From: Stereum hirsutum FP-91666 SS1
Lineage: Eukaryota > Basidiomycota > Agaricomycetes > Russulales > Stereaceae
DNA: 64,000 nucleotides
NCBI RefSeq assembly: GCF_000264905.1
Contig: NW_006763132.1
Coordinates: forward strand, 1,424,514 to 1,488,513
Reading direction: 5' to 3'
Shown here: one piece after another, positions 1 to 64,000 of the stretch
Layout of the letters: every line of letters starts with the position of its first letter
Position numbering within the stretch: position 1 is the first letter of the stretch
Notes under the pieces: generated by a model
Seen by the model: only the letters and a program-made list of their open reading frames with translations
What the model was told of the DNA's origin: nothing
The model's database searches: none
Made by a program: the position numbers and the translations under genes

Positions 1-1748
1 AAAGGAATGAGAAATGAATAGATTTGAAGTATAAACAAATGTGGTGTCCAACACTGTTTTTAAACAGTGACTGTACAGATTATGAATATACACAGGATCG
101 GTACTCAAAGTCTCTACCACTCTCCTATGGAAGTGTATACAAGTAGCCTCATGTACACTTTTATACTGGGAGGATGAGGTGCGAGCCTCCAGGTCCGTGG
201 TATGACACTGACAAGAGCAGATTGTTGGTGGATAGTAGTGGCCCACATATGAAGAGGAGGTCTGTTGGGCATGTTTAGCTGAGTGAAAGAGGGGAAAAGT
301 GATCACTGGCTAAATGTGAACAATCAGAATGTGGATAGTATAAAAGAAACAGGGAAAAGGGTAATGATTAAATTGCTCCTTCCTAGTTTAGTTAGAAATA
401 TGGTTATGAGACACTTATTTTGTATAGTGGTCTTAAAATCTGAAACCATTTCTAGACAAGGTCTTGAAATGAATAAATAGAGTATGTCGTGTCATAGGGA
501 TCATAGAGCCCATGTGTACTAACATGGGTTTAAGCATTACACAACCATGAAGAGTGTTTTGAAAGGGTCAGCAGATGATGACATGTATGACCTTAGAGCG
601 ATACAAAAATCTTGAGTAAATGAAAAAATTAAACATTAAAATAATAATAAAAACCAGGCATCGTGCCTGCCATGCTAGGTATAGCAATGGCCTCTCCCCC
701 CAAGTGAAGTGTTGTATTCCAGTCAACCAGCCCCACGTTTTGAATCACTCAAGTATGTTCAAATATCAGAAAACAGAATGAGATACTGACTCAATAATAA
801 ATACACAAATTTTCAATCAGAACAAGTGGATGACAGCATGAGAGGGGAGGGAGGAGATCTAGAACAATAACAGGTAGGTGGTTCCAATTCCTGGTGGAGC
901 ATATATAACACTATGTTCAGCCGAAAATTTGGAAAAATGCAGCTACAATACGCACAAGCAAAAGTTTACTCAGTATCTGCCCCGGTCCCCTCAAGTGCAT
1001 GTTCAACTTTGATACCAACTAAGGCCTTGGCGAAGGACTCCCAGATATAAGTCGAGGTGGTGATTGCACAAGCCTGTGTGATTCGGTTGAACGACCGTGT
1101 CATGCCGTGCTTTCGACAAGGGTCAAAACCTGTCATAGTCCCTCGGGCAGGCGGGATAATGACACAAAGCTCGAGATCTACAAAACATCCACCATAAGAT
1201 GGTGGTAGATGGGGAGTGGGAGATACAACCGGGGCTGTGGAATCCAGTGAGGCTGCAGTTCTCTCTGCACGTCACCTTTGAGAACGGGTCATAATGCAGA
1301 ATGGATGGTCATCAGTGATCTTGGAGGCTGGAAGCTCTGTTTCATCTTTGTATACAAGGTCGTAGACACCAGTATGAAGAGAAAAGGCCTTGGGTATACC
1401 GTCGGGCACACCATTGGTATGAACACGGCTGAAAAGGCCGTCAGTAACTACACACATGTCAGTAATTTTCAACTCATGCAGAATAAGCCTGTACAAGGTA
1501 GGCCTCAGGTGGTGCACGAGGGGTGAGGGAAAATTCCAACTTTTGGTCACCAATCATAAACTCATAACCAAGACCTAGAAGCCCAACTTGAGTAACAGTG
1601 GATTTGGTGATCTGATAAATCCTTACCGTCTTTAACTGATCTCGTCGCCAGGCGGGGCATCCCAACAGTGTCAAGAGCATCTTCCATTGGATCGACCACC
1701 TCGCTAGGCATATTAGCCTGAATCATTGACCAAACTATTGACACCAAA
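1..1748. other. Non-coding AT-rich stretch, no gene seen
   Basis: No open frame here has protein-like composition or a recognisable domain. The frames between 1272 and 1934 are short, overlap each other on both strands and look like chance. The sequence is AT-rich and unlike the core genes beyond 47 kb, and it leads into a repeat that begins near 1749. I see no tRNA, no simple repeat of note and no transposon ends. Confidence 0.5.
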
Positions 1749-1880
1749 CCACCCCCCGGCCGCCCCAATAGCCAGCCCAGTACTGGCATTTATTATTATT
1801 TTTCCTGAGGAACAATTATAAAGCGACTTGTTCTTACTAGCAGCTAGAATTATAATTATGCTACATGTACTGGTGCATGC
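1749..1880 (-). repeat. Dispersed repeat tip, inverted partner of 11305-11433
   Basis: This stretch of about 130 bp is the reverse complement of 11305-11433 at roughly 90 percent identity by eye. Shared words include ACATGTAGCATAATTATAAT and AATAATAATAAATGCCAGTA. The outward side (CCGCCCCAATAGC) also matches the inner edge of another copy near 6388 (CCGCCCCAGTAGC), so all belong to one repeat family. The pair could be the ends of a 9.7 kb element or two independent insertions facing each other; no target duplication was found to decide. Confidence 0.7.
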
Positions 1881-2594
1881 CACGGCTGTTGCATGACGCT
1901 TGTTGGGAGCCTGTCTATTACGACGGCAGCCCACAGGATGTTGATGGCGGCGGCGCTGTTACAGGGAGATCTTTAATATCATAGGCTTGAATGACTCGAA
2001 CAGGGGCAGAAACTCAGCCTCCTCCGACCGAACAACAATTGTCCCGGGTTTACAGAGTGGTTACAACAGGCAGGCATTGAGGTAGTTGTACGGTCGCCAG
2101 TAACAGATGGTGTCCCCACCAAAAGAACGATTCTTCTCGACTACAAATCAACATCTCCGCCACTAGGTCTGTACACTGTTGTCAATGAGGCCCACGGTTA
2201 TTATACCGTCCCCGAGGATTGATCTACTGTTTTTATCCAAGAAGTTATTAAGAGTGGGTCTCCTTGTCCTTAACTCATACTTGTTTTTGCTGATATGTGA
2301 TATACCAGACGGCCTCAAAACATTTAAGCCACTCTTAATCATCCTTTGTGATATAGGACAGATCACATCTGCTAGCAATTCCACTGCATTACAGTTTTAT
2401 TCTTTTGCAGACTCTGTCATCGAGAATAGAGAGCGACGGGGTGTACATGTGAGTCCAGCTCCTTTCTGTATACACCACAATACGTGTCTGATGGTCTCGA
2501 CTGGGACTGTAGCCAACCAGGCCTGGTATGATGACCCAGCTGGGACATAACACTGGACCAAGGCATGCCTAAGTATGGGGACTAGCTAAAAGCT
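1881..2594. other. No gene recognised
   Basis: A 123-residue frame at 2179-2550 on the plus strand has no recognisable motif and overlaps an equally open frame on the other strand. The word GCCTGGTATGATGA near 2520 recurs inverted around 6405, tying this stretch to the same dispersed repeat family. Nothing else can be supported. Confidence 0.4.
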
Positions 2595-2639
2595 TTACGA
2601 AGAAGCTTCCTCTCGATACTCAGGTGCAGCGAGATCGTG

Positions 2640-2792
2640 CTTGTGTTGCCTCTGGGTGACCGGGTACCCCAGGATGATGGGGTAGGGCGTACGGGGGTGG
2701 TCCTGGGGATAGGGTAGAGGGGGTAGGGGATGGGATAGGGGTGCCAGTGAATGAGTAGGGCAGGTAGGTAGGGCAGGTAGGTAGGGTGTCAT
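2640..2792 (+). repeat. GT-rich dispersed repeat, copy 1
   Basis: This G-rich tract carries GGATGATGGGGTAGGG, GGGGGTGGTCCTGGGG and GGCAGGTAGGTAGGG. The same order of words occurs at 11440-11560 in the same orientation and, reverse complemented, at 6250-6400. The tandem GGCAGGTAGGTA at its end is duplicated here. It is part of a longer composite repeat whose other portion forms the arms of the element at 4564-6249. Confidence 0.75.
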
Positions 2793-3945
2793 CAGGAAAT
2801 TATGTTTTCGCTATATAGAAGCATGCCCTTCTATTTATAATTTCATCACTCTGATAGCCGGTACTGGACTGTCATAGATCACTGGGTACCTGAGCCCAAA
2901 TAGGAGAGAGCACTATAGCTCTCATAGCAGTTATATAATGTCTTACTAGGTAATGTACTGTATCTCCTGAGTTCAACGAGATCTTGCTACCTCTTAGGAG
3001 GTAATCAAGCCTATAGATATTTTACATCTTTGTTGGCTTCACTTTAATGCAATAGAATGATTTGTACTACAAGGTAACAAGCTGTACAGAATAATCACCG
3101 CTCTACATGATCTGATAGTCGTCAATTTCAAGCACAGTTTATAGATGTTTTTCTCTTATTTCATGCCCTATTGCTGCCCAGACTTATCCCATGGACCAAA
3201 TTGGTTCAAACTTGCTAGGTCTAGAGTAAATAGGTAGGAGTGAGATGTTAGCTATAGTTGATGTTGATAGATGGTAAGGAAGAGAAATAGGAGAGCTGGC
3301 AAGATGGGCCACAATGACAAAAAAAGCGAATTTTACCCACTATTATAACCAGCTCCAGAGCTTTGTAAGCTTTATGCCAAAGTCCTAGGCCTCTGTAGAC
3401 ATGAAACCAGGAGCATCCAAGAGGAAACAGAGCCCAAGAAGCACCAGAGATTAGGGCAAGCAGCCAAGCAGTACTAAGGAAGGACTCAGAGCCAGCAGAG
3501 GCCAGAGGCGCCATAAACCCTAACTTAGGGCTAAATTCGGAGTTTTCCGGATTTTCCACGCGTCCAGCAGCATTGACTCATTCTTTTCCCAAATTAGGCA
3601 TAAAACTGAATCCTGGCTCTTTCTTGTGGCCTCCCTTCACCTCTGCATCTGTGCCACGTCTCATGTTGGGGTTTGTTTGGCTACTGTTGGCTAAAAGCAA
3701 CGCGCATCGCCCTCTTTCCTTCTCTACTTCTTCTCTCTCTTCTCTCATCATTCCTTCTCTCCCCTCTTCTCCCTTCACCATTTGTCCTCTTCTCTTCCTT
3801 CCTTCACCACCTCTCCTGCTTATACTAAAGTGTGCTCTGGATTATATGGTGCATATTCCCAAGTCTTTTTTTGGCCTTGACCTGACTTTGACTACACTAT
3901 CACAGCATCCAACATATTTAGCCTCTGACTGAACAGTCTGCTTAG
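2793..3945. other. Non-coding stretch, no gene recognised
   Basis: The frames at 3248-3559 (minus) and 3573-3932 (plus) are unsupported: no domain, no splice logic, overlapping antisense frames. From about 3720 the plus strand becomes very rich in C and T and grades into the microsatellite that follows. Confidence 0.4.
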
Positions 3946-3965
3946 GTGTGTATCCTCTCTGTCTA

Positions 3966-3983
3966 TCTCTACCTATCATTTTT

Positions 3984-4026
<43 letters not shown>

Positions 4027-4262
4027 GTTTGTGTATGTATTTGTATATATGTAGGTATTTATATGTATGTGTGTATCTCTGTCTCTGTCTCTGTCTTTCT
4101 GTCTTTCTGTCTCCCTCTCTTCTTGTCTCTCTGTCTCTCTCTCTGTCTCCCTCTCAGGTCTTTTGTATTTCTTTGCCTGTATTTCTCTGCCTGTATTTCT
4201 CTCTCTGTATTTCTCTGTATTTCTCCCTCTCTTTTCCTGTCTGCAGGCTTCTTCTCTGTCTC
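3966..4262 (+). repeat. Polypyrimidine TC/TCTG microsatellite
   Basis: A run of TC dinucleotides (about 3987-4022) is followed by degenerate CTGTCTCT and CTGTATTTCT units up to about 4262, with a short GTATGTAT patch near 4030-4075. All three plus-strand frames stay open across it and would give Ser/Leu or Leu/Cys repeats, which is the expected artefact of such a tract and not a gene. Confidence 0.9.
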
Positions 4263-4563
4263 ATGTACATTTCCTGTAGTCCTGCTGTATTTAGAGTAGA
4301 TAATCTGAATGAAAATTGATTTGAGCTTCCATATCTGAGTCTGAATAACTGAGGGTGTTTTCTAAATCAATTTGAACAGGGGTTTATAAGTAGAAATTTG
4401 TGGTCTTCCTATAAGAGCTATAGGCAAATATGATGACTATCAAATTCCTGATAGAAACCCCACCTTGCTATCACAGCTAGTAGGTGCTATGATTCATTTT
4501 TCAAATATAATAGCAATGACACCTTGTAACCAGGCTGATAGCAAAGTCTGCATTTCCTGATGG

Positions 4564-6249
4564 TATGTAGTGAAATGGGCTGAGTTATGTATGGATAAAA
4601 TGGGGAATATAGGCAGGGATGATCATAGAGTGAATAGGGATAGAACGGTTAGCCAATACAAATACGGAAAAATGGTGGAATAATAGTAGAGATGCTAGAG
4701 TGGGGGTACTGGATACCTGGGGATAGATTGGTAGGTAAAACAGGGTGATCTGGGGGTATTTTGGTAACTTTGTGAGTTTTGTGAATTAGGATGAAAGGAT
4801 CACATTGCCGGGTGTCATTTCAATGGGATTGACGTATAAAATGTGAATTGTGGCCCAATTTTGGCAACATGAAGGGGGTTGATTCTGGGGGTTCTGACTA
4901 TTTGACAAACATTGATAAATGTGTAAGATGGTGTAAATCGATTTTGGAAGGAATCGGACCATTCGTTCCGAAGTTAGAGCGTAAACGGTCAGCAAGATAT
5001 TGCCCTATTAAGGTGAAAGAGGGTGGACAGGCCAGAGCTGGCAATTATAGTGGTTTGATTGCCTTGATTTTTGCTGTTATGGGTAGTCCTATATCAATAT
5101 TAAGTGACGGGGAGCACTACGAACACAAAAACAATGATCGTAACCTTAGTAGTGGTGCTGCATCTAGGGGAGGAGGAGGAGAACATCTATGCTGGGGATA
5201 TTATCATGGTTAGAATGTTTGGTGGTGTTGAAGGGATGACTGGACAATATACTTTGTTGTTTAGGAAATCGATCTATAGTGCAACATTAGTCAAAATGGT
5301 CCTGCACTAATTGTGGGGCGCTGAGGGGGTAAAACAGTGTGTTGGGCCACAGTATAATCAGAGAAACACCAATTTACGAGTTTTTGGCACCGTTCCTATT
5401 GTGGTAATTTAGTTTAAATATGTATAAACATTGAACCAGCACCAGAACCGTCGCTGGTAGTCAGTGAAAAAAGCAAAACAATGTTTTTGATGAGGGAGCA
5501 GGTGCACAGGTAGTATTGGGGGTATATATGGCCCAGATCTCTCTCAAATGCAGTGTGATCGTAGGGCGGTGTGATACAAGGCTAGGATACATCATAATAA
5601 ATGTTTCTGGGTGATCCCTTATATCAGAACCGGTCTGTGTGATACAGTAAGTATGGAAAACATCGATTTTCAGTGGCCGTAAATGGCTAATTCTGCAGCG
5701 TGTTTGGATTTCTGAATATAATTGAGAGATTTGTGGACCAATCACTGTTAGGGAAAAGCTCCATGTATCAAAAGGTAAATGTCCAAAAAAAGATCCAAAG
5801 TGATCAGCTAGCCTATACCGCTTAAAGTGCTCACTATGCTCGGAACGAATGGTCCGATTCCTTCCAAAATCGATTTCCACCATCTTACACATTTATCAAT
5901 GTTTGTCAAATAGTCAGAACCCCCAGAATCAACCCCCTTCATGTTGCCAAAATTGGGCCACAATTCACATTTTATACGTCAATCCCATTGAAATGACACC
6001 CGGCAATGTGATCCTTTCATCCTAATTCACAAAACTCACAAAGTTACCAAAATACCCCCAGATCACCCTGTTTTACCTACCAATCTATCCCCAGGTATCC
6101 AGTACCCCCACTCTAGCATCTCTACTATTATTCCACCATTTTTCCGTATTTGTATTGGCCCCTATTCCATCCCTATTCACCTTATGATCATCCCTGCCCA
6201 TATTCCCCATTTTATCCATACATAACCCAGCCCATTTCACTACATACAC
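4564..6249. mobile_element. 1.7 kb element with ~400 bp inverted terminal arms
   Basis: The left arm (about 4564-4975) and the right arm (about 5845-6249) are reverse complements over about 400 bp. Differences are few: for example CCACCATCTTACAC on the right against GTGTAAGATGGTGT on the left, and a small gap near 4650. The unique centre (about 4976-5844) has no recognisable protein; the longest frames (121 and 143 residues) match no family I know. The arms continue outward on the right into the GT-rich repeat. This fits a foldback or MITE-like DNA element, or an inverted duplication of the dispersed repeat. No clear target duplication was found. Confidence 0.75.
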
Positions 6250-6400
6250 CCTACCTACCTGCCCTACCCATTCACCGGTAACCCTATCCCATCCCCTACC
6301 TCCTCTACCCTACCCCCAGGACCACCCCCGTACACCCTACCCCATCACCCTGGGGTACCCGGCCACCCAGAATCACCTCCCAGCCGCCCCAGTAGCATCA
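6250..6400 (-). repeat. GT-rich dispersed repeat, copy 2 (inverted)
   Basis: This is the reverse complement of the tracts at 2640-2792 and 11440-11560 and directly continues the right arm of the inverted-arm element. It therefore shows the longer consensus order of the family: arm sequence, then GT-rich tract, then the CCGCCCCA edge. Confidence 0.75.
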
Positions 6401-6602
6401 TACCAGGACCACAGATGTGATTGGCAATCCCACACGTGTTTACAACCTCGACCGGCTCTCTCTCGTCCTTGACGCAAACTACTTAAGGGAGACATTGCAA
6501 AATCTGATCGCTGTAGGCCATAGCGTACAAGGGCAACCAACTGAACATTACAAACAGCCTGGAAAGGGGATCACGAGTGTATTATAAAACATCCAGAAGG
6601 TC

Positions 6603-9215
6603 ATGCAGCATCAAAATATGCTCAGCAGCTACCTCGACTATAACCCTCTCTATTTTATTCCTTCCTCTTTGTGTAAGTCCTCCCCCACTTCGCAGGCGGC
6701 ATCGATGCGCATGACGCTCAGCTGTCTTCAAGAATCTATCGGCCTTCTAAAGTCAATCCAGATCAAAGACTTCAAAATCGACATTCTCGCAGGCATTCTT
6801 CGCTGGCAGCATTGCTGCTGCCTCCTCGTCATCTACCAGTTCATCACACATGATCTTCCAACCCTTACCGATGTCCTTCTTGATGCTGCCGAGAAGACAT
6901 CATCCTTAGATCAAGTCGATATCAAGGATACCAAGGAGGTTTCCCGTCGAGACTTGAGATCCGTCGACTCTAAATGTTCTTTTCTGTGCGCCACTTACCC
7001 CGAATATGTTCCTTTGCTCATACAAATAATCGAGTACGTCTACAATCATCGCCGAGCTCGTACCCAGAGCTACAGAAAGTCCTCTACACGCAAGAACCCC
7101 TCTCGCCCTTCTCTCAAGGACACGCAAGATTCACAGGTCTCTTCTCCAAATACCCTGGCACGAGTTCCAAGTGATCTTTTTGGCTTAGTCCAGACTGGGA
7201 CAGAGGAAGTAGACGACAACAACAACAACAACAACGAGGAGGGTGTACTTCTACCAGATCTGCCAAACAGAATTGGGAATGGGTGGCAGGGGGATTCGAA
7301 AGGCTGTCAAGGATTGCTTTATAGATCTGATGGAGTGCAAGATTGTCTTTTCTGCAGTTCGAGAGGCAGACATCTATTTTAATGGACCGAAGAACAAACA
7401 ATCGTGGGACTCTGCGCGTGCCTGTTCAATCTGTTGTGAGGCGGTACTCCAGCAACTTGTCGACGTTGCATGTGATGAATCGATCTTCTACTCTCCCGGG
7501 TTGATAACCTCGTCAGGTCTCTAACTCTTCTCCAGTCGCATACTTTCATCGAAGCTGACAGGATAGACCAGCACATCGTCAGCACTCTATCTATCACTCT
7601 CAGACCCATACGCACTTGAATCGAGGAGCACTTTACCGAGGAATGCCATGAAGCTGCTGAGGATCTGGGTGCCTTTTTTCATCGTCATGCTCTCAGCTTT
7701 CTCTGGGGAAGATCAGTTTCATACAAGGAATTTATGGAGGAGCAGGCCAAGCATTGAGGAGAAATGTCAGAGAAGCATGTGAGAGGCAAGGGGCATGCAC
7801 AGCAGGTCGGTTATCGTGGCAATGGTCCAAAAGTCGTGATCTCGAGGAAGAGCATTCTCGAGAATGGCGAGATGCCACATTTTGGTGGGCTGGGTCTGAT
7901 CTACAGGTAGGCGGAAAATGACAGGCTTGGCATGTCAGCGGGAAATAGTATGCTGCGGAAATTTCTAGGAGGAGAGAAGGTGGGAGAGAGGAGGAAGTGA
8001 TCTTCGGGTGGCATGGATCAGATATCGCCTGTTCGGGCAGATAATATAGGGATGAGGTTGTTCAAGCAGAAGCTGCCAAGAGAGAAGTTGTTGGGGCCGG
8101 AGGGGTTGTCAAACACATCATTGTGGATTATGACAGGCCAGGAATTTCTACGGCGAACGGACCCCGAAGATGATGAATCACCCGACACATACTACGCCAC
8201 AACTCTTTCACATGCTCTTCAGGCCTTCGGTTCAGCACTCCTTCACAACCAAGACATCCTCTCTCGCTGTACCTCTATTGAGACAAATCTGGTCAATCCT
8301 GACAGCAAGTCTCCCCCCTTATGCTCAGGCAGCAGGGGATGGTGCAAATATCTAGCTGCACTATCTACAGAACGGCCAGTAATCTTCTCAAATTGCTCCC
8401 CACTAAATCAGCAAAGGATTGCATCTTGCATCCAATCATCCATGCCTCCCCCTTCTCGAATCCATCCAAGTTTTCACTTTATCAGAAGGTATCCCCTTGT
8501 TTCTCACTCAAGCTCATCGAGGCATACAAGGACTACTTGGTGCAGCCTAATCAGGCATGGATGGACATGGTTTGGCTCATCGAGCACCAGAATCTTGGAG
8601 GCCTTCAAACTGGTCTTGCTAAACTTCAGCTGGCCTTGGATATGGTGTATTCTGGTATTTGCGAGATGCTGACCATCGACGAGCTCGCAGTGTGGATCTG
8701 GGACCATCCACAGCCGGGTGCTTTCAAAGGCCTCTTGCACTGTGGTTTTCAACTGCAGAATCTAGATGGTGTTTGAATCACGTTAACCATCGTCCAGGAC
8801 CACATCGATTTTTTCATGTCTTCTGAAGACAAGAACTGCCTGCATACCCCTCCTGGTTCGACCAAGCATGGAATGTGCAAGGTTTTGCATTGGATCAATC
8901 AGATCACATGTATGGAGCATTGGATCATAATCACTGAGAGGGATTTTGTGTGGAGTCGTCCTGAAGGACACTGTGGCTTTGAGGACTTTTCTTTGCCGTT
9001 GCGAGGTGACAAGTTGAGAATTGATGTGCTTATCGCAGAGTTCCAAGTACATGCTTTCATAGCAGATGTACTCTGTACTGAGACTTCTTTGTCCACAGGA
9101 CTCCGTCAAGACCCTCCAGAGGAACCAACATCTCCTTCAGCACAATATCAACAGACTCGATGGCTTGAATGATCTCAATGAGGAGATCATCAACTTCTTC
9201 GTGGACAGGCTCTAG
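6603..9215 (+). pseudogene. Decayed or intron-rich gene of unknown function
   Basis: Several plus-strand pieces read like protein. 6603-7382 contains a run rich in Ile/Leu and a tail of seven Asn residues. 7250-7520 continues in another frame (FNGPKNKQSW, LQQLVDVACDESIF), followed by pieces at 7500-7740, 8013-8300 and 8500-8776 (LIEAYKDYLVQPNQAW, ICEMLTIDELAVWIW) and a last piece ending LNEEIINFFVDRL before TAG at about 9215. Frames change without obvious splice sites and several stops interrupt, so this looks decayed. I do not recognise the family. It lies between copies of the dispersed repeat and may have been cargo of a large element. Confidence 0.4.
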
Positions 9216-10288
9216 GGCGAGCTTAACACTTTAGTTTTCAGCACATTTTTCTTTCCCAAGTTATGTGAGGCATAGGCACCGGGTGGGGATGCAAAGTGGG
9301 CTCGAGTGTAGAGGTTTGGACCTTTGAAGGTGATTTCTGTGATCTCTTTCAAGCTTGATCTTTAATGACCTCTTTGTACAGTTCAAAGCGCAAACACTAC
9401 TTCAACACTGAAAGTGTATTCTAATCCCAATGCACGTCGATGACAATCACTGGATCGTTGGAGCCATTAATTTAAAAGTAAGGAGTATCGAGATGTATGA
9501 TAGCCTTGCTCGGTCCACATCAGGGTAAGCAGCCAAAGTCAAGGTCTGTGCGCAGATTAGGCCATATTATCTGCATCTGATCCCCATTTTAGATCCTCAA
9601 GGCTTGGATATCTAAACTTGCCATTCTTTGCGAACAAAAGTTGCCAGTCTGGAACGAATGGACGATCAATCCTCAATTCAAGGTCTGTTCTTTCTTTGTC
9701 TCTTTCAGACATATTGTCAACTTTGAAACACAGATGCCACAACAGGGTAACATCCACAACTGTGATGTATTTGCCACACTTGTTTTGATTCATTTGCAGT
9801 GGGGCCTGGAGTTGAATCACTGCCGTGTAGATGCTTCCTTGAGGATCCCGTGGGATGATAGCGATATGAGCCTTCAGCGTAGGGCACTCCGACAGATGGT
9901 GACGGAAGAATCATCTTATATTGGTGTTTGTATGTCTACTTTAAGCAATCCACTCTCTTATTGGAGCATATTGACTTGATTGCTCGGCATAGTCGAGTGA
10001 CTTCGATATTGAACTCCTTGTTGTTGATGAAGTGGCTCTGTATGGAGGCCCACCTTAAGACTTGCTGGTCTTTGTCTGACGGCATTGCTTTCTCACCCCC
10101 ATCTTTCTTCTCGTGTCCCCGCTCTGCCTAATCACTGCCATCCTTGCTGCTCCTCCATCTGAATCGATCAATATACAGCATATTGTACTGTCAACTTTAT
10201 AATATCTCACCTGTTGCATCTACTCTTGAGCTCAACCTGGACTCTTCCATCATTCTTTTCACTTGACATCATAAATATCTTCTTATCA
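9216..10288. other. No gene supported
   Basis: Short frames occur on both strands. One on the minus strand at 9557-9820 begins MIQLQAPLQM and contains RTDLELRIDRPFVPDW, which looks somewhat protein-like, but no start, splice or domain supports it. This could be the remnant of a gene belonging to the same element as 6.6-9.2 kb. Confidence 0.3.
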
Positions 10289-11226
10289 TGGATAACCACG
10301 CTCATCATGACGGAGAGTGTCAAGTTGAAGGTTGCTCTTGCACCTATATGGATCCAATGGATGGCCAGGTACGTCTCTATATCTACGCTCTCTTCAAAAG
10401 TTGACGATCACCTGAATAATACTTTAGCCATTACATCCAGGTTCAGTATGCTGGTGTGAACATGGTATATACAGCCACTCTTTGTGCCTTGCCTTGCCAG
10501 CGATTTCGTTCCCGCTGAGAGGTGGTATACCCGGGTCATTCTGCCAAGCTTTTTGCCGTTCTGTTGCGATACCTGCTTCTCTCTTCCTTGTTCCATCTAT
10601 ATAACATCTTTGCTTATGCTGAGAACCCGTACCAGCCTCATCTACCTCATCTACCGTTCTCCGGACGAGAGCCATGCGTGTGTGTCCAGCAGTATGTGGT
10701 GCACTCCTGTGATTTAGAGATGATGTAGGTCACTTGAGATCCTGTTTGTGTGATCATCCTTGTTGACCAAACACTACTCTAGTCCTGGGACTTTGTCGCC
10801 CCAGCATGCAGTATCACAGCCTGCAGCAAATTCCTCGCTGTCTACTAGTTTGCCATCATTTCCCGCCAACCCCAATCCTTCCACATTTATCCAGCTACAT
10901 GTCTTGATGTAAACGCCGACCTAACCTCCGGCAACACAATGGGCCGTCCAGCCGTCAGTTGCAGATACCAACCGGGGCAGAGTCGCTCATTATTCCAATT
11001 GCACCACCAGCTTGGTATTTTCTGTTCCATCAGTGTCTAATCGTAGACGTGCTTCCATCAAGAGAGGCAGTAATGGTGTGGTGTCCTCTAGCAGGAACCA
11101 GCATGCACAAGATGCAGCTCAGGCTTCGAACATCAGCAGTAATTCGTCGTTTGGGACCTCTATTGTGTTGGATGCCTACATTCTGCCTTACCCGGTAGGT
11201 TCCCTATCGTCATCAATATATTTTTG
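10289..11226 (+). pseudogene. Possible small cysteine-containing gene, unknown
   Basis: An ATG at 10289 opens MDNHAHHDGECQVEGCSC and reaches a GT near 10370. After a possible 59 nt intron, HYIQVQYAGVNMVYTA continues. Later pieces (Ser/Pro-rich around 10780-10910, and RRRASIKRGSNGVVSSSRNQ around 11043-11200) are in different frames and a TGA lies at about 10518. The Cys/His spacing is suggestive but not a recognised zinc finger. Treat this as a weak candidate or a relic. Confidence 0.25.
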
Positions 11227-11304
11227 ATGCTCGCCGACTGATTCACATTATGATAGGCTGTAGGTGCCAATACCGAGAAGACGGAGACTGTCGACAAAAT
11301 GACG

Positions 11305-11433
11305 GTACACCAGTACATGTAGCATAATTATAATTCTACCTGCTAGTAAGAACAAGCTCCTTTACAATTGTTCCTCAGGAAAAATAATAATAAATGCCAG
11401 TACTAGGCTGGCTATTGGCGTGGCTGGGGGTGG
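11305..11433 (+). repeat. Dispersed repeat tip, partner of 1749-1880
   Basis: This is the reverse complement of 1749-1880 at about 90 percent identity, running straight into the GT-rich tract that follows. Together with that tract it shows the tip of the family in the plus orientation. Confidence 0.7.
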
Positions 11434-11650
11434 TTCTGGGTGGCCGAGTGGCCCAGGGTGATGGGGTAGGGTGTATAGGGGTGGTCCTGGGGGTAGGGTA
11501 GGGGGTAGGGGATAAGGTAGGGTGCTGGGGAATGGCTACGGCAGGTAGGTAGGGCGTGTATAGTAAAATAGGCTGGGATGTGTATGGATAAAATGAGGAA
11601 TATGTGCAGAGATGATTGTAGGGTGAGTAGAGATGGAATACGCTCTACCT
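11434..11650 (+). repeat. GT-rich dispersed repeat plus part of arm, copy 3
   Basis: The order GGGTGATGGGGTAGGG, GGGTGGTCCTGGGG, GGCAGGTAGGTAGGG is followed by GTATGGATAAAATGAGGAAT and GAGTAGAGATGGAATA. This matches the outer edge of the inverted-arm element (GTATGGATAAAATGGGGAAT). The copy joins the GT-rich and arm modules and so helps define one composite repeat. Confidence 0.7.
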
Positions 11651-11670
11651 ATCTGCTGTAGCCATTCCTC

Positions 11671-12361
11671 TAGGGAATGACACGGATATTGGTAACCCGG
11701 CCGGGTAATGTACCCAGACCCGGACGAGACAGGTCCGGGTCATCAATTTGGAAGCCGAAGCTGACCCGGACCCGTGGTCGGGTCACCCATGGGTCAGAGG
11801 ATCAATCCGGCAATTGCTGGAATGCTGTGTGCCTTCTGAAGAAGCTGCCAGCTCATCCGCTTCATCCTCTCTCTTGCCGTCGACCACCAAGTGTGTGATG
11901 GGATAGGTGGTGCTTGACACGTTGTGTCCCCACTGACTCCCATTGCAGCTCTTATCAAACCTCAGACGAGAAAGGAAAACCTTCAAGACTCACTTTCCGA
12001 GGGATAATAGCTCACACCACCCCCCCGAGTACAGATTCGACTACAGTATTTTTTGCAATCGTGTCCTTTCGGATTTCTCAGTGGTTCTGGGGGTTTTCAA
12101 ACCCTCCAAACACGATCCCATTGTCCGTTTGTCCATACGGGTCCACGTTCATTCGGTGCGTCCCATTCTTCTCCTCATCCTCCTTCAGACGCTAATTACC
12201 TTACCCCATTCTTTCCAACCGTCTTGTTTTGCGTTTCTCAACGGTTATGAGGGTTTTCAACCCATACAAAAACACTCCCGGTGTCCGCTTGTCGATACAT
12301 ATCTGTGTTCATCTGGTGCATCCAATCTTCCTCCTCCATCCCTCTCAAATAGTAATTGGAT
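11671..12361 (+). mobile_element. Truncated non-autonomous hAT (same family as 44100-45312)
   Basis: It begins TAGGGAATGACACGG and runs through an ACCCGG-rich subterminal region, as in the full copy at 44100. Relative to that copy it carries about 150 extra bases (about 11919-12064). It holds only two of the internal units (GGGGGTTTTCAAACCC; CCGTTTGTCCATACGGG) and loses similarity after AATAGTAATTGG near 12361. No right end and no matching 8 bp duplication of CATTCCTC were found, so the copy is broken. It has no coding capacity. Confidence 0.8.
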
Positions 12362-13129
12362 GACTTTCCATAATAAAATCTGTGTTGGGCCTTGGACATA
12401 GATCCAACACAGATTCCACACAGATCGGTATTGGCCCAAAAAAAGTTCGCACCAGATGTTCAAATCCGGAAATGATGACCAAGCTCAGCTAAAATACCAC
12501 ATAATGTCGTAGAAAAATAACGAGGACACCCCATCAGTTCTAGATTATTTGTAGCTAGAAAATATATATATGGAGATGATATTTACCAGTTCTTGAGATA
12601 TCCCTATGCACTACACATCCAGGAGACTTTTAGAAGATGAAGGGTTGTCAGAGGTTAGGTGACCGTTTATAGGGCATCGAGCCTCGGCAATATTGGGCCC
12701 ACGCCACACAAGGGCCTGCCTCCACCCAACACCAAGCACTTGCTACGTCTCTCAAAGTCACCGGTAACTCCAGTTTTAATGCATATGTATGTACTTCAAG
12801 ATATGTTGTATCAACTGTATACACTAGAATAGCTTTAATTTCCATTTTAAGCTCTATGTGCTTGCAGAGTGTGCAGAGTACGAAACATTGCACCACATAT
12901 GAGCTGACTCAGCTCATTCGTGAGCTGCCCGCAACAATGCCAGGCAGTTCCCTCTTCTTTTCCTCTATCCTCTTAGTATAGTAGAGAGGAAAATTCTGTA
13001 CTGGTAGTCAAGGAAAATATAAATGAGCATAAAACAGGCATAAGAGTTTCAACCCTCGATAGCTACATGATGGTAACGGGCAATACGATCTCTCTGCTGA
13101 AAGTCCGTGAACAATAGACACTCAAAACT
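12362..13129. other. No gene recognised
   Basis: Nothing protein-like is supported. The frame at 12648-12896 (minus) is Cys- and Leu-rich with no motif. The stretch separates the truncated hAT from the Harbinger fragment and is probably relic repeat DNA. Confidence 0.4.
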
Positions 13130-13640
13130 GAACCAGAGTTTGTCATCTTCTCCTCACCACAATGGTTCATACACATTCTGAATCTGACTGACACCTACAC
13201 ATGTTACTCGGACATTATTCAAGCGGCAACAGATCTCGAGAAGGGCTGCCCGTTCATCATTGTTTGTGATATCAAGGGGGAGGCGAAGTCTTCTGAAGGA
13301 TCCCTGAACATGTCATAAGAATAAGTTCTTGCAATGCCGTGTGTGCATGAGCTTACCTATATCTGATGCATACCCCACTCCACTGACTGACGGAACGATA
13401 CAAGCTGGCGGCCGAAACGAAGTATCTCCTCACGACCATTATTGTCTGCCGGCAATCTTTGCCCTGTCTTGAGAGGAGCTTTGATCCTTCCCTCGATGTC
13501 CCAAGCGCCTCGAGGAAATTCTGTGTCAGAAATGATGTAGAAGCCTTGAGGGGTATTGTTGAGGTACTGGTCGAAAACTGGCCAGGCAACCTTAGAATCA
13601 TGCCAGCTTCCCGGAGCGTTGAGAACGGCGGACAAGATTA
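13130..13640 (-). pseudogene. PIF/Harbinger transposase fragment (DDE_Tnp_4)
   Basis: Reading leftward from 13635 the protein gives LNAPGSWHDSKVAWPVFDQY, then DTEFPRGAWDIEGRIKAPLK, GQRLPADNN, and RQLVSFRQSVEWGMHQI. Around 13130-13310 it continues as SFRRLRLPLDITNNDERAAL. The NAPGS.HDS, DT.FPRG and S.RQ..EWGM blocks are the C-terminal half of the Harbinger-type DDE endonuclease common in Agaricomycetes. The N-terminal half is missing, so this is a fragment. It lies beside the decayed hAT transposase on the same strand. Confidence 0.85.
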
Positions 13641-13789
13641 CACCTAAATTATTGTTATTCTTCTGTTAGACATGTAGATGTAGGAAAATAATACGAGCTC
13701 AGGTGCACCTTGTGGTAAGAAAACCAGTACTGGAGGCTTGGATCTCATATTTGAGGCATAATTAAAATCATATCGCGCAGGAACAGAAG

Positions 13790-15718
13790 GCAAGGCATAC
13801 CTTGACAGCACGTGTGCGAATCATGGCGACAACATCAAGTGCACCGCCCATGATCTTGTTGCCGGGATCCTCGGGGTCGTACTCCTAGATCGCAGCAGTC
13901 GTCTCGACAGCGGCAATCTTTGTAATGTATGCCATGAAATCAACGATACCGAGATTAACAACGTGAGCTAGACAGCTATAGAAACAACTTGTCAAAGGAT
14001 GCATGAGTTTGGTTGAAACAAACTCGAAACGTACGGGTAGTGTTCCTCTTCAGCATCCCAGATCTCTGCATCCAGTCATTTGGAGATCTGATCTCCGATT
14101 GCAGTGGCTGTTGTGTCATTATTACTAGTGTTGTCTGCAGTCAATCCTCCAAGCTGCAGGGTCAAACATTAACAATTAGAAGAAGTGCTGGATATAGTAG
14201 AAAGATGGACAAACCTTTGAATCATCCTTGGTCATGATTCCTACATGCTCACACATGCCGACAAGATACCGTCCAAGGTTCTTGCAATCGTGTGCCTCTG
14301 AGAGCGACCAGAATCCAAGTACTGCTGACCAAAAGACCCACTTTCCATTTGGAAGGACTTGGATCCAATGCCCAGTCATCCCCATGATCGACATCTTTGT
14401 GGTGTCAACTGTCCAGGTATCGGTCATGATAGAGACCTTTCCTGGGGTGTTCTGTGCAGAGAATATTAGAAGTAGAACATTGTATAAATCGATGAAAGAA
14501 AAGCACACAGTGATGTCGACCTTGAATTCAAGGAGCTTACCATGCTCATTGTGAATATAGACAACAACATTGTGTAAAGTGGGAAGGTCTTGTGGTGTCA
14601 TCTTGGGCCACATTGAAACCATACAGTTACGAAATGTTGTTTCATCGGCCAAAGAGAGCAGCTGGGTCAGGCAAAAGTTCAGCATGACAGTTGTGGATGA
14701 AAGAAGTTGGCTGGCAATTGGTTGAGTGAACAAATGAACCTGATCATGACACGCAATGTGCCTCGCTACAGCCTGAAGTGCACCCTCACGTGTAAACTCC
14801 CTAGGCCCCGTCAATACCTCAATCCCAGAACTATCGAAAAGAGTTGACTGCTTCTTTTTCGACTTCTTATCAGCGGCAGCGACAGCGCATTTCCTCCTCA
14901 GTGATGCGGGCATGCAGTGATCGGACATGGGAATGTTATCCTTCTCACAATGTTCCTTGTAAAGGTTGTAGTGCTGGCAGATGTGGGCACGTGCGGTAGA
15001 GTTGCTCCCAGTGAGAAAACACTTGTGGAGGCCATGGGATTTTACATAGTCAGCGTCCTCCCTGACTCGGCAAGATACAAATTAACATGAGCATGGAGTG
15101 ATGGTCGTCATCAGACAGAGGAAGAAGTTACGCACTTGCAAACAGTTCACCAACGACCTTTCAAAATCTCCTCTCCTTTCGAAGACCGGAATGTCTGTGT
15201 AACGAGAGCTGAGAATATAGTGAGCAGATCCTTTGCACTGTCGGCTTTGACAACTTTGGCAACGGGGATAGCAGTTTGATGGTGCTCCACAAGTCGAGAA
15301 CCATGCTATATAAAAATGGTGTAGCATCAACAGAGGAAGCACACTTGTAGAGAAGAATGGGATGAAGATACTAGAGAGCGAGTGTGTATGAGAGTGAAGG
15401 ACCTACCGACTCATCACCAGAACTGTCACGGGCATATGCCTGAGAATTGTCCTTGTCCTCCAAGGACGAGGAGCTCGATGGGGTTGCTTTGCGCTTCTTC
15501 TTACTACCTCGGGCTTTTTTCTTCTTCGGCACCTCAGACTCGCAGCCGGAGTAATCTGCAGGCTTAGGTGCCTTCCGAGACCACTTGCCTCTACCTAGCT
15601 CAGTGCCAGTTTTGTTGTCAGGGACAGAGGTCGGAGCTTCTGCGAGATCAACAGTGTCCTTCTCTGTTAGAGACTTGTTGGAGGATATAGCAGTCCTCTT
15701 AGATGAGGATTTGGACAT
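13790..15718 (-). pseudogene. Decayed hAT transposase (copy 2)
   Basis: The first exon at 15718-15371 starts MSKSSSKRTAISSNKS and is Lys/Ser-rich. A BED-finger-like piece lies near 14940-15060 (HGLHKCFLTG, HICQHYN). The main exon at 14928-14176 contains FTREGALQAVARHIACHDQ and TPGKVSIMTDTWTVDTTKMS, the first catalytic Asp region of hAT enzymes. Downstream, around 13985-13795, CLAHVVNLGIVDFMAYITKI and DPEDPGNKIMGGALDVVAMI follow. An in-frame TAG interrupts the latter (AAI-stop-EYDP, near 13885), and the C-terminal dimerisation domain is absent, apparently replaced by the Harbinger fragment. It is inactive. Confidence 0.8.
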
Positions 15719-16438
15719 GGCAGAAGCAATAAAATGGAGAGTTTACACCAGTGCGAACAATACTGAGGCATAGAGAAATCCGAGGCAGAGGCAATCAAGT
15801 CTGAACCAAAGTGATTGGGCTCCAGCTCTAGCTGTATAGTTCATCGGGGGTGGCTGACCAGCCCGATATATTATTTGCAATTTCCAGCTGGGCATAGTAG
15901 CTACTAGCTATGGAAATGTTCTATAAGACAACCAGTGATCCAGAGTGTCAAGATGTAAGGAACACGCGCTTGTCAACGGCTATCTCCATACCTTCCTGAA
16001 CAATAACAAAAGCTGCCAATTGGTCGGTTCCAAGCTCTGTTCTATGTCTGTTCAGGCCCTCAGATGCTGAAGAAATATAGCATAAATTACTCGAAAATGA
16101 CCGGTCACAACTGGTCGCAACTGGTCCTCATCTATTACAAGAAAAGCTGAGACTGGTAACCGACCATACAGTCACACCAATTGAACCACCAATTGTGGTC
16201 ACTTTATGACCGGTTCTAGTCTCGGTTCAGTCACGGTTATTTTTTGGTCACATAACCTGACTTTCAAACACTACTAACGACCAATCTCTTTTATGCAGTA
16301 GTATGAAATAGATACAGATATTACAGATAGGTGAGCACATTTTCAGGTATTGAGAGACTCAGCATCGAGGCAAAGGCAGAATCCGCGCTCGTGTGGTGAA
16401 GCGTGTGTGTTGCTGCTATCTGTCCTTCCGAGTCTGAG
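15719..16438. other. Probable hAT subterminal region and terminus
   Basis: Around 16090-16275 there are repeated GACCGGT, CTGGTC and GGTCAC words, ending in GACTTTCAAACACTACTAAC. The reverse complement, TAGTGTTTGAAAGTC, resembles a hAT terminus, so this may be the 5' end of the decayed copy-2 hAT. I could not find the matching left end near 12.4-13.1 kb. No gene is seen. Confidence 0.4.
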
Positions 16439-16446
16439 GCAGCAGA
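16439..16446 (+). repeat. Left target-site duplication of the 9.6 kb hAT
   Basis: GCAGCAGA directly precedes the terminus TAGTGTATGTCGGGCTC. The partner GCGGCAGA at 26079-26086 differs at one base. Eight base pairs is the hAT hallmark length. Confidence 0.8.
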
Positions 16447-16626
16447 TAGTGTATGTCGGGCTCGGGCCGGGCTCAAAGCCCAGGGCTTGGGCCGGGTATT
16501 AGTAGGCTTGGGCTTCGAATATCTCGAGCCCAAGCCTGGTGAGCGGGCTTGGGCTTGGTCAGGTCAGGCTTGGGCTTAAGTCCAGGTTTATAGGTGTAGA
16601 AAAGAGATACATAGACATTAGGTCTA

Positions 16627-17067
16627 CTACATCTGACCCAGTTCTGCAAATTCTGCAGACCAGGGCCCCGTGCACAAAGATCATGCTCTATTTGAGCTAC
16701 ATTTTTACCCAGTCATATGCCCATATATCTAAGCTATGTATTGCGATTTTATCAGCTTTTTTTTAAAGGGAGAATGTGGTTGTCAACGTCGAGCACGACG
16801 ACGAGTGCCTGCATCCCGTAATGCAAATCTGCACTTTGAGTGGGCCGGAAGACTTCCGACACGCGACGCGAGTCCAATCTGCATATTTTCGTCATCTTTG
16901 ACAATATCAGTGGTGCAACATTCAATGTCGCCAAACAAAGTACCAGGGAACTATTATGCATAGCAGACATGTATCTTAAAATATTTTAAAGGCATACAAA
17001 GGAGAACTCGAGCATCTAAGTCGGAATTTGCACATTGGTGAGATTTGCAGAACTGGGTCAGATGTAG
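16627..17067. mobile_element. TA-flanked MITE (Tc1/mariner-like)
   Basis: A perfect 26 bp inverted repeat (16626-16651 against 17043-17068) bounds about 440 bp without coding capacity. Taking the flanking TA at 16625-16626 and 17068-17069 as the target duplication, the termini read CTACATCTGACCCAG. This fits Tc1/mariner-type non-autonomous elements. It sits between the hAT left terminus and the 3' end of the hAT transposase. Confidence 0.7.
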
Positions 17068-20000
17068 TATCTAGATCACCGTGAACTAAACATCAACCCA
17101 CTCACCCCTATCTCCTTCACTCTCAACCTCGATAAGCATATTCTCCACAGACTCACCGCCCGGTGCAAAATCTGCATGTGTATCATCCTCTCCCTCAGCC
17201 TCCGAGTCAAGAATCATCTGCTCTTCAAGGATGGAAGATGGTTCGGGATCATGCATCACAAAGTCAGAGCGTAACGTGGCCTTCAGCCCCTGAAGAGCCT
17301 CCACAATATCTCCCTGAAGCCAGCTACGAAGCTTGGTTATAGTGAGACCCGCACTCGAGAATGCACGCTCGCTAGAAACAGAAGAGGCCATGATAGCCAA
17401 ATAGTCTCGTGCGATTGCAGCCCAGACCAGCAGACGGCTGGAATTTAGCTGTAAAGCCATTAATGAGTCAGTACTGTAAGCCGAAATAATGAACGTAGAA
17501 TGGAACGTACATCCCACCACTGGACAAGTGGCATTCCTTCCGGTACCTCGTCAGTTTCACTGTTGATGTACTGGTTGAAAGCACGCTCCCATGCAGGGGT
17601 GAACGGTGCTGGTGTAGATGTAGGTGCATGGTCTGTCTCCTTGCCATCACCCTCATCATCTGAGTCGTCGAGCAATCACAGTGACTTTTTGCTATGACTG
17701 TACCCAGTCTTCCGCATGGGGGCCTGGTCCAAGCTGTCATACATCTTAATATAGTACTCCTTGAACTGATGCAACAGTCAGCCTGAGGTCAGTGCGGGTT
17801 TTCAAAGCATCAGAGGCAAGCAAGAAGACAGACCACTTCTTTCAAGGTCTTGACGACCTCCTTCTGAATATCCTCAGCCCAATTTTTCTTAATATGATCA
17901 AGCTTCTCTGAGGGTATAAGAACTATCGTATATATGCTCGTCGTTAATACATGCTGTGAGATCCAAATGTAACGTTGGATGCTTACCCATAGACATAAAC
18001 GGTGCCTTGCTCTTCGAACTGAGGTCATAGTACTGCTTGATTGAATCACAGGCAGCAGAGAGACCCTCTTGATGATGTGCATACTTCTCACCGTCGCAAC
18101 GTTTACTGAGCTTTTGATGAAGACTTTCAAGTGCAGGTATCGCAAGAGGAAGGGTTGAGTGACTGTCCAAGGAGAACTCCTGCTGGGCATCATCGGCACA
18201 CTAGAGAATGAGGTACAAAAGGATCAGTTGTGGAGCATAAGAGAATGGACCAAGGCTAATAAGTCAAAGAAGACATACCTGTAAGATTGAAGCAACAAGC
18301 TTTATCTCCGACCAGTCGTCCTCCGTCATTGAAAGTTTTAGGAGCTTCTCTTGTATCTTCTTGCTCTTGCGCACCTTGAAGGCAAGCTCACTCACAAACT
18401 TGTCAACAGCCTGCAGTTGCAAGATGAATGAGTTACTGTAGCTCTTGAAAGGTAGCAGGAAGAATAAACCTCACAAAGATTATAGGCACGGATGAGCATC
18501 ATGTAGGTCAAGGACCAACGCACCGGCATATCGAGTATCAGGGTGAAGATCTTCATGGAGATAGTTTCAGCATCTATCTCATCTGCCGGTGTAGGTGCTG
18601 TCGTCGAGGAGGGAGGGGCCACAGTAGCAGATGCTGCAGGCATCGCCCGTGGCAGATTTATTTGTACTGTGCAAAATATCTCCTTGCGCTTGCTTGAAGA
18701 ACTTTCCTATTATACAAGCCAGTTGGTGAGCACCATTCATTCTTCCCCGACCGCTGCGAGAAATTTCGGACAGAACATACTTTGACAGAGATGGCACGAA
18801 CGAGGCCAATAATGTCTCGCTTACCAGTTGTACTGGGTTCATGGGTGTCGGGTTCGGCTGGATTGTAGTACTGTGCTGAACTCTCCTTCTTCAAGAACGC
18901 CTGCACGGCGAGGTTGATGACATAGGCCAGACATCTATCCAGAAAGTTATGAGTACTACATTCATGCAAGCGAAGTGTGATGTAACATACCTAATAGGCC
19001 TCTCGTCGAAGTCCCATTCTTTCCCCGTCTCCTTCTTGATAAGTTGAGCGAACTCCTTCAACATTGTGTCGTTGTTCTTCGCATTGTCGCAGGTGACCCA
19101 TCCAACCTTGATGAAGTATTGGTATTAGTATGCATAAGGGATCTCAAGGAGCTTCGATGAACAATTACAGACCTTATGAGTGATGCTAATCCAAGCACAG
19201 ACCTTGAAGAGAGCCTGTCCGAGACGAACACCATGATGAGAGTTGTTCAAACGGACAAACCCAATAATGGCAGCCTTCGTCTCGCAGGTTAATTCATCGG
19301 GACACTCTGTCCAATGCGCGGTGACAGCGAAGTACCCGTCAATGTTTGATGCCTGGTACGCATCACACGTCAACAATACTCGGCCTTTGACAGAAGGGCC
19401 CTGTACAAGTATCAATCAGATCTCATGTAAGATGAAACACGTAGTTTATGGACGCACATTGAGATGTTTTCGTAGCCAACGCAAGTGCTGATACCAACAA
19501 TCAATGATCTGTTTGCGTGTGGCTTTCTCTGAGGGTATTTTGATGCCATTCTTCGCACGAGAGGCGAGCTCAATGATCCTCTTGAACTTCGGATGCTGGA
19601 ATACTCGTAACGGCTATAGTAGATAGTCGAACTTCAGTAAATATCCTAGTCACAAGGTCCGACAAACAGCGATAGACAAACCTGATTAGTCATGTACGCC
19701 CAATTGATCGCAGCATTGGCAAAGGTTTCATCAGAGTATGGAGTGGGTGGAGGATCGATGGGCTATGTGTTTCCGTCAAGTGTGCCTTGAACTTTCGTTT
19801 TAGCTTGGGCTGCTTCGGTTGCGGCAAGTTTTCGAGCGTGGGTATCATCCAGGAGCATGGAGTCGAAGTGATTAGCGTGGACCCATGAATGGTATGCATG
19901 CTTCCGAGTCGAGAGGCAAACTATCAATACAAACAAAGTACCATTGAAAACATGGCGAAAATTTTACCTTGTGTTGACTTTGCAAGTGTCGATGACGTGT

Positions 20001-20468
20001 AGTCAGGTCATATACATACTCGCAGTTTGCAGAACGGTGTTCAATGGAAAGGTCAGAATATCTTGTACATCAAACACTCGCTTATACTCACTTGCAAAGT
20101 TTACAATCATACACTTTCTTTGTTGTGCCGGTCGGATCTGTGTGGGCATGCGGGTTGTCAAAGAAATGTGCAAAGTCGGCACTAGCTGAAAGCTTGGTCA
20201 ATTCCCGTTCTTCTCCTATATTGGCAGAGATGTGTGCGAGGTCTTTCAGCAGACTGTTGACATCTGTCGCATCCAAATCAGGAAGGGACGTTGTGAACTT
20301 TCTCTTATTCTTCCCTAGACCCAGAGAATGTAACAATGAGAAAGACGATCTGGACGATCTCTTCTAAGGACGTACCCTTGCTGGATAACCCTGCCTTCTC
20401 TTTCCGGCCCAGCTGCTTCACCAAATAGTGTTGCTCCTTCCGGTTTAGCTCCCTCGCTGACGATGGAT

Positions 20469-22296
20469 CAGGGCATGCCACGAGTACCAGGACCCGTGAG
20501 TACCTGCAATGGATACTCATAAGGCACACCATCAGGTACCTGTATCTGTGGATACAGATACTCGTTCCCACGGGTGGATGCACAGATACAGATGTGAGCT
20601 TTTCAGCTACAGGTAACCGTGAGAGTACCTGCCATATTTGGTATTGAGATGCCGGAACTTGCCACAGGCTGAATGTGTGTACAGCAATGTTCTCCTCGCT
20701 CTCTTCACTCTTCCCCGAGCACACACCACTGTTGGACAGAGAAAACACGTCGTGTTCCTGACAATGGTGGTGATGCTCAATCTGTGTACTTGTGTGTATG
20801 CTGCTGTGGTAGGTCCTCGGATGAATGGGTGTCCAGTCTGAGCACCCCCTCGGCCCCTCCTACTGCAAAAATGTTTGTTCTCACTCAATTTTGCCTGGGT
20901 TCCTAAGGTCGCGGGCTCAATCGACATGCCTTGATGCCCCACATCGGCCCCTGTATTTCGTTTGACAGAAATTGGCCCACTCGTTGTCGAAAATGACGGT
21001 TTTGACCCGGTGAGTACCTACTACCTTCTCAAATCGTATTCATACTCGTTCTCATTCAATTCCCCGTACATTTACAATGTTGTGGGCTCAATCGACGCGT
21101 ATTGATGTCCCTCATCGACCGCTGTCTTTTGTTTGATGGGATTCGGCCTGCTCGTCGTTGAGAACGTCGATGTTGACCCGGTGAGTACCTCCTACCTACT
21201 CAAATCATATTTTTGCTCGTTCTCACTCAATTCTGCGTATGTTTCCAATGTCTCAGGCTCTATTGACGTGTATTGACGTCATACATGTGCCCCTGTATTT
21301 GGTTTGACGAGATTTGGCCCACCTGTTGTCGAGAACGACGGCTTTGACCCAGTGAGTACCTCCTATCCCCTCCAACCGTATTATTGCTTGTTCTCATTCA
21401 ATTCCCCGTACGTTTCCAATGTCGCGGGCTCAATTGACGCGTCCCAATGCCCTGCATCGGCAACTGTCCTTTATTCAACGTGATTCGGCCCATTCGTCGT
21501 CGAGAATGATGGTTTTGACCCAGTGAGTACCTCCTACCCCCTCCAACCGTATTGTTGCTTGTTCTCTCTCAATTATTCGTGCGTTTTTGATGTTGCAGGG
21601 TCAATCGATGCGTATCGACGTCCCGCATGGGCCCTAGTACTTTGTTGGATGAAATTCGGCCCGCTCATTGTCGAGAACGGCAGTTTTGACCGAGTGAGTA
21701 CCCCCCTAGCCCCTCTACATGTATTCTCGTTTGTTCTCACTCAGTTTTTCGTACATTTGCAATGTTGCGAGCTCAGTCGACGCGGAAAGATATCCCGCAT
21801 CTTCTGCTGCCCTTTGTTTGACGTGGTTTGGCTCACTCGTCGTTGAGAATGACAATTTTGACCCTGTAAGTACCCTCCTATCCCCCACAACTGTACTTTT
21901 GCTGGTTCTTGCTCAATTCTTTGTGTGTTTTAGATATTTTTGGGTAAATTGATGCTTTTTGACATCATCTATCACCCCCTCCACTTGGTTTGATGAAAGC
22001 CGACCATCCTGTTGTCAAAAACAACAGTCTTCGCCCTGGTAATTTCCTTTTCCCCCTCCATCTTGTTCTCCTACCCTGACAGTTCACCATAGTATCCACA
22101 GGTACACCACAAGTACCTTCAGGGTGTTTGTTAGAAATATCCATGGGTACTCGCTGATGAGCAGGTACCTGTACTCGTGGATACAAGTATCCGTTTCCAC
22201 GGATGCCATACCGGATACAGGTATAGCCTCCGAGGGAACAGGTACTTGTTCCCACGGATACAGGTACTCGTACGGATATAATCGTGGAGAGCCCTG
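20469..22296. mobile_element. Nested 1.8 kb non-autonomous hAT
   Basis: The left end reads CAGGGCATGCCACGAGTACC; the right end, reverse complemented, reads CAGGGCTCTCCACGATTATA. A perfect 8 bp duplication, CGATGGAT, lies at 20461-20468 and 22297-22304. Subterminal regions are packed with GGTACCTG, GTATCCGT and GGATACAGATAC words in both orientations (20490-20640 and 22090-22280). The core is a tandem array. There is no transposase. It inserted into the N-terminal part of the larger hAT's transposase gene. Confidence 0.9.
20860..22060 (+). repeat. Tandem array, ~175 bp unit, about 7 copies
   Basis: Each unit has the order TTGTCGAGAACGACGG, TTTTGACCC(G/A)GTGAGTACC, TCCTACCCCCTCCAA, TTCTCACTCAATT, then GCGGGCTCAATCGACGCG. 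The GTGAGTACC landmark falls near 21010, 21181, 21352, 21522, 21693 and 21868 (the last reads GTAAGTACC), with a degenerate seventh near 22038. Copies have diverged by perhaps 15-30 percent. The array fills most of the nested non-autonomous hAT. Confidence 0.85.
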
Positions 22297-23092
22297 CGAT
22301 GGATCGGCAGTATCACCATCAGATGGAGAGTCTTTACTATTGCTGGAAGCCGAGTCAGTGGTTTGATCACCCTGCATAGTAGTAAATTGCTGTGTTCAGT
22401 CGTCAAGCGGTAAGAATATGTAGAACAACGGACGTACAGTGTCGTCATCCACCTCTTCAAGTTGAACATTGCGATTTGTCTGGCCAAGTTGGTCTTCCTC
22501 TGAGCGGACCACCGTTGTATCATTCGTGTCACTGTGAGAGTCATTGGTTGCACAGTGAATAAACAAAGTGATATGATACACGAGCTGAGAGTAGAGGATT
22601 ATTGCAGGTAAATATGACTTACGGGGAATGACCCTCGATAATGGCAGTGTTGGAGGCACGATCAATATCCTTTCCCGTTGAAGCTTTCAAACTTTGTTGA
22701 TGAAATGAATGAACTTGCCAACAAAACTAACAGTGGAGTCGTGAAACATACCTAGAACCAACTAATGGTGTGGGCGCGAGGTTTTTTTCGTCACCGACTT
22801 GCCCCCTCCCGTAGCCTTAGAAGGGTTCGGATTGCTGCCAACTCGTGGTAAGTACAGGGATAAATTCTAGTTGTGAAAGCGTAAATGCACTTTGAGCTCT
22901 TAGGGCGGAAAAAGTTCTGTGCTTTGCCACTAGCCTCGCACTGTCCTTCAACAGCGCGAGCTGTTGGCTTCCGCTGGCGAGAACCTTCCAGGATTGCTAA
23001 GGTAGCCTGGTAATAAACCTAAGGCGTCACCTATAGCCAAACCCTAACCAAACTAAACCTAGCCTAACCCTGTAGCTGAGGGTGTCAGCGTA

Positions 23093-23560
23093 CGAACGTG
23101 AGTACTAGGAGCGCTTGTCCTAGGGGCACTGGCCCAGAGAGAATAGTGGGGGTGAACTGAAGATCGTGGGCTTGGGGCTGGATACACCAGGACACAAGGT
23201 CACACTGAGTATGGCGAGAAGCAAAGGAGATTAAGTTAGGGAACTACTCTATGATACAGGTGGTTCTTATATACATCCTGGGCTGACCCTTTAGGGCACG
23301 CCCTCACTGTACACTACGAGTGAACACTACAGGAATCCTTCATGGATATCCAGTGGGTCTATCAATGGGCACAATGGGTACAAACCACTGAGTGAACATG
23401 CACAAGACTATTCTAGAACATTTCAGACCTGATCACATGTCCCTACATCATGACCACAAGGTCACATGCCATCATGTGCCTTCCACATGACTGGTCACGT
23501 GCCTATCCCTCTATCCATCTACATCTCCATCGTCGAAGTGGCACCTGGGGCCACAATGCC
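23093..23560 (-). mobile_element. LTR-like fragment
   Basis: The plus-strand start TGTCAGCGTACGAACG and, on the minus strand, a TATA-box-like GATGTATATAAGAACC followed by a pyrimidine-rich leader resemble a retroelement LTR read on the minus strand. I could not fix the other end or a 5 bp duplication (the left flank is GAGGG). It splits the N-terminal region of the hAT transposase gene. Confidence 0.45.
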
Positions 23561-24251
23561 TGCAAGGCGCGTACACTCCTTAGAAACGCCGAGAAATAAA
23601 GAGTTAGGTTTAGCCCAAAGGCTGTTTCAAGGATGAGCTCCCTGTTGGGCTGGTCTCGAGAGAGGCAGCAGTTTTTGTAGGCGCCACTGCTCTATCGGGC
23701 GACAATTTTTCACGGCCTCACACAGGCGCCGCCACACCATTTTTAGGCATAGGCGCTTGCTCGCTGTCCGAACCATACCAGTCCATCTCTGAGGCGTCTT
23801 TAAGAGTTCCATCGGCATTTAGCGCAGGAGAATTGTTTGACATTGTAAGCTGAGCAGATGGAGTCGCAGAGACAGTAGTCAACAAAGGCCAAAGGAGTGA
23901 GGACGATGTTCCTCAGACCGCCAAGGTATAATTTCGAAATTTAATGCCTAAATTGGGACTTATTCATGCTGACAAATGACGTGTTCAACCAACGTTCGAT
24001 GACCTTGGTGGCTGCTTTCGTTCTGAGCACAGGCAATCAAAGTCAACGAGCTACAACAGAGAGTCAAGGCATTGAGTATTGCACAATGTAAATCACCATT
24101 TTGGCTGACCCTCAGTCTTGCGTAAAAGAAGCCCAGGCAATGTGCTCGCCTATCGCTCTGAGATGCTGCTGGAGGGCCGGCCCGGATCCCGGTGGCAGCT
24201 CAGGCGTAACTTGCCGCCTCATTGCACGCTGCCCTTTGTTCGATGCAGAAT

Positions 24252-24539
24252 TGTCACGACCACACCAGAACAACTATATCCTACAAAGAAGGGTTGCTGG
24301 CAGGCGATCTCTCACTCAGAAGCACACACCAAGGGCGAGGAAAAGGTTGTATAGGGGGGAGATTAATGATCTCAAGACTAGAGTACAAAACAGGAAGTAG
24401 GTAGGTTTATATACTAGCCAGAACCAAACACAACCAAACCCAGGCCACAGTGGCACAGAAACTCGGAAAAGTGTGGCCCAACTGTGGCACCCACCAGGAA
24501 ATAATGGAAAAGGGATGGAAATGATGGAAGGTCATGACA
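24252..24539 (-). mobile_element. Solo LTR 1 (288 bp)
   Basis: It starts TGTCACGACC and ends GGTCATGACA, with 5 bp duplications AGAAT at 24247-24251 and 24540-24544. Reverse complemented it carries a TATATAAACCTACC promoter-like box and TTGTACTCTAGTCTTGAG, as expected for an LTR on the minus strand. No internal retroelement genes are present, so it is a recombination-derived solo LTR. Confidence 0.9.
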
Positions 24540-24659
24540 AGAATGGCCCACACCTCGACACCGGTAAGCTTCACTATACTGTCTGATCCAAATTAAAGTG
24601 TATTTCTCGCTGCAGTGCACTCAATAGAAGTGTTTTTATTCACTTCATATATGCCCTTC

Positions 24660-24860
24660 AGGGACTGCGAGGTTCATAAAGCCCGGGCTTTCGGGTCAGG
24701 CTTAGGCTCTGAACGATGTGAGCCTGAGCCCAAAGCCCATATGGTAAGTGAGTGTGAACAAAGTATGACGCAAGCCTGCAGGCATCACCAGAATGTCGGG
24801 CTGACAGTTTCTGCCACCCTCCGCCCGCTTTGGGCTTGCCATTTCCTTCGCTCATAGATG
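24660..24860. repeat. hAT-type GGGCTTGAGC subterminal repeat patch
   Basis: AAGCCCGGGCTTTCGGGTCAG, GAGCCTGAGCCCAAAGCCC and later GGGCTTGCC echo the GGGCTTGGGC words at both ends of the 9.6 kb hAT. This may be a piece of another family member or an expanded subterminal region. Ends and duplications were not found. Confidence 0.45.
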
Positions 24861-25056
24861 GCCTGGCCGAGACTTGTCACAGGCATTTTGGGTACTTTTA
24901 TTTCTAACAAATCAAAATGTTGCTTTCTGCGAAAAGTGAATATTTTTAAATGGCCTGAAGTCGGTCTCGGGGCTGGGGGGGTGGAGAAATCACATCATTC
25001 ATAGCTGTGGAGTGATGGTTATAGAAAATTACGTGAGGTAGATGAACAAGAACTCT

Positions 25057-25144
25057 TGGCCGAATGGTTATTTGTACGTTTGTGACTACCGTGCTGTCAA
25101 TGAGGTGGTTGGTTCAAACCCTGGCCATGCTCCTCGCGCTTTTT
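25057..25144 (+). other. tRNA-like sequence with A and B boxes (pseudo-tRNA or SINE)
   Basis: TGGCCGAATGG at 25057-25067 fits a pol III A box, and GGTTCAAACC at 25111-25120 fits a B box. A run of five T follows at about 25140. The spacing (about 44 nt) is that of a tRNA with a variable arm, but the acceptor and T stems do not pair well. It is therefore a decayed tRNA or a tRNA-derived SINE head rather than a working tRNA. Confidence 0.4.
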
Positions 25145-25264
25145 ATGTACTTTTGCCCTGAGTTTCTCTACCGAGAGCCTTCTCGTCCTTTGCGACATTG
25201 ATGTCCATGAAAGTTTTTGAATATGTATATATGTATTACTCTGTAGTACTACAGATTAAGCATG

Positions 25265-25552
25265 TGTCATGACCTTTCATCATTTCCATGCCTTTTCTAT
25301 TATTTCCTGGTGGGTGCCACAGTTGGGCCACACTTTTCCGAGTTTCTGTGCCACTGTGGCCTGGGTTTGGTTGTGTTTGGTTCTGGCTAGTATATAAACC
25401 TACCTACTTCCTGTTTTGTACTCTAGTCTTGAGATCGTCAATCTCCCCCCTATACAACCTTTTTCTCGCCCTTGGTGTGTGTTTCTGAGTGAGAGATCGC
25501 CTGCCAGCAACCCCTCTTCGTAGGATATGGTTGTTCTGGTGTGGTCGTGACA
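25265..25552 (+). mobile_element. Solo LTR 2 (288 bp), inverted relative to LTR 1
   Basis: It starts TGTCATGACC and ends GGTCGTGACA, with 5 bp duplications GCATG at 25260-25264 and 25553-25557. Nearly identical to the reverse complement of LTR 1. TAGTATATAAACC and the following TTGTACTCTAGTC mark the promoter and start of transcription. Each copy has its own duplication, so the two arrived independently. Confidence 0.9.
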
Positions 25553-26078
25553 GCATGAGGCTTGTGTAGAGAACTTAGCTACTCACGAGTCTTTTTAGAT
25601 AGCATTGCTGTGCATTATTCCCTTTCTATGAACATCCAGCCAACTGAGGTACTGGGCCACACGCCGGTCGAGCCGCAAATTCAATGCAAATCAAGCTTCC
25701 TCATGGTTGAATTTACAAAATCTCACGACACATATGTATATAACTAGCAGTATTAATGATTCATTCGTACTTATTGTCCTTACTTTGAGCTTGCGATTTG
25801 ATACAAGCTCTCGCAAACTTAGTTTGACTCTGTGCGCCACTCACGACTTCGCACAAACTTCGCGTCTCGTCCTGCTGACTGGCTCTGCGGCGCCATCAGC
25901 GAAGCCTGTTGCCTTTGTCTCGAGGTCGCCCTTCCTCTGGGCGAATACCTACATCACTCTTTGTTCACGCTGCCTAGCCAGCCCATATCTACAGCAGGCC
26001 AGGCTCGGGCCAGGCTTACTATACCCGGGCTGGGTATGGGCGGGCTTGGGCTTTTGAGCCCGGCCCAGCAGAACACTA

Positions 26079-26086
26079 GCGGCAGA
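26079..26086 (+). repeat. Right target-site duplication of the 9.6 kb hAT
   Basis: GCGGCAGA follows the right terminus and pairs with GCAGCAGA at 16439-16446 (7 of 8 identical). Confidence 0.8.
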
Positions 26087-26126
26087 CGTAGACAGATTAG
26101 GAGAATTCAGGCGACCGTGTAGTGGA

Positions 26127-26249
26127 CATTATAATGAGTGACGGTAGTGCCGTCAGGACACATTATAATGAGCAACGGCAATCCCGTCAGCGTTCCACAT
26201 TATAATGAGCGTTTGGGGCCTTTTCCATGCGGCCCTTCTCATTATAATG
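26127..26249 (+). repeat. Left terminal array of CATTATAATG palindromes (4 copies)
   Basis: The perfect 10 bp palindrome lies at 26127-26136, 26161-26170, 26198-26207 and 26240-26249. Between the first two, TGACGGTAGTGCCGTCA is itself a hairpin-forming inverted repeat. The first two spacers match the right array in opposite orientation. Such arrays could be transposase binding sites or foldback ends. Confidence 0.85.
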
Positions 26250-27169
26250 AGCTCGACCTGCCCCACCAGTATTTTAAACTCCGCCAAGGGAGGATCGCAC
26301 AATGAAATATTCATTCCCTCCCCATTCTTATTTACATTTGTTTACACTCGCTCTTTCCTCTGCGCGTGCCCCTTTTGGCACCAGCTGCCACGTGTCCTGG
26401 GTGCTGCCCACCGGCCTGGCTACCCACATTTTATGCTCACCCTCCTCACTGTGGATGGTCAATCTACCTCCACTTGTGTAATGTAGTTTAGTGGTAGTTA
26501 GTATATAATTTTATTATAGTCTTTTTCACCTTATTGTGCCAGAACGGGGTTGTTTCGCTGGAATGTGGCGGGGGCCACTCGGGCCACATCATCCCAGTTC
26601 TTGGTATTATTTGTTTTCAGTTGCAGCATCGTTTTGGAGCATATGTATGAGTAGAGCAGATATTATCTGATACTCCCATTCTGTTATTACCATATGCACA
26701 TCCTCTAGGCCATGAAAATAAGGTATACAATCCATGTGGCACTGCCCCTGTTATTGTGGCCCGATGAACAAATCTTATTTACGCCTTGCAGTTCTTTCTG
26801 CACCTATTGGTATAAATGTGAAATAATACTGTCGTATACATGGTTCATTTGAGGGACCATTATCTCCAGCATATCAGGGGAATATAGGGTGAGACCGATC
26901 GTGTGTCGGAATGAGATGGGCCACAACGGTGCCACATCATTCGACTTGTACGATTTCAGTCGAAGCCCAAGAACATATATACCGCGCTGGGCGTCAGTGT
27001 CGTTCTTTGCGGCTCTATTTTTTTTTTATCTTACACCTCAACACACTACTTGCTATTATGGGTGTCCTATGTATTGTACAGAAAGAGGGTAAGAGAGTAA
27101 AATACAAAAAGTAGAGGAAAACCCTGGAGATCTACACTACACAGTAAAGTCGAAGAGAAAAAAAAGCCC
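26250..27169. other. Left end of KDZ element, non-coding
   Basis: No gene is supported between the terminal array and the stop codon of the transposase. The short frames near 26205-26486 and 26889-27114 lack motifs. The region presumably holds the 3' end of the transposase transcript and subterminal DNA. Confidence 0.5.
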
Positions 27170-30100
27170 TCAATCTCCTGCCAAGTCTTCATCATCCTCA
27201 TCGTCATTGCCGCCATCGCCATCATCCTCATCGCCGTCGTCGTCATCCTCAACTAGCACCTGAAGATCCCGAAGATTTAGAAATACGGTCGCCGGCGGTG
27301 GTGGCACAGAGTCGCCACTTCCTTCGTCCTGGTTACTCTCCTGGAAACCAGAGTCTATGAGACTCTTTGCGCGGCTGCGAATAACGCCCCACCGCTCTGT
27401 TAGGTTCCGGGCCATCCGATCTTCCAGGTCTGCATGCTCGAGAGCATACACCGACAGACCGTCAGCGAGCTCCGGTGCCACTTCCTTGCGAGCTCCAGCT
27501 TGACGCTCCCACCAGCCTTTTCGCCATCTACAGTACTCGATGGTCCGCCGCATCTCCTCGAAGACCAACTGGACCTCCTCGGTCCAACGGGATGCCCGAG
27601 CTTTTGCTTTCGCCCACTCGATTCGTAATGCTGGCGACTTGTCAATAGCAACCATAAACGGAATAAAAAAGAGACATACCATCATTGAATCCCGGATCGG
27701 AGCCATCCTCCTGGATGCTAACCGTTGTCCATATCCACGACATCTTTATCTGCTTCTCTGAGACCTCTTTCAACGTCCGGGTGGTGGCGAGGGTGGCGTT
27801 CCCAGCCGCAGCCTTTTGGCGGGCAAACTCCACGGATGCCTTGTCCGCCTCCTTCAACACCGCATCGCTCAGACCCCTAACATCCTCGTCCTTCAACTCC
27901 CGAAGCTTCGCGCCCATCCCGTTCTCCATCCACCTCTGCTCACCGAGAAGGGACATCACGGCTGTTCTTGCACGCCGGTAGCGGAGCTTGACTAGATGGA
28001 GGCGGCCCTCTACACGCGTGAGAATTTCCTGGGCCCGTGTATTCGTTCTTTGGCCAGTGATGTTGGAGATCTTGTAGCGGCTCATGAAAGTCCGGGTTCG
28101 AAGCTGATTTCGAAGACTCTCCAGTGCGTCGAAGGCTTCAGCCTCACGGAGTTGCTGTTCGGCTTCGATTAGGTAGCTGGAGCATGTCGCTGCTCGGACA
28201 TTGGGAGGAAGACTCGAAGGTAGATGGAGGGGGGTGGTTTCGGCGTCGGATCGGCGGCCTTTGAATGCCTGCTCGGTCATGTCGAGCTTCAATCGAAGGT
28301 CGGGCATGAGATGGGTTTGCAGATCCCGAAGACGCTGGATTCGGCGGTGGAGTGAGCTTCGGCGATCCTCGAGATCTGCGCGCTGCAAATGCGTCGCATG
28401 CCTTGCTTTCTTCAGGTCAGCCTGGAGCTGTGCTCTGGATTACGGTGATTAGTCAAAGCCCATTGAGAAATAAGACAACACGACTAGGACTTACTGCTGG
28501 ACCTCTATATCCATCCCAAGGACAATAAACGCGCATTCGCCCGAGTCATCTCTCCCCCGTATAGACGCAACGCCGCGTTCCTGCTCCTTCTGAGTGAGGC
28601 GAAGACGGACTTCTCCTATGGTAAGCTCTATATAAGAAGACATAAGCAAACGGTGAGAGGACAATACAAACAAAATAAATGGCCTACCTTGACGAGGGGC
28701 CACAAACGGGCAGCCCACCGACTTGTCCTCACCTTCCTCCCAGTCCTCATACATCTTGACCCACGATGCAAAGACCGCCGGGGACTCCTTCCTTAGATTA
28801 TCTTCGAATCCTCGTAAAGCCGCTCGATGGTCTAAGCAGGCAGGTATGGCGACGACCAACTTCTTGAGCAAGCTCGAGCCTGCGAGAAAAACAAGACAAT
28901 TAAGCCACTGACCGGGTCGAGGATAGCGAAAGATTAAACTTACCGAGTTTGATTGTCTTTGTCCAATTTGCATACCCACAGAAGTCGTCGAGGGTATCGC
29001 GCCGGTGCCCAGGCCTCATCTCCTTGGTACTAAACGCCGCACCGTTGAGAATCGCCCATATCCTCTCAATGGCCTCGAATTCCGTCAGAGCGAGCCAGCG
29101 AGAGAAACGCGGAGAAAAAAGCGGTTTGCATTTCTCGATGTGGGCTTCCAGATGGAACGCGGGGACGACGAAGAGGATGTTGATGATGGAGTCGGCCATT
29201 TGCAGGTGGTCGGGCATCTCCGCCATCCGTTCCCAGAAATTAATACTCCACTGGCAGCCTATGTCGTAGGAGGAGACGAGGGCAAGGAGCATGATACCGA
29301 TGATGCTGGCGAGGAAGATGTAGTCCATGTTCGCATACCTAAAATACCGGAAGCATCAGCCAACAGCCACGACGGATAAACTGCGACGTGCGTACCTCTC
29401 ACCCTTCTGTAAGTCCCCGATCCCGTTCGGTCTTATACACTCGTGCCTTCCACAGCAGACGCCGCCAACGCCGGTATTTGCGAGAGACTTTGCGCCCTTG
29501 TTGTTGGCCTTCGATATGGCGTTGAATGGGACACAATTACTGAGCTAAACGTGTATAAGACACAGCGATCAGCGACACAATATTAAAAGGGACGTACCAG
29601 ATCGTCCTCCTTATCCTTCCTTGTATCGAGGTATGCCTTGTACGCTTTCTCCTCCACGAAGTAGGCAAGGCCGTTGGTGAGGGATATGTCGGCGACAGAT
29701 GTTCTGCGAAGCCTTCCCTTGAGGCGGAAGTTCGCGTCTTGGGCTAGAAGGAGCCGATAGAGCCAACTAGAAAGCACAGATCAATACATGGGCGATCGAG
29801 TCCGAAAATCAGGAGAGCTTACGCCTCTTCCTTTGGTGCATATTCGAAGGCCTTTGGAATATTGACTTCCGGGATGGGGCAAGCCCGACAATCCACCGCT
29901 AAAGAGCCCTGCTTTGTGCCCTTGACACCGCTGGGATCTAAACCTCGACCGCCTCTCTTCAGGAGCAAGAGATTCCGCCATTCTTGTTCCATGATCATGA
30001 AGGAAGGCAGTCGGTCCTACGGGTATACAAGATAAGCGCAACGTTGCATCGCCGACGGGGAAAACACATACCGGAAGAGGCTCAATGCCATACCCATCTG

Positions 30101-31110
30101 TAAGTCGAACGAGCCCGTGGTAGAAGTCGTACGCGGTAATCTTGCCCTGGAGATTCATGGTTTGAAACAGCCGAAGAAGCTCGAATGTCGCACACGTCTG
30201 GGGGTTGAGCGGTGTGGCGGGATACCATCGATATCGCGCGAGCTGACGCCAATGATCGACCTTCTGGTAGCAGCCGCAGAAGTCGACCGCGACCTGGTGA
30301 ATTCCGTTGATGTGGAGGACTATGAAGTCCTTGTTACCGGGGTGAGGGCATGCACACGGTTCGCCAGGTTTGTGACCGAGCTGTATCCGTAAGCCCAGCT
30401 TTGCGAGACGAACCCTGCGAAAGAATTGGCCGGTCCATTCCTTCGGAAGAAAGGGAGGTTCGATAAGACGAATTAAGACGAATTAATAAGACGTACCTCG
30501 ACGATATGCAGGGGAAGCAACAAATGTGCGTTCACTATACAGCCGCCGCACAACATATCCCCACCGCTGCAATCCTTACACCGATACAAGGTACCGACCT
30601 TCTGGCAGCGACTGCAATACGTCTGCCCGCACGAAAAGCCCCGGCCTTCGGAACGCATCAACTCGTCGAGGTATTCTGAGCGGAAGCCAAGCCATGTGTG
30701 TAAGGGAGCATCCTACAGAAGAGAATAAAAAGGGTGGGGGTCGTAAGCCGACAAGTTCGCCGTAGAAATCAGAGGGTATGACGCACCGAGTTTAAGTAAC
30801 GCTTCGTGCGCTGCGTGGTCTTCAAAATCAGACCAGGGATCTCAGGAGGTTTCGGTGCCGAGAGTGAGATCTCTTCCGGATCGAAGGGAAGGTCTGGGGG
30901 CGAAGAGACAGTTGGATCGTCCTGGTTGGGGGTCATGTCGAATACCGAATCGCTGGGAGGCATGTCGGCGGGTATGAGGTCTCTCCGAGACCGTAGTCGA
31001 CGAGTTCGGCCATCGCTCGAGGTCTGGAGCAGCTCGACATCGGTCGTGGAAGTCAGAGTGCGGTATTGCTCTTCAGGGTCGAGGAGATCAGCCCGTCTTT
31101 TGGGTGGCAT
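27170..31110 (-). CDS. KDZ-superfamily transposase with CxC2-type cysteine cluster
   Basis: Eleven exons read by eye: 31110-30787, 30712-30497, 30440-30072, 30017-29823, 29766-29598, 29544-29396, 29338-28944, 28879-28688, 28627-28495, 28434-27680, 27630-27170, about 1,100 residues. After a basic N-terminus (MPPKRR) comes the cysteine cluster CSRCQKVGTLYRCKDC..LCGGC..H (residues about 150-180), then VLHINGIHQVAVDFCGC and WYPATPLNPQTCATF. The RNase H-like core has NGIGDLQKGERYANMDYIF, SYDIGCQW (near residue 498), VPAFHLEAHIEKC and STKEMRPGHRRDTLDD. The C-terminus has the family's coiled LRNQLRTR..KYR.AR and EWAKAKARASRW blocks and an acidic tail. A cut-and-paste transposase is inferred. Exon 4 (DRLPSF..MEQEWRNLL) changes frame by one base near 30000, so the protein may be broken unless spliced differently. 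Confidence 0.93.
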
Positions 31111-31345
31111 AGGCAAAGAAGGACACTGTGCCACAACGAATAGGGCGAGGGAACAGCGTGGGATATCAATAAACACGAGCACGTGCGTTTCCTCGTCTCT
31201 AGCTTTTCACGCAAAAGGTGGACATCGACGAGCAGTCTGGCAGTCTACGGACATCAAGAACTCGATGAATATGATGAAATTGGGGGATGTAAACATAGCA
31301 AGAAACAAAACAAGAGAAAACATATCAAGAACACGGTAAAAGCTA
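31111..31345. promoter_or_regulatory. Short spacer between TET/JBP stop and transposase start
   Basis: Both genes lie on the minus strand, with the dioxygenase upstream. The 235 bp between its stop (31346) and the transposase ATG (31110) must hold the transposase promoter. It contains CACGTG near 31180 and no ACGCGT. No TATA box is obvious. Confidence 0.4.
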
Positions 31346-33435
31346 CTACGAAATGCTATCAAAGTCCGACCCCCGTTCTTCGTCGTCCGAATCCTCGCTA
31401 CCCCCAAAACATGCTCGATAATCGTCCGCGAGATCCTCCAAGACAGAATATTTACCAAGTGCCTCCATCCACCGCTGCCCATGCCGTCCATATGCCTCCC
31501 TATGCTGATCGTCGGTCAGCACCCACTCCGGAACGAAGCCGTGGTGCACCCAACGGAAGATACCCCCAGCGCAATACATCGTGAACGAGTAGCGATGCTC
31601 CGTGGGGCCGACCGGTGTGTTTCCATGGCGTATGGTACTCGAGGGAAGCAGAATGACGGAGCCGGGAGGGAATTGGATGATGAGACCGAATTCAAGAAGT
31701 ATAAGGTGGCCGCCGACCTTCGGATCGTAGTCTCCGAGGGCCCAAACCGCGCACCAGCCGTGAGGGACGTTGGCGGAGTCACAATGACCTCGACAACAAC
31801 ATTGGGGACCTAGATTAAATGTACAAGCGGGCCACACAGCGTTTTTGAAAGGGCGTCGACAGCTGGGATCATGCGAATAGAGGGCCTCCGTCTCCTCTGC
31901 GTATTGTTTGTATAGCTTTGGGGCATAGGTCATAAAGGCGGCTGGATTGAAGCGGTATGAGCATACAAAGAGGGGACTGGGCGAAGGATAGAACACTTAC
32001 AATTTGCGAAGCCAGCCATTCGCCTGATAGGCTTGCTTCTCAGGAGGCGGCCCACCAGAGGGACCTGACAGACCTTCTCCGGCTTGAGGTTTCCTGGCTC
32101 CTGCAATAGCCGAGGCGTCAGCAAAGTCGGAAAGAAAGGATCGGGACGGATAAGAACCTGCTGACCCCCGCCATAAGATACACCGGCCGTCAGTGAAACA
32201 AAGTCACCACGTCGAGCATCGTGCTGTTTCTCGGTCCATGCATCCATGGCGTCACCATCGAGGCGCGTCTGCTCGAGGAGAGCAGTTGCGGGCTCGAGCA
32301 CGTCACGGTGCCAGTTCGGGTCATCAGGATGACCTCCGAGGACCCCAAGCAACCTCCTGTGTGGGTCGATGATCGCGTGGGGCGTACTACAAATATACGA
32401 ATGAGTGAACAAGAGAGAGACAGCAAGGATCCAAGGTACTTACACGCCATCCCATTCCTCGAGTCTGCATCCCATAGCCAATGCACCCTCCACCGTGTAA
32501 TCGTCCGTCCCATGCTCCCTATCGACCGGTCGGTTCTTCCCAACATACGCACCCTCGGCTGCCGATGCCGTCTCCATCTCCACGTTGGTCTTGATGGTGA
32601 TCGGCGCCCCCCACTTCTCCATGGCATGCTTGGGAAGCCGATACTCAGAGGGCCAAGGCCCCGACTCGTCATCTTCCTCTGCTGCCTCTGTCTTCTGCCT
32701 CCTCACCTCCGCCCTCTTCGCCTTCTTCTTCTGCCGCTGGGTTTCGCTCTTCCTCCTCTTCGGCAGCCTACCCTCCGCCTTCTTCTTCTCCTTCTTCGCT
32801 TTGTTCCTCTCTCTCTCCTTCATCAGCTTCGTTGTCGACCACCCCTGCCTCCTCCTCTTACTGGTACCGGCTTGAGGGACCGACTCGACACCGGAAGTAG
32901 ATCCGGCATCACTATCAGATTCCCATCCAGAGAGGTCGGAGAGGTCGGAGAGACATAGATCGGGGCAGGGACACGACAAACGGTACGTGGATTTATGGGA
33001 TCGCCATCCAGGCTGAGTGGGTGTGGGTGTGGCGTCCACGGCTGGAGAATCGAGGGAGACGGCGTTGGTCGCGGGGGCGTCAACGGAGCCGGAGACGGAG
33101 TTAGTCGAAGGGGCGTCGACAGAGCTGGAGCCGACGCGAGCAGTATTGATGGCGTTGGCCTCCACGGAAGCGGCAGCGAGAGAGTGAGAGTGAATGGAAG
33201 TGGTGTCGACGGATGGAGGGTTCATGGCGGTGGGGCCGAGTGGGCTAGCTTTGACAAGGGTAGGGCGGCTCATCGTGGTAGAGTGTGAACGGGCCAGGCT
33301 CCTTTCCTTCTCGTCTTCGTCCCAGTGCGCTTGGGCTGCGTCCCACGCACTGGCCATGAGGTCTTCGTAATCAACATTCACCTGCAACGGGACGTACGCG
33401 CTGAACTCGCGGCCGTTACGGGTCTTGCCAGACAT
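31346..33435 (-). CDS. TET/JBP family 2-oxoglutarate/Fe(II) DNA dioxygenase
   Basis: Four exons (33435-32444, 32386-32158, 32100-32001, 31941-31346) give about 639 residues. Residues 1-330 are low complexity, with a Lys/Arg-rich tract (KERERNKAKKEKKKAEGR) likely to bind DNA or target the nucleus. The catalytic part follows: WDGVTPHAIIDPHRRLLGVL, then SYGGGQQ.EPGNL, then RRMAGFANSAFMTYAPKLY. The double-stranded beta-helix has the iron-binding H-x-D (GHCDSANVPHGWC, near residue 494), PPGSVILLPSSTIRHGN with the distal His, and HRYSFTMYCAGGIFRW with the 2-oxoglutarate Arg. Family members oxidise 5-methylcytosine or thymine in DNA; the substrate here is inferred. TET/JBP genes carried by KDZ transposons are established in Agaricomycetes, and adjacency to the transposase fits that. 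The frame is intact. Confidence 0.93.
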
Positions 33436-34000
33436 CGTTCTCGTGGCTGATCCAAGCGTGTTGGAGACAAAGGTGATCAGTACATGCATCTTCGAGGGAA
33501 ATAAAAGATCAAAAGAGACAGGAATGGAACTTGACGCGTCAAAAAACGCGTCAAAAACACGTAAGACGCGTAATTTAACCGTTGAAGAGATGCCCCGGTC
33601 AACCCAACGCTACCGTGCAACACAAAGCAACTTACTACGCGCGATGCTAAAGCTCCTGTCGGGCCTACTGCTTCTGCGGTTCAGAAAGGAATGTGGACGA
33701 CGCGCGTTTGGCGTGGGGCATGTCTGTGAGTACGTAGAGACGCACCACCGGTCGCAATACGGAGACGATAGAACGAAAATGGATCGCAAATAAATTGGCT
33801 CACTTTTGGGAGAATAAACTTGAGGGCGTCCGTATTGCTGTGGGTGTTGCACGAGAGATGGGGGTCAAGGGGAAATTTGCGGGACAAGTTTATATAACCC
33901 TAAATCTGGACCCACGGCTTGGCTAGGTCACCGCGATCGCGCCAACGACAGGGTCAGCCCGAGGGTAAGTTGCACAACAGCATACGCTGTCCATGGATTG
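33436..34000. other. Upstream region of TET/JBP gene
   Basis: This is the promoter side of the minus-strand dioxygenase gene. It holds the ACGCGT triplet listed separately. Short frames at 33425-33887 have no motif. A GTTTATATAA box near 33890 reads on the plus strand but no gene follows closely. Confidence 0.4.
33534..33571. promoter_or_regulatory. Three ACGCGT boxes (MCB-like) upstream of TET/JBP
   Basis: ACGCGT occurs at 33534-33539, 33546-33551 and 33566-33571, about 100-136 bp upstream of the dioxygenase ATG. ACGCGT is the MluI cell-cycle box recognised by the fungal MBF (Mbp1/Swi6) complex at G1/S. Three copies in 38 bp is far above chance. Binding here is inferred from sequence only. 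Confidence 0.65.
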
Positions 34001-34311
34001 ATCTGCTATGCAAAAAAACACAAAGATCAGTCCACGGCACGGCGAGTTCTTACTGCACGTTCAGCATCGTGGTGTATTGCTCTGTACCAAGTTTGAATAC
34101 GGTTGGTGTGTGTGGCGTGTGGTGGCGCTAATCGTGCATGTAAGTACTTTACACTTTCAGAGACACCTGCAGTACGACCGTACGATTCAAATATGAAGTC
34201 CAAGCACATACCATAAAGTTCAGTCATTAAAGCTTCAAGGTTCATCTCGACATATCGCCATTGAGACTCTTGGCAACATGTACTTACTCGAAGCCGCGTC
34301 GGTGCCACAGC
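34001..34311 (-). other. Possible exons, unresolved
   Basis: On the minus strand, SQWRYVEMNLEALMTELYG is bounded by an AG acceptor and GTATGTGC, followed after a possible intron by VSESVKYLHARLAPPH. These may be 3' exons of the gene at 34312-34740 or of a separate short gene. Phase could not be reconciled. Confidence 0.3.
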
Positions 34312-34745
34312 TCAATATTTGTGTCTCCGATCCAGGTGTGTTTGGAGTACTACAGTTGATTCCGAGCCCGTGAAGCTAGGATAGATCGTTATATACATAG
34401 TACCGTCACCCAAAAAGTCCTCAAAAAAATATAGAGGTCGATTGTAGAGCCCATCCTTTTGTAATCGAGCAAAACTCGAGTTCTGGATTCTGCAAACCGT
34501 GCAACTCGCGTCAGTTCGAAGGACGCCTGCGTTCTTCCAAGATGCTTTTCGACCTTCCCAACGAGGATACATATTTGGGCTACTCAAAAACTGTGCATAT
34601 GTCATGGGGAGTCAGAGTGTAAGTATCCAGTCAATAGACCTACATAATTAGACTCTGTCTTACATTCTGAACAAGCAGTTTCCGTCGAAAGAGAGTTGTG
34701 TTTGCACCGTTACTGCCACTCAGTATCACGAAGCTCAGTTAATTC
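34312..34745 (-). CDS. Unknown gene in KDZ element, part of a spliced gene
   Basis: A minus-strand piece reading ILSGSNGANTTLFRRKLLVQ ends at a GTAAGAC donor near 34676. It joins in phase, at a CACAG acceptor near 34594, to FLSSPNMYPRWEGRKASWKN, CTVCRIQNSSFARLQ and NRPLYFFEDFLGDG. The frame then runs to a TGA at 34312. The two halves are both protein-like and keep phase, which supports a real gene, but I see no 5' end and do not recognise the family. Antisense frames here (for example NEDTYLGYSKTVHMSW on the plus strand, 34543-34618) are also open, so the strand is not certain. Confidence 0.4.
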
Positions 34746-35473
34746 AGTTCCCGTACAATACTCTTGCAGTCTGCTCACCTCTTCGTAAAATCATCTGACA
34801 CTTGCAATGCAGATGTCACAACCTAGAGCCCTCTCTATATTTTGTCTTCTCGCACAATCAAGAGACAAAGTCGGAAGCTCTGTGGCAGAATAGGGGCTTC
34901 GGGCTTGTTCCTGGTCCATTCATGCCGGACAAGCGACCTATACCGCAAGATTCAGTCTTCGGAATGCACATCGTAGCTCTATTATTTCAAGGGACTTTGT
35001 TTGATTACCCTGTATGTTTCTCGTGGGCGGTCTTTTCATTGTCAATATCATATGCAGTCACACATCGAAAACCGGAGAGATATGTCATTGCAGCAAAGCG
35101 GGAGTTCAAAGTGTGTAGATACAAAAGCAGATCAAAGCACAACTAAACTGGGGATACGAGAAGCGTGACACACAGCATGACTGCACTGGGAAAATGGAAG
35201 AGAATGAGAATGTAAAAACAAGGCGCGAGATCCCAACTCTACCTCTGAAAACCGAAGTGGTTAGTGAGATGTTTCGGTGTGCTATGGGGGATACAGGATA
35301 GAAATTACTTACCCTTCCTATGCGAGCAATCATAGACTACGACGTACAACGGGTGATTTAGGAAGTGGGTACGGGGGCGAAGGAATTGTGATCAAACCCG
35401 AACTGGTTGTAGAACTCGTCCACGTTGACGCTTCACGGAGGGTTCAGTGCGTAGACCAAGAGCAAAAAGTAGT
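34746..35473. other. Region with competing open frames, no firm gene
   Basis: A plus-strand frame at 34802-35011 (ending GMHIVALLFQGTLFDYP) can join through a GTATGT..TGCAG intron to SHIENRRDMSLQQSGSSKC, ending TGA near 35169. This is a plausible short gene without a recognised domain. Nothing else is supported. Confidence 0.3.
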
Positions 35474-36355
35474 TTATGATACGCACCTACGGCCTTGGAA
35501 GATTAATTCCTCTTCCTCATACGCCGCAACCAGGTGAGCAGTGCTGTATGCGAGGAGATCGAGGACCTGGGCATAGCAGGCGATGGAGTGGATCCAACTG
35601 GCCAGTGACACCTGTCGGAGTGGGTCATCATCTCGCGGGCCCCACCAGTCTTTGCGGAGCTCCGCAACGACATTGAGACGCGTCTGCAAGTGGTTTTTGA
35701 GGCCTTTTACGAGGACGGCACAGCTTTCCTCGTCTCCGAAAGCATCTAGGGCGTCCTCGACTATGTCCTTGGCAGCCCGCATACTGGACTGCAGGTTGGT
35801 ATTGGAGGTGGTGATGGCGAGGACCTGCCAACATGGATCTGGGTGCGATTCGCCTGCTGGAAGCGCCAACCGGTTACTGTACCCTCTACCGGCATTGTTG
35901 CAAGTTAAAAAAAAGGATTATGATCGTGAAAAGATGGTAAGGGCGTACTGTTCTTTGAGTTGGGCGGTTCGCTTCTCGATCTTCTCGAGATACAAGGCCC
36001 ACTCCTCCTCCGAAATTTGGTGTTCGCATTTCCGTTCATAGATCTCGTCGAAACGAAAGTACTTGCTGATCTTGTTGTGGGGTTTCGCTTCGGGATGGTG
36101 AGCTACATCGGAGGTAAGAGCTCACCTGACGCTGGAAGATGGAAGAAAAAACCTACCACGAAGAAGAAAGCTCGCATACTCCTTGTTGAGATAGGTAGGC
36201 ACCCTACCCTCAGGCCAGTCAATCGTGAAGAAATCGACTTTGTCGAGCCCAAGGCAGGCTTCGTTCATCTCCTGCTCGGGTCCAGGGGTGTCGGTTTCCT
36301 GCTCCGGACCAAGGCCATCTCCTACCGTCTCCTGTACAACCTCAGGAGTAGCCAT
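35474..36355 (-). CDS. Unknown cargo protein of the KDZ element
   Basis: Three exons keep phase: 36355-36157 (MATPEVVQETVGDGLG.. FTIDWPEGRVPTYLNKEY), 36102-35949 (KISKYFRFDEIYERKCEHQ.. YLEKIEKRTAQLKE) and 35876-35474 (ITTSNTNLQSSMRAAKDIVE.. LASWIHSIACYAQVL), about 250 residues. The middle is charged and probably helical; the C-terminal part has an amphipathic helix pattern. No known domain or catalytic motif is seen. A longer frame extends upstream to 36586, but the chosen ATG gives the first acidic, protein-like segment. It may end earlier or later by splicing at CGTAG/GTGCGT near 35487. It lies in tandem with the other minus-strand cargo genes. Confidence 0.6.
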
Positions 36356-37097
36356 AGGGAAACGAAGTGAAGGGACCGTAGAGATGAATGGTGACTGGTG
36401 AGGGAGTACTATGCCGAGAGGGAAACGAAGCCACAGAGAGCGAGAGCGGGGCAGAGAGCGAGAGGGAAGCAAAGCGAGAAGGGAAATACAACCTAGAGGA
36501 CGTCGACGATGGCGGCGTGAGGCAAGCATGAGGCGAACGTGAGGTAGACAGGGCCATTCGGCTACGCATGAAGTCGTAGTGCCCATTGTAGTGCACTACG
36601 TGTTGCGCTGCGGGAAACCGACAACCGGAGACACATCAGACGTGGGCGCTTGTTTGTAGCGACGCTACGAAGACATTCGGACTCCGCTCGGCGAGAGGGT
36701 GGCTCTTTTTCCAGTGCCACTCGTCGAGGGACTTCAAGGGATCGCACCAATGCAAGGTGGCCAGACTCACAGCGGTAATCACAACGATAGGCAGCATATC
36801 ACATTTCTCAAAACGACAGTATGTACATCCAAAACAAACAAGACAGAGCACAAAGCACGGCAGAACAAGAAGATAACAAAGACGAAAAGGATAGCAAGAC
36901 AGCAGCGAATGGCAACGACGTATGTACAAAGGATTGGGATGGAGAATGGGTGCGACAAGAGAAAGGTCTAAAAGAAGAATAAATAAAACTACACATATGG
37001 TCCAACCTCCACACCGTCGCTGTTGTCCTCCTCTACTACGACATCTCACCCAGCCCTACCCATCCACCCCCTCCCGACTTATCCGCTACTTCCGCAC
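36356..37097. other. Intergenic DNA inside the KDZ element
   Basis: No gene is supported. Frames near 36636-37049 and 36699-36971 overlap antisense and lack motifs. The stretch separates the stop of the RNase H1-N-like gene (37098) from the start of the unknown gene at 36355, both on the minus strand. Confidence 0.45.
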
Positions 37098-38423
37098 TCA
37101 ACGAGAGCGCACCCGAACCACGCCCTGCGCTATCGCGAGAGCGAAAGCGGCCTGCGCATCCTGCGGGTTCTTGTAGGAGACGACGACGGCACGCTTGATG
37201 AACAACACTTGGTCCGCAGCCTCACACCTAGATTAGAGGAGTTAGTATGATTGTCGGAATTGTACTGACGATGAAAGGAGAAACTTACCAATCACGGAAC
37301 ACGCCAACGCGTCTACCCTGTGTAACGACATACGTTGTCAACGAGGATTCGGGAGGGGGAGGGAGGCCTGCAGGAGTCGGGATCGGCGATGGGAGCGGTC
37401 GCTGACCACGATATCCCGGCTCCGCGTGGACGAGACCCTTGCGAAGCATATCGGCGAAATGTATATGGGCCTCCCTCTCCGTGGGATGGCCCTTGTATAA
37501 CTGACCCGGGGTACCGAAAACCGCAAGACGGGTGTCCGACCTATATGGACCAATAATAATCAGCATCGAGGGGTGTAGGAATGCAAAGACGGAACTCACC
37601 AGCTTGTGAACACACCGGGCTGCCATGCTTTGATCGCACTAAACGCCTTATACTTTGGGCGGCGCGTGGCCGAGAGAGGAAACTCGGGGCGAAGTTGACG
37701 GGGGTTCGTAAGGACGACGACGCTCCGTACGCTCGCTCCTGGGACACCCTGGGTAAGATCCGCAGCCTCTGCCCTGAGAGCCTGTGAGTATCGTGAGATT
37801 CGAGGTAACATGCGAGACATACCAATGATTGACAATCTTCGGCGAGGCCAACTTTGGCGTGTCGACGGCGTAAACCTTGTTCGCACGGTTGAGGTTAGGG
37901 GCCAAAGGAGCGGGAGGGGCGGGGACGAGTGAGGCATCCTGACGCGCGTCAGACGAGGGCAGGGGGGACGATGGGGACGGGGACGGGGACGGGGACGGGG
38001 ACGAGGACGAGGTAGACGAAGACGAGGTAGACAAGGCCAGTGGGGGAGATGAAGGCGCGATAGGAGCCGGTTGAGTAAGAGGTTCAGAATCAATGGGGAC
38101 GACGGCTAGCGGATTTGCTCAACGGTTAGCAACGGAATGGAATACAGAAAACGGGAATACGACGCACCCAGAGTGCCAGGCTGTGCCTCGACCGTCATAA
38201 CGCTCATCGCCGCCGCCAGCCATGCCTCGTCGTCCGAGCCATCATAGTTTGTGCTCTCGTACGCCGTTGCCCACGACTCCGAAGTGGAGTCATCGTCCGC
38301 TTCGTCCGAGGAGGCGCTATCGTCCTCGTTGTCGTGAGAAGTGCGGAGAGGGAGAGAGGGGAGGGAACGGGAACGACGAGAGGGGAGAGGGGACATCGCG
38401 AAGACGTGGGGAATGATGGCCAA
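37098..38423 (-). CDS. Protein with two RNase H1 N-terminal-like (hybrid-binding) modules
   Basis: Five exons: 38423-38168, 38105-37823, 37773-37600, 37540-37289, 37227-37098, all joining in phase, about 365 residues. The N-terminal half is Ser/Asp- and Ser/Pro-rich (a (PS)n run from a GGGGAC repeat near 37970-38010). The first module is KYKAFSAIKAWQPGVFTSW then SDTRLAVFGTPGQLYKGHPT. The second is TYVVTQGRRVGVFRDW then CEAADQVLFIKRAVVVSYKN and DAQAAFALAIAQG. Both match the Y.V..G...GVF..W....... V.......K.F.....A layout of the caulimovirus viroplasmin/RNase H1 N-terminal domain, which binds RNA-DNA hybrids or dsRNA. There is no RNase H catalytic domain. An alternative ATG lies at 38396. A role in handling hybrids at the element is inference. 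Confidence 0.75.
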
Positions 38424-38600
38424 GATGATTGCCGACGACTATTATAAGCCGTACTTCAACTCTCGGCAAAGAGCGAGACTTCATCGGGCAGCATCGGAAC
38501 TGATCACACGTGGCCGCCGGTACGCGTTGACGCGTTGACGCGTTGTGGGCGGTTGTTTTTTTTTTTTTCTGAACCGGGGATTTTCTTCCGACACCTCACC
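38424..38600. promoter_or_regulatory. Divergent promoter with three ACGCGT boxes
   Basis: This 177 bp separates the start of the RNase H1-N-like gene (minus) from the start of the large cargo gene (plus). ACGCGT lies at 38522-38527, 38530-38535 and 38538-38543, as three tandem TGACGCGT-type units, followed by a run of T near 38560-38570. The MCB-type boxes repeat the pattern upstream of the TET/JBP gene and suggest shared MBF control. Confidence 0.65.
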
Positions 38601-41600
38601 ATGGCGGACGCGTCACAGCCTACAGCCCTCCAAACCGATGCTGGACTCTCTTCACCTACCGCTCTTTTTGCGGGTGCCTCTGCTTGTCTTTCTGGACAGT
38701 TATCATCCGGTCACGCCGCCATCATTCCATCAACTTCCGGAAGAGGTGAAGTTCTTTTCCCATCCAGGACATCTTCTCCAGGGACCGCCGCGGCCTCGCA
38801 TTCACCTAGTCCGGACACATCTGCTCCCACGACCACGATCCCGACCTCGACCTCAACCTCTACGGCTCCCACGTTTTCTGCTGATGCCACGACTTCCTCA
38901 TCGTCCACGATCCCAACCTCGACCTCGACCTCGACCTCGACCGCAACCTCTACCGCTCCCACGACATCCTCTTTCGATGCCACGACCTCCTCATCGTCCA
39001 CGAACCCGACTCCCTCAGCAAGTCTAGTAACTCCTACAACGTCCCCGGTAGACCTTCCGACGCGCAAGGGCCCCAAAGGCGCACGGAATCTCGGGCCGAA
39101 GGAGAAGGGGAAACCGGGCCGGAAATCTCAGTGGCCTCCCAAAAAACTCGCCTTCCTCGAAGCGCACCTCGCAGACTGTCTCGCCAGCGACAACCGCAAG
39201 AGTTTCTATAACCGGTTCCTCTACATCTGGTTCAAAGTGTTCGGGTTGGAACTTCCGTTGCGGGCAGATCCGGATGGTGAGGTCGACGAGAAGGAGTCCC
39301 TTTCGGTGCCAGATGTAGTCGAGGAGTTGACAAAGGAACAGCGGGAGAAGAGGGCCACGGAAAGTAAATCCTGCCATCAGGTGCGTCACATCTACGTCTG
39401 TTATTGTTCTTTACTGACACATACATCATTTTGGTTCGTTTTTTTCCCTTAGATTCTCTCCAATTGGTTCCGTGCCCGCATGCAGCGGTGCTCGAAGGTG
39501 GCTGATCCCGCTGCTGCCTTGGCCGAGTTCCTCGACGGTCCGTCTTCCGACGCGCAAGGTTCAGGTCGTAAGAAGCCCATCCTACAGTACTACAGCACGC
39601 GGTACTGGAACGAGCGTATCCTCGTACGATATCGAATCATACGGTGTCGACACGAGCAGGATTGGGAGGACCTCGTTGCATCCGGTCAGTCGGAAGGTCA
39701 CAAGCCCCCGTTGATCATTTCTGCGATCTCGGAGGCGGTCGGAGAGGCCTGGGCTGCAGAATCCGAGGAATTCAAGACGGAGCTGGAGGCAGAGAGAGAC
39801 ACCGAGTACGCGAAGGCGAAGGAGGCTCCGACCGAGAGTGCGCCCGCAGAGCGTACACCGGCGGAATATCAACAGTACGTCGTGTATTTTCATCTCTTTC
39901 TTTCTTTCTTTCACTCATAACTCCTCAATATCCGGACTTGTTGGGAGTAGCGCCATCGATCGCGCCGCTGTCCTCCTCGAGCCAGTGGTTAACGCCATCT
40001 ACACGAAGATGGGCCTGGTCAGCACTCTCATTATTGCTGGCCCTATGCCAGACTGTGGGGGGCAGATCAAGCTCCGCGCGTGCGTATTTGTTTTGTTTCT
40101 ATTTCTTACTTCAGTACTAACTGATGTTCTTTTTCATAGCCTTACCTATGGCCGTACGATGGATTTTCACCAGCAAACGTTCGATGAGGCCATGAGGGAT
40201 CCATACTTCGACGTCTGTCGCGCAATGCATGCATTCGCAAAGAGATGTTTCCGTAAGTCTTTCCTTTGCTGTTAATGCTTGCTTTATCGCATTCTGACAG
40301 TTTCATATTCTGATCAATAGCGCAGTCTGTCTGCGACTCGAGAGCACTGCGACCCGACGTTGGCGCAAGCACTACCGAGTCGGGCTCTCCAGCAGGCCCA
40401 CCGACAGACCTGCCACCGCTGCTCGACCCCTCGGATTCCATCCCCAACCTCGATATACCTCTCGACGCCGCTTTCCAGGCTCCCCACGCCCGCAATGCTC
40501 CTCACGCCCCCTACACTCTTGATGCCCGCAATGCTCTCACTCCCAGTATTCCCTGGGCTCCCGATGTCCCCGACGATCTCGATGCCCCTAATGCCCCTAA
40601 TGCCCCCGATACTCCCAACACCTGCAATTCCCGCAACGTCTCCGATGTCGAGCGTGTACCAGAACCCCGTCCCGCCTCCCCTGATGCGTCTTCAGAACCC
40701 GCGGAGTCCCAAGGTACAGCCAAGGCCCCACATCAAGGGCCTGCTTGGCGACGAACTCGCAACAAAGCAGCCAGGCCTAATAACCGCACGCCGGCACTCG
40801 ATGCAGAGCCTCATAATGATACGCAAACCTCCACTAACGATATTTGGGTGCCCGATACCCCTCCGGACGAGACTGGCCCTCCTAATGCATGTAGGCCACC
40901 GTCCTCCCTCCTCCCGTCCACCGTCGCGGATTTCCACCAGCAGGAACAGTCTGGCACTGTTTCGAAGCCCGCTGAGAAGCACAACGCAACCTTCGCCCTG
41001 GATCCTGCCCTTATGGGCCCCGATTATCTTCCAGGAGCTGAGGGTTCCTTTGCTTCCGCTTCCGCCTCCGCCTCCACCGCCTCCTTCGCAGTCACCGCCA
41101 GCTCTACCTCCGCCGTCGCCAGTGCCTCTACTCCCTCCCACAGCACTACTCCCGCCAACGCCACTTCTGCCAACGCCACTTCCGCCAACGCCACCCCCGC
41201 CAATGCCGCTACTCCCCTCAGCACCAGCGCTACTCCCGTCACAGCCACCGGTGCTACCGCAATCACAGCCGCCGGCACTACCCCTGCAACCGCAGCTGTC
41301 AGCGCTGCCCCTTCCGCCGCCTCCAGCACCTCCAATACCACTCCTGGTACCAACCCCGCCATCGTCGCCACCCCCGCCATCGTCGCCACCCCCGCCATCG
41401 TCGCCACCCCCGCCATCGTCGCCACCCCCGCCATCGTCGCCACCCCCACCATCGTCGCCACCGCTGTGCCAACTATCCCTGCCTCAAAATATCCCGAACC
41501 GTCTCTTCCACAGTCTTCAGCAAGACCCCTTCCTCGTCGATTGCCTATGGCGCCCGGACCTCTCTCAGCGGCTTCGCGAACCACGCTGCCAACCAATACG

Positions 41601-42551
41601 CCATCGCCCAATGCCGCGCAACACCACCACTCTCCCAATTCGACAGCGCCTCTCCATCCCGCTCCGGAGTCGCTACAGTCATCGCCACACGTTCCCGATG
41701 CCTCCGAGAAAGCGCCGTTGGAGCGGCTGAAGACTGCCGTCAATACGAAGGGGCTCTGTCCGAAGATGAACGAGTATTATAGGCTTTTTGCAGATGGTCA
41801 CAAGAAGGGTGGTCCGTGGGTTCGGTGTATCGAGGCCTTCACTGCTATCGAGATGTTTGACGGTCAGCCGGTGAGTTTTTTTATTGGGTCTTGTTATCAT
41901 TTGCGCTCGTACTTACTGATCGCTCTTATAGGTTGAAAAGAATGGGAGAAGGTTCTCATGTGATGACAGGCCTGCACAGGTTAGTGCCTGGATCAAAGCC
42001 GGCAGAGATGTCGAGGACGTTGGCATCGACAGGATCGGACTGTGGAAGGAGAAGTGGTGGAAGTGGTGGCAGAACCTCGTGCCCGGTAGGATGGTGGTCA
42101 AAGGCGATCCACAAGGCTCAGCGAACACGGATGCGTTCTCATTGAAAAGTTTTGATGTAAGTACGAGCTGTGGGATTGTGCTGGTGATGATGACGCTGTC
42201 CTGGTGGGGGGCGAGTGCATGGACTGCCGGGGGTACTGAGGTACGGGAATGGGAGGAGGCTGTGGCAGAGGTGGAGTTTGTCCTGTCGGACCTGTTGAGG
42301 TCAAAGGAAGCAGCTGCTGAGAAGGAGAACGACGAAGAGGAGGAAGAGGAAGGATCGGGCTCCGATGAAGATCAAGTGGCACAACCGGGTTCGCCAGTAC
42401 TTGGGAAGCGTAAAACCAGGTAAGCCTTAAATGATCATCAAATACTCTGTAGCCCCAATCTCATGGATATAATAGGAGTGCAGCTGTCAATCCAAGCCCT
42501 GTCAAATCCCACGGAGCCCGTCGACGAGAGAACAAAAGGCAACGTCACTAG
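38601..42551 (+). CDS. Large Ser/Thr/Ala-rich KDZ cargo protein, conserved Agaricomycete type
   Basis: Start at CACCATGG (38601). Seven exons join in phase: 38601-39380, 39453-39874, 39951-40079, 40140-40252, 40321-41870, 41932-42419, 42476-42551, about 1,185 residues. Residues 1-170 are Ser/Thr-rich. Next comes a basic GPKEKGKPGRKSQWPPKK with a conserved-looking LAFLEAHLADCLAS..FYNRFL block, then YYSTRYWNERI and LVSTLIIAGPMPDCGGQIK. A long low-complexity region follows, with an 18 bp repeat coding IVATPA near 41360-41468. The C-terminus has NEYYRLFADGHKKGGPWVRC, IGLWKEKWWKWWQNLVPGR, CGIVLVMMTLSWWG and a basic KRKTR tail. From memory this resembles a family of uncharacterised Agaricomycete proteins with a WW-rich C-terminal motif; function unknown. 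An antisense-like proline-rich frame inside exon 5 is a shadow. Confidence 0.75.
41360..41468 (+). repeat. 18 bp coding minisatellite (IVATPA)n
   Basis: About six near-perfect tandem copies of ATCGTCGCCACCCCCGCC lie inside exon 5 of the large cargo gene. The 18 bp length keeps the reading frame, so copy number can vary without frameshift. Confidence 0.9.
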
Positions 42552-43049
42552 GTGGCCCCTACGCCACATTCCTTCCATGTGCTTTCATCATCCCAGCCCC
42601 GACCTTCCATACACCCTACGACCTTCATTCATTCAGTTAGGCCCTGTCGCTTTGCCCCTGCTCCTCCCCCTGCTATCTTCCTCTCCATTGCTTTCCAATT
42701 TGCATTTTAAATGTTTTGTATATTATTACTATTTTTATGTAGATTCTTTCGATCTTTCTGTAGATTACTGGCTCCATTAATATAGAACTGAACCTCACTA
42801 TTTAGGAAGGGACATGCAAGTAGAGGCTAATCCCCAGGATTGGTGCTACGAGGATAGTAGGCCACAGGGTGCTGGGTGATGACCAAGCTGCATCCTGATT
42901 AGGATGTGAGGATGTAAGCGAGTGCAGCCCAAGCCGTCCCAATATGGGCATACCAATATTGAGTGCAGTGGAAGTATTGGAACAGCGCTTGAACAGCCAT
43001 ATATGGAAGCATATTTGAGCCCCGCCAGCAAAAGGATGGGGAGAGTGCT
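42552..43049. other. Right end of KDZ element, non-coding
   Basis: No gene is supported. The stretch contains small inverted words such as CCAATATGGGCATACCAATATTG near 42938 and leads into the right terminal array. Confidence 0.5.
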
Positions 43050-43147
43050 CATTATAATGAGAGCCCCGCCCCGCCATACAGTGGAGACGGGATTGCTGTC
43101 TCTCATTATAATGTGGTTTGACGGCACTACCGTCACTCATTATAATG
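43050..43147 (-). repeat. Right terminal array of CATTATAATG palindromes (3 copies)
   Basis: The palindrome lies at 43050-43059, 43104-43113 and 43138-43147. Reading inward from the outer edge, the first spacer (TGACGGTAGTGCCGTCA, in reverse) and the 34 bp step match the left array. The inner spacer is longer here (54 bp). One copy fewer than on the left. Confidence 0.85.
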
Positions 43148-43250
43148 ACCCCACATGCTCTGGTGGAGAATTCTGGGGAACCCAATATCGGTTCCTCAGC
43201 TATATTTATACTAAATACAGTAAACTATTATACAAGGCATCAGTAAAGTA

Positions 43251-43698
43251 CTGTACTTTTACGGGCTATCGTTCCATTTCAAATACCCGGATGTTGCCGA
43301 AATCTGACATCACGTCTGTCTCCTCGTTCTGTGGGCGGATGGGACAGGGGACGATGTTCCAAGGTAAGATCAAATTTACAGGTCTGGCGAGTGGAAACGG
43401 TAGTCTCGGTTTGGTCGATGGGTTGGAGCCGGGGGGATAGAGGTACCTGAGCCCGAGGAGTTTGGTCGGGGGAAGCGTCGTCGTGTTCAGACGACGAAGT
43501 TTGATGGTTTTGTGGGTCTTTGAGGTGGTCTTTTACTTGTGCTTATTTTTTGTTTGTTTAAATACATTTCTATGCTTTTTACCGAATGTCACACAAAATT
43601 GTTCTCCACGGGGATAAATGGTGGGACAGTCACGGTGAAATTGTTCGTTCTCGAGCGATGTGGGACGTGGGACAGAACGATAGCCCGTAAAAGTACAG
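43251..43698. mobile_element. TA-flanked MITE 2 (Tc1/mariner-like)
   Basis: A perfect 26 bp inverted repeat at 43249-43274 and 43675-43700 includes TA at each outer edge, so the element would be 448 bp with termini CTGTACTTTTACGGGC and TA duplications. Inside, around 43440-43524, a frame reading EVPEPEEFGRGKRRR then FDGFVGL-stop looks like the tail of a captured or relic gene. No transposase. Confidence 0.65.
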
Positions 43699-44091
43699 TA
43701 GACACATTTGTTTCCGGATGTTTCCGCTTGTTTCGCTTGTTTCGCTTGTTTACTGTGAGCGGAGAGCTGTCCTTGTTCCGTGCAAGCATCATTCGGGCCA
43801 AAACTAGCAAAACTGGCGAAAACTACAGAGCATGCGCACAGAACTTCAACTACAATTATTATTGTGGTGAAATCCGCAAGGACCCCGCATCAGCAAAACC
43901 ACACCCCTCTATCGGAACTGCACAAAGTACTGTATGATGTTCAATACCAGAGAACTAGATCTCTGTCCGCAGAACAAATGGCACGTAAACACAAAGGGGT
44001 ACTGAAGTTGAACGGAGTAGAATAATATGATTGTGTTGACTCGGAGCCAACATGGAATGAGGCTGCACCGAAGACACGACAGTAAAGACGT
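43699..44091. other. Repeat-like flank, no gene
   Basis: Contains three TTTCGCTTG-type units near 43735-43752 that recur inverted near 47250-47280 (AAACAAGGCGAAAACAAG). No coding region is supported. Confidence 0.4.
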
Positions 44092-44099
44092 ATAGTAAA
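44092..44099 (+). repeat. Left 8 bp target duplication ATAGTAAA
   Basis: ATAGTAAA here is repeated exactly at 45313-45320 on the other side of the hAT element. Confidence 0.9.
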
Positions 44100-45312
44100 T
44101 AGGGAATGACAGGGGTATGGGTAACCCGGCCGGGTAACGTACCCAGACCCGGACGGGTCGGGTCCGGGTCATCAATTGGGAACCCGAAGCTGACCCGGAC
44201 CCGTGGTCGGGTCACCCGCGGGTCGGAGGATCGATCCGGCAATTGCCGGAATGCTGTGCGCTTCCTGAAGAAGCTGCCAGCTCATCCGCTTCATCCTCTC
44301 TCTTGCCCTCCACCACCGAGTGTGTGATGGGATAGGTGGTGCTTGACGTTTCGGATTTCTCGGTGGTTCTGGGGGTTTTCAGACCCTCCGAACACGATCC
44401 CGTTGTCCGTTTGTCCATACGGGTCCGCGTTCATTCGGTGCGCCCCATTCTTCTCCTCACCCTCCCTCAGACACTAATTACCTTACCACATTCTTTCCAA
44501 CCGGCCTGTTTCGCGTTTCTCAACGGCTCTGGGGGTTTTCAACCCGTAAAAAAACGCTCCCACTGTCCACTTGTCGATACGTATCCGCGTTCATCCGGTG
44601 CGTCCAATCTTCCTCCTCCATCCCTCTCAAATAGTAATTGGCCTACTACCTTTTTTCCAGTGGTGTCGTATCGTGTTTCTCAACGGTTCTGGGGGTTTTC
44701 GAACCCTCCGAGAACGCTCCCGCTATCCGTTTGTTGATATGTGTCCGCGTTTGTCCGGTGTGTCCCCTCCACTCCCTCATCCTCACCCAAACACTAATCG
44801 GGCTGCACGCATTTTTTACACCGTAGGATTTCTCAAATCTCAGTGTTTTCCGGGGTTTTCAAACCCTCCGAACACGCTCCCATTGTCCATTTGTCAACGC
44901 GTACCTTCGTTCCTTGGGTACGTGGACTTCTTCTCCTCCCCCTTCCCCAAACATTGTTCAACTCCCCACATTTGTTCTAGCCACGTTGTTTCCGTTTTCT
45001 CAGTGATTTCGGGGGTTTTTCAACTATCTGAACACACTCGCGTTGTCCGTTTGTCAACACATAGCCTTGTTCTCCCGGTATGTCCCCTTCCCCTCCTCCC
45101 TCTCATCTGAACACTAATTGCACTATCACCATTTTTTTCGACAGTTCTATAATTTATTCTGCCAATCCATAGTGTAGTAGTGTACATACCCCTGGCATAC
45201 CCAGACCCGGCCCCCAACCCGCAGACCCGTGCAGACCCGAGAGACCCGTACCCGGCGGGTCCGGGTCCGGGTAGGTGTATTCTAACCCGCGGGTGACCCG
45301 TGTCATTCCCGA
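44100..45312. mobile_element. Complete non-autonomous hAT (1,213 bp)
   Basis: The left end reads TAGGGAATGACAGGGGT; the right end, reverse complemented, reads TCGGGAATGACACGGGT. Perfect 8 bp duplications ATAGTAAA flank it. Subterminal regions consist of ACCCGG/CCGGGT words in both orientations (44120-44230 and 45200-45300). The core is a tandem array. There is no open frame for a transposase. The truncated copy at 11671-12361 is the same family. Confidence 0.93.
44346..45120 (+). repeat. Tandem array, ~160 bp unit, about 5 diverged copies
   Basis: Each unit has TTTCTCA, GGTTCTGGGGGTTTTC, AACCCTCCGAACACG, TGTCCGTTTGTC, TCCGCGTTCAT, then a pyrimidine tract and CACTAATT. Units begin near 44348, 44512, 44670, 44828 and 44991. 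The truncated copy at 11.7-12.4 kb retains two. Confidence 0.85.
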
Positions 45313-47571
45313 ATAGTAAACTCTGAAGTAGGCCGAGACTGGTGCTTCATTCTCTCAAGCAAGCAGTCACGCAATATGTGGAGTGGCGACATAAGTAAAC
45401 TTGACCAGGACCCGACAGAGAGTAACAGTATCGTATAGACTACTCGAACAAACTGACCTTGAATATCCTCACTACATCACACAACCGGTCCACGGAAACT
45501 CTGAGGTCAAGTGCTTGCGACGAGAGGGAAGAATGGTGACCATTCCGTATATCGAACAATTCTCTAGTTCACTCACCTAAATATCTATTCGAGCACTTCC
45601 CTTTCCCTAGCCACCTGATGGTTACACCCAACATACGCGTGAAATGGCGGGCCAAGGATTCGACAGGCTAGGTGACCTTGGCGCCACCGGGCTTCGAGTT
45701 CTGAGCACGTTGGGACCGTTATGAGAACGGTTAGCTATGGTGGATTGAATGATGTCAAGGTGGCAGGGCAACGATGACGGTGGTAAGCAGAGCGGATGAG
45801 AGGAAGTAAGATCGACAGCGCTGGGAGGAAGAGCGAAAGGGACGAAGTTGTCCAGTCGTGGTACACGCGCGTCGAGGCCTGCCCTAAACTGCACGTGACT
45901 CCGTTGATCTGGCTTTGACTTGCAACTCCCTCCAGCTGTCTCTTGTCTCTTCCCACTCCCATTCCCATTCCCTCTTCGCTCCCAAACCTCTTCGTCCAGA
46001 CACCCATTGCCATACTCGACATTCAAGGTTGCTCATGGTGCTGTTGCACTATAACACGGTTGTTCTTGATGTCACGTAACTGCTCCTCCAAGCTAAGTCG
46101 TAGTGCCCGCTGAATGTTCCCGTTTACAATTTCATGCCCGTGATTGAGGCGTGATGAGATGATTATGGTAATAAGGTAATAAGGTAAGCTGTTGTCTTGC
46201 GCCTCGCTCCGTCCTACTGACACTTTTCTTGTTCTTTTTGTCTGCATTGCCCCAAGTGCCGAGCCAGCCTCTTTTGAGTGTTTTCGAGACTCGAACAAGG
46301 CATCTCGTTCGTGGTGAACAGTGAGTTGCTCAATTTTTCTGTGCCATCTCCACTGGCGATGCCGCGTCGTTTAGCCCAGATGTTTGCCTGCCCTTGTTGA
46401 GCACCACCCCATTCTCCTTTGACCACTGTTCTACATGTTAGTGTTTGGTATGTGCCGGCTATGTATGGTGATAAGGTGCCAATACCAGATTGGCTATCTA
46501 CTTTTTGCTTTTACCATCATCGTACCCAGCCCGACCTGGTTACTTGATGAAGAGTTGCTCATCGCCTTATCGAGCGATCTCGCCGCCGTCTAGTCCCAAG
46601 CCGTATTGCTTCTGTTTTGATAATGCACTGTTTCTTTTGTCAACAGCATCAAACGAGGTAAGAGGAAACTCACTGATGTTAGCAAGTTCCTGTAGACGTA
46701 GAAATGGAGACGGAAGAGGATACGTGTATCCTCGTGTAGGCACATGATATGAGGGTTCAGTTTATGGGAGGTCAACTCAACAGTGGTCCTTTATGGCAAG
46801 TTCAGCCTTCGTTCCATTCGTTGCCACTCAATTACTGAAAAATCTGCTACATCGGGTACAGGTTTCGCCAGTCGGGCTTGAACATGGTGAGTTCTGTTTG
46901 TGTTGTTGTCTTGTTTGTTTACCCCTGACACTGTATATGATGAGACTAGCCGTGGGTGAAAATGATGACAGAATAGACCTCGCAGGAGCTGAAGTGCGAG
47001 AGTTGCAGGCTGGCTTTGGGGAGGATGACACTGCTGTGGAATAACTCGGGTTTGATGGGCAAGCATGGTTGACCATGTAGAGTACTACTTTTCATGTACC
47101 CAAGCTAGTTTTCGTAGTTTTGGTTTTGGGCAAGGAACTTCGGGATGGCTCTAGTTTTTCTGTGTTTGCAAAACTGGTGCCAGTTTCAAAACATGCAATT
47201 TAGTTTGCCTTGTTTCTGTGTTTGGCAAGTTTTGGCTGTTCGCTACTCGAAAACAAGGCGAAAACAAGCGAAAACAAAATGGAGTGGTTTACTGATGAGA
47301 GTGGCAGTGACGACAATGTCTCAGAGATCCACAGTATCCATTGTCTCAGTCTTGTTCTGCGTCACCTAACCCCAACATATGAGTAAGAATACCGCAGCGC
47401 AGTTATCATATGGAGTCCGAATAGAGCCAGAACAGCGTGCGATCTCCGGCCAATAGTAAACGACCAACATGTGGCGGGAGCCGCGCGGTTGGGCGCGTCC
47501 AAGAAAGGAAGGCGGTTGGGTCGGCCGCGTTATCCTCTTGACGCGCTGCGAGACGTCCTACCTCCATAACC
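45313..47571. other. Intergenic and relic DNA, no firm gene
   Basis: Frames at 45622-46026 and 46023-46298 (minus), and a plus-strand piece near 46793-47044 (ENDDRIDLAGAEVRELQAGF), are short and unsupported. The last may be a relic exon. Around 47105-47285, repeated CAAAAC, TTTTGG and CGAAAACAAG words form a repeat edge just before the first core gene. Confidence 0.4.
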
Positions 47572-47914
47572 ATGTCGGCCACCAACGTAGAAGATCTCAA
47601 GGGTGCGTCTTCCTCGTCTACTTTCCTCTTTGCCAGCTGAAGCATATATGCTGATCACAGCACGTGTCTCCTCCCGTGATGAGCACATCCGGGAAACTTG
47701 GGTTCGCGCAATGGAAACTCGCATCGTGAAGGACATGTTGCAGACATGCCAACGGTCTGAGAGCGTTAACCACTACGAGAATTGCAGGGAGCTCGCGGAT
47801 AAGTACATTTCTATGTTGAGAGAAAACAAGGTACGTCTTCATCAGACGCTCTCTGACCAGGACGAAACTCAATCACAGGTTCAGATCCAGGGCTATAAGC
47901 ATATAGATGTATAG
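47572..47914 (+). CDS. NADH dehydrogenase complex I subunit NDUFB10-like (fungal 12 kDa)
   Basis: Three exons (47572-47602, 47661-47830, 47879-47914) give 78 residues. After MSATNVEDLK comes HIRETWVRAMETRIVKDMLQ, a Cys, then ESVNHYENCRELADKYISML, and RENKVQIQGYKHIDV. The layout IRE.WVR.M..R.V....L..C....VNH.E.C..L...Y...L.EN.VQGY matches the fungal 12 kDa (NDUFB10/PDSW-type) subunit of respiratory complex I, a peripheral inner-membrane protein with paired cysteines. It is slightly shorter than the usual fungal 90-100 residues. The first core gene after the repeat region. Confidence 0.8.
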
Positions 47915-48253
47915 CTCCGGACCCCCAATGCACCTCCTCGAAATCGAAAATCGCATAATGTTCGAATCACAACGTCTTCGCTCTCATCTGTGCTGGAAAC
48001 AGCGTGACATTAACGATACATTGGTGGTGAGGATGACTCCCGCTCTAGACAATACAAATCATTGTAAATCCTCGGCCATTTCCAACTGAATTTGGTGCTG
48101 CACTTCGCATTTTTCGTTCGCAATCATGGCACATCTGTGCTTTGCCAAAACCTATGGTGATTGGGACATTATATCATCATATGCTCACGAACACTACACG
48201 ATTAAGCAAATTCAAGAACACTAGAATCCAGAATGCTGTCGAGGCTAGTGCTT

Positions 48254-49493
48254 TTACTTCTTGCCCTTCCTCCTCTTGCCCTCAGTACCACTCGTCTCTG
48301 CTCCACTCAGCTCATCTCCACTGCTCACTGCACCCTTCTTCGCCGCCCTCTTCCTGTGGTGCTCTGGGATCCACTCCTCCTGATATCCTCCAGCACCACT
48401 AGCCGTGACAGGACCAACAGGGGCAGATACGGCCTCTTTACGTGGCTTACGGGTAGTTTGGGGGACGTATGTCTGATAAGCAATGTAGCCCAGGCCACTA
48501 AGCAGAGCAAGTACCGTGGCGTAGGTCGAAAGCCTATAATGACGGGCGCATGTTGTGAGCCGTCGCCCGCACGAACGACTGAGGAAAGACATACATTTTG
48601 AGATCGAAGACGGACAGTTCAGGTTCTACCACTGTCACGATGCCATCGAACGCGGGGACGATGTACGTGTTGCCCTATAATAGGGTAGTAGCGTCGGGAG
48701 AAGTAAGTAGGAAGTATATTCAACGATGTAAAGGTCCGTACCTCGGCCTCATGTTGGACCCAAAGGTTGAGCTTTAAATCTCCCGGCTGCAACGACAGTG
48801 AGGCTTTTACTCCGGCGGACTCTGGTGACACTACAAACGTACCTTGAATCTGAATATATGGATAGAAAGATCAGTCATATAGCGCGAGAAAGAAGAAGAG
48901 TGAAAGCACGGACTCGCTGTGGAAGCTGTAAGGAAGACGAATTTTTGCTCCTTCCATGAGATTGATGCCATATGTCAGATTACTGAGCTGTAAAAGAGTA
49001 TGAGAACCAATGAGGACTAAACCCAAGAGTGTACAAGGAAGTAGAGTGGAGAAGATGCGGACAGGGCATACCGTTTTGAGAGTCTTGTCCGAGTCTGGGT
49101 ACCGGAACTCGCCTGCAGCAGTCAAGAGGGTGACATTCTTCCCAAGATTGTTCTCGATGTTCAACCACATCTGGTTTCGCTCGCCATTGACGACATCTTC
49201 AGAGACCCGTCCAGGATATTGAGGAACGCTGGCAGACGAACAGAGCAAGAGCACGTACGACCGAAAGGGTTGCTCTCGGGGAAAGAGGCAACGACAAGAA
49301 CCTCAGGATCCGGCTGAGTGTCCATCTCCTCTACTTCAACTTCATCCATGGGTGCTATTGAAAAAAAAAAAGAGAGAACGAATATGAGTTCACAACGCCT
49401 GTGGATTAGGAAGGGCCTGTACTCACCGACTTCAACAGCAAACACCGAGGTCACTAACAACACAGCGGCGGCAAAGAAAGTACCGACGCGCAT
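48254..49493 (-). CDS. TRAP-alpha / IRC22-like ER membrane protein
   Basis: The first exon (49493-49427) encodes a signal peptide, MRVGTFFAAAVLLVTSVFA. The next (49354-49259) is acidic and ends FPESNPFG. With an intron ending at GAAG (49197), exon 3 (from 49196) gives HVVNGERNQMWLNIENNLGK, the hallmark block of translocon-associated protein alpha. Later exons give LTYGINLMEGAKIRLPYSF, LSLQPGDLKLNLWVQHEAE, IVTVVEPELSVFDLK, one transmembrane helix (STYATVLALLSGLGYIAYQ) and a basic Lys/Arg tail ending KRRKGKK. TRAP-alpha sits in the ER membrane next to Sec61 and aids translocation; yeast Irc22 is the distant fungal relative. About 250 residues. Confidence 0.85.
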
Positions 49494-49770
49494 CGTGAGG
49501 TAGTTTATAAAACGAGAGGAAGGGAGGAGTTAGAGTTCGGTCAGGCCGTAGAAGTGTTTGAATCGGAAGAGCGCGTTCGTTCGTGCCACGTCCTCCACTT
49601 TCTCAATTTCCAATTGCCTTCCATAGGTCCCTCACGTGCTTCGCGGCAAAATAACTTGTGCTTCGTCCGTTCGGTGAACGCGAAAGTATTCACTAGGGTA
49701 TGCAAGAGCGCGTCTGGGCAGCAAAGATACAGTGGTACAATAAATGGCTACATTATGGCCTGAGAAGAAA

Positions 49771-51042
49771 TTAACCAGCCAACTTTTTCACCAAGTCCTT
49801 TGCAATGTCGTCGCTGTCTGGAGACTGATCTGGCAGCCAGAACGCCTACGTGGTAAGGTCAGTTTTCCGGCTGCACCAAACAATAATATGTTGTACATAC
49901 AAGTTCCGCTCCCGCTGAGGCCATCATTGCAAGCCGAGGGTTGAACTTGACACATCGTGCTGGACCGGGATGGCCATCCATTTTCGTCAGAGGTTGCAGG
50001 CGCCTCGGCGTAGCCTTCAAATCGATAGGTCCTGTTTTCTCCCCCAGATCCTGCACGTCCCATATACAAATGCGCCCATCCAGTCCGCCTCCGACAATAT
50101 AGTTGCTATCTGGTGTCCAGCACACCTCCTCCCCGCTGCAGCCTCGTTGAGGCTCGATGCCCAGTGGCACCTCTGGTCGTCTCCTCTCTAAACTGGCATG
50201 TCCCACTAGTTTGGCAAGTAGATGGCCTTCAAACGCGTCCATGACATAGTGCGCATCGCCCGAACAGCCGACAAGGAGGTACTTGCCGTTCGTGGAAAAG
50301 GACATGGATGTTATGTAGATGGCGCGCGGTGGAAAGGAGATAAGGGCTAATGTCGGATCCTCGAGGGTGATGGTCAGGAAAGGAGCTTTGTCAAAGTTGG
50401 CCTGATCATAGAGCAGGATTCGAGAGTAACGATTGACGGCGACAGCGAAAACGACCCCGGTGCTATCGTAGGCTACGATGGGAGCAGCGGGGAGGTTGAG
50501 AAGACCGCGACAGGTCGGAGTACGGAGATCCCAGAGACGAACAGTGTTGTCCATGGCTGAGGACATGAAGCCATCGTCAATAGGAGATACCTCTAGGGAG
50601 ATAACCTTCTGAGTGTGGCCCTTGAAATACGACAGATATTTGTTGTCGTGTAGAGCATGGTACCTAATGGTGTCATCCTCCTTGGTGGACGCATGAATGA
50701 TGTTCCTGTCGCTGTGAGTGAACCGTGGAAGGTCGACACCGTACTTTTTCGAGTAAAGGGTCTTCAGGTGCCTGCGAGAACGCTGCTATCAGTCAGTCGT
50801 TGAGGGCGAATGAGCGCGAACATGAGGTGGGTGGCGACTCACTTTGCGGTCTTGCAGCTGTACAGTCGAAACGTTTCATCATCGCCTGCCGTGATGATAT
50901 GGCCGCCCTTGTCGTCGAACGATATGCCTGTGATGTGTCGCGGGCCAGTATTTTCCCTAGGGCGGCTGCCAGCTGCTGGAAGCGGACCTGGATCGACTGC
51001 TGTCTTGAATATCTTGGCCGGTTTTAGCTTTCCCTGTGACAT
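49771..51042 (-). CDS. SWD2: Swd2 / WDR82 WD40 protein of COMPASS
   Basis: From MSQGKLKPAKIF (51042) the protein runs ISFDDKGGHIITAGDDETFR, then LKTLYSKKYGVDLPRFTHS, IRYHALHDNKYLSYFKGHTQ, PIDDGFMSSAMDNTVRLWDL, and DGRICIWDV, ending DIAKDLVKKLAG. The SKKYGVDL.RFTH..N and HDNKYLSYFKGH blocks are diagnostic of Swd2/WDR82, a seven-bladed propeller in the Set1/COMPASS H3K4 methyltransferase and in the cleavage/polyadenylation factor. An upstream ATG at 51138 (MAPTDTGPIHSL..) could add a first exon via GTAATT. Three exons at least. It lies head to head with RPB5, 191 bp apart. Confidence 0.93.
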
Positions 51043-51233
51043 CTGTCAGAGAGTCTCGGGAAAAGTACGGCTCAGAATTACCATGAGGGAGGGCGTCAGA
51101 GTTAGAGAATGGATGGGCCCAGTATCCGTCGGTGCCATAGTCGTTCAGAGTGGGTTGGGCGAGTCGTGGGACTCAGCTGAGACGCGTCAAGGACACACGA
51201 GCTGAGTTTGAAATACTCTCGTCTCTGCTCATC
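51043..51233. promoter_or_regulatory. Divergent promoter, SWD2 and RPB5
   Basis: Under 200 bp separates the two divergent starts, so the promoters must overlap. No TATA box is visible. The region includes the alternative first exon of SWD2. Confidence 0.5.
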
Positions 51234-52159
51234 ATGTCTTCCTCAGACGACAGTGAGGCTGCTACGCTTTGGAAAGTAAATCGTACAATTCAAGAGCTCG
51301 TCAAGGATAGGGTCAGCTCGTTGGCATCTTAACTCCGTCAGATGGTGACCGACTATGAGCAGGGCTACCAAGTGGCGGACGATGAGATTCATATGGACCT
51401 GTCCACCTTCGAGTCTCATTATGCAAACAGTGCAGGGAGTGTCGAGTGTGTCAATTTTCTCTTCGTCATATTCAAACCATAGTGCCGAGCGCAGAACATG
51501 ATGTGACGTCTTGCCACAGTCGGAATCAACTCAATTTCTTCACCAATCTACGAGTCAACCCTCAGATATTTGTATTTTCCTGAGCGTCGGTGTCAAAACG
51601 ATGCGCAAGTGCGTCACCTCTGGCTCTCTCAATTGTTGTCTGACCTAACTCGAGCAGGCTTTCACAAATCATGACGGAGAAGGACATACGCAGCGGCGTC
51701 ATCATCTTTCCTGGCATCATGACCCCATCGGCGCGCAAGGTGCATTGCCTATGCCGCTCAAAATGTGCTTATGTAGCTCAACGCCCTCTGCACAGGCATA
51801 CTCACAATGGCAAACCTCAAGGTTGAAGAGTTTGCGGAGGCCGACCTGCTCGTATACATTACACATCACAAACTCGTTCCTCGACACGACGTTCTCACTC
51901 CAGAAGAAAAGAAAATGGTTCTTGAACGCTAGTGTGTCCCCCACCCTTCTCCCTCCTTTCCATATCACATTAACGACAGTTGTCGCTTAAATAAACGCCT
52001 GTACTGACATGCAGCCACTTGAAGGAGACACAGCTTCCTAGAATTCAGCCAGCCGATCCCATTGCACGATATTATGGTCTTCGACGAGGTCAGGTTGTCA
52101 AAATCACTCGCCCGAGTGAAACGAGCGGTCGGTACGCCAGTTACCGCATATGCTTTTAA
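51234..52159 (+). CDS. RPB5: RNA polymerases I/II/III common subunit Rpb5 (RPABC1)
   Basis: [23 protein letters not shown] (exon 51234-51311) joins [20 protein letters not shown] (from 51363). Then [83 protein letters not shown] and [20 protein letters not shown] follow, ending CF. These are the jaw domain and the conserved C-terminal assembly domain of Rpb5. About 215 residues when spliced. Between QIFVF and [10 protein letters not shown] the frame slips by one base (around 51565-51580): a T seems to be missing in a TTTT run. In an essential gene this more likely means a sequence error than a null allele. Confidence 0.93.
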
Positions 52160-53776
52160 AGGCTCTGCCTTGCTCGTTTCACTGGTCTTATGATAAATCC
52201 ACGGTGGGACGCAACGGCCCTCTCCACTATTGTATCTATTAGCTCGTGTTATTTGTTTTGCTAATGCTAAATGTCCACGCATCCCTTGTCCTCGCTTCCG
52301 ATTGCTTTCACGGATGGACATCTATCGTGTCCTAATAATGCGCTTTTCCCGACTGCGAAGTGGACCTTCTGCAGAGCTCCCAACTTCTAACTGTGTCTGT
52401 TGGGCAGAAGACTCCTCCGGAGGTCTCACATTGGTTTCACCTCAGGCGCGAGTGCACTTGTGGGTCCGTCAACCTCGATGGAATGGAGATCCAAGTAACA
52501 GCCTGCCTATACGACCGAAGGCTTCTTCGCCTTAGGCCCCGGTCTGCTCGGGTTTCGACTTCATTCTTGTGCTATGGATTTTCTCAGTATTTGCCTCCCG
52601 AGATCATTTTGAACTTCTTAGACAGAATGAACCTCGAAGAATGTGGCGTACCATCTGGGAATGTCTCGCCGAAGATTTCAGTCTTATACAACCATCTCAT
52701 ATCGGTCAGCGAGAGGCTACTTCGCGAGACGTCCTCTTCACCATGCTACCGCATCGCCGCGTGCTTCATCTCATGTACGTGGCAATATGTCGTGTCCTAC
52801 TGCCGTCGAATTTTCTCGGCTTTCGGATATGCAGCAAGTTCACTTACATACGAACCGTATCATGTCATTCTCAGGGCTACTCCATGTACCACCCGCTCTC
52901 GAGTCTTGCCGGCTAAGATCGCGATTGCGTTTCAAGAACGTTTCAAATAAGTCAGAGTAAATAACAGCACGTCAGAGAGAGACCAGACGTTTCGGTACGT
53001 GTCTATGCACTCTCCGTGGCTCCATAGCATTTGTACCGTAACTCCACAGCGCCGCCCGGCCGACTCATGGTCCCAGGCCACGATGTCAATATTTCCTATT
53101 TGCTACAGTTAGATAGAACCCACACTTCCTTCTTACCCCGCATAGGGGCAGTAACGTGACCGCGCTACTTCGTGGGAGTGTCTGCAGGCGACTACTATTT
53201 GCATGTACATACCGATGAACTCGACCCGGTGAGTATCGTTGCTTGTCAAGATCACCACACCAGTACCGAATGAGCGTCGTATTTGAGGACTCCACTCATG
53301 CCTGCTCATTTCTGCTTGGCGGCTCAGCGAACTTTTCCTTATCTGGAGACCACGACCTTTGATTACGAATGACCCATAATAGCCCTCGGCCCCGCTACGG
53401 ATGCTTAATGGAACTTGAAGGCAATCATTGCAAACAAGACCATCGTGCAGACATATATCGGGCTGCGTTTACATGGCCGTCATCCCGGACATGCTCGCCT
53501 TGCAGCCCGCGAGTCGTCCTTGAGGCTTGATCTGGATTGGGCCAACCTAAGCATGCAGTACGAGAGGAGGTGCGTGTCAATTTTAGGGTCATCATGATTA
53601 TCTCGTGTACGAAATTTTGACCTGCCTGCCCCCGGCATAGGCCCCGCTCGGGACTATAAAGGGCGGGCTAGAAAGTTAGCGAGCCTCATTTCGACCATCG
53701 TGCCTCCACTATAAACCTCGTCATTAGTACTTCCCCTCTCTGTCGACAGTCCGTCTGCCTTTTCTCGAATACCGGA
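52160..53776 (+). other. Weak gene candidate (possible F-box) and spacer
   Basis: A plus-strand frame at 52360-52950 includes YLPPEIILNFLDRMNLEECG, reminiscent of an F-box start, but the rest (SYCRRIFSAFGYAASS) has no recognisable repeats. A second frame (52569-52916) is equally open and no start or intron pattern is convincing. 52960-53776 shows no gene except the promoter of the terpene synthase, with CTATAAAGG near 53656. Confidence 0.3.
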
Positions 53777-55072
53777 ATGGCTACTTCAAATCCTCCCTCC
53801 ACCCCTCATCACGAGTCATTAATCCTCCCTGACCTGCTTTCTCTGTCGACACCTTTCAATGGCTCGACAAACCCGCACTGGGCCATGGCCGCCCCAGAAT
53901 CTTCAGCCTGGGTCTCTAGTTACAACCTCTTCTCAGACCGGAAGCGGACTGACTTCATCACTGGTTCGAACGAACTCCTCGTCTCACACACATATCCTCA
54001 TGCCGATTATGATGCCTTTCGAACATGTTGTGACTTTGTAAACTTGCTGTTCGTCATTGACGAGATTAGCGACGATCAGAGCGGAAAGGCCGCGAGACGG
54101 ACAGGGGAGGTGTATCTGAACGCGATGCGCGATCCTGAATGGACAGATGGCTCTGACTTGGCGAAGATGACACAACAGTAAGCACTAGCGTGTTTTTTTT
54201 TTCGCTTCTTAAGCTCAGGGCGCACTGACGCTAACATGCACTTTGACTTTGGCTCAACTCATTATCCGCAGATTTCGCGCGCGTTTCTTGAGGTCGGTCG
54301 GACCTCAATCCTTCCGTCGCTTCCTGAGGCACAGCGAAGACTACATCGACTGCGTGGCTAAGGAGGCAGAATATCGCGAACGGGGACAAGTGCTCGACAT
54401 GGATTCCTTCAAGTCCCTCAGGAGGGAGAACTCAGCGATCCGGTTGTGCTTCGGCCTGTTCGAGTTCACGTTAGGGATCGATCTTCCGGATTCAGTGTTT
54501 GAGGATGAGACGTTCATGAAGATGTACTGGGCCTCGGCGGACATGGTGTGTTGGGCAAATGTGAGTGACACCACACACACACCTCACTCCCTCCCTTCCT
54601 CTCCTATCAATCTTAGGCACAATGGATGTCGGGGCTGACATATGTCATAACTTGGTCGGAAGGACGTATACTCGTATAACGTGGAACAAGCTAAGGGTCA
54701 CAGTGGGAATAACATCGTTACCGTCCTGATGGCTGCGAGAGACATTGACATGCAGGCTGCGAGCGACTACGTCGGTGAGTACTATGCGGAGTTAATGGAG
54801 GAGTACATGACGGCCAAGGCGGAACTGGCGTCGAAGTCGTTCGGGTCGAGGGATCTGGATGAGGACGTTTGGAAATATGTGAACGCGATGGAGAACTGGC
54901 CGATTGGGAATTTGGAGTGGTCGTTCAAAACGAACAGGTAAGCTGAAGGATTGCTGAATCTAAGCATATGAAGTTGACGATTTCTGGTATATGTAGGTAC
55001 TTCGGCACTCTACACGACGAAGTGAAACGGACGCGATTGGTCGTGATCAAGCCTCGGAAAGTCGTTGTTTAG
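53777..55072 (+). CDS. Sesquiterpene synthase (class I terpene cyclase)
   Basis: Exons 53777-54177, 54272-54560, 54663-54937 and 54997-55072 join in phase to 347 residues, typical for fungal sesquiterpene synthases. The aspartate-rich metal motif is [11 protein letters not shown] (Asp95, Glu96, Asp99). The NSE motif [18 protein letters not shown] starts near residue 230. The C-terminal [15 protein letters not shown] holds the conserved RY pair. These bind the Mg-diphosphate of farnesyl diphosphate and start cyclisation. The product cannot be predicted. No cytochrome P450 or other tailoring gene is adjacent within the window; mevalonate kinase lies about 4 kb downstream. Confidence 0.93.
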
Positions 55073-55576
55073 GTATATTGATGGTGCGTCGTGCATCGCG
55101 CTTTATCTCCGTCTGGGTTCCAATTTGACATGGCTCAAACAGGGATACTATGGACGCGGATATCGTATGTGCTGCTCTTTATTGTTATTCGCATTGCTTT
55201 GCTGTGGATGTGACGTCCTTCACGATATTGCTCGAGGGAGTTGAGTAGAAGATGCTGACTGAAGACAGATGTATTGTATGTGCGATCTTGTGAAGTAGCG
55301 CTCTCGGATCTGGTGTGTAACTTATTTGATATTTCGCCATGTCGGTTCTGGCCTTGGATAGAATTGCTGAGTGGGTGGCGCTATATGTGGCCCTTGGTGT
55401 CTTCCTGGCGCTGACATCACTCCAAACGGGAGGCGCGTCATTGGCCGACGCGATATAAACAGTGCATCGTTCCCGTCGCGTCTCTTCCCCCCATGCGACT
55501 ACTCCCTACCCGCGCTCTCTTATCCCTCTCTCATTCACACCCCCACCATCGTCTTCTACTTTCACCGTTGCGCACG
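55073..55576. other. Spacer with promoter of AIF-like gene
   Basis: No gene is seen. The frame at 55371-55619 overlaps the AIF-like start in another frame and is a shadow. GCGATATAAACAG near 55450 may be a TATA box for the downstream gene. Confidence 0.4.
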
Positions 55577-58027
55577 ATGTCCACAAAGACAATATCCGTT
55601 CTCGACGAGTCTGAGCTGAAGGACGGCCAGATGTAAGTGCCGCACCCTCGGAAGCAATTCGCGGACAGGGGCTAACTGCATCCCAGGAAGGAGGTTGATT
55701 TTGAAGGCGGAAAAGTCCTCCTCTCTCGCCTCGGAGACAAGGTCTGTTCTCTTGAGCGACAGCTCTCCATGTATCTCACATACAACGACAGATCCATGCA
55801 ACTAGCGCTTTCTGTACTCACTATGGTGCACCGCTTGCGAAGGGCGTGTTGACCGCAGACGGCAGAGTCGTTTGGTGTGCATTTTAATTCCTCCTATTTC
55901 TGCTGAGGTCTCACGACAGCTTCATTGTCCAGTCCCTGGCATGGAGGTCTGTCTGTTTTGAGTACATTGCACTTCATCGCCTGTCTCACCTTTGTGCAGC
56001 TTGCTTCAAGGTCACCAATGGTGACATCGGTTCGTCCATTTCGACTACGTTGTCCTTCTCACAGCTTATACCTCCGTCTCCGCCGCAGAGGATGCTCCCG
56101 CCCCGAATGCAATTCACTCTTTCCAAGCTCACGTAGCTGATGGGAAAGTCCACGTCACAGCAGATCCGATGAAAGCCTCCAAGGAGAACATGTCTCGTTC
56201 CCCACGCCTCCTCGCCACAGGTGCAGAGGTCGGCGGCCCAGGTGTCGTCATCGTAGGAGGAGGTTCAGCCGCATTCCATACCATCGAGAGCTTGAGAGAG
56301 GTCCATACCCTTTTTTGACCATTATCTTCGGAGCTCATGATCCGCGCATTCTTCTCAGCACGGCTATAAAAGTCCCATAACCGTTCTATCACGCGAGGCT
56401 TATGCACCAATCGACCGGTCAGTCGCTTTGTCGCCATGTTTTGATCTCTGTGCTGATCATCGTCCCAGAACCAAGCTGAGCAAAGCTCTCATTACCGACC
56501 CCTCCAAACTCGAGCTACGTAGTGCGGCTGATCTAAAGATCAAATACGGTACCACTCTCCGCACAGGCGTCGTGAGCATCAGTACCTAATTGCCCAGCCA
56601 TACCCTCTTTCTGACATCACCTATCCCGTAGACCGTCACCTCAATAGATATCAAGGCGAAGAAGGTCATTCTAGACAGCGGCAAGGACGCGGTTTCGTAC
56701 GACAAGCTCGTGCTCGCCAGTGGTGGTCTACCTAAGAAACTCCCTGTTGAGGGTTCCGATCTAGAGAACGTGTATGTTCTCAGAGGCGTTCAACAAGCTC
56801 AAGCAATCGATGAAGGTACGAGCCGGGAGAGGAAGCGTTGCATCAGACTCGTCGCTCAACTTTCGACACCATGAATAGCTTGCCAGGAAGGCAAGAATCT
56901 CGTCGTCATAGGCAGCTCGTTCATCAGTATGGAGCTCGTGGTCGCCGTCTCAAAGCGCAAACTCAAGTCTATCCACGTTATCGGCATGGAAGAATACCCC
57001 TTCGAAGCCGTCCTCGGCAAAGAAGTCGGTGCCGGACTCAAAAAGGTGAGAATCATTTCTCCTCATACCCATTATCTACTAGTTTCCTGTAGACTGAAAA
57101 GACTTGCAGTTTCACGAGTCACAAGGGGTTACCTTTCACCCCAAAGCCTCCATCAAGGCCATTCACAAATCTTCTTCAGAACCGAAGAAGGCCTCTTCCG
57201 TCGAACTCGAGTCCGGCGAGAAACTCGATGCGGACGCCGTCATCATGGGCGTAGGCGTCCGACCATCGACAGATTATCTCAAGGAGAGTGGATTCAAGCT
57301 CGAGAAGGATGCCAGCATCAAGGTGGACGAATATTTGAAGGTCATCGGCCATGACGACATCTTTGCCGTGGGCGATATTGCTACCTATCCTGAGTTTGGA
57401 GAGTATAAGAGAATAGAGCACTGGAACGTAAGTGCTGTCTGGTCAGCTTCCGTACTTTATCTTGCTTGAGGCTGACTAGTTCGCAGGTCGCAGGAAACCA
57501 TGGACGAGCTGTCGGTAAGACGCTCGCAGGCGATCCTCAACCTTTCGTCAAAGTCCCAATTTTCTGGAGTGCTCGTGCGTTGTCCTTCCTTCAGGTCGGC
57601 TAACGCGTACTCATTGCATGAATTCGTCTTTCGGTATGCAGAGGGGCAACAGCTTCGATACTGTGGCACCGGCGCAGGTCACGACGACATCATCATCAAA
57701 GGCGACCCAGGCGAGATGAAGTTCATCTCATACTACGTGAAGAAAGGCAAGGTCGTCGCCGTCGCCAGGTCTGCTCTTAATCTTGCATCCTTTTTTGCAC
57801 ATATCTCACGCCGCGAGATACAGCATGCAAAATGACCCCGTTGTTTCGAAATGCTCCGAGCTCATCCGTCTCGGCTTGATGCCTTCCGCGGAGGAGATTC
57901 GTGCCGGCAAGGTTTGTTTCGTCTTGTTGCATTTCAAAGTTCTAGACATTGATTGGCCGTCATCACGCAGGATGTGCTGAGCATAGATACATCCACTACG
58001 AATGCGTTGTCGGCCGTGAAGACTTGA
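55577..58027 (+). CDS. Rieske plus FAD/NAD oxidoreductase, AIFM3/AIF-like
   Basis: [19 protein letters not shown] starts at 55577, and about 13 exons follow. The Rieske [2Fe-2S] domain has [11 protein letters not shown] (Cys-x-His) and, across two introns, CPWHGACF (Cys-x-x-His). The FAD site follows as [19 protein letters not shown], then [20 protein letters not shown]. The NAD site is [18 protein letters not shown], and the second flavin block is [15 protein letters not shown]. The C-terminus [19 protein letters not shown] matches the AIF-type reductase-like domain. About 540 residues. Family members are NAD(P)H-dependent ferredoxin-reductase-like flavoproteins; AIFM3/AIFL proteins combine them with an N-terminal Rieske domain. 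No mitochondrial presequence is evident, so location is open. Confidence 0.92.
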
Positions 58028-58787
58028 GCGGCCTCCGGGACTGAGAGGCTTCATACCAGTGTATGTTGGCGTACGTTGGGTATCAGACGGATGTACTTCT
58101 ATGTGTTTTCTAGCAATGGACTCTCTTGTACAATATATAAGTCACGCACATCGTCCAGCGTCATGCCAGATAAATATGAACGGAAAAGATTTCCCCAGAT
58201 AAAGCAATGACCGGCGCGGTAGGTGTCATTCCGATGGTTGCCCTCCATGCACGAGTGTCTTGCAGTCAGATGGTGTTGGATTTTCGTGAGCGAGAGTGAA
58301 AAAGCACGAAAAATCAGAGGAAAATGGACGAGGGATTGCAATCGCGCTGGTTGGTGAGAACGACTCGCGTTAGGGCAATCCGATGCCCTACGACGAGACA
58401 TGTATTGCACAATTTATACTACTTGTACAGTACATCTAGAATATTCTACAAAATACTATAAACCTGCTCCACTTGCCTGTAAGGGCAAGGAATAACAACA
58501 TGCGGCTGCGCCGCTGACTCAGACTGAATACCGAAACGTATCGAAACGTCTCGCAACGTCGAGCTGCAACTAGCTCGATTCTCAACAGATGGAAAGTACA
58601 GGGCATTCCGTATCACAGGGTCGAGGATAGTTGAACTGCTAAAGTACGGCTGCCAAAACCAGCACCAAAGATACACGAAGTACATAAATAAAAGACATAC
58701 AAAGCACAGCACATATACACCGAAATCCACGCCTCTAAATTGCTGATGTTTTATCCCGCCAGACCAAGCGCTAACGCAAACTCATAC
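58028..58787. other. Convergent intergenic region
   Basis: The AIF-like gene ends from the left and the lyase-kinase fusion ends from the right. No gene is supported. Polyadenylation signals are expected for both but none stands out. Frames at 58099-58730 lack motifs. Confidence 0.5.
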
Positions 58788-61700
58788 TCATACGTACATC
58801 CACCTTCCCCTGTTGGACGCCCACTCGGACAAATCATGTAAGGGCTTCGACTGAAGCGTCGCCCTCAACGGCTCACGGCCGCCCAGTGCGGACTCATCGC
58901 CAGGCGTCTCCGGGGGAGTCTGTGTATGAGCTGTGGCGGTCGGATGGTCGTCGTAGTTGTTAGGATCGTAGGGCGAGAGGATGCCGAGACCAGAACCTCC
59001 GACAGAGGTGAGATAGGGAACGTATCCGTCTTCGGAGAGACGAGCCATGAGGTCCTTTAGAAGGGATTCCTCCATGTCTGTGTGGGCCAATAATATCAGG
59101 CTTGTGATAAAAGAGGGAGCATCGAAGGATACGAACCATCCGGTACAAGTGTGATTGAACAACCGCCTCCTCCGGCACCCGTGAGCTTCGTGCTCAGCCC
59201 GTAAGGGCTCTGTGCCGTCCGAGCTTTTATGATCTCCAAGACCGGGTGTGAAACACCGAGCGACACGAGGTGAGCGTGATTCTCTTCGATCAGGGCCTAC
59301 AGATCACAGAAGTCCAGCAAATCAGTCTAATGTCGTAGTAGGAATGGAAGAAGGTGAATAACGTACGCCCAAGGCAGAGAGCAACGCTGGACGCGACAAC
59401 TCAGGGTCAAGCAGAGCACGACGAGCCTCATCCGTGATGCTCTGGATGGCATCGAGGACCTTGTCAACGACTTCCGGTTCCTAGATATGAAAATCGGTTC
59501 AGCACGACCTAATTCCGTACAAACGAATTCTGAGAACTCACCGCAGCTTTTTTCGCACCAACGCCAGCGACCAGGCTCTTGGTGTCACGAGGAACCCTCG
59601 AGTCAATGAGAAGGAATCGAAGAGACTTGAATCTATATCAAGACTGAGCCAAGCAAAAACGAAGACGATCAATGGGATGTATGCGCACCCGCTGATAGCC
59701 TCCATCCCGGACTTCCTCGTAAACCCGGGCCTAGTGTACGCCAAAGCCCCGCCAAACACGGCCACAGAGTTGTCCACCCCGCTTGGGTTTCCGTGCAGAA
59801 CCTTCTCGGCGACGAACGCCCAGCGGTTGACCTCTTCCGAGATCTCGCTCGGGATGGCACGGCGACCTTGATGGGAAATGTGAATGTGTCCGGGTCCGGA
59901 CGCGTCGGCGGAGGTGGTAGGTGGGGGCAGCGAAGGGAGGTTTACGCGTTGGTGGAGGAGGAGAAGACAAGTTGCGACACAGGTAGAGAACGAGGCTGAT
60001 GAACCGAGACCGGCACCTACAGGAAGAGTGGACCTGACTGTGAAACCGAATGACGGCCTAAAAGTGAATGTCCGGTCAGCCGGTGCAATGCGTGCAAACA
60101 ACATGGCAAATCTGCTTACCGTTCACCTCCGTGGGCCATGCTCATGTACAGGTAAAGGAAGGCGATGGCTGCAGGCTTTGCCTTGTCATTGATCGTTGAG
60201 GGCAAAGCACGCGCTGCGATCGCGTCCACCAACCTCTGGTCCAACACGTCCGGATGAGCGTCGCCCACATTGACACTCGTCACGGCATCCCAAGGCAGCT
60301 CGTCCAACACCCACTCGTGACTGAAATCACCCAGATCCGAGAACTCTATTCCTAGCTTGCCATCGTGACGAGGGGTTGTGAGTCCATAGCAGCGTAAGTC
60401 TACTGACGCAGCGACGGCCGTCTTTCATAAGACATCAACAAATCGAGTCGCATGTATATCAGCAACGGCGCCTTTGATCGACATACGTAGATAAGGGAGC
60501 GTGAGACTCACCACACCGTGTACGACGGCATGCTCTCCAAACAGGATGATCTTTCCAGGGGCGCTGACGAACCACTCACGGTTCTCCTTTGTGCGCCCGG
60601 TGACAGCATTGTCGTTATAAGCCAGCTTCTCGACAGCGCGGCTGATCGAGACAGGCTCCCGTGGTAAGCTAGCGCGCACAAAGTGATGCTCAGTTTCACT
60701 AGCAGAAAGAGTAATAGCGCCAGCCTCCAAAAGAGCGCGCTCAAGATCGTCGAGGAGGTCCGCAGGGTCCTCGATGCCGACGCAAAGACGAATGAGATCC
60801 TCTGGAAGACCGCGAGCAGCACGGATTGCGGGGTCAATAGACGCGTGCCTTTGATCAAGACCACGAACTGCGTTAGCATCTGTTTCGCCTAACATATAGA
60901 TCGACGCTACTCACGACATGACGCAAGGCATACTAATCAAAGAGTTCACACAGCCGAAACTCACGCTGATGCCCCAAAGTCGAGTAGCGCCAACGATGCG
61001 CTCGCTAAGGGCCTTGTCACCAGTCGTGAAACTAAGCACGGCGCCATAGCCCGTCGCGATACGCTCGTGGATTTCCCGACCAGGATGGCTCGAAAGACCG
61101 GGATAGTGCACCTTGAAGCCGAGACGGTCAAGCATGTTGGCGACAGCGAGCGCGGAGGTCTGTTGGCGATCCATGCGGACGGCCAATGTCTTGATACCTC
61201 GGAGCAGGAGGAAAGAGTCGAAGGGACTGAGCGCGTTTCCTACAGAGTTCACGACGAACGCCATTTGCTTTACGCGCCAAAGAACAAAGTCAGTGGTCTG
61301 ACCTGTTCAAAACTAAGACAAGGAGCGAACCTTGTGGAGGTCATCACGGTTGCAGACGATAACGCCGGCCATTAGATCATGATGACCACTGAGGTACTTC
61401 GTCGCGCTGTCATACACGATATCTGCACCGTGCTCGAGAGGTCTCTGCAGGTACGGGCTCATCATGGTGTTGTCCACTACGACGATAGCATCCGGTGCGC
61501 GTTCCTTCACTTCAGCAGCAAGAGTGGCAAGGTCGGCAATCTTCAGCAGAGGGTTTGTGGGACTCTCGAGGAGGACCATCGCTGTCTTTCCGGCCTGTAT
61601 GTATTTGAGGAGGGACGTCGGGTCGGTGGTATCGACGTGATGGACAGTAACGCCGACATGGGTCTTGACATATGTGAGCAAACGATTGGTACCTCCGTAG

Positions 61701-62368
61701 AGGTCGTCTCCTGCGATAATCTCGTCTCCGGGTTTGAGGAGACGGAGAATGATGTCAAGTGCGGCCATGCCGGAGGAGACTGTGATAGCATGGGCGGCGG
61801 ATGATATTTTGGCAATATGGTGCTCTGCAGAACTGGGTGGTGAGCACGACATGAATGCGTTGACGGAGAGGTAATAAAATGAAACGGAATAACGTCTGCG
61901 GTGTATTTCATTGGGTAGGTAGATATATGTGGCACTGGTCAGACCACTTGTGAAACAGCGCCTCCTTGTGCTGACATGATACGTGCGGCCGCAGAGAAGG
62001 TATCAGGGCGACGGGACGTAGAGCAGATATGCGTCGTCCACTATTATCCGGACGCAGACGGAGGCAGGAAAGCAACAAGGATGCGAACGGAAGACATTGA
62101 ACATACCTAGATGACTTCTGGTGGGATTGCCACTTCGCGAGTAATCAAACTCGTTTCCTACACCCTTGAAGGTGGAGGACTGATAAATAGGAACGGAACT
62201 GGACCCGTACTGGTCTTTCATGTCTGGGTTCTCTACGGTCGCACAGAGTGTCGCAAAGCGGTAGGGCTGGCGAGGACGGTGAGGGGACTCAGGCTCTGGA
62301 GTGGGCAGGTCGTGTGGCCCAGTGAGGGACGAGCTGGCCTTTGCCTTTGGGTCTATTGAGGGCGACAT
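58788..62368 (-). CDS. Apparent fusion: cystathionine beta-lyase + mevalonate kinase
   Basis: Starting at MSPSIDPKAKA (62368), exons 62368-62107, 61824-61331, 61267-60915 and the 5' part of 60848-60512 encode a complete PLP lyase: SSVPIYQSSTFKG, FDYSRSGNPTRSHLEHH, SSGMAALDIILRLL, and SATKYLSGHHDLMAG with the PLP lysine. VSFGCVNSLISMPCVMSHAS and IRLCVGIEDPADLLDDLERA complete it. Exon 60848-60512 runs on without stop or Met through about 50 linker residues into WFVSAPGKIILFGEHAVVHG, the first block of mevalonate kinase. Later exons give LPVGAGLGSSASFSTCVATC (ATP loop), EKVLHGNPSGVDNSVAVFGG and TKLTGAGGGGCSITLVPDG. Total about 920 residues. The two activities are methionine synthesis (cystathionine to homocysteine) and mevalonate phosphorylation. 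Whether one polypeptide is made, or a hidden start exists, is open. Confidence 0.82.
60548..60700 (-). other. Linker segment joining lyase and kinase frames
   Basis: After DDLERALLEAG the frame reads AITLSASETEHHFVRASLPR, then AVEKLAYNDNAVTGRTKENR and EWFVSAPGK. No stop codon, no ATG in frame and no convincing splice pair lies between the two enzymes, and there is no room for a terminator or promoter. Confidence 0.75.
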
Positions 62369-62452
62369 TGTGGGGATATGCCGAGCGGGGAGATGGGTGT
62401 ACGGAAGAAAGAGACGACGAGGAACTAATGGGGAGTCAAGGGAGTGCAAGAT
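62369..62452. promoter_or_regulatory. Short divergent spacer, lyase fusion and SWC6
   Basis: The fusion gene (minus) and the SWC6-like gene (plus) start within about 100 bp of each other, so their promoters overlap. No TATA box is seen. Confidence 0.4.
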
Positions 62453-63205
62453 GAAGTTATGGCATGAAAGCGTGGGAAAGGATGGCGAGAGAGTTGTGGA
62501 TTTGCGTAAACCGTTCTTTCTTCTGAACGATGCCTCCCAGGCGACAACGTACGGTTCTTTCGCCACCCCCTCTTCTCGCCACTCATATTTTCCTTCGAAA
62601 GCTGCTCGCAATGCTCAGGCCACTGTCCACTTCGTCGGCGACGACGTCGTCGCCAAGCGCACAAAGCGCCATCTCGACGAACTCGAAGTGCGCCCTACGC
62701 CACCCTTCATCGCCAACTCGCTCACTCGTTCTCTCCTAGCGCTCCAACTACACCGAACCTTCCTCTAGCTCTTACCCTGGTCTTGCAGACGACGATGACG
62801 AACCTGCTGCCAAGTCTGCTAAGGGTCGTGCGCGTCAAGTAATCTCAGACAAGCGTCTCCAGGCGCTGCCAGGTCCAAAGCGCAAGAAGTCGACCATGAA
62901 CGTTCGGTCCGCCGTCCTCTATCCAAAGAGCCTTGCGACGTTGATTGAACAATCCGTACGCTCGCGTTATTCCTCACTTTCTTTACACCCTCACGCTGTC
63001 CTTTTAGGGCATCGCGCACTTGCCACCGAGCGTGCCTACATACCTCACTGCGACCGCCGCGCCACCGAAGGTTCCCCCTCGTGCGCTGTGTTCAGTCTGT
63101 GGCTACTGGGGCCGCTACAAATGCATGAAGTGTGCGATGTCGTATTGCGATCTGAATTGCCAGACGACCCACGACGAGACGAGGTGCGAGAGGCGTGTGT
63201 TGTGA
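62453..63205 (+). CDS. HIT zinc-finger protein Swc6/Vps71 (ZNHIT1), SWR1 complex
   Basis: Exon 1 ends at 62687 (TTYGSFATPSSRHSYF.. KRTKRHLDELE); exons 62740-62955 (SNYTEPSSSSYPGLADDD.. MNVRSAVLYPKSLATLIEQS) and 63008-63205 follow in phase. The C-terminus is a zf-HIT: CSVCGYWGRYKCMKCAMSYC then C..TH.ETRC, the eight metal ligands of Swc6/ZNHIT1. The GIAHLPPSVPTYLTATAAPP lead is also typical. Swc6 is a subunit of the SWR1 chromatin remodeller that deposits H2A.Z. The start is uncertain: the first in-frame ATG before the conserved part reads MKLWHESVG (about 62453), while ATGCCTCCCAGG at 62530 is in another frame. About 230 residues. Confidence 0.85.
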
Positions 63206-63612
63206 GGACTGTTGCCCGAGCTTTTTTCCGTGATACCAACTGGCGCTTGTACTTTTACTTTGATCTGACGAATGATACATGGTTCTCTATGCACCTTGTT
63301 ATCGATCTTCACTGCGTCCGGCGTTGAAACTACCTAGACTAAGTTGGTGGCCCACCGTGGTGCCACCCGTTCGTGCATCGGCCGCCAGAAATTAGAATTC
63401 GGCCGGTGCGAGATCACGTGTGGCGCGGTAAGCGCTCTTCAGTTTGACTCGGGCAACGCCGCGGCATGACTCGATCAAGCTTGGAAACTTTTTGTAGGCA
63501 ATCTTACTGGCCAGCTCCAACTTATAGTCCTTCTCCGCTCTCCCCATCCCCTCTCTCCATCTAACAATTTCTGCCACCCCCTTACACTCATACAACAACC
63601 ACATCTCCTCCA
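63206..63612. other. Spacer with promoter of homocitrate synthase
   Basis: No gene is supported; the minus-strand frames at 63392-63797 overlap the downstream gene and lack motifs. Pyrimidine-rich DNA just upstream of 63613 is typical of a fungal core promoter. Confidence 0.45.

Positions 63613-64000
<388 letters not shown>

Follow-up and report, generated by a model that had tools for sequence, protein, structure and literature searches.

A 17,058-bp KDZ-class transposon occupies positions 26108 to 43165 of a 64,000-nucleotide stretch of the genome of Stereum hirsutum, a wood-rotting mushroom (referred to as the window). It is very probably a complete and apparently intact Kyakuja-like KDZ DNA transposon that moves five genes (A to E) as a unit, the assignment to Kyakuja resting on the ends, the target site duplication (TSD), the KDZ domain, and the gene content. 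The features of the element are listed in Table 1.

Table 1. Features of the KDZ element and its target site (positions in the window)
Feature	Position	Strand	Basis
Left TSD, GAGAATT	26101..26107	.	Identical to 43166-43172; single copy in empty site C8:395550-395760
Left terminus, 5'-CAGGCGACC..., with four CATTATAATG palindromes (offsets 19, 53, 90, 132)	26108..26251	+	Inverted relative to right array
Gene A, KDZ transposase with CxC2 cluster, 11 exons, 1,098 aa	27170..31110	-	Gene model; Pfam KDZ 1.5e-60, CxC2 7.6e-41
Gene B, TET/JBP dioxygenase, 3 exons, 657 aa	31346..33435	-	Gene model; residues; fold match of predicted core
Gene B 2OG Arg	31592-31594	-	Codon reads R
Gene B distal His	31625-31627	-	Codon reads H
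Gene B Fe Asp	31778-31780	-	Codon reads D
Gene B Fe His	31784-31786	-	Codon reads H
Gene C, 4 exons, 274 aa (NCBI STEHIDRAFT_152678)	35358..36355	-	Gene model; dN/dS 0.262 versus C14 copy
Gene D, three tandem RNase H1 N-terminal modules, 5 exons, 355 aa	37098..38396	-	Pfam PF01693 E 1.2e-19; dN/dS 0.348
Gene E, conserved N-terminal half and Pro/Ala/Thr-rich middle, 7 exons, 1,185 aa	38601..42551	+	Gene model; genome matches
Right terminus, ...GCTCTGGTG-3', with three CATTATAATG palindromes (offsets 18, 52, 106)	43048..43165	-	Array positions read from sequence
Right TSD, GAGAATT	43166..43172	.	Identical to 26101-26107; single copy in C8 empty site

Ends and target site of the element

The element has 5'-CA..TG-3' termini, with CA at 26108 and TG at 43165 (CAGGCGACCG...TGCTCTGGTG), and its right end reads ...CTCTGGTG. 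The first-pass annotation had delimited the same interval but placed each end one base too far inward; comparison with copies on contigs C14 and C4 and with an empty site led to the replacement of 26109/43164 by 26108/43165. The left-end CA is common to the window, C14, and C4. The empty-site comparison that had been suggested was successful, as a paralogous site on contig C8 carries GAGAATT once. Nine rows were returned by this search, of which two are the window's own flanks, one (C8) spans the junction, and six represent a single flank. The direct match at the element edges extends to 9 bp, GGAGAATTC, and alone would also fit longer duplications; because the element ends are CA..TG, a 7-bp TSD is favored over one of 8 or 9 bp.

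The inverted terminal arrays reported previously were recovered, with arms of 65 nt (26124-26188 and 43086-43150) that are subterminal and 89% complementary; the outermost bases of both ends have an inverted match for only a few letters. The CATTATAATG palindrome arrays begin 18 to 19 bp inward of either end. Allowing at most one mismatch, CATTATAATGAG was matched 13 times in the window against 0.18 expected, a count reached by 0 of 100 shuffles, with most sites scored on both strands as the motif is palindromic. A looser array pattern (at most two mismatches) was found at 36 places compared to 10 for a reversed control, and two-mismatch rows were accepted only if the element end also matched there at the DNA level.

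Genes carried by the element

Pfam searches of the spliced gene A model confirmed the KDZ transposase with a CxC2-type cluster that had been proposed. The protein has D479, H516, H520, C524, and E542, acidic and His/Cys residues that we take to be catalytic in KDZ transposases. From 16 KDZ loci, 15 were entered and 14 aligned; D479, H520, C524, and E542 are each present in 14/14 and H516 in 13/14, the C14 copy having a Tyr at this position. A second Glu (545) is found in 12 of the 14 loci and is a Lys in two.

Gene B retains the H-x-D motif, distal His, and Arg previously noted for a TET/JBP dioxygenase, although the Pfam Tet_JBP match was below cut-off (E values of 0.0026 for the exon and 0.013 for the whole protein). 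At a threshold of 0.001, the same Pfam entry matched 2 of the 30 rows of one TET alignment (A1). Searches of the PDB by sequence, using either a single sequence or a profile, gave no credible match, and a profile match to a yeast protein (E value of 0.00071) was set aside as it starts in the charged N-terminal part. The best fold match of the predicted core was CcTet of Coprinopsis cinerea, with 16 to 17% identity; as modeled, the core is a double-stranded beta-helix closest to TETs. Across 39 TET rows (the window and 38 of 54 relatives), the Fe-binding His and Asp are present in all 39, the distal His in 37 (two gaps), and the Arg in 37 (one gap and one Ser); HxD thus occurs in 39/39 rows, and the HxE of PE-type TETs is absent. 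The residue at +5 from the Fe His, equivalent to CcTet 331 and counted without a gap, is Asn in 39/39 rows, which we take to be the residue of animal TETs. At +11 (CcTet 337) all 39 rows have Cys if no gap intervenes, the register being set from sequence only. The main text of Kojima 2025 (PMC12730594) gives Gly/Ser at CcTet 331 and Asp at CcTet 337 as markers of AG-type TETs; the gene B rows, with Asn at the former position, lack the Gly/Ser marker.

Where one or two extra genes without assignment had been expected, exactly one, gene C, was found besides those for KDZ, TET, D, and E. The gene C protein has no Pfam or NCBIfam match, and its structure model had a pLDDT of 38.9, too low for use. 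Seven relatives were found, comprising two Stereum proteins (one being the window's own) and five further sequences.

Gene D was originally read as having two RNase H1 N-terminal modules and instead has three, with PF01693 scoring 70.7 bits over three stretches against a curated cut-off of 21. Scored singly, the modules reached 18.2 (the first, below cut-off), 33.0, and 32.9; the E value on the first gene D model was 1.7e-11. No RNase H catalytic domain was listed for gene D by Pfam. The third module aligns with the N termini of human and yeast RNase H1 at nonsignificant E values of 0.37 and 0.41, and the whole protein (first model) had no match in the PDB. From its modules, we infer that the gene D protein is a binder of RNA-DNA hybrids. 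A genome search with PF01693, the control for which was positive in 2 of 14 genomes, listed a single place (C2:3359239) and overlooked the window's own exon-split modules; therefore, this single place is no sign of rarity.

The 1,185-residue conserved protein described in the first-pass annotation corresponds to gene E, which has exactly this length in the corrected model. It has no Pfam match above cut-off (HMG box, E value of 0.23), no NCBIfam match, and nothing credible in the PDB. No homologue was present among 7,992 scored protein-database candidates, from which low-complexity words may have displaced it. The first gene models were shorter (D, 340 aa; E, 1,161 aa; C, 271 aa), and splice sites were corrected to give the lengths in Table 1.

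Related copies in the genome

The five-gene set recurs in identical order and orientation on contigs C14 (gene E partial) and C23, which suggests that the set travels as one unit. Further copies with the same ends and gene order had been anticipated; gene order, orientation, and a similar left end were confirmed, but the shared end was seen on one side only, as comparison with the C14 and C23 loci covered their left ends. The left end of the C14 copy has the four array offsets of the window, with one mismatch in the third unit, and the C23 copy has the first two. A 1.38-kb element on C4, which also has the first two left offsets, possesses ends and no genes, behaving as an ordinary nonautonomous relative would. 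Right-type ends were additionally located at C4:36938 and C10:1653366.

Apart from one relic and a single weak match, all matches listed for genes C, D, and E (lower bounds) fall in these elements, with none at other host loci. For gene E, the list holds its copies in the window, on C14, and on C23, together with a weak row on C9 (C9:791704-791943; E value of 9.6e-5), which lies near a TET-KDZ pair and was not counted as its strand disagrees with the other three loci. Two observations count against the composite-element reading: no KDZ match lies within 10 kb of 8 of the 18 TET-like loci (by our own clustering), and the C4 element has the ends but not the genes.

Selection and CpG decay

Comparison of the window and C14 copies gave dN/dS values of 0.12 to 0.35 across all five genes, computed on the first gene models, which shows purifying selection on each gene as estimated from these two sequences. 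In the decayed C14 copy, CpG transitions numbered 283 compared to 111 in the reverse direction, with non-CpG changes being symmetric. Together with the window and C23 copies, this visibly decayed locus, with its excess of CpG transitions, offers a natural way to test if a TET carried by a transposon shields the DNA in which it sits.

Proposed mechanism and alternatives

In the mechanism we propose, the subterminal palindrome arrays are recognized by the KDZ/CxC2 transposase, which cuts the element out and integrates it elsewhere through a 7-bp stagger. The TET encoded by the element would oxidize 5mC on element DNA or nearby, such that the genes stay expressible and CpG decay is slowed; the chances of this anti-silencing role are about even. 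The gene D protein, being of a tandem hybrid-binding type without a nuclease domain, may bind RNA-DNA hybrids such as R-loops on the transcribed, oxidized element, or alternatively hybrids formed during transposition, and genes C and E could encode accessory factors, possibly with element DNA or chromatin as their target. According to the available text of PMC8896830, R-loops are promoted by 5hmC in mammalian cells. A self-derepression cassette can be imagined, in which the TET oxidizes the element's own 5mC and the gene D protein captures 5hmC-favored R-loops, keeping methyltransferase off or marking the element for the transposase, with C and E as its chromatin- or DNA-binding partners; this extended scheme is speculative and quite unlikely.

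A chance capture of C, D, and E as host genes between unrelated transposon ends is strongly contradicted and scarcely credible: five genes share order and orientation at three loci, C, D, and E occur at no other host locus among the matches listed (lower bounds), and the 7-bp TSD and empty site bracket the whole interval. Such a chance composite would be compatible with the C4 ends that lack genes and with known KDZ elements that can be smaller, those of Cryptococcus being ~9 to 11 kb (available text of PMC12810828). It is also unlikely that the element is an ordinary KDZ transposon able to transpose without its extra genes, with a TET that acts genome-wide and is neutral or useful to the host. 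Oxidized cytosine in Coprinopsis and Laccaria is found on retrotransposons as well and is not element specific (PMC12730594, main text), consistent with dispensable cargo, whereas the purifying selection on all five genes and the retention of C, D, and E together despite deep divergence (gene C is only 34% identical in the C23 copy) argue against it.

Two further alternatives concern the TET itself. Instead of demethylating, it may produce a modified base (5hmC or beyond) as a label on element DNA, for instance to aid recognition by the transposase or to conceal the element from a nuclease or RIP-like process of the host; we consider this rather doubtful. The +5 Asn, presumably the animal TET residue, suggests plain 5mC oxidation, and Pfam (E value of 0.5) listed neither a glycosyltransferase nor another domain for follow-on modification in any of the five proteins. 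However, gene B is distant from CcTet (16% identity), with Asn and Cys replacing Gly331 and Asp337, and hypermodification instead of erasure is possible for TET-type enzymes (PMC12730594, main text). The high CpG content of the window copy could also reflect youth or selection only and not TET protection, the chances of which fall a little short of even. The right flank of the window element has a CpG o/e of 1.007, about equal to that of the element, the dead C14 copy (0.82 to 0.83) is still above its own flank (0.585), and active lineages of any transposon avoid decay through selection. In the window element, introns (1.143; 24 introns, first models) and the noncoding region 33436-35357 (1.024) are as CpG rich as exons (0.978); thus, coding selection alone is insufficient, while youth still fits.

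Comparison with known systems

Iyer et al. reportedly described, in PNAS in 2014, KDZ and TET-JBP expansions with KDZ transposases bearing CxC clusters beside TET/JBP genes, and the window also pairs KDZ/CxC with a TET/JBP gene. In Pleurotus ostreatus, every intact KDZ transposon has a CxC2 cluster ahead of it, as does the window transposase, with no extra genes described in the available text (PMC7641404). Cryptococcus KDZ1 (~11 kb) and KDZ2 and KDZ3 (~9 to 10 kb), which have been shown to move, are likewise large elements with cysteine-cluster transposases; they differ in having TIRs of 139 to 241 bp, TSDs of 8 bp (KDZ1) or 4 to 8 bp (KDZ2 and KDZ3), and CxC1 rather than CxC2, and no TET is described for them in the available text (PMC12810828). 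CcTet (PDB 7vpn, 7w5p, and 8jkk) shares the HxD...H...R set with gene B, differing in overall identity and at +5 and +11 as above. The hybrid-binding domain of ribonuclease H1 (PF01693) is present in gene D as three tandem modules with no RNase H catalytic domain listed.

The KDZ-TET/JBP association was, as the first-pass annotation stated, already known. TET+ Kyakuja elements of Agaricomycetes, Russulales included, combine KDZ with a TET/JBP gene, a 7-bp TSD, and 5'-CA..TG-3' ends (Kojima 2025, PMC12730594, main text), and the window element, from a genus belonging to Russulales, has the TET/JBP gene inside together with the same TSD length and ends. Kyakuja-1_LB and -2_LB lack TIRs (same text), whereas the window element has subterminal inverted palindrome arrays of fixed spacing. 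Further Kyakuja gene content is not described in that main text, where neither an RNase H1-type gene nor any other additional one is named ("RNase" and "cargo" occur 0 times) and Stereum is not mentioned; in the literature passages covered on KDZ elements, genes C, D, and E were nowhere described. To the known TET+ Kyakuja arrangement, the window element adds three conserved genes, C, D, and E, in a unit delimited to the base, with a paralogous empty site and all five genes at three loci, and it names a hybrid-binding-type protein, D, as a conserved partner of a transposon-borne TET.

Gene content and related copies

Gene prediction in the 17,058-bp KDZ element gave five genes; the long frames of the window served to train a simple model that takes splicing into account, and its output was then corrected. 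No internal stops were found in the window gene models, and the introns of D and E, plus a redefined intron of C, have GT-AG borders. The KDZ transposase with a CxC2-type cluster and the 1,185-residue protein proposed in the first-pass annotation were recovered as genes A and E, respectively. Two RNase H1 N-terminal modules had also been proposed for one protein; PF01693 is present in D, but in three stretches, and the domain matches listed for D include no catalytic domain of RNase H. Gene C is NCBI protein STEHIDRAFT_152678 (99% match).

Predicted genes of the window element, with Nei-Gojobori dN/dS against the C14 copy (C, D, and E in uncorrected models)
Gene	aa	Strand	Domain match	dN/dS	Codons	Codons omitted (no clean alignment)
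A	1,098	-	KDZ 1.5e-60, CxC2 7.6e-41	0.116	1,090	9
B	657	-	Tet_JBP, weak	0.189	605	53
C	274	-	none	0.262	263	9
D	355	-	PF01693, E 1.2e-19	0.348	226	115
E	1,185	+	none above cut-off	0.286	388, only to window 40252	93

The genome of Stereum hirsutum FP-91666 SS1, an Agaricomycete of the order Russulales, comprises 46 Mb in 38 contigs (C1, C2, etc.), with the window at C2:1424514-1488513. A copy on C14, at 71 to 89% DNA identity (400-bp bins), runs in order from the left end through genes A to D into the initial portion of E. The C14 stretch contains an N run within the left part of the copy (3111-5019) and a second from 19959 onward; homology ends approximately 570 bp before the latter, and the copy is known without its right end. 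The strongly diverged C23 copy, located through its genes, has A to D in order, and its E (C23:407776-408983) faces the other way, matching the arrangement in the window; over conserved parts its TET shares approximately 71% identity but C only 34%. Sharing of gene order and ends among copies, the check advised in the first-pass annotation, was thus borne out for order at C14 (E partial) and C23 and, as to ends, on the left side, where the build is alike. A C2 relic (C2:1355001-1375000) retains fragments of A and B plus gene C. Within it, approximately 0.9 kb (L046:3717-4606) separates two neighboring TET gene pieces; the CATTATAATGAAGTGCGG motif in this gap (L046 position 3753) recurs at C1, C3, and C8, and the stretch is perhaps another repeat family.

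Our clustering of listed rows gave 16 KDZ loci (36 rows) and 18 TET loci (25 rows). Among the matches listed, a KDZ match lay within 10 kb of 10 of the 18 TET loci (within 4 kb of seven), with none within 10 kb of the other eight, which are possibly other carriers or host genes. Matches listed for C (12 rows) fell in the window, C14, C23, and the C2 relic; those for D (13 rows) in the first three; and those for E (12 rows) in the first three again, apart from a weak row on C9. These listings are lower bounds. Together, they make the TET-KDZ pair the wider phenomenon, within which C-D-E mark the sub-lineage of the window element, although fast genes such as C may escape detection in distant elements.

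Target site and terminal arrays

GAGAATT lies immediately outside both element ends. Comparison with an empty site, as advised in the first-pass annotation, was successful: the flanks fused at a single target copy gave a match spanning the junction at C8:395610-395701 (E 9.5e-27), which on direct reading has 93 aligned positions, one gap, and a single GAGAATTC. Six other genomic places resemble one flank only; thus, part of the DNA around the element is repetitive, and the C8 site is paralogous, not allelic.

CATTATAATGAG, allowing up to one mismatch, occurs 13 times in the window versus 0.18 expected (it is palindromic, and most sites were counted on both strands). On the left, the C23 copy has one CATTATAATG followed by two CATTGTAATG at spacings of 34 and 38, its CA (CAGCCGTGC...) being assigned via the offset of 19 before the first palindrome. 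For the first two units, offset and 34-bp spacing are conserved across ends while spacer sequence varies, the pattern expected for transposase binding sites, and we infer that the arrays are putative sites of this kind. Judging from the KDZ family, the transposase would act on these ends. A 1.38-kb element on C4 (L055) bears both end types with arrays, resembles the window element at the DNA level near the ends only, and has an imperfect target duplication with CCATGT common to both sides; it is a non-autonomous relative.

Locations of features (palindrome offsets counted from the terminal CA or, on the right, from the complement of the terminal TG)
Feature	Location	Property
Inverted arms	26124-26188 / 43086-43150	89% complementary
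CATTATAATG array, window left end		19, 53, 90, 132
CATTATAATG array, window right end		18, 52, 106
CATTATAATG array, C14 left end		19, 53, 90, 132; one mismatch in third unit
CATTATAATG arrays, both L055 ends	C4:36938-38317	18, 52, 98 and 19, 53, 89
Left-type ends, one each, from coordinates	C19:1272641; C8:786	19
Right-type end, one, from coordinates	C10:1653366	18
TET-like loci without KDZ match within 10 kb	C3:303455; C24:264243; C24:316466; C28:31315; C23:462065; C7:2076726; C3:1221769; C11:1721352
Left flank	1-26100	CpG o/e 0.602; 0.43-0.76 per 4 kb, climbing towards element
Right flank	43173-64000	CpG o/e 1.007; 0.90-1.11 per 4 kb
Element edges	26108-27169; 42553-43165	CpG o/e 0.711; 0.434
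Element coding		CpG o/e 0.978
Element introns (24)		CpG o/e 1.143
Element non-coding	33436-35357	CpG o/e 1.024
C14 copy, two parts		CpG o/e 0.832; 0.819
C14 flank		CpG o/e 0.585
Tandem array	20875-21920	period 171/342, 6.1 / 3.0 copies
Tandem array	44368-44798	period 160, 2.7 copies
Inverted repeat near left end	24252-24539 / 25265-25552	288 nt, 97% complementary, arms 725 nt apart

Decay and CpG content

As aligned, the C14 copy has frame-breaking indels in each gene, 12 in-frame stops in aligned codons (six being CGA to TGA), altered splice dinucleotides in A and B, and a TET without the 2OG Arg. Over 10,393 aligned bases, 283 window CpGs are TpG or CpA in C14 versus 111 in the reverse direction, while plus-strand C>T differences outside CpG are balanced (202 versus 206); the decay of this dead copy is thus CpG-directed, as expected from 5mC deamination. 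Genes C and D (35470-38590) are 84 to 89% identical to C14, with bins on either side at 71 to 83%, and dS is 0.40 for C and 0.21 for D against 0.76 to 0.86, as if segments had been swapped between element lineages to give a mosaic.

The window element is placed at a compartment change, the left flank being CpG-poor and the right flank showing no depletion. Both element edges are CpG-depleted and the interior is not, a profile that fits a methylated neighborhood with a spared element interior. However, the dead C14 copy is also CpG-richer than its flank, and a young insertion would account for the CpG-rich interior of the window element as well.

Comparison with known elements

TET+ KDZ transposons as a kind are already known. 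An element-encoded TET would oxidize 5mC, and Kojima 2025 (PMC12730594) proposes for TET on Kyakuja transposons the role put forward in the first-pass annotation, escape from silencing, and reports that oxidized cytosine in Coprinopsis extends beyond these elements. According to the abstract of PMC8896830, 5hmC promotes R-loops in mammalian cells; we conjecture that D could serve 5hmC-favored R-loops, linking it to TET. As far as the literature searched extends (Iyer 2014 and the Kojima supplement, outside it, may hold parts), what is new comprises the delimitation of the five-gene set, the conserved partnership with a triple RNase H1-N protein, palindrome arrays of fixed spacing, a clade of Asn/Cys TETs, and the matched intact/decayed element pair. 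TET+ Kyakuja of Laccaria are described in PMC12730594 as lacking TIRs, with 5'-CA..TG-3' termini and TSDs of 7 bp; the window element is mixed on TIR absence but has the 7-bp TSD and CA..TG ends in common with them.
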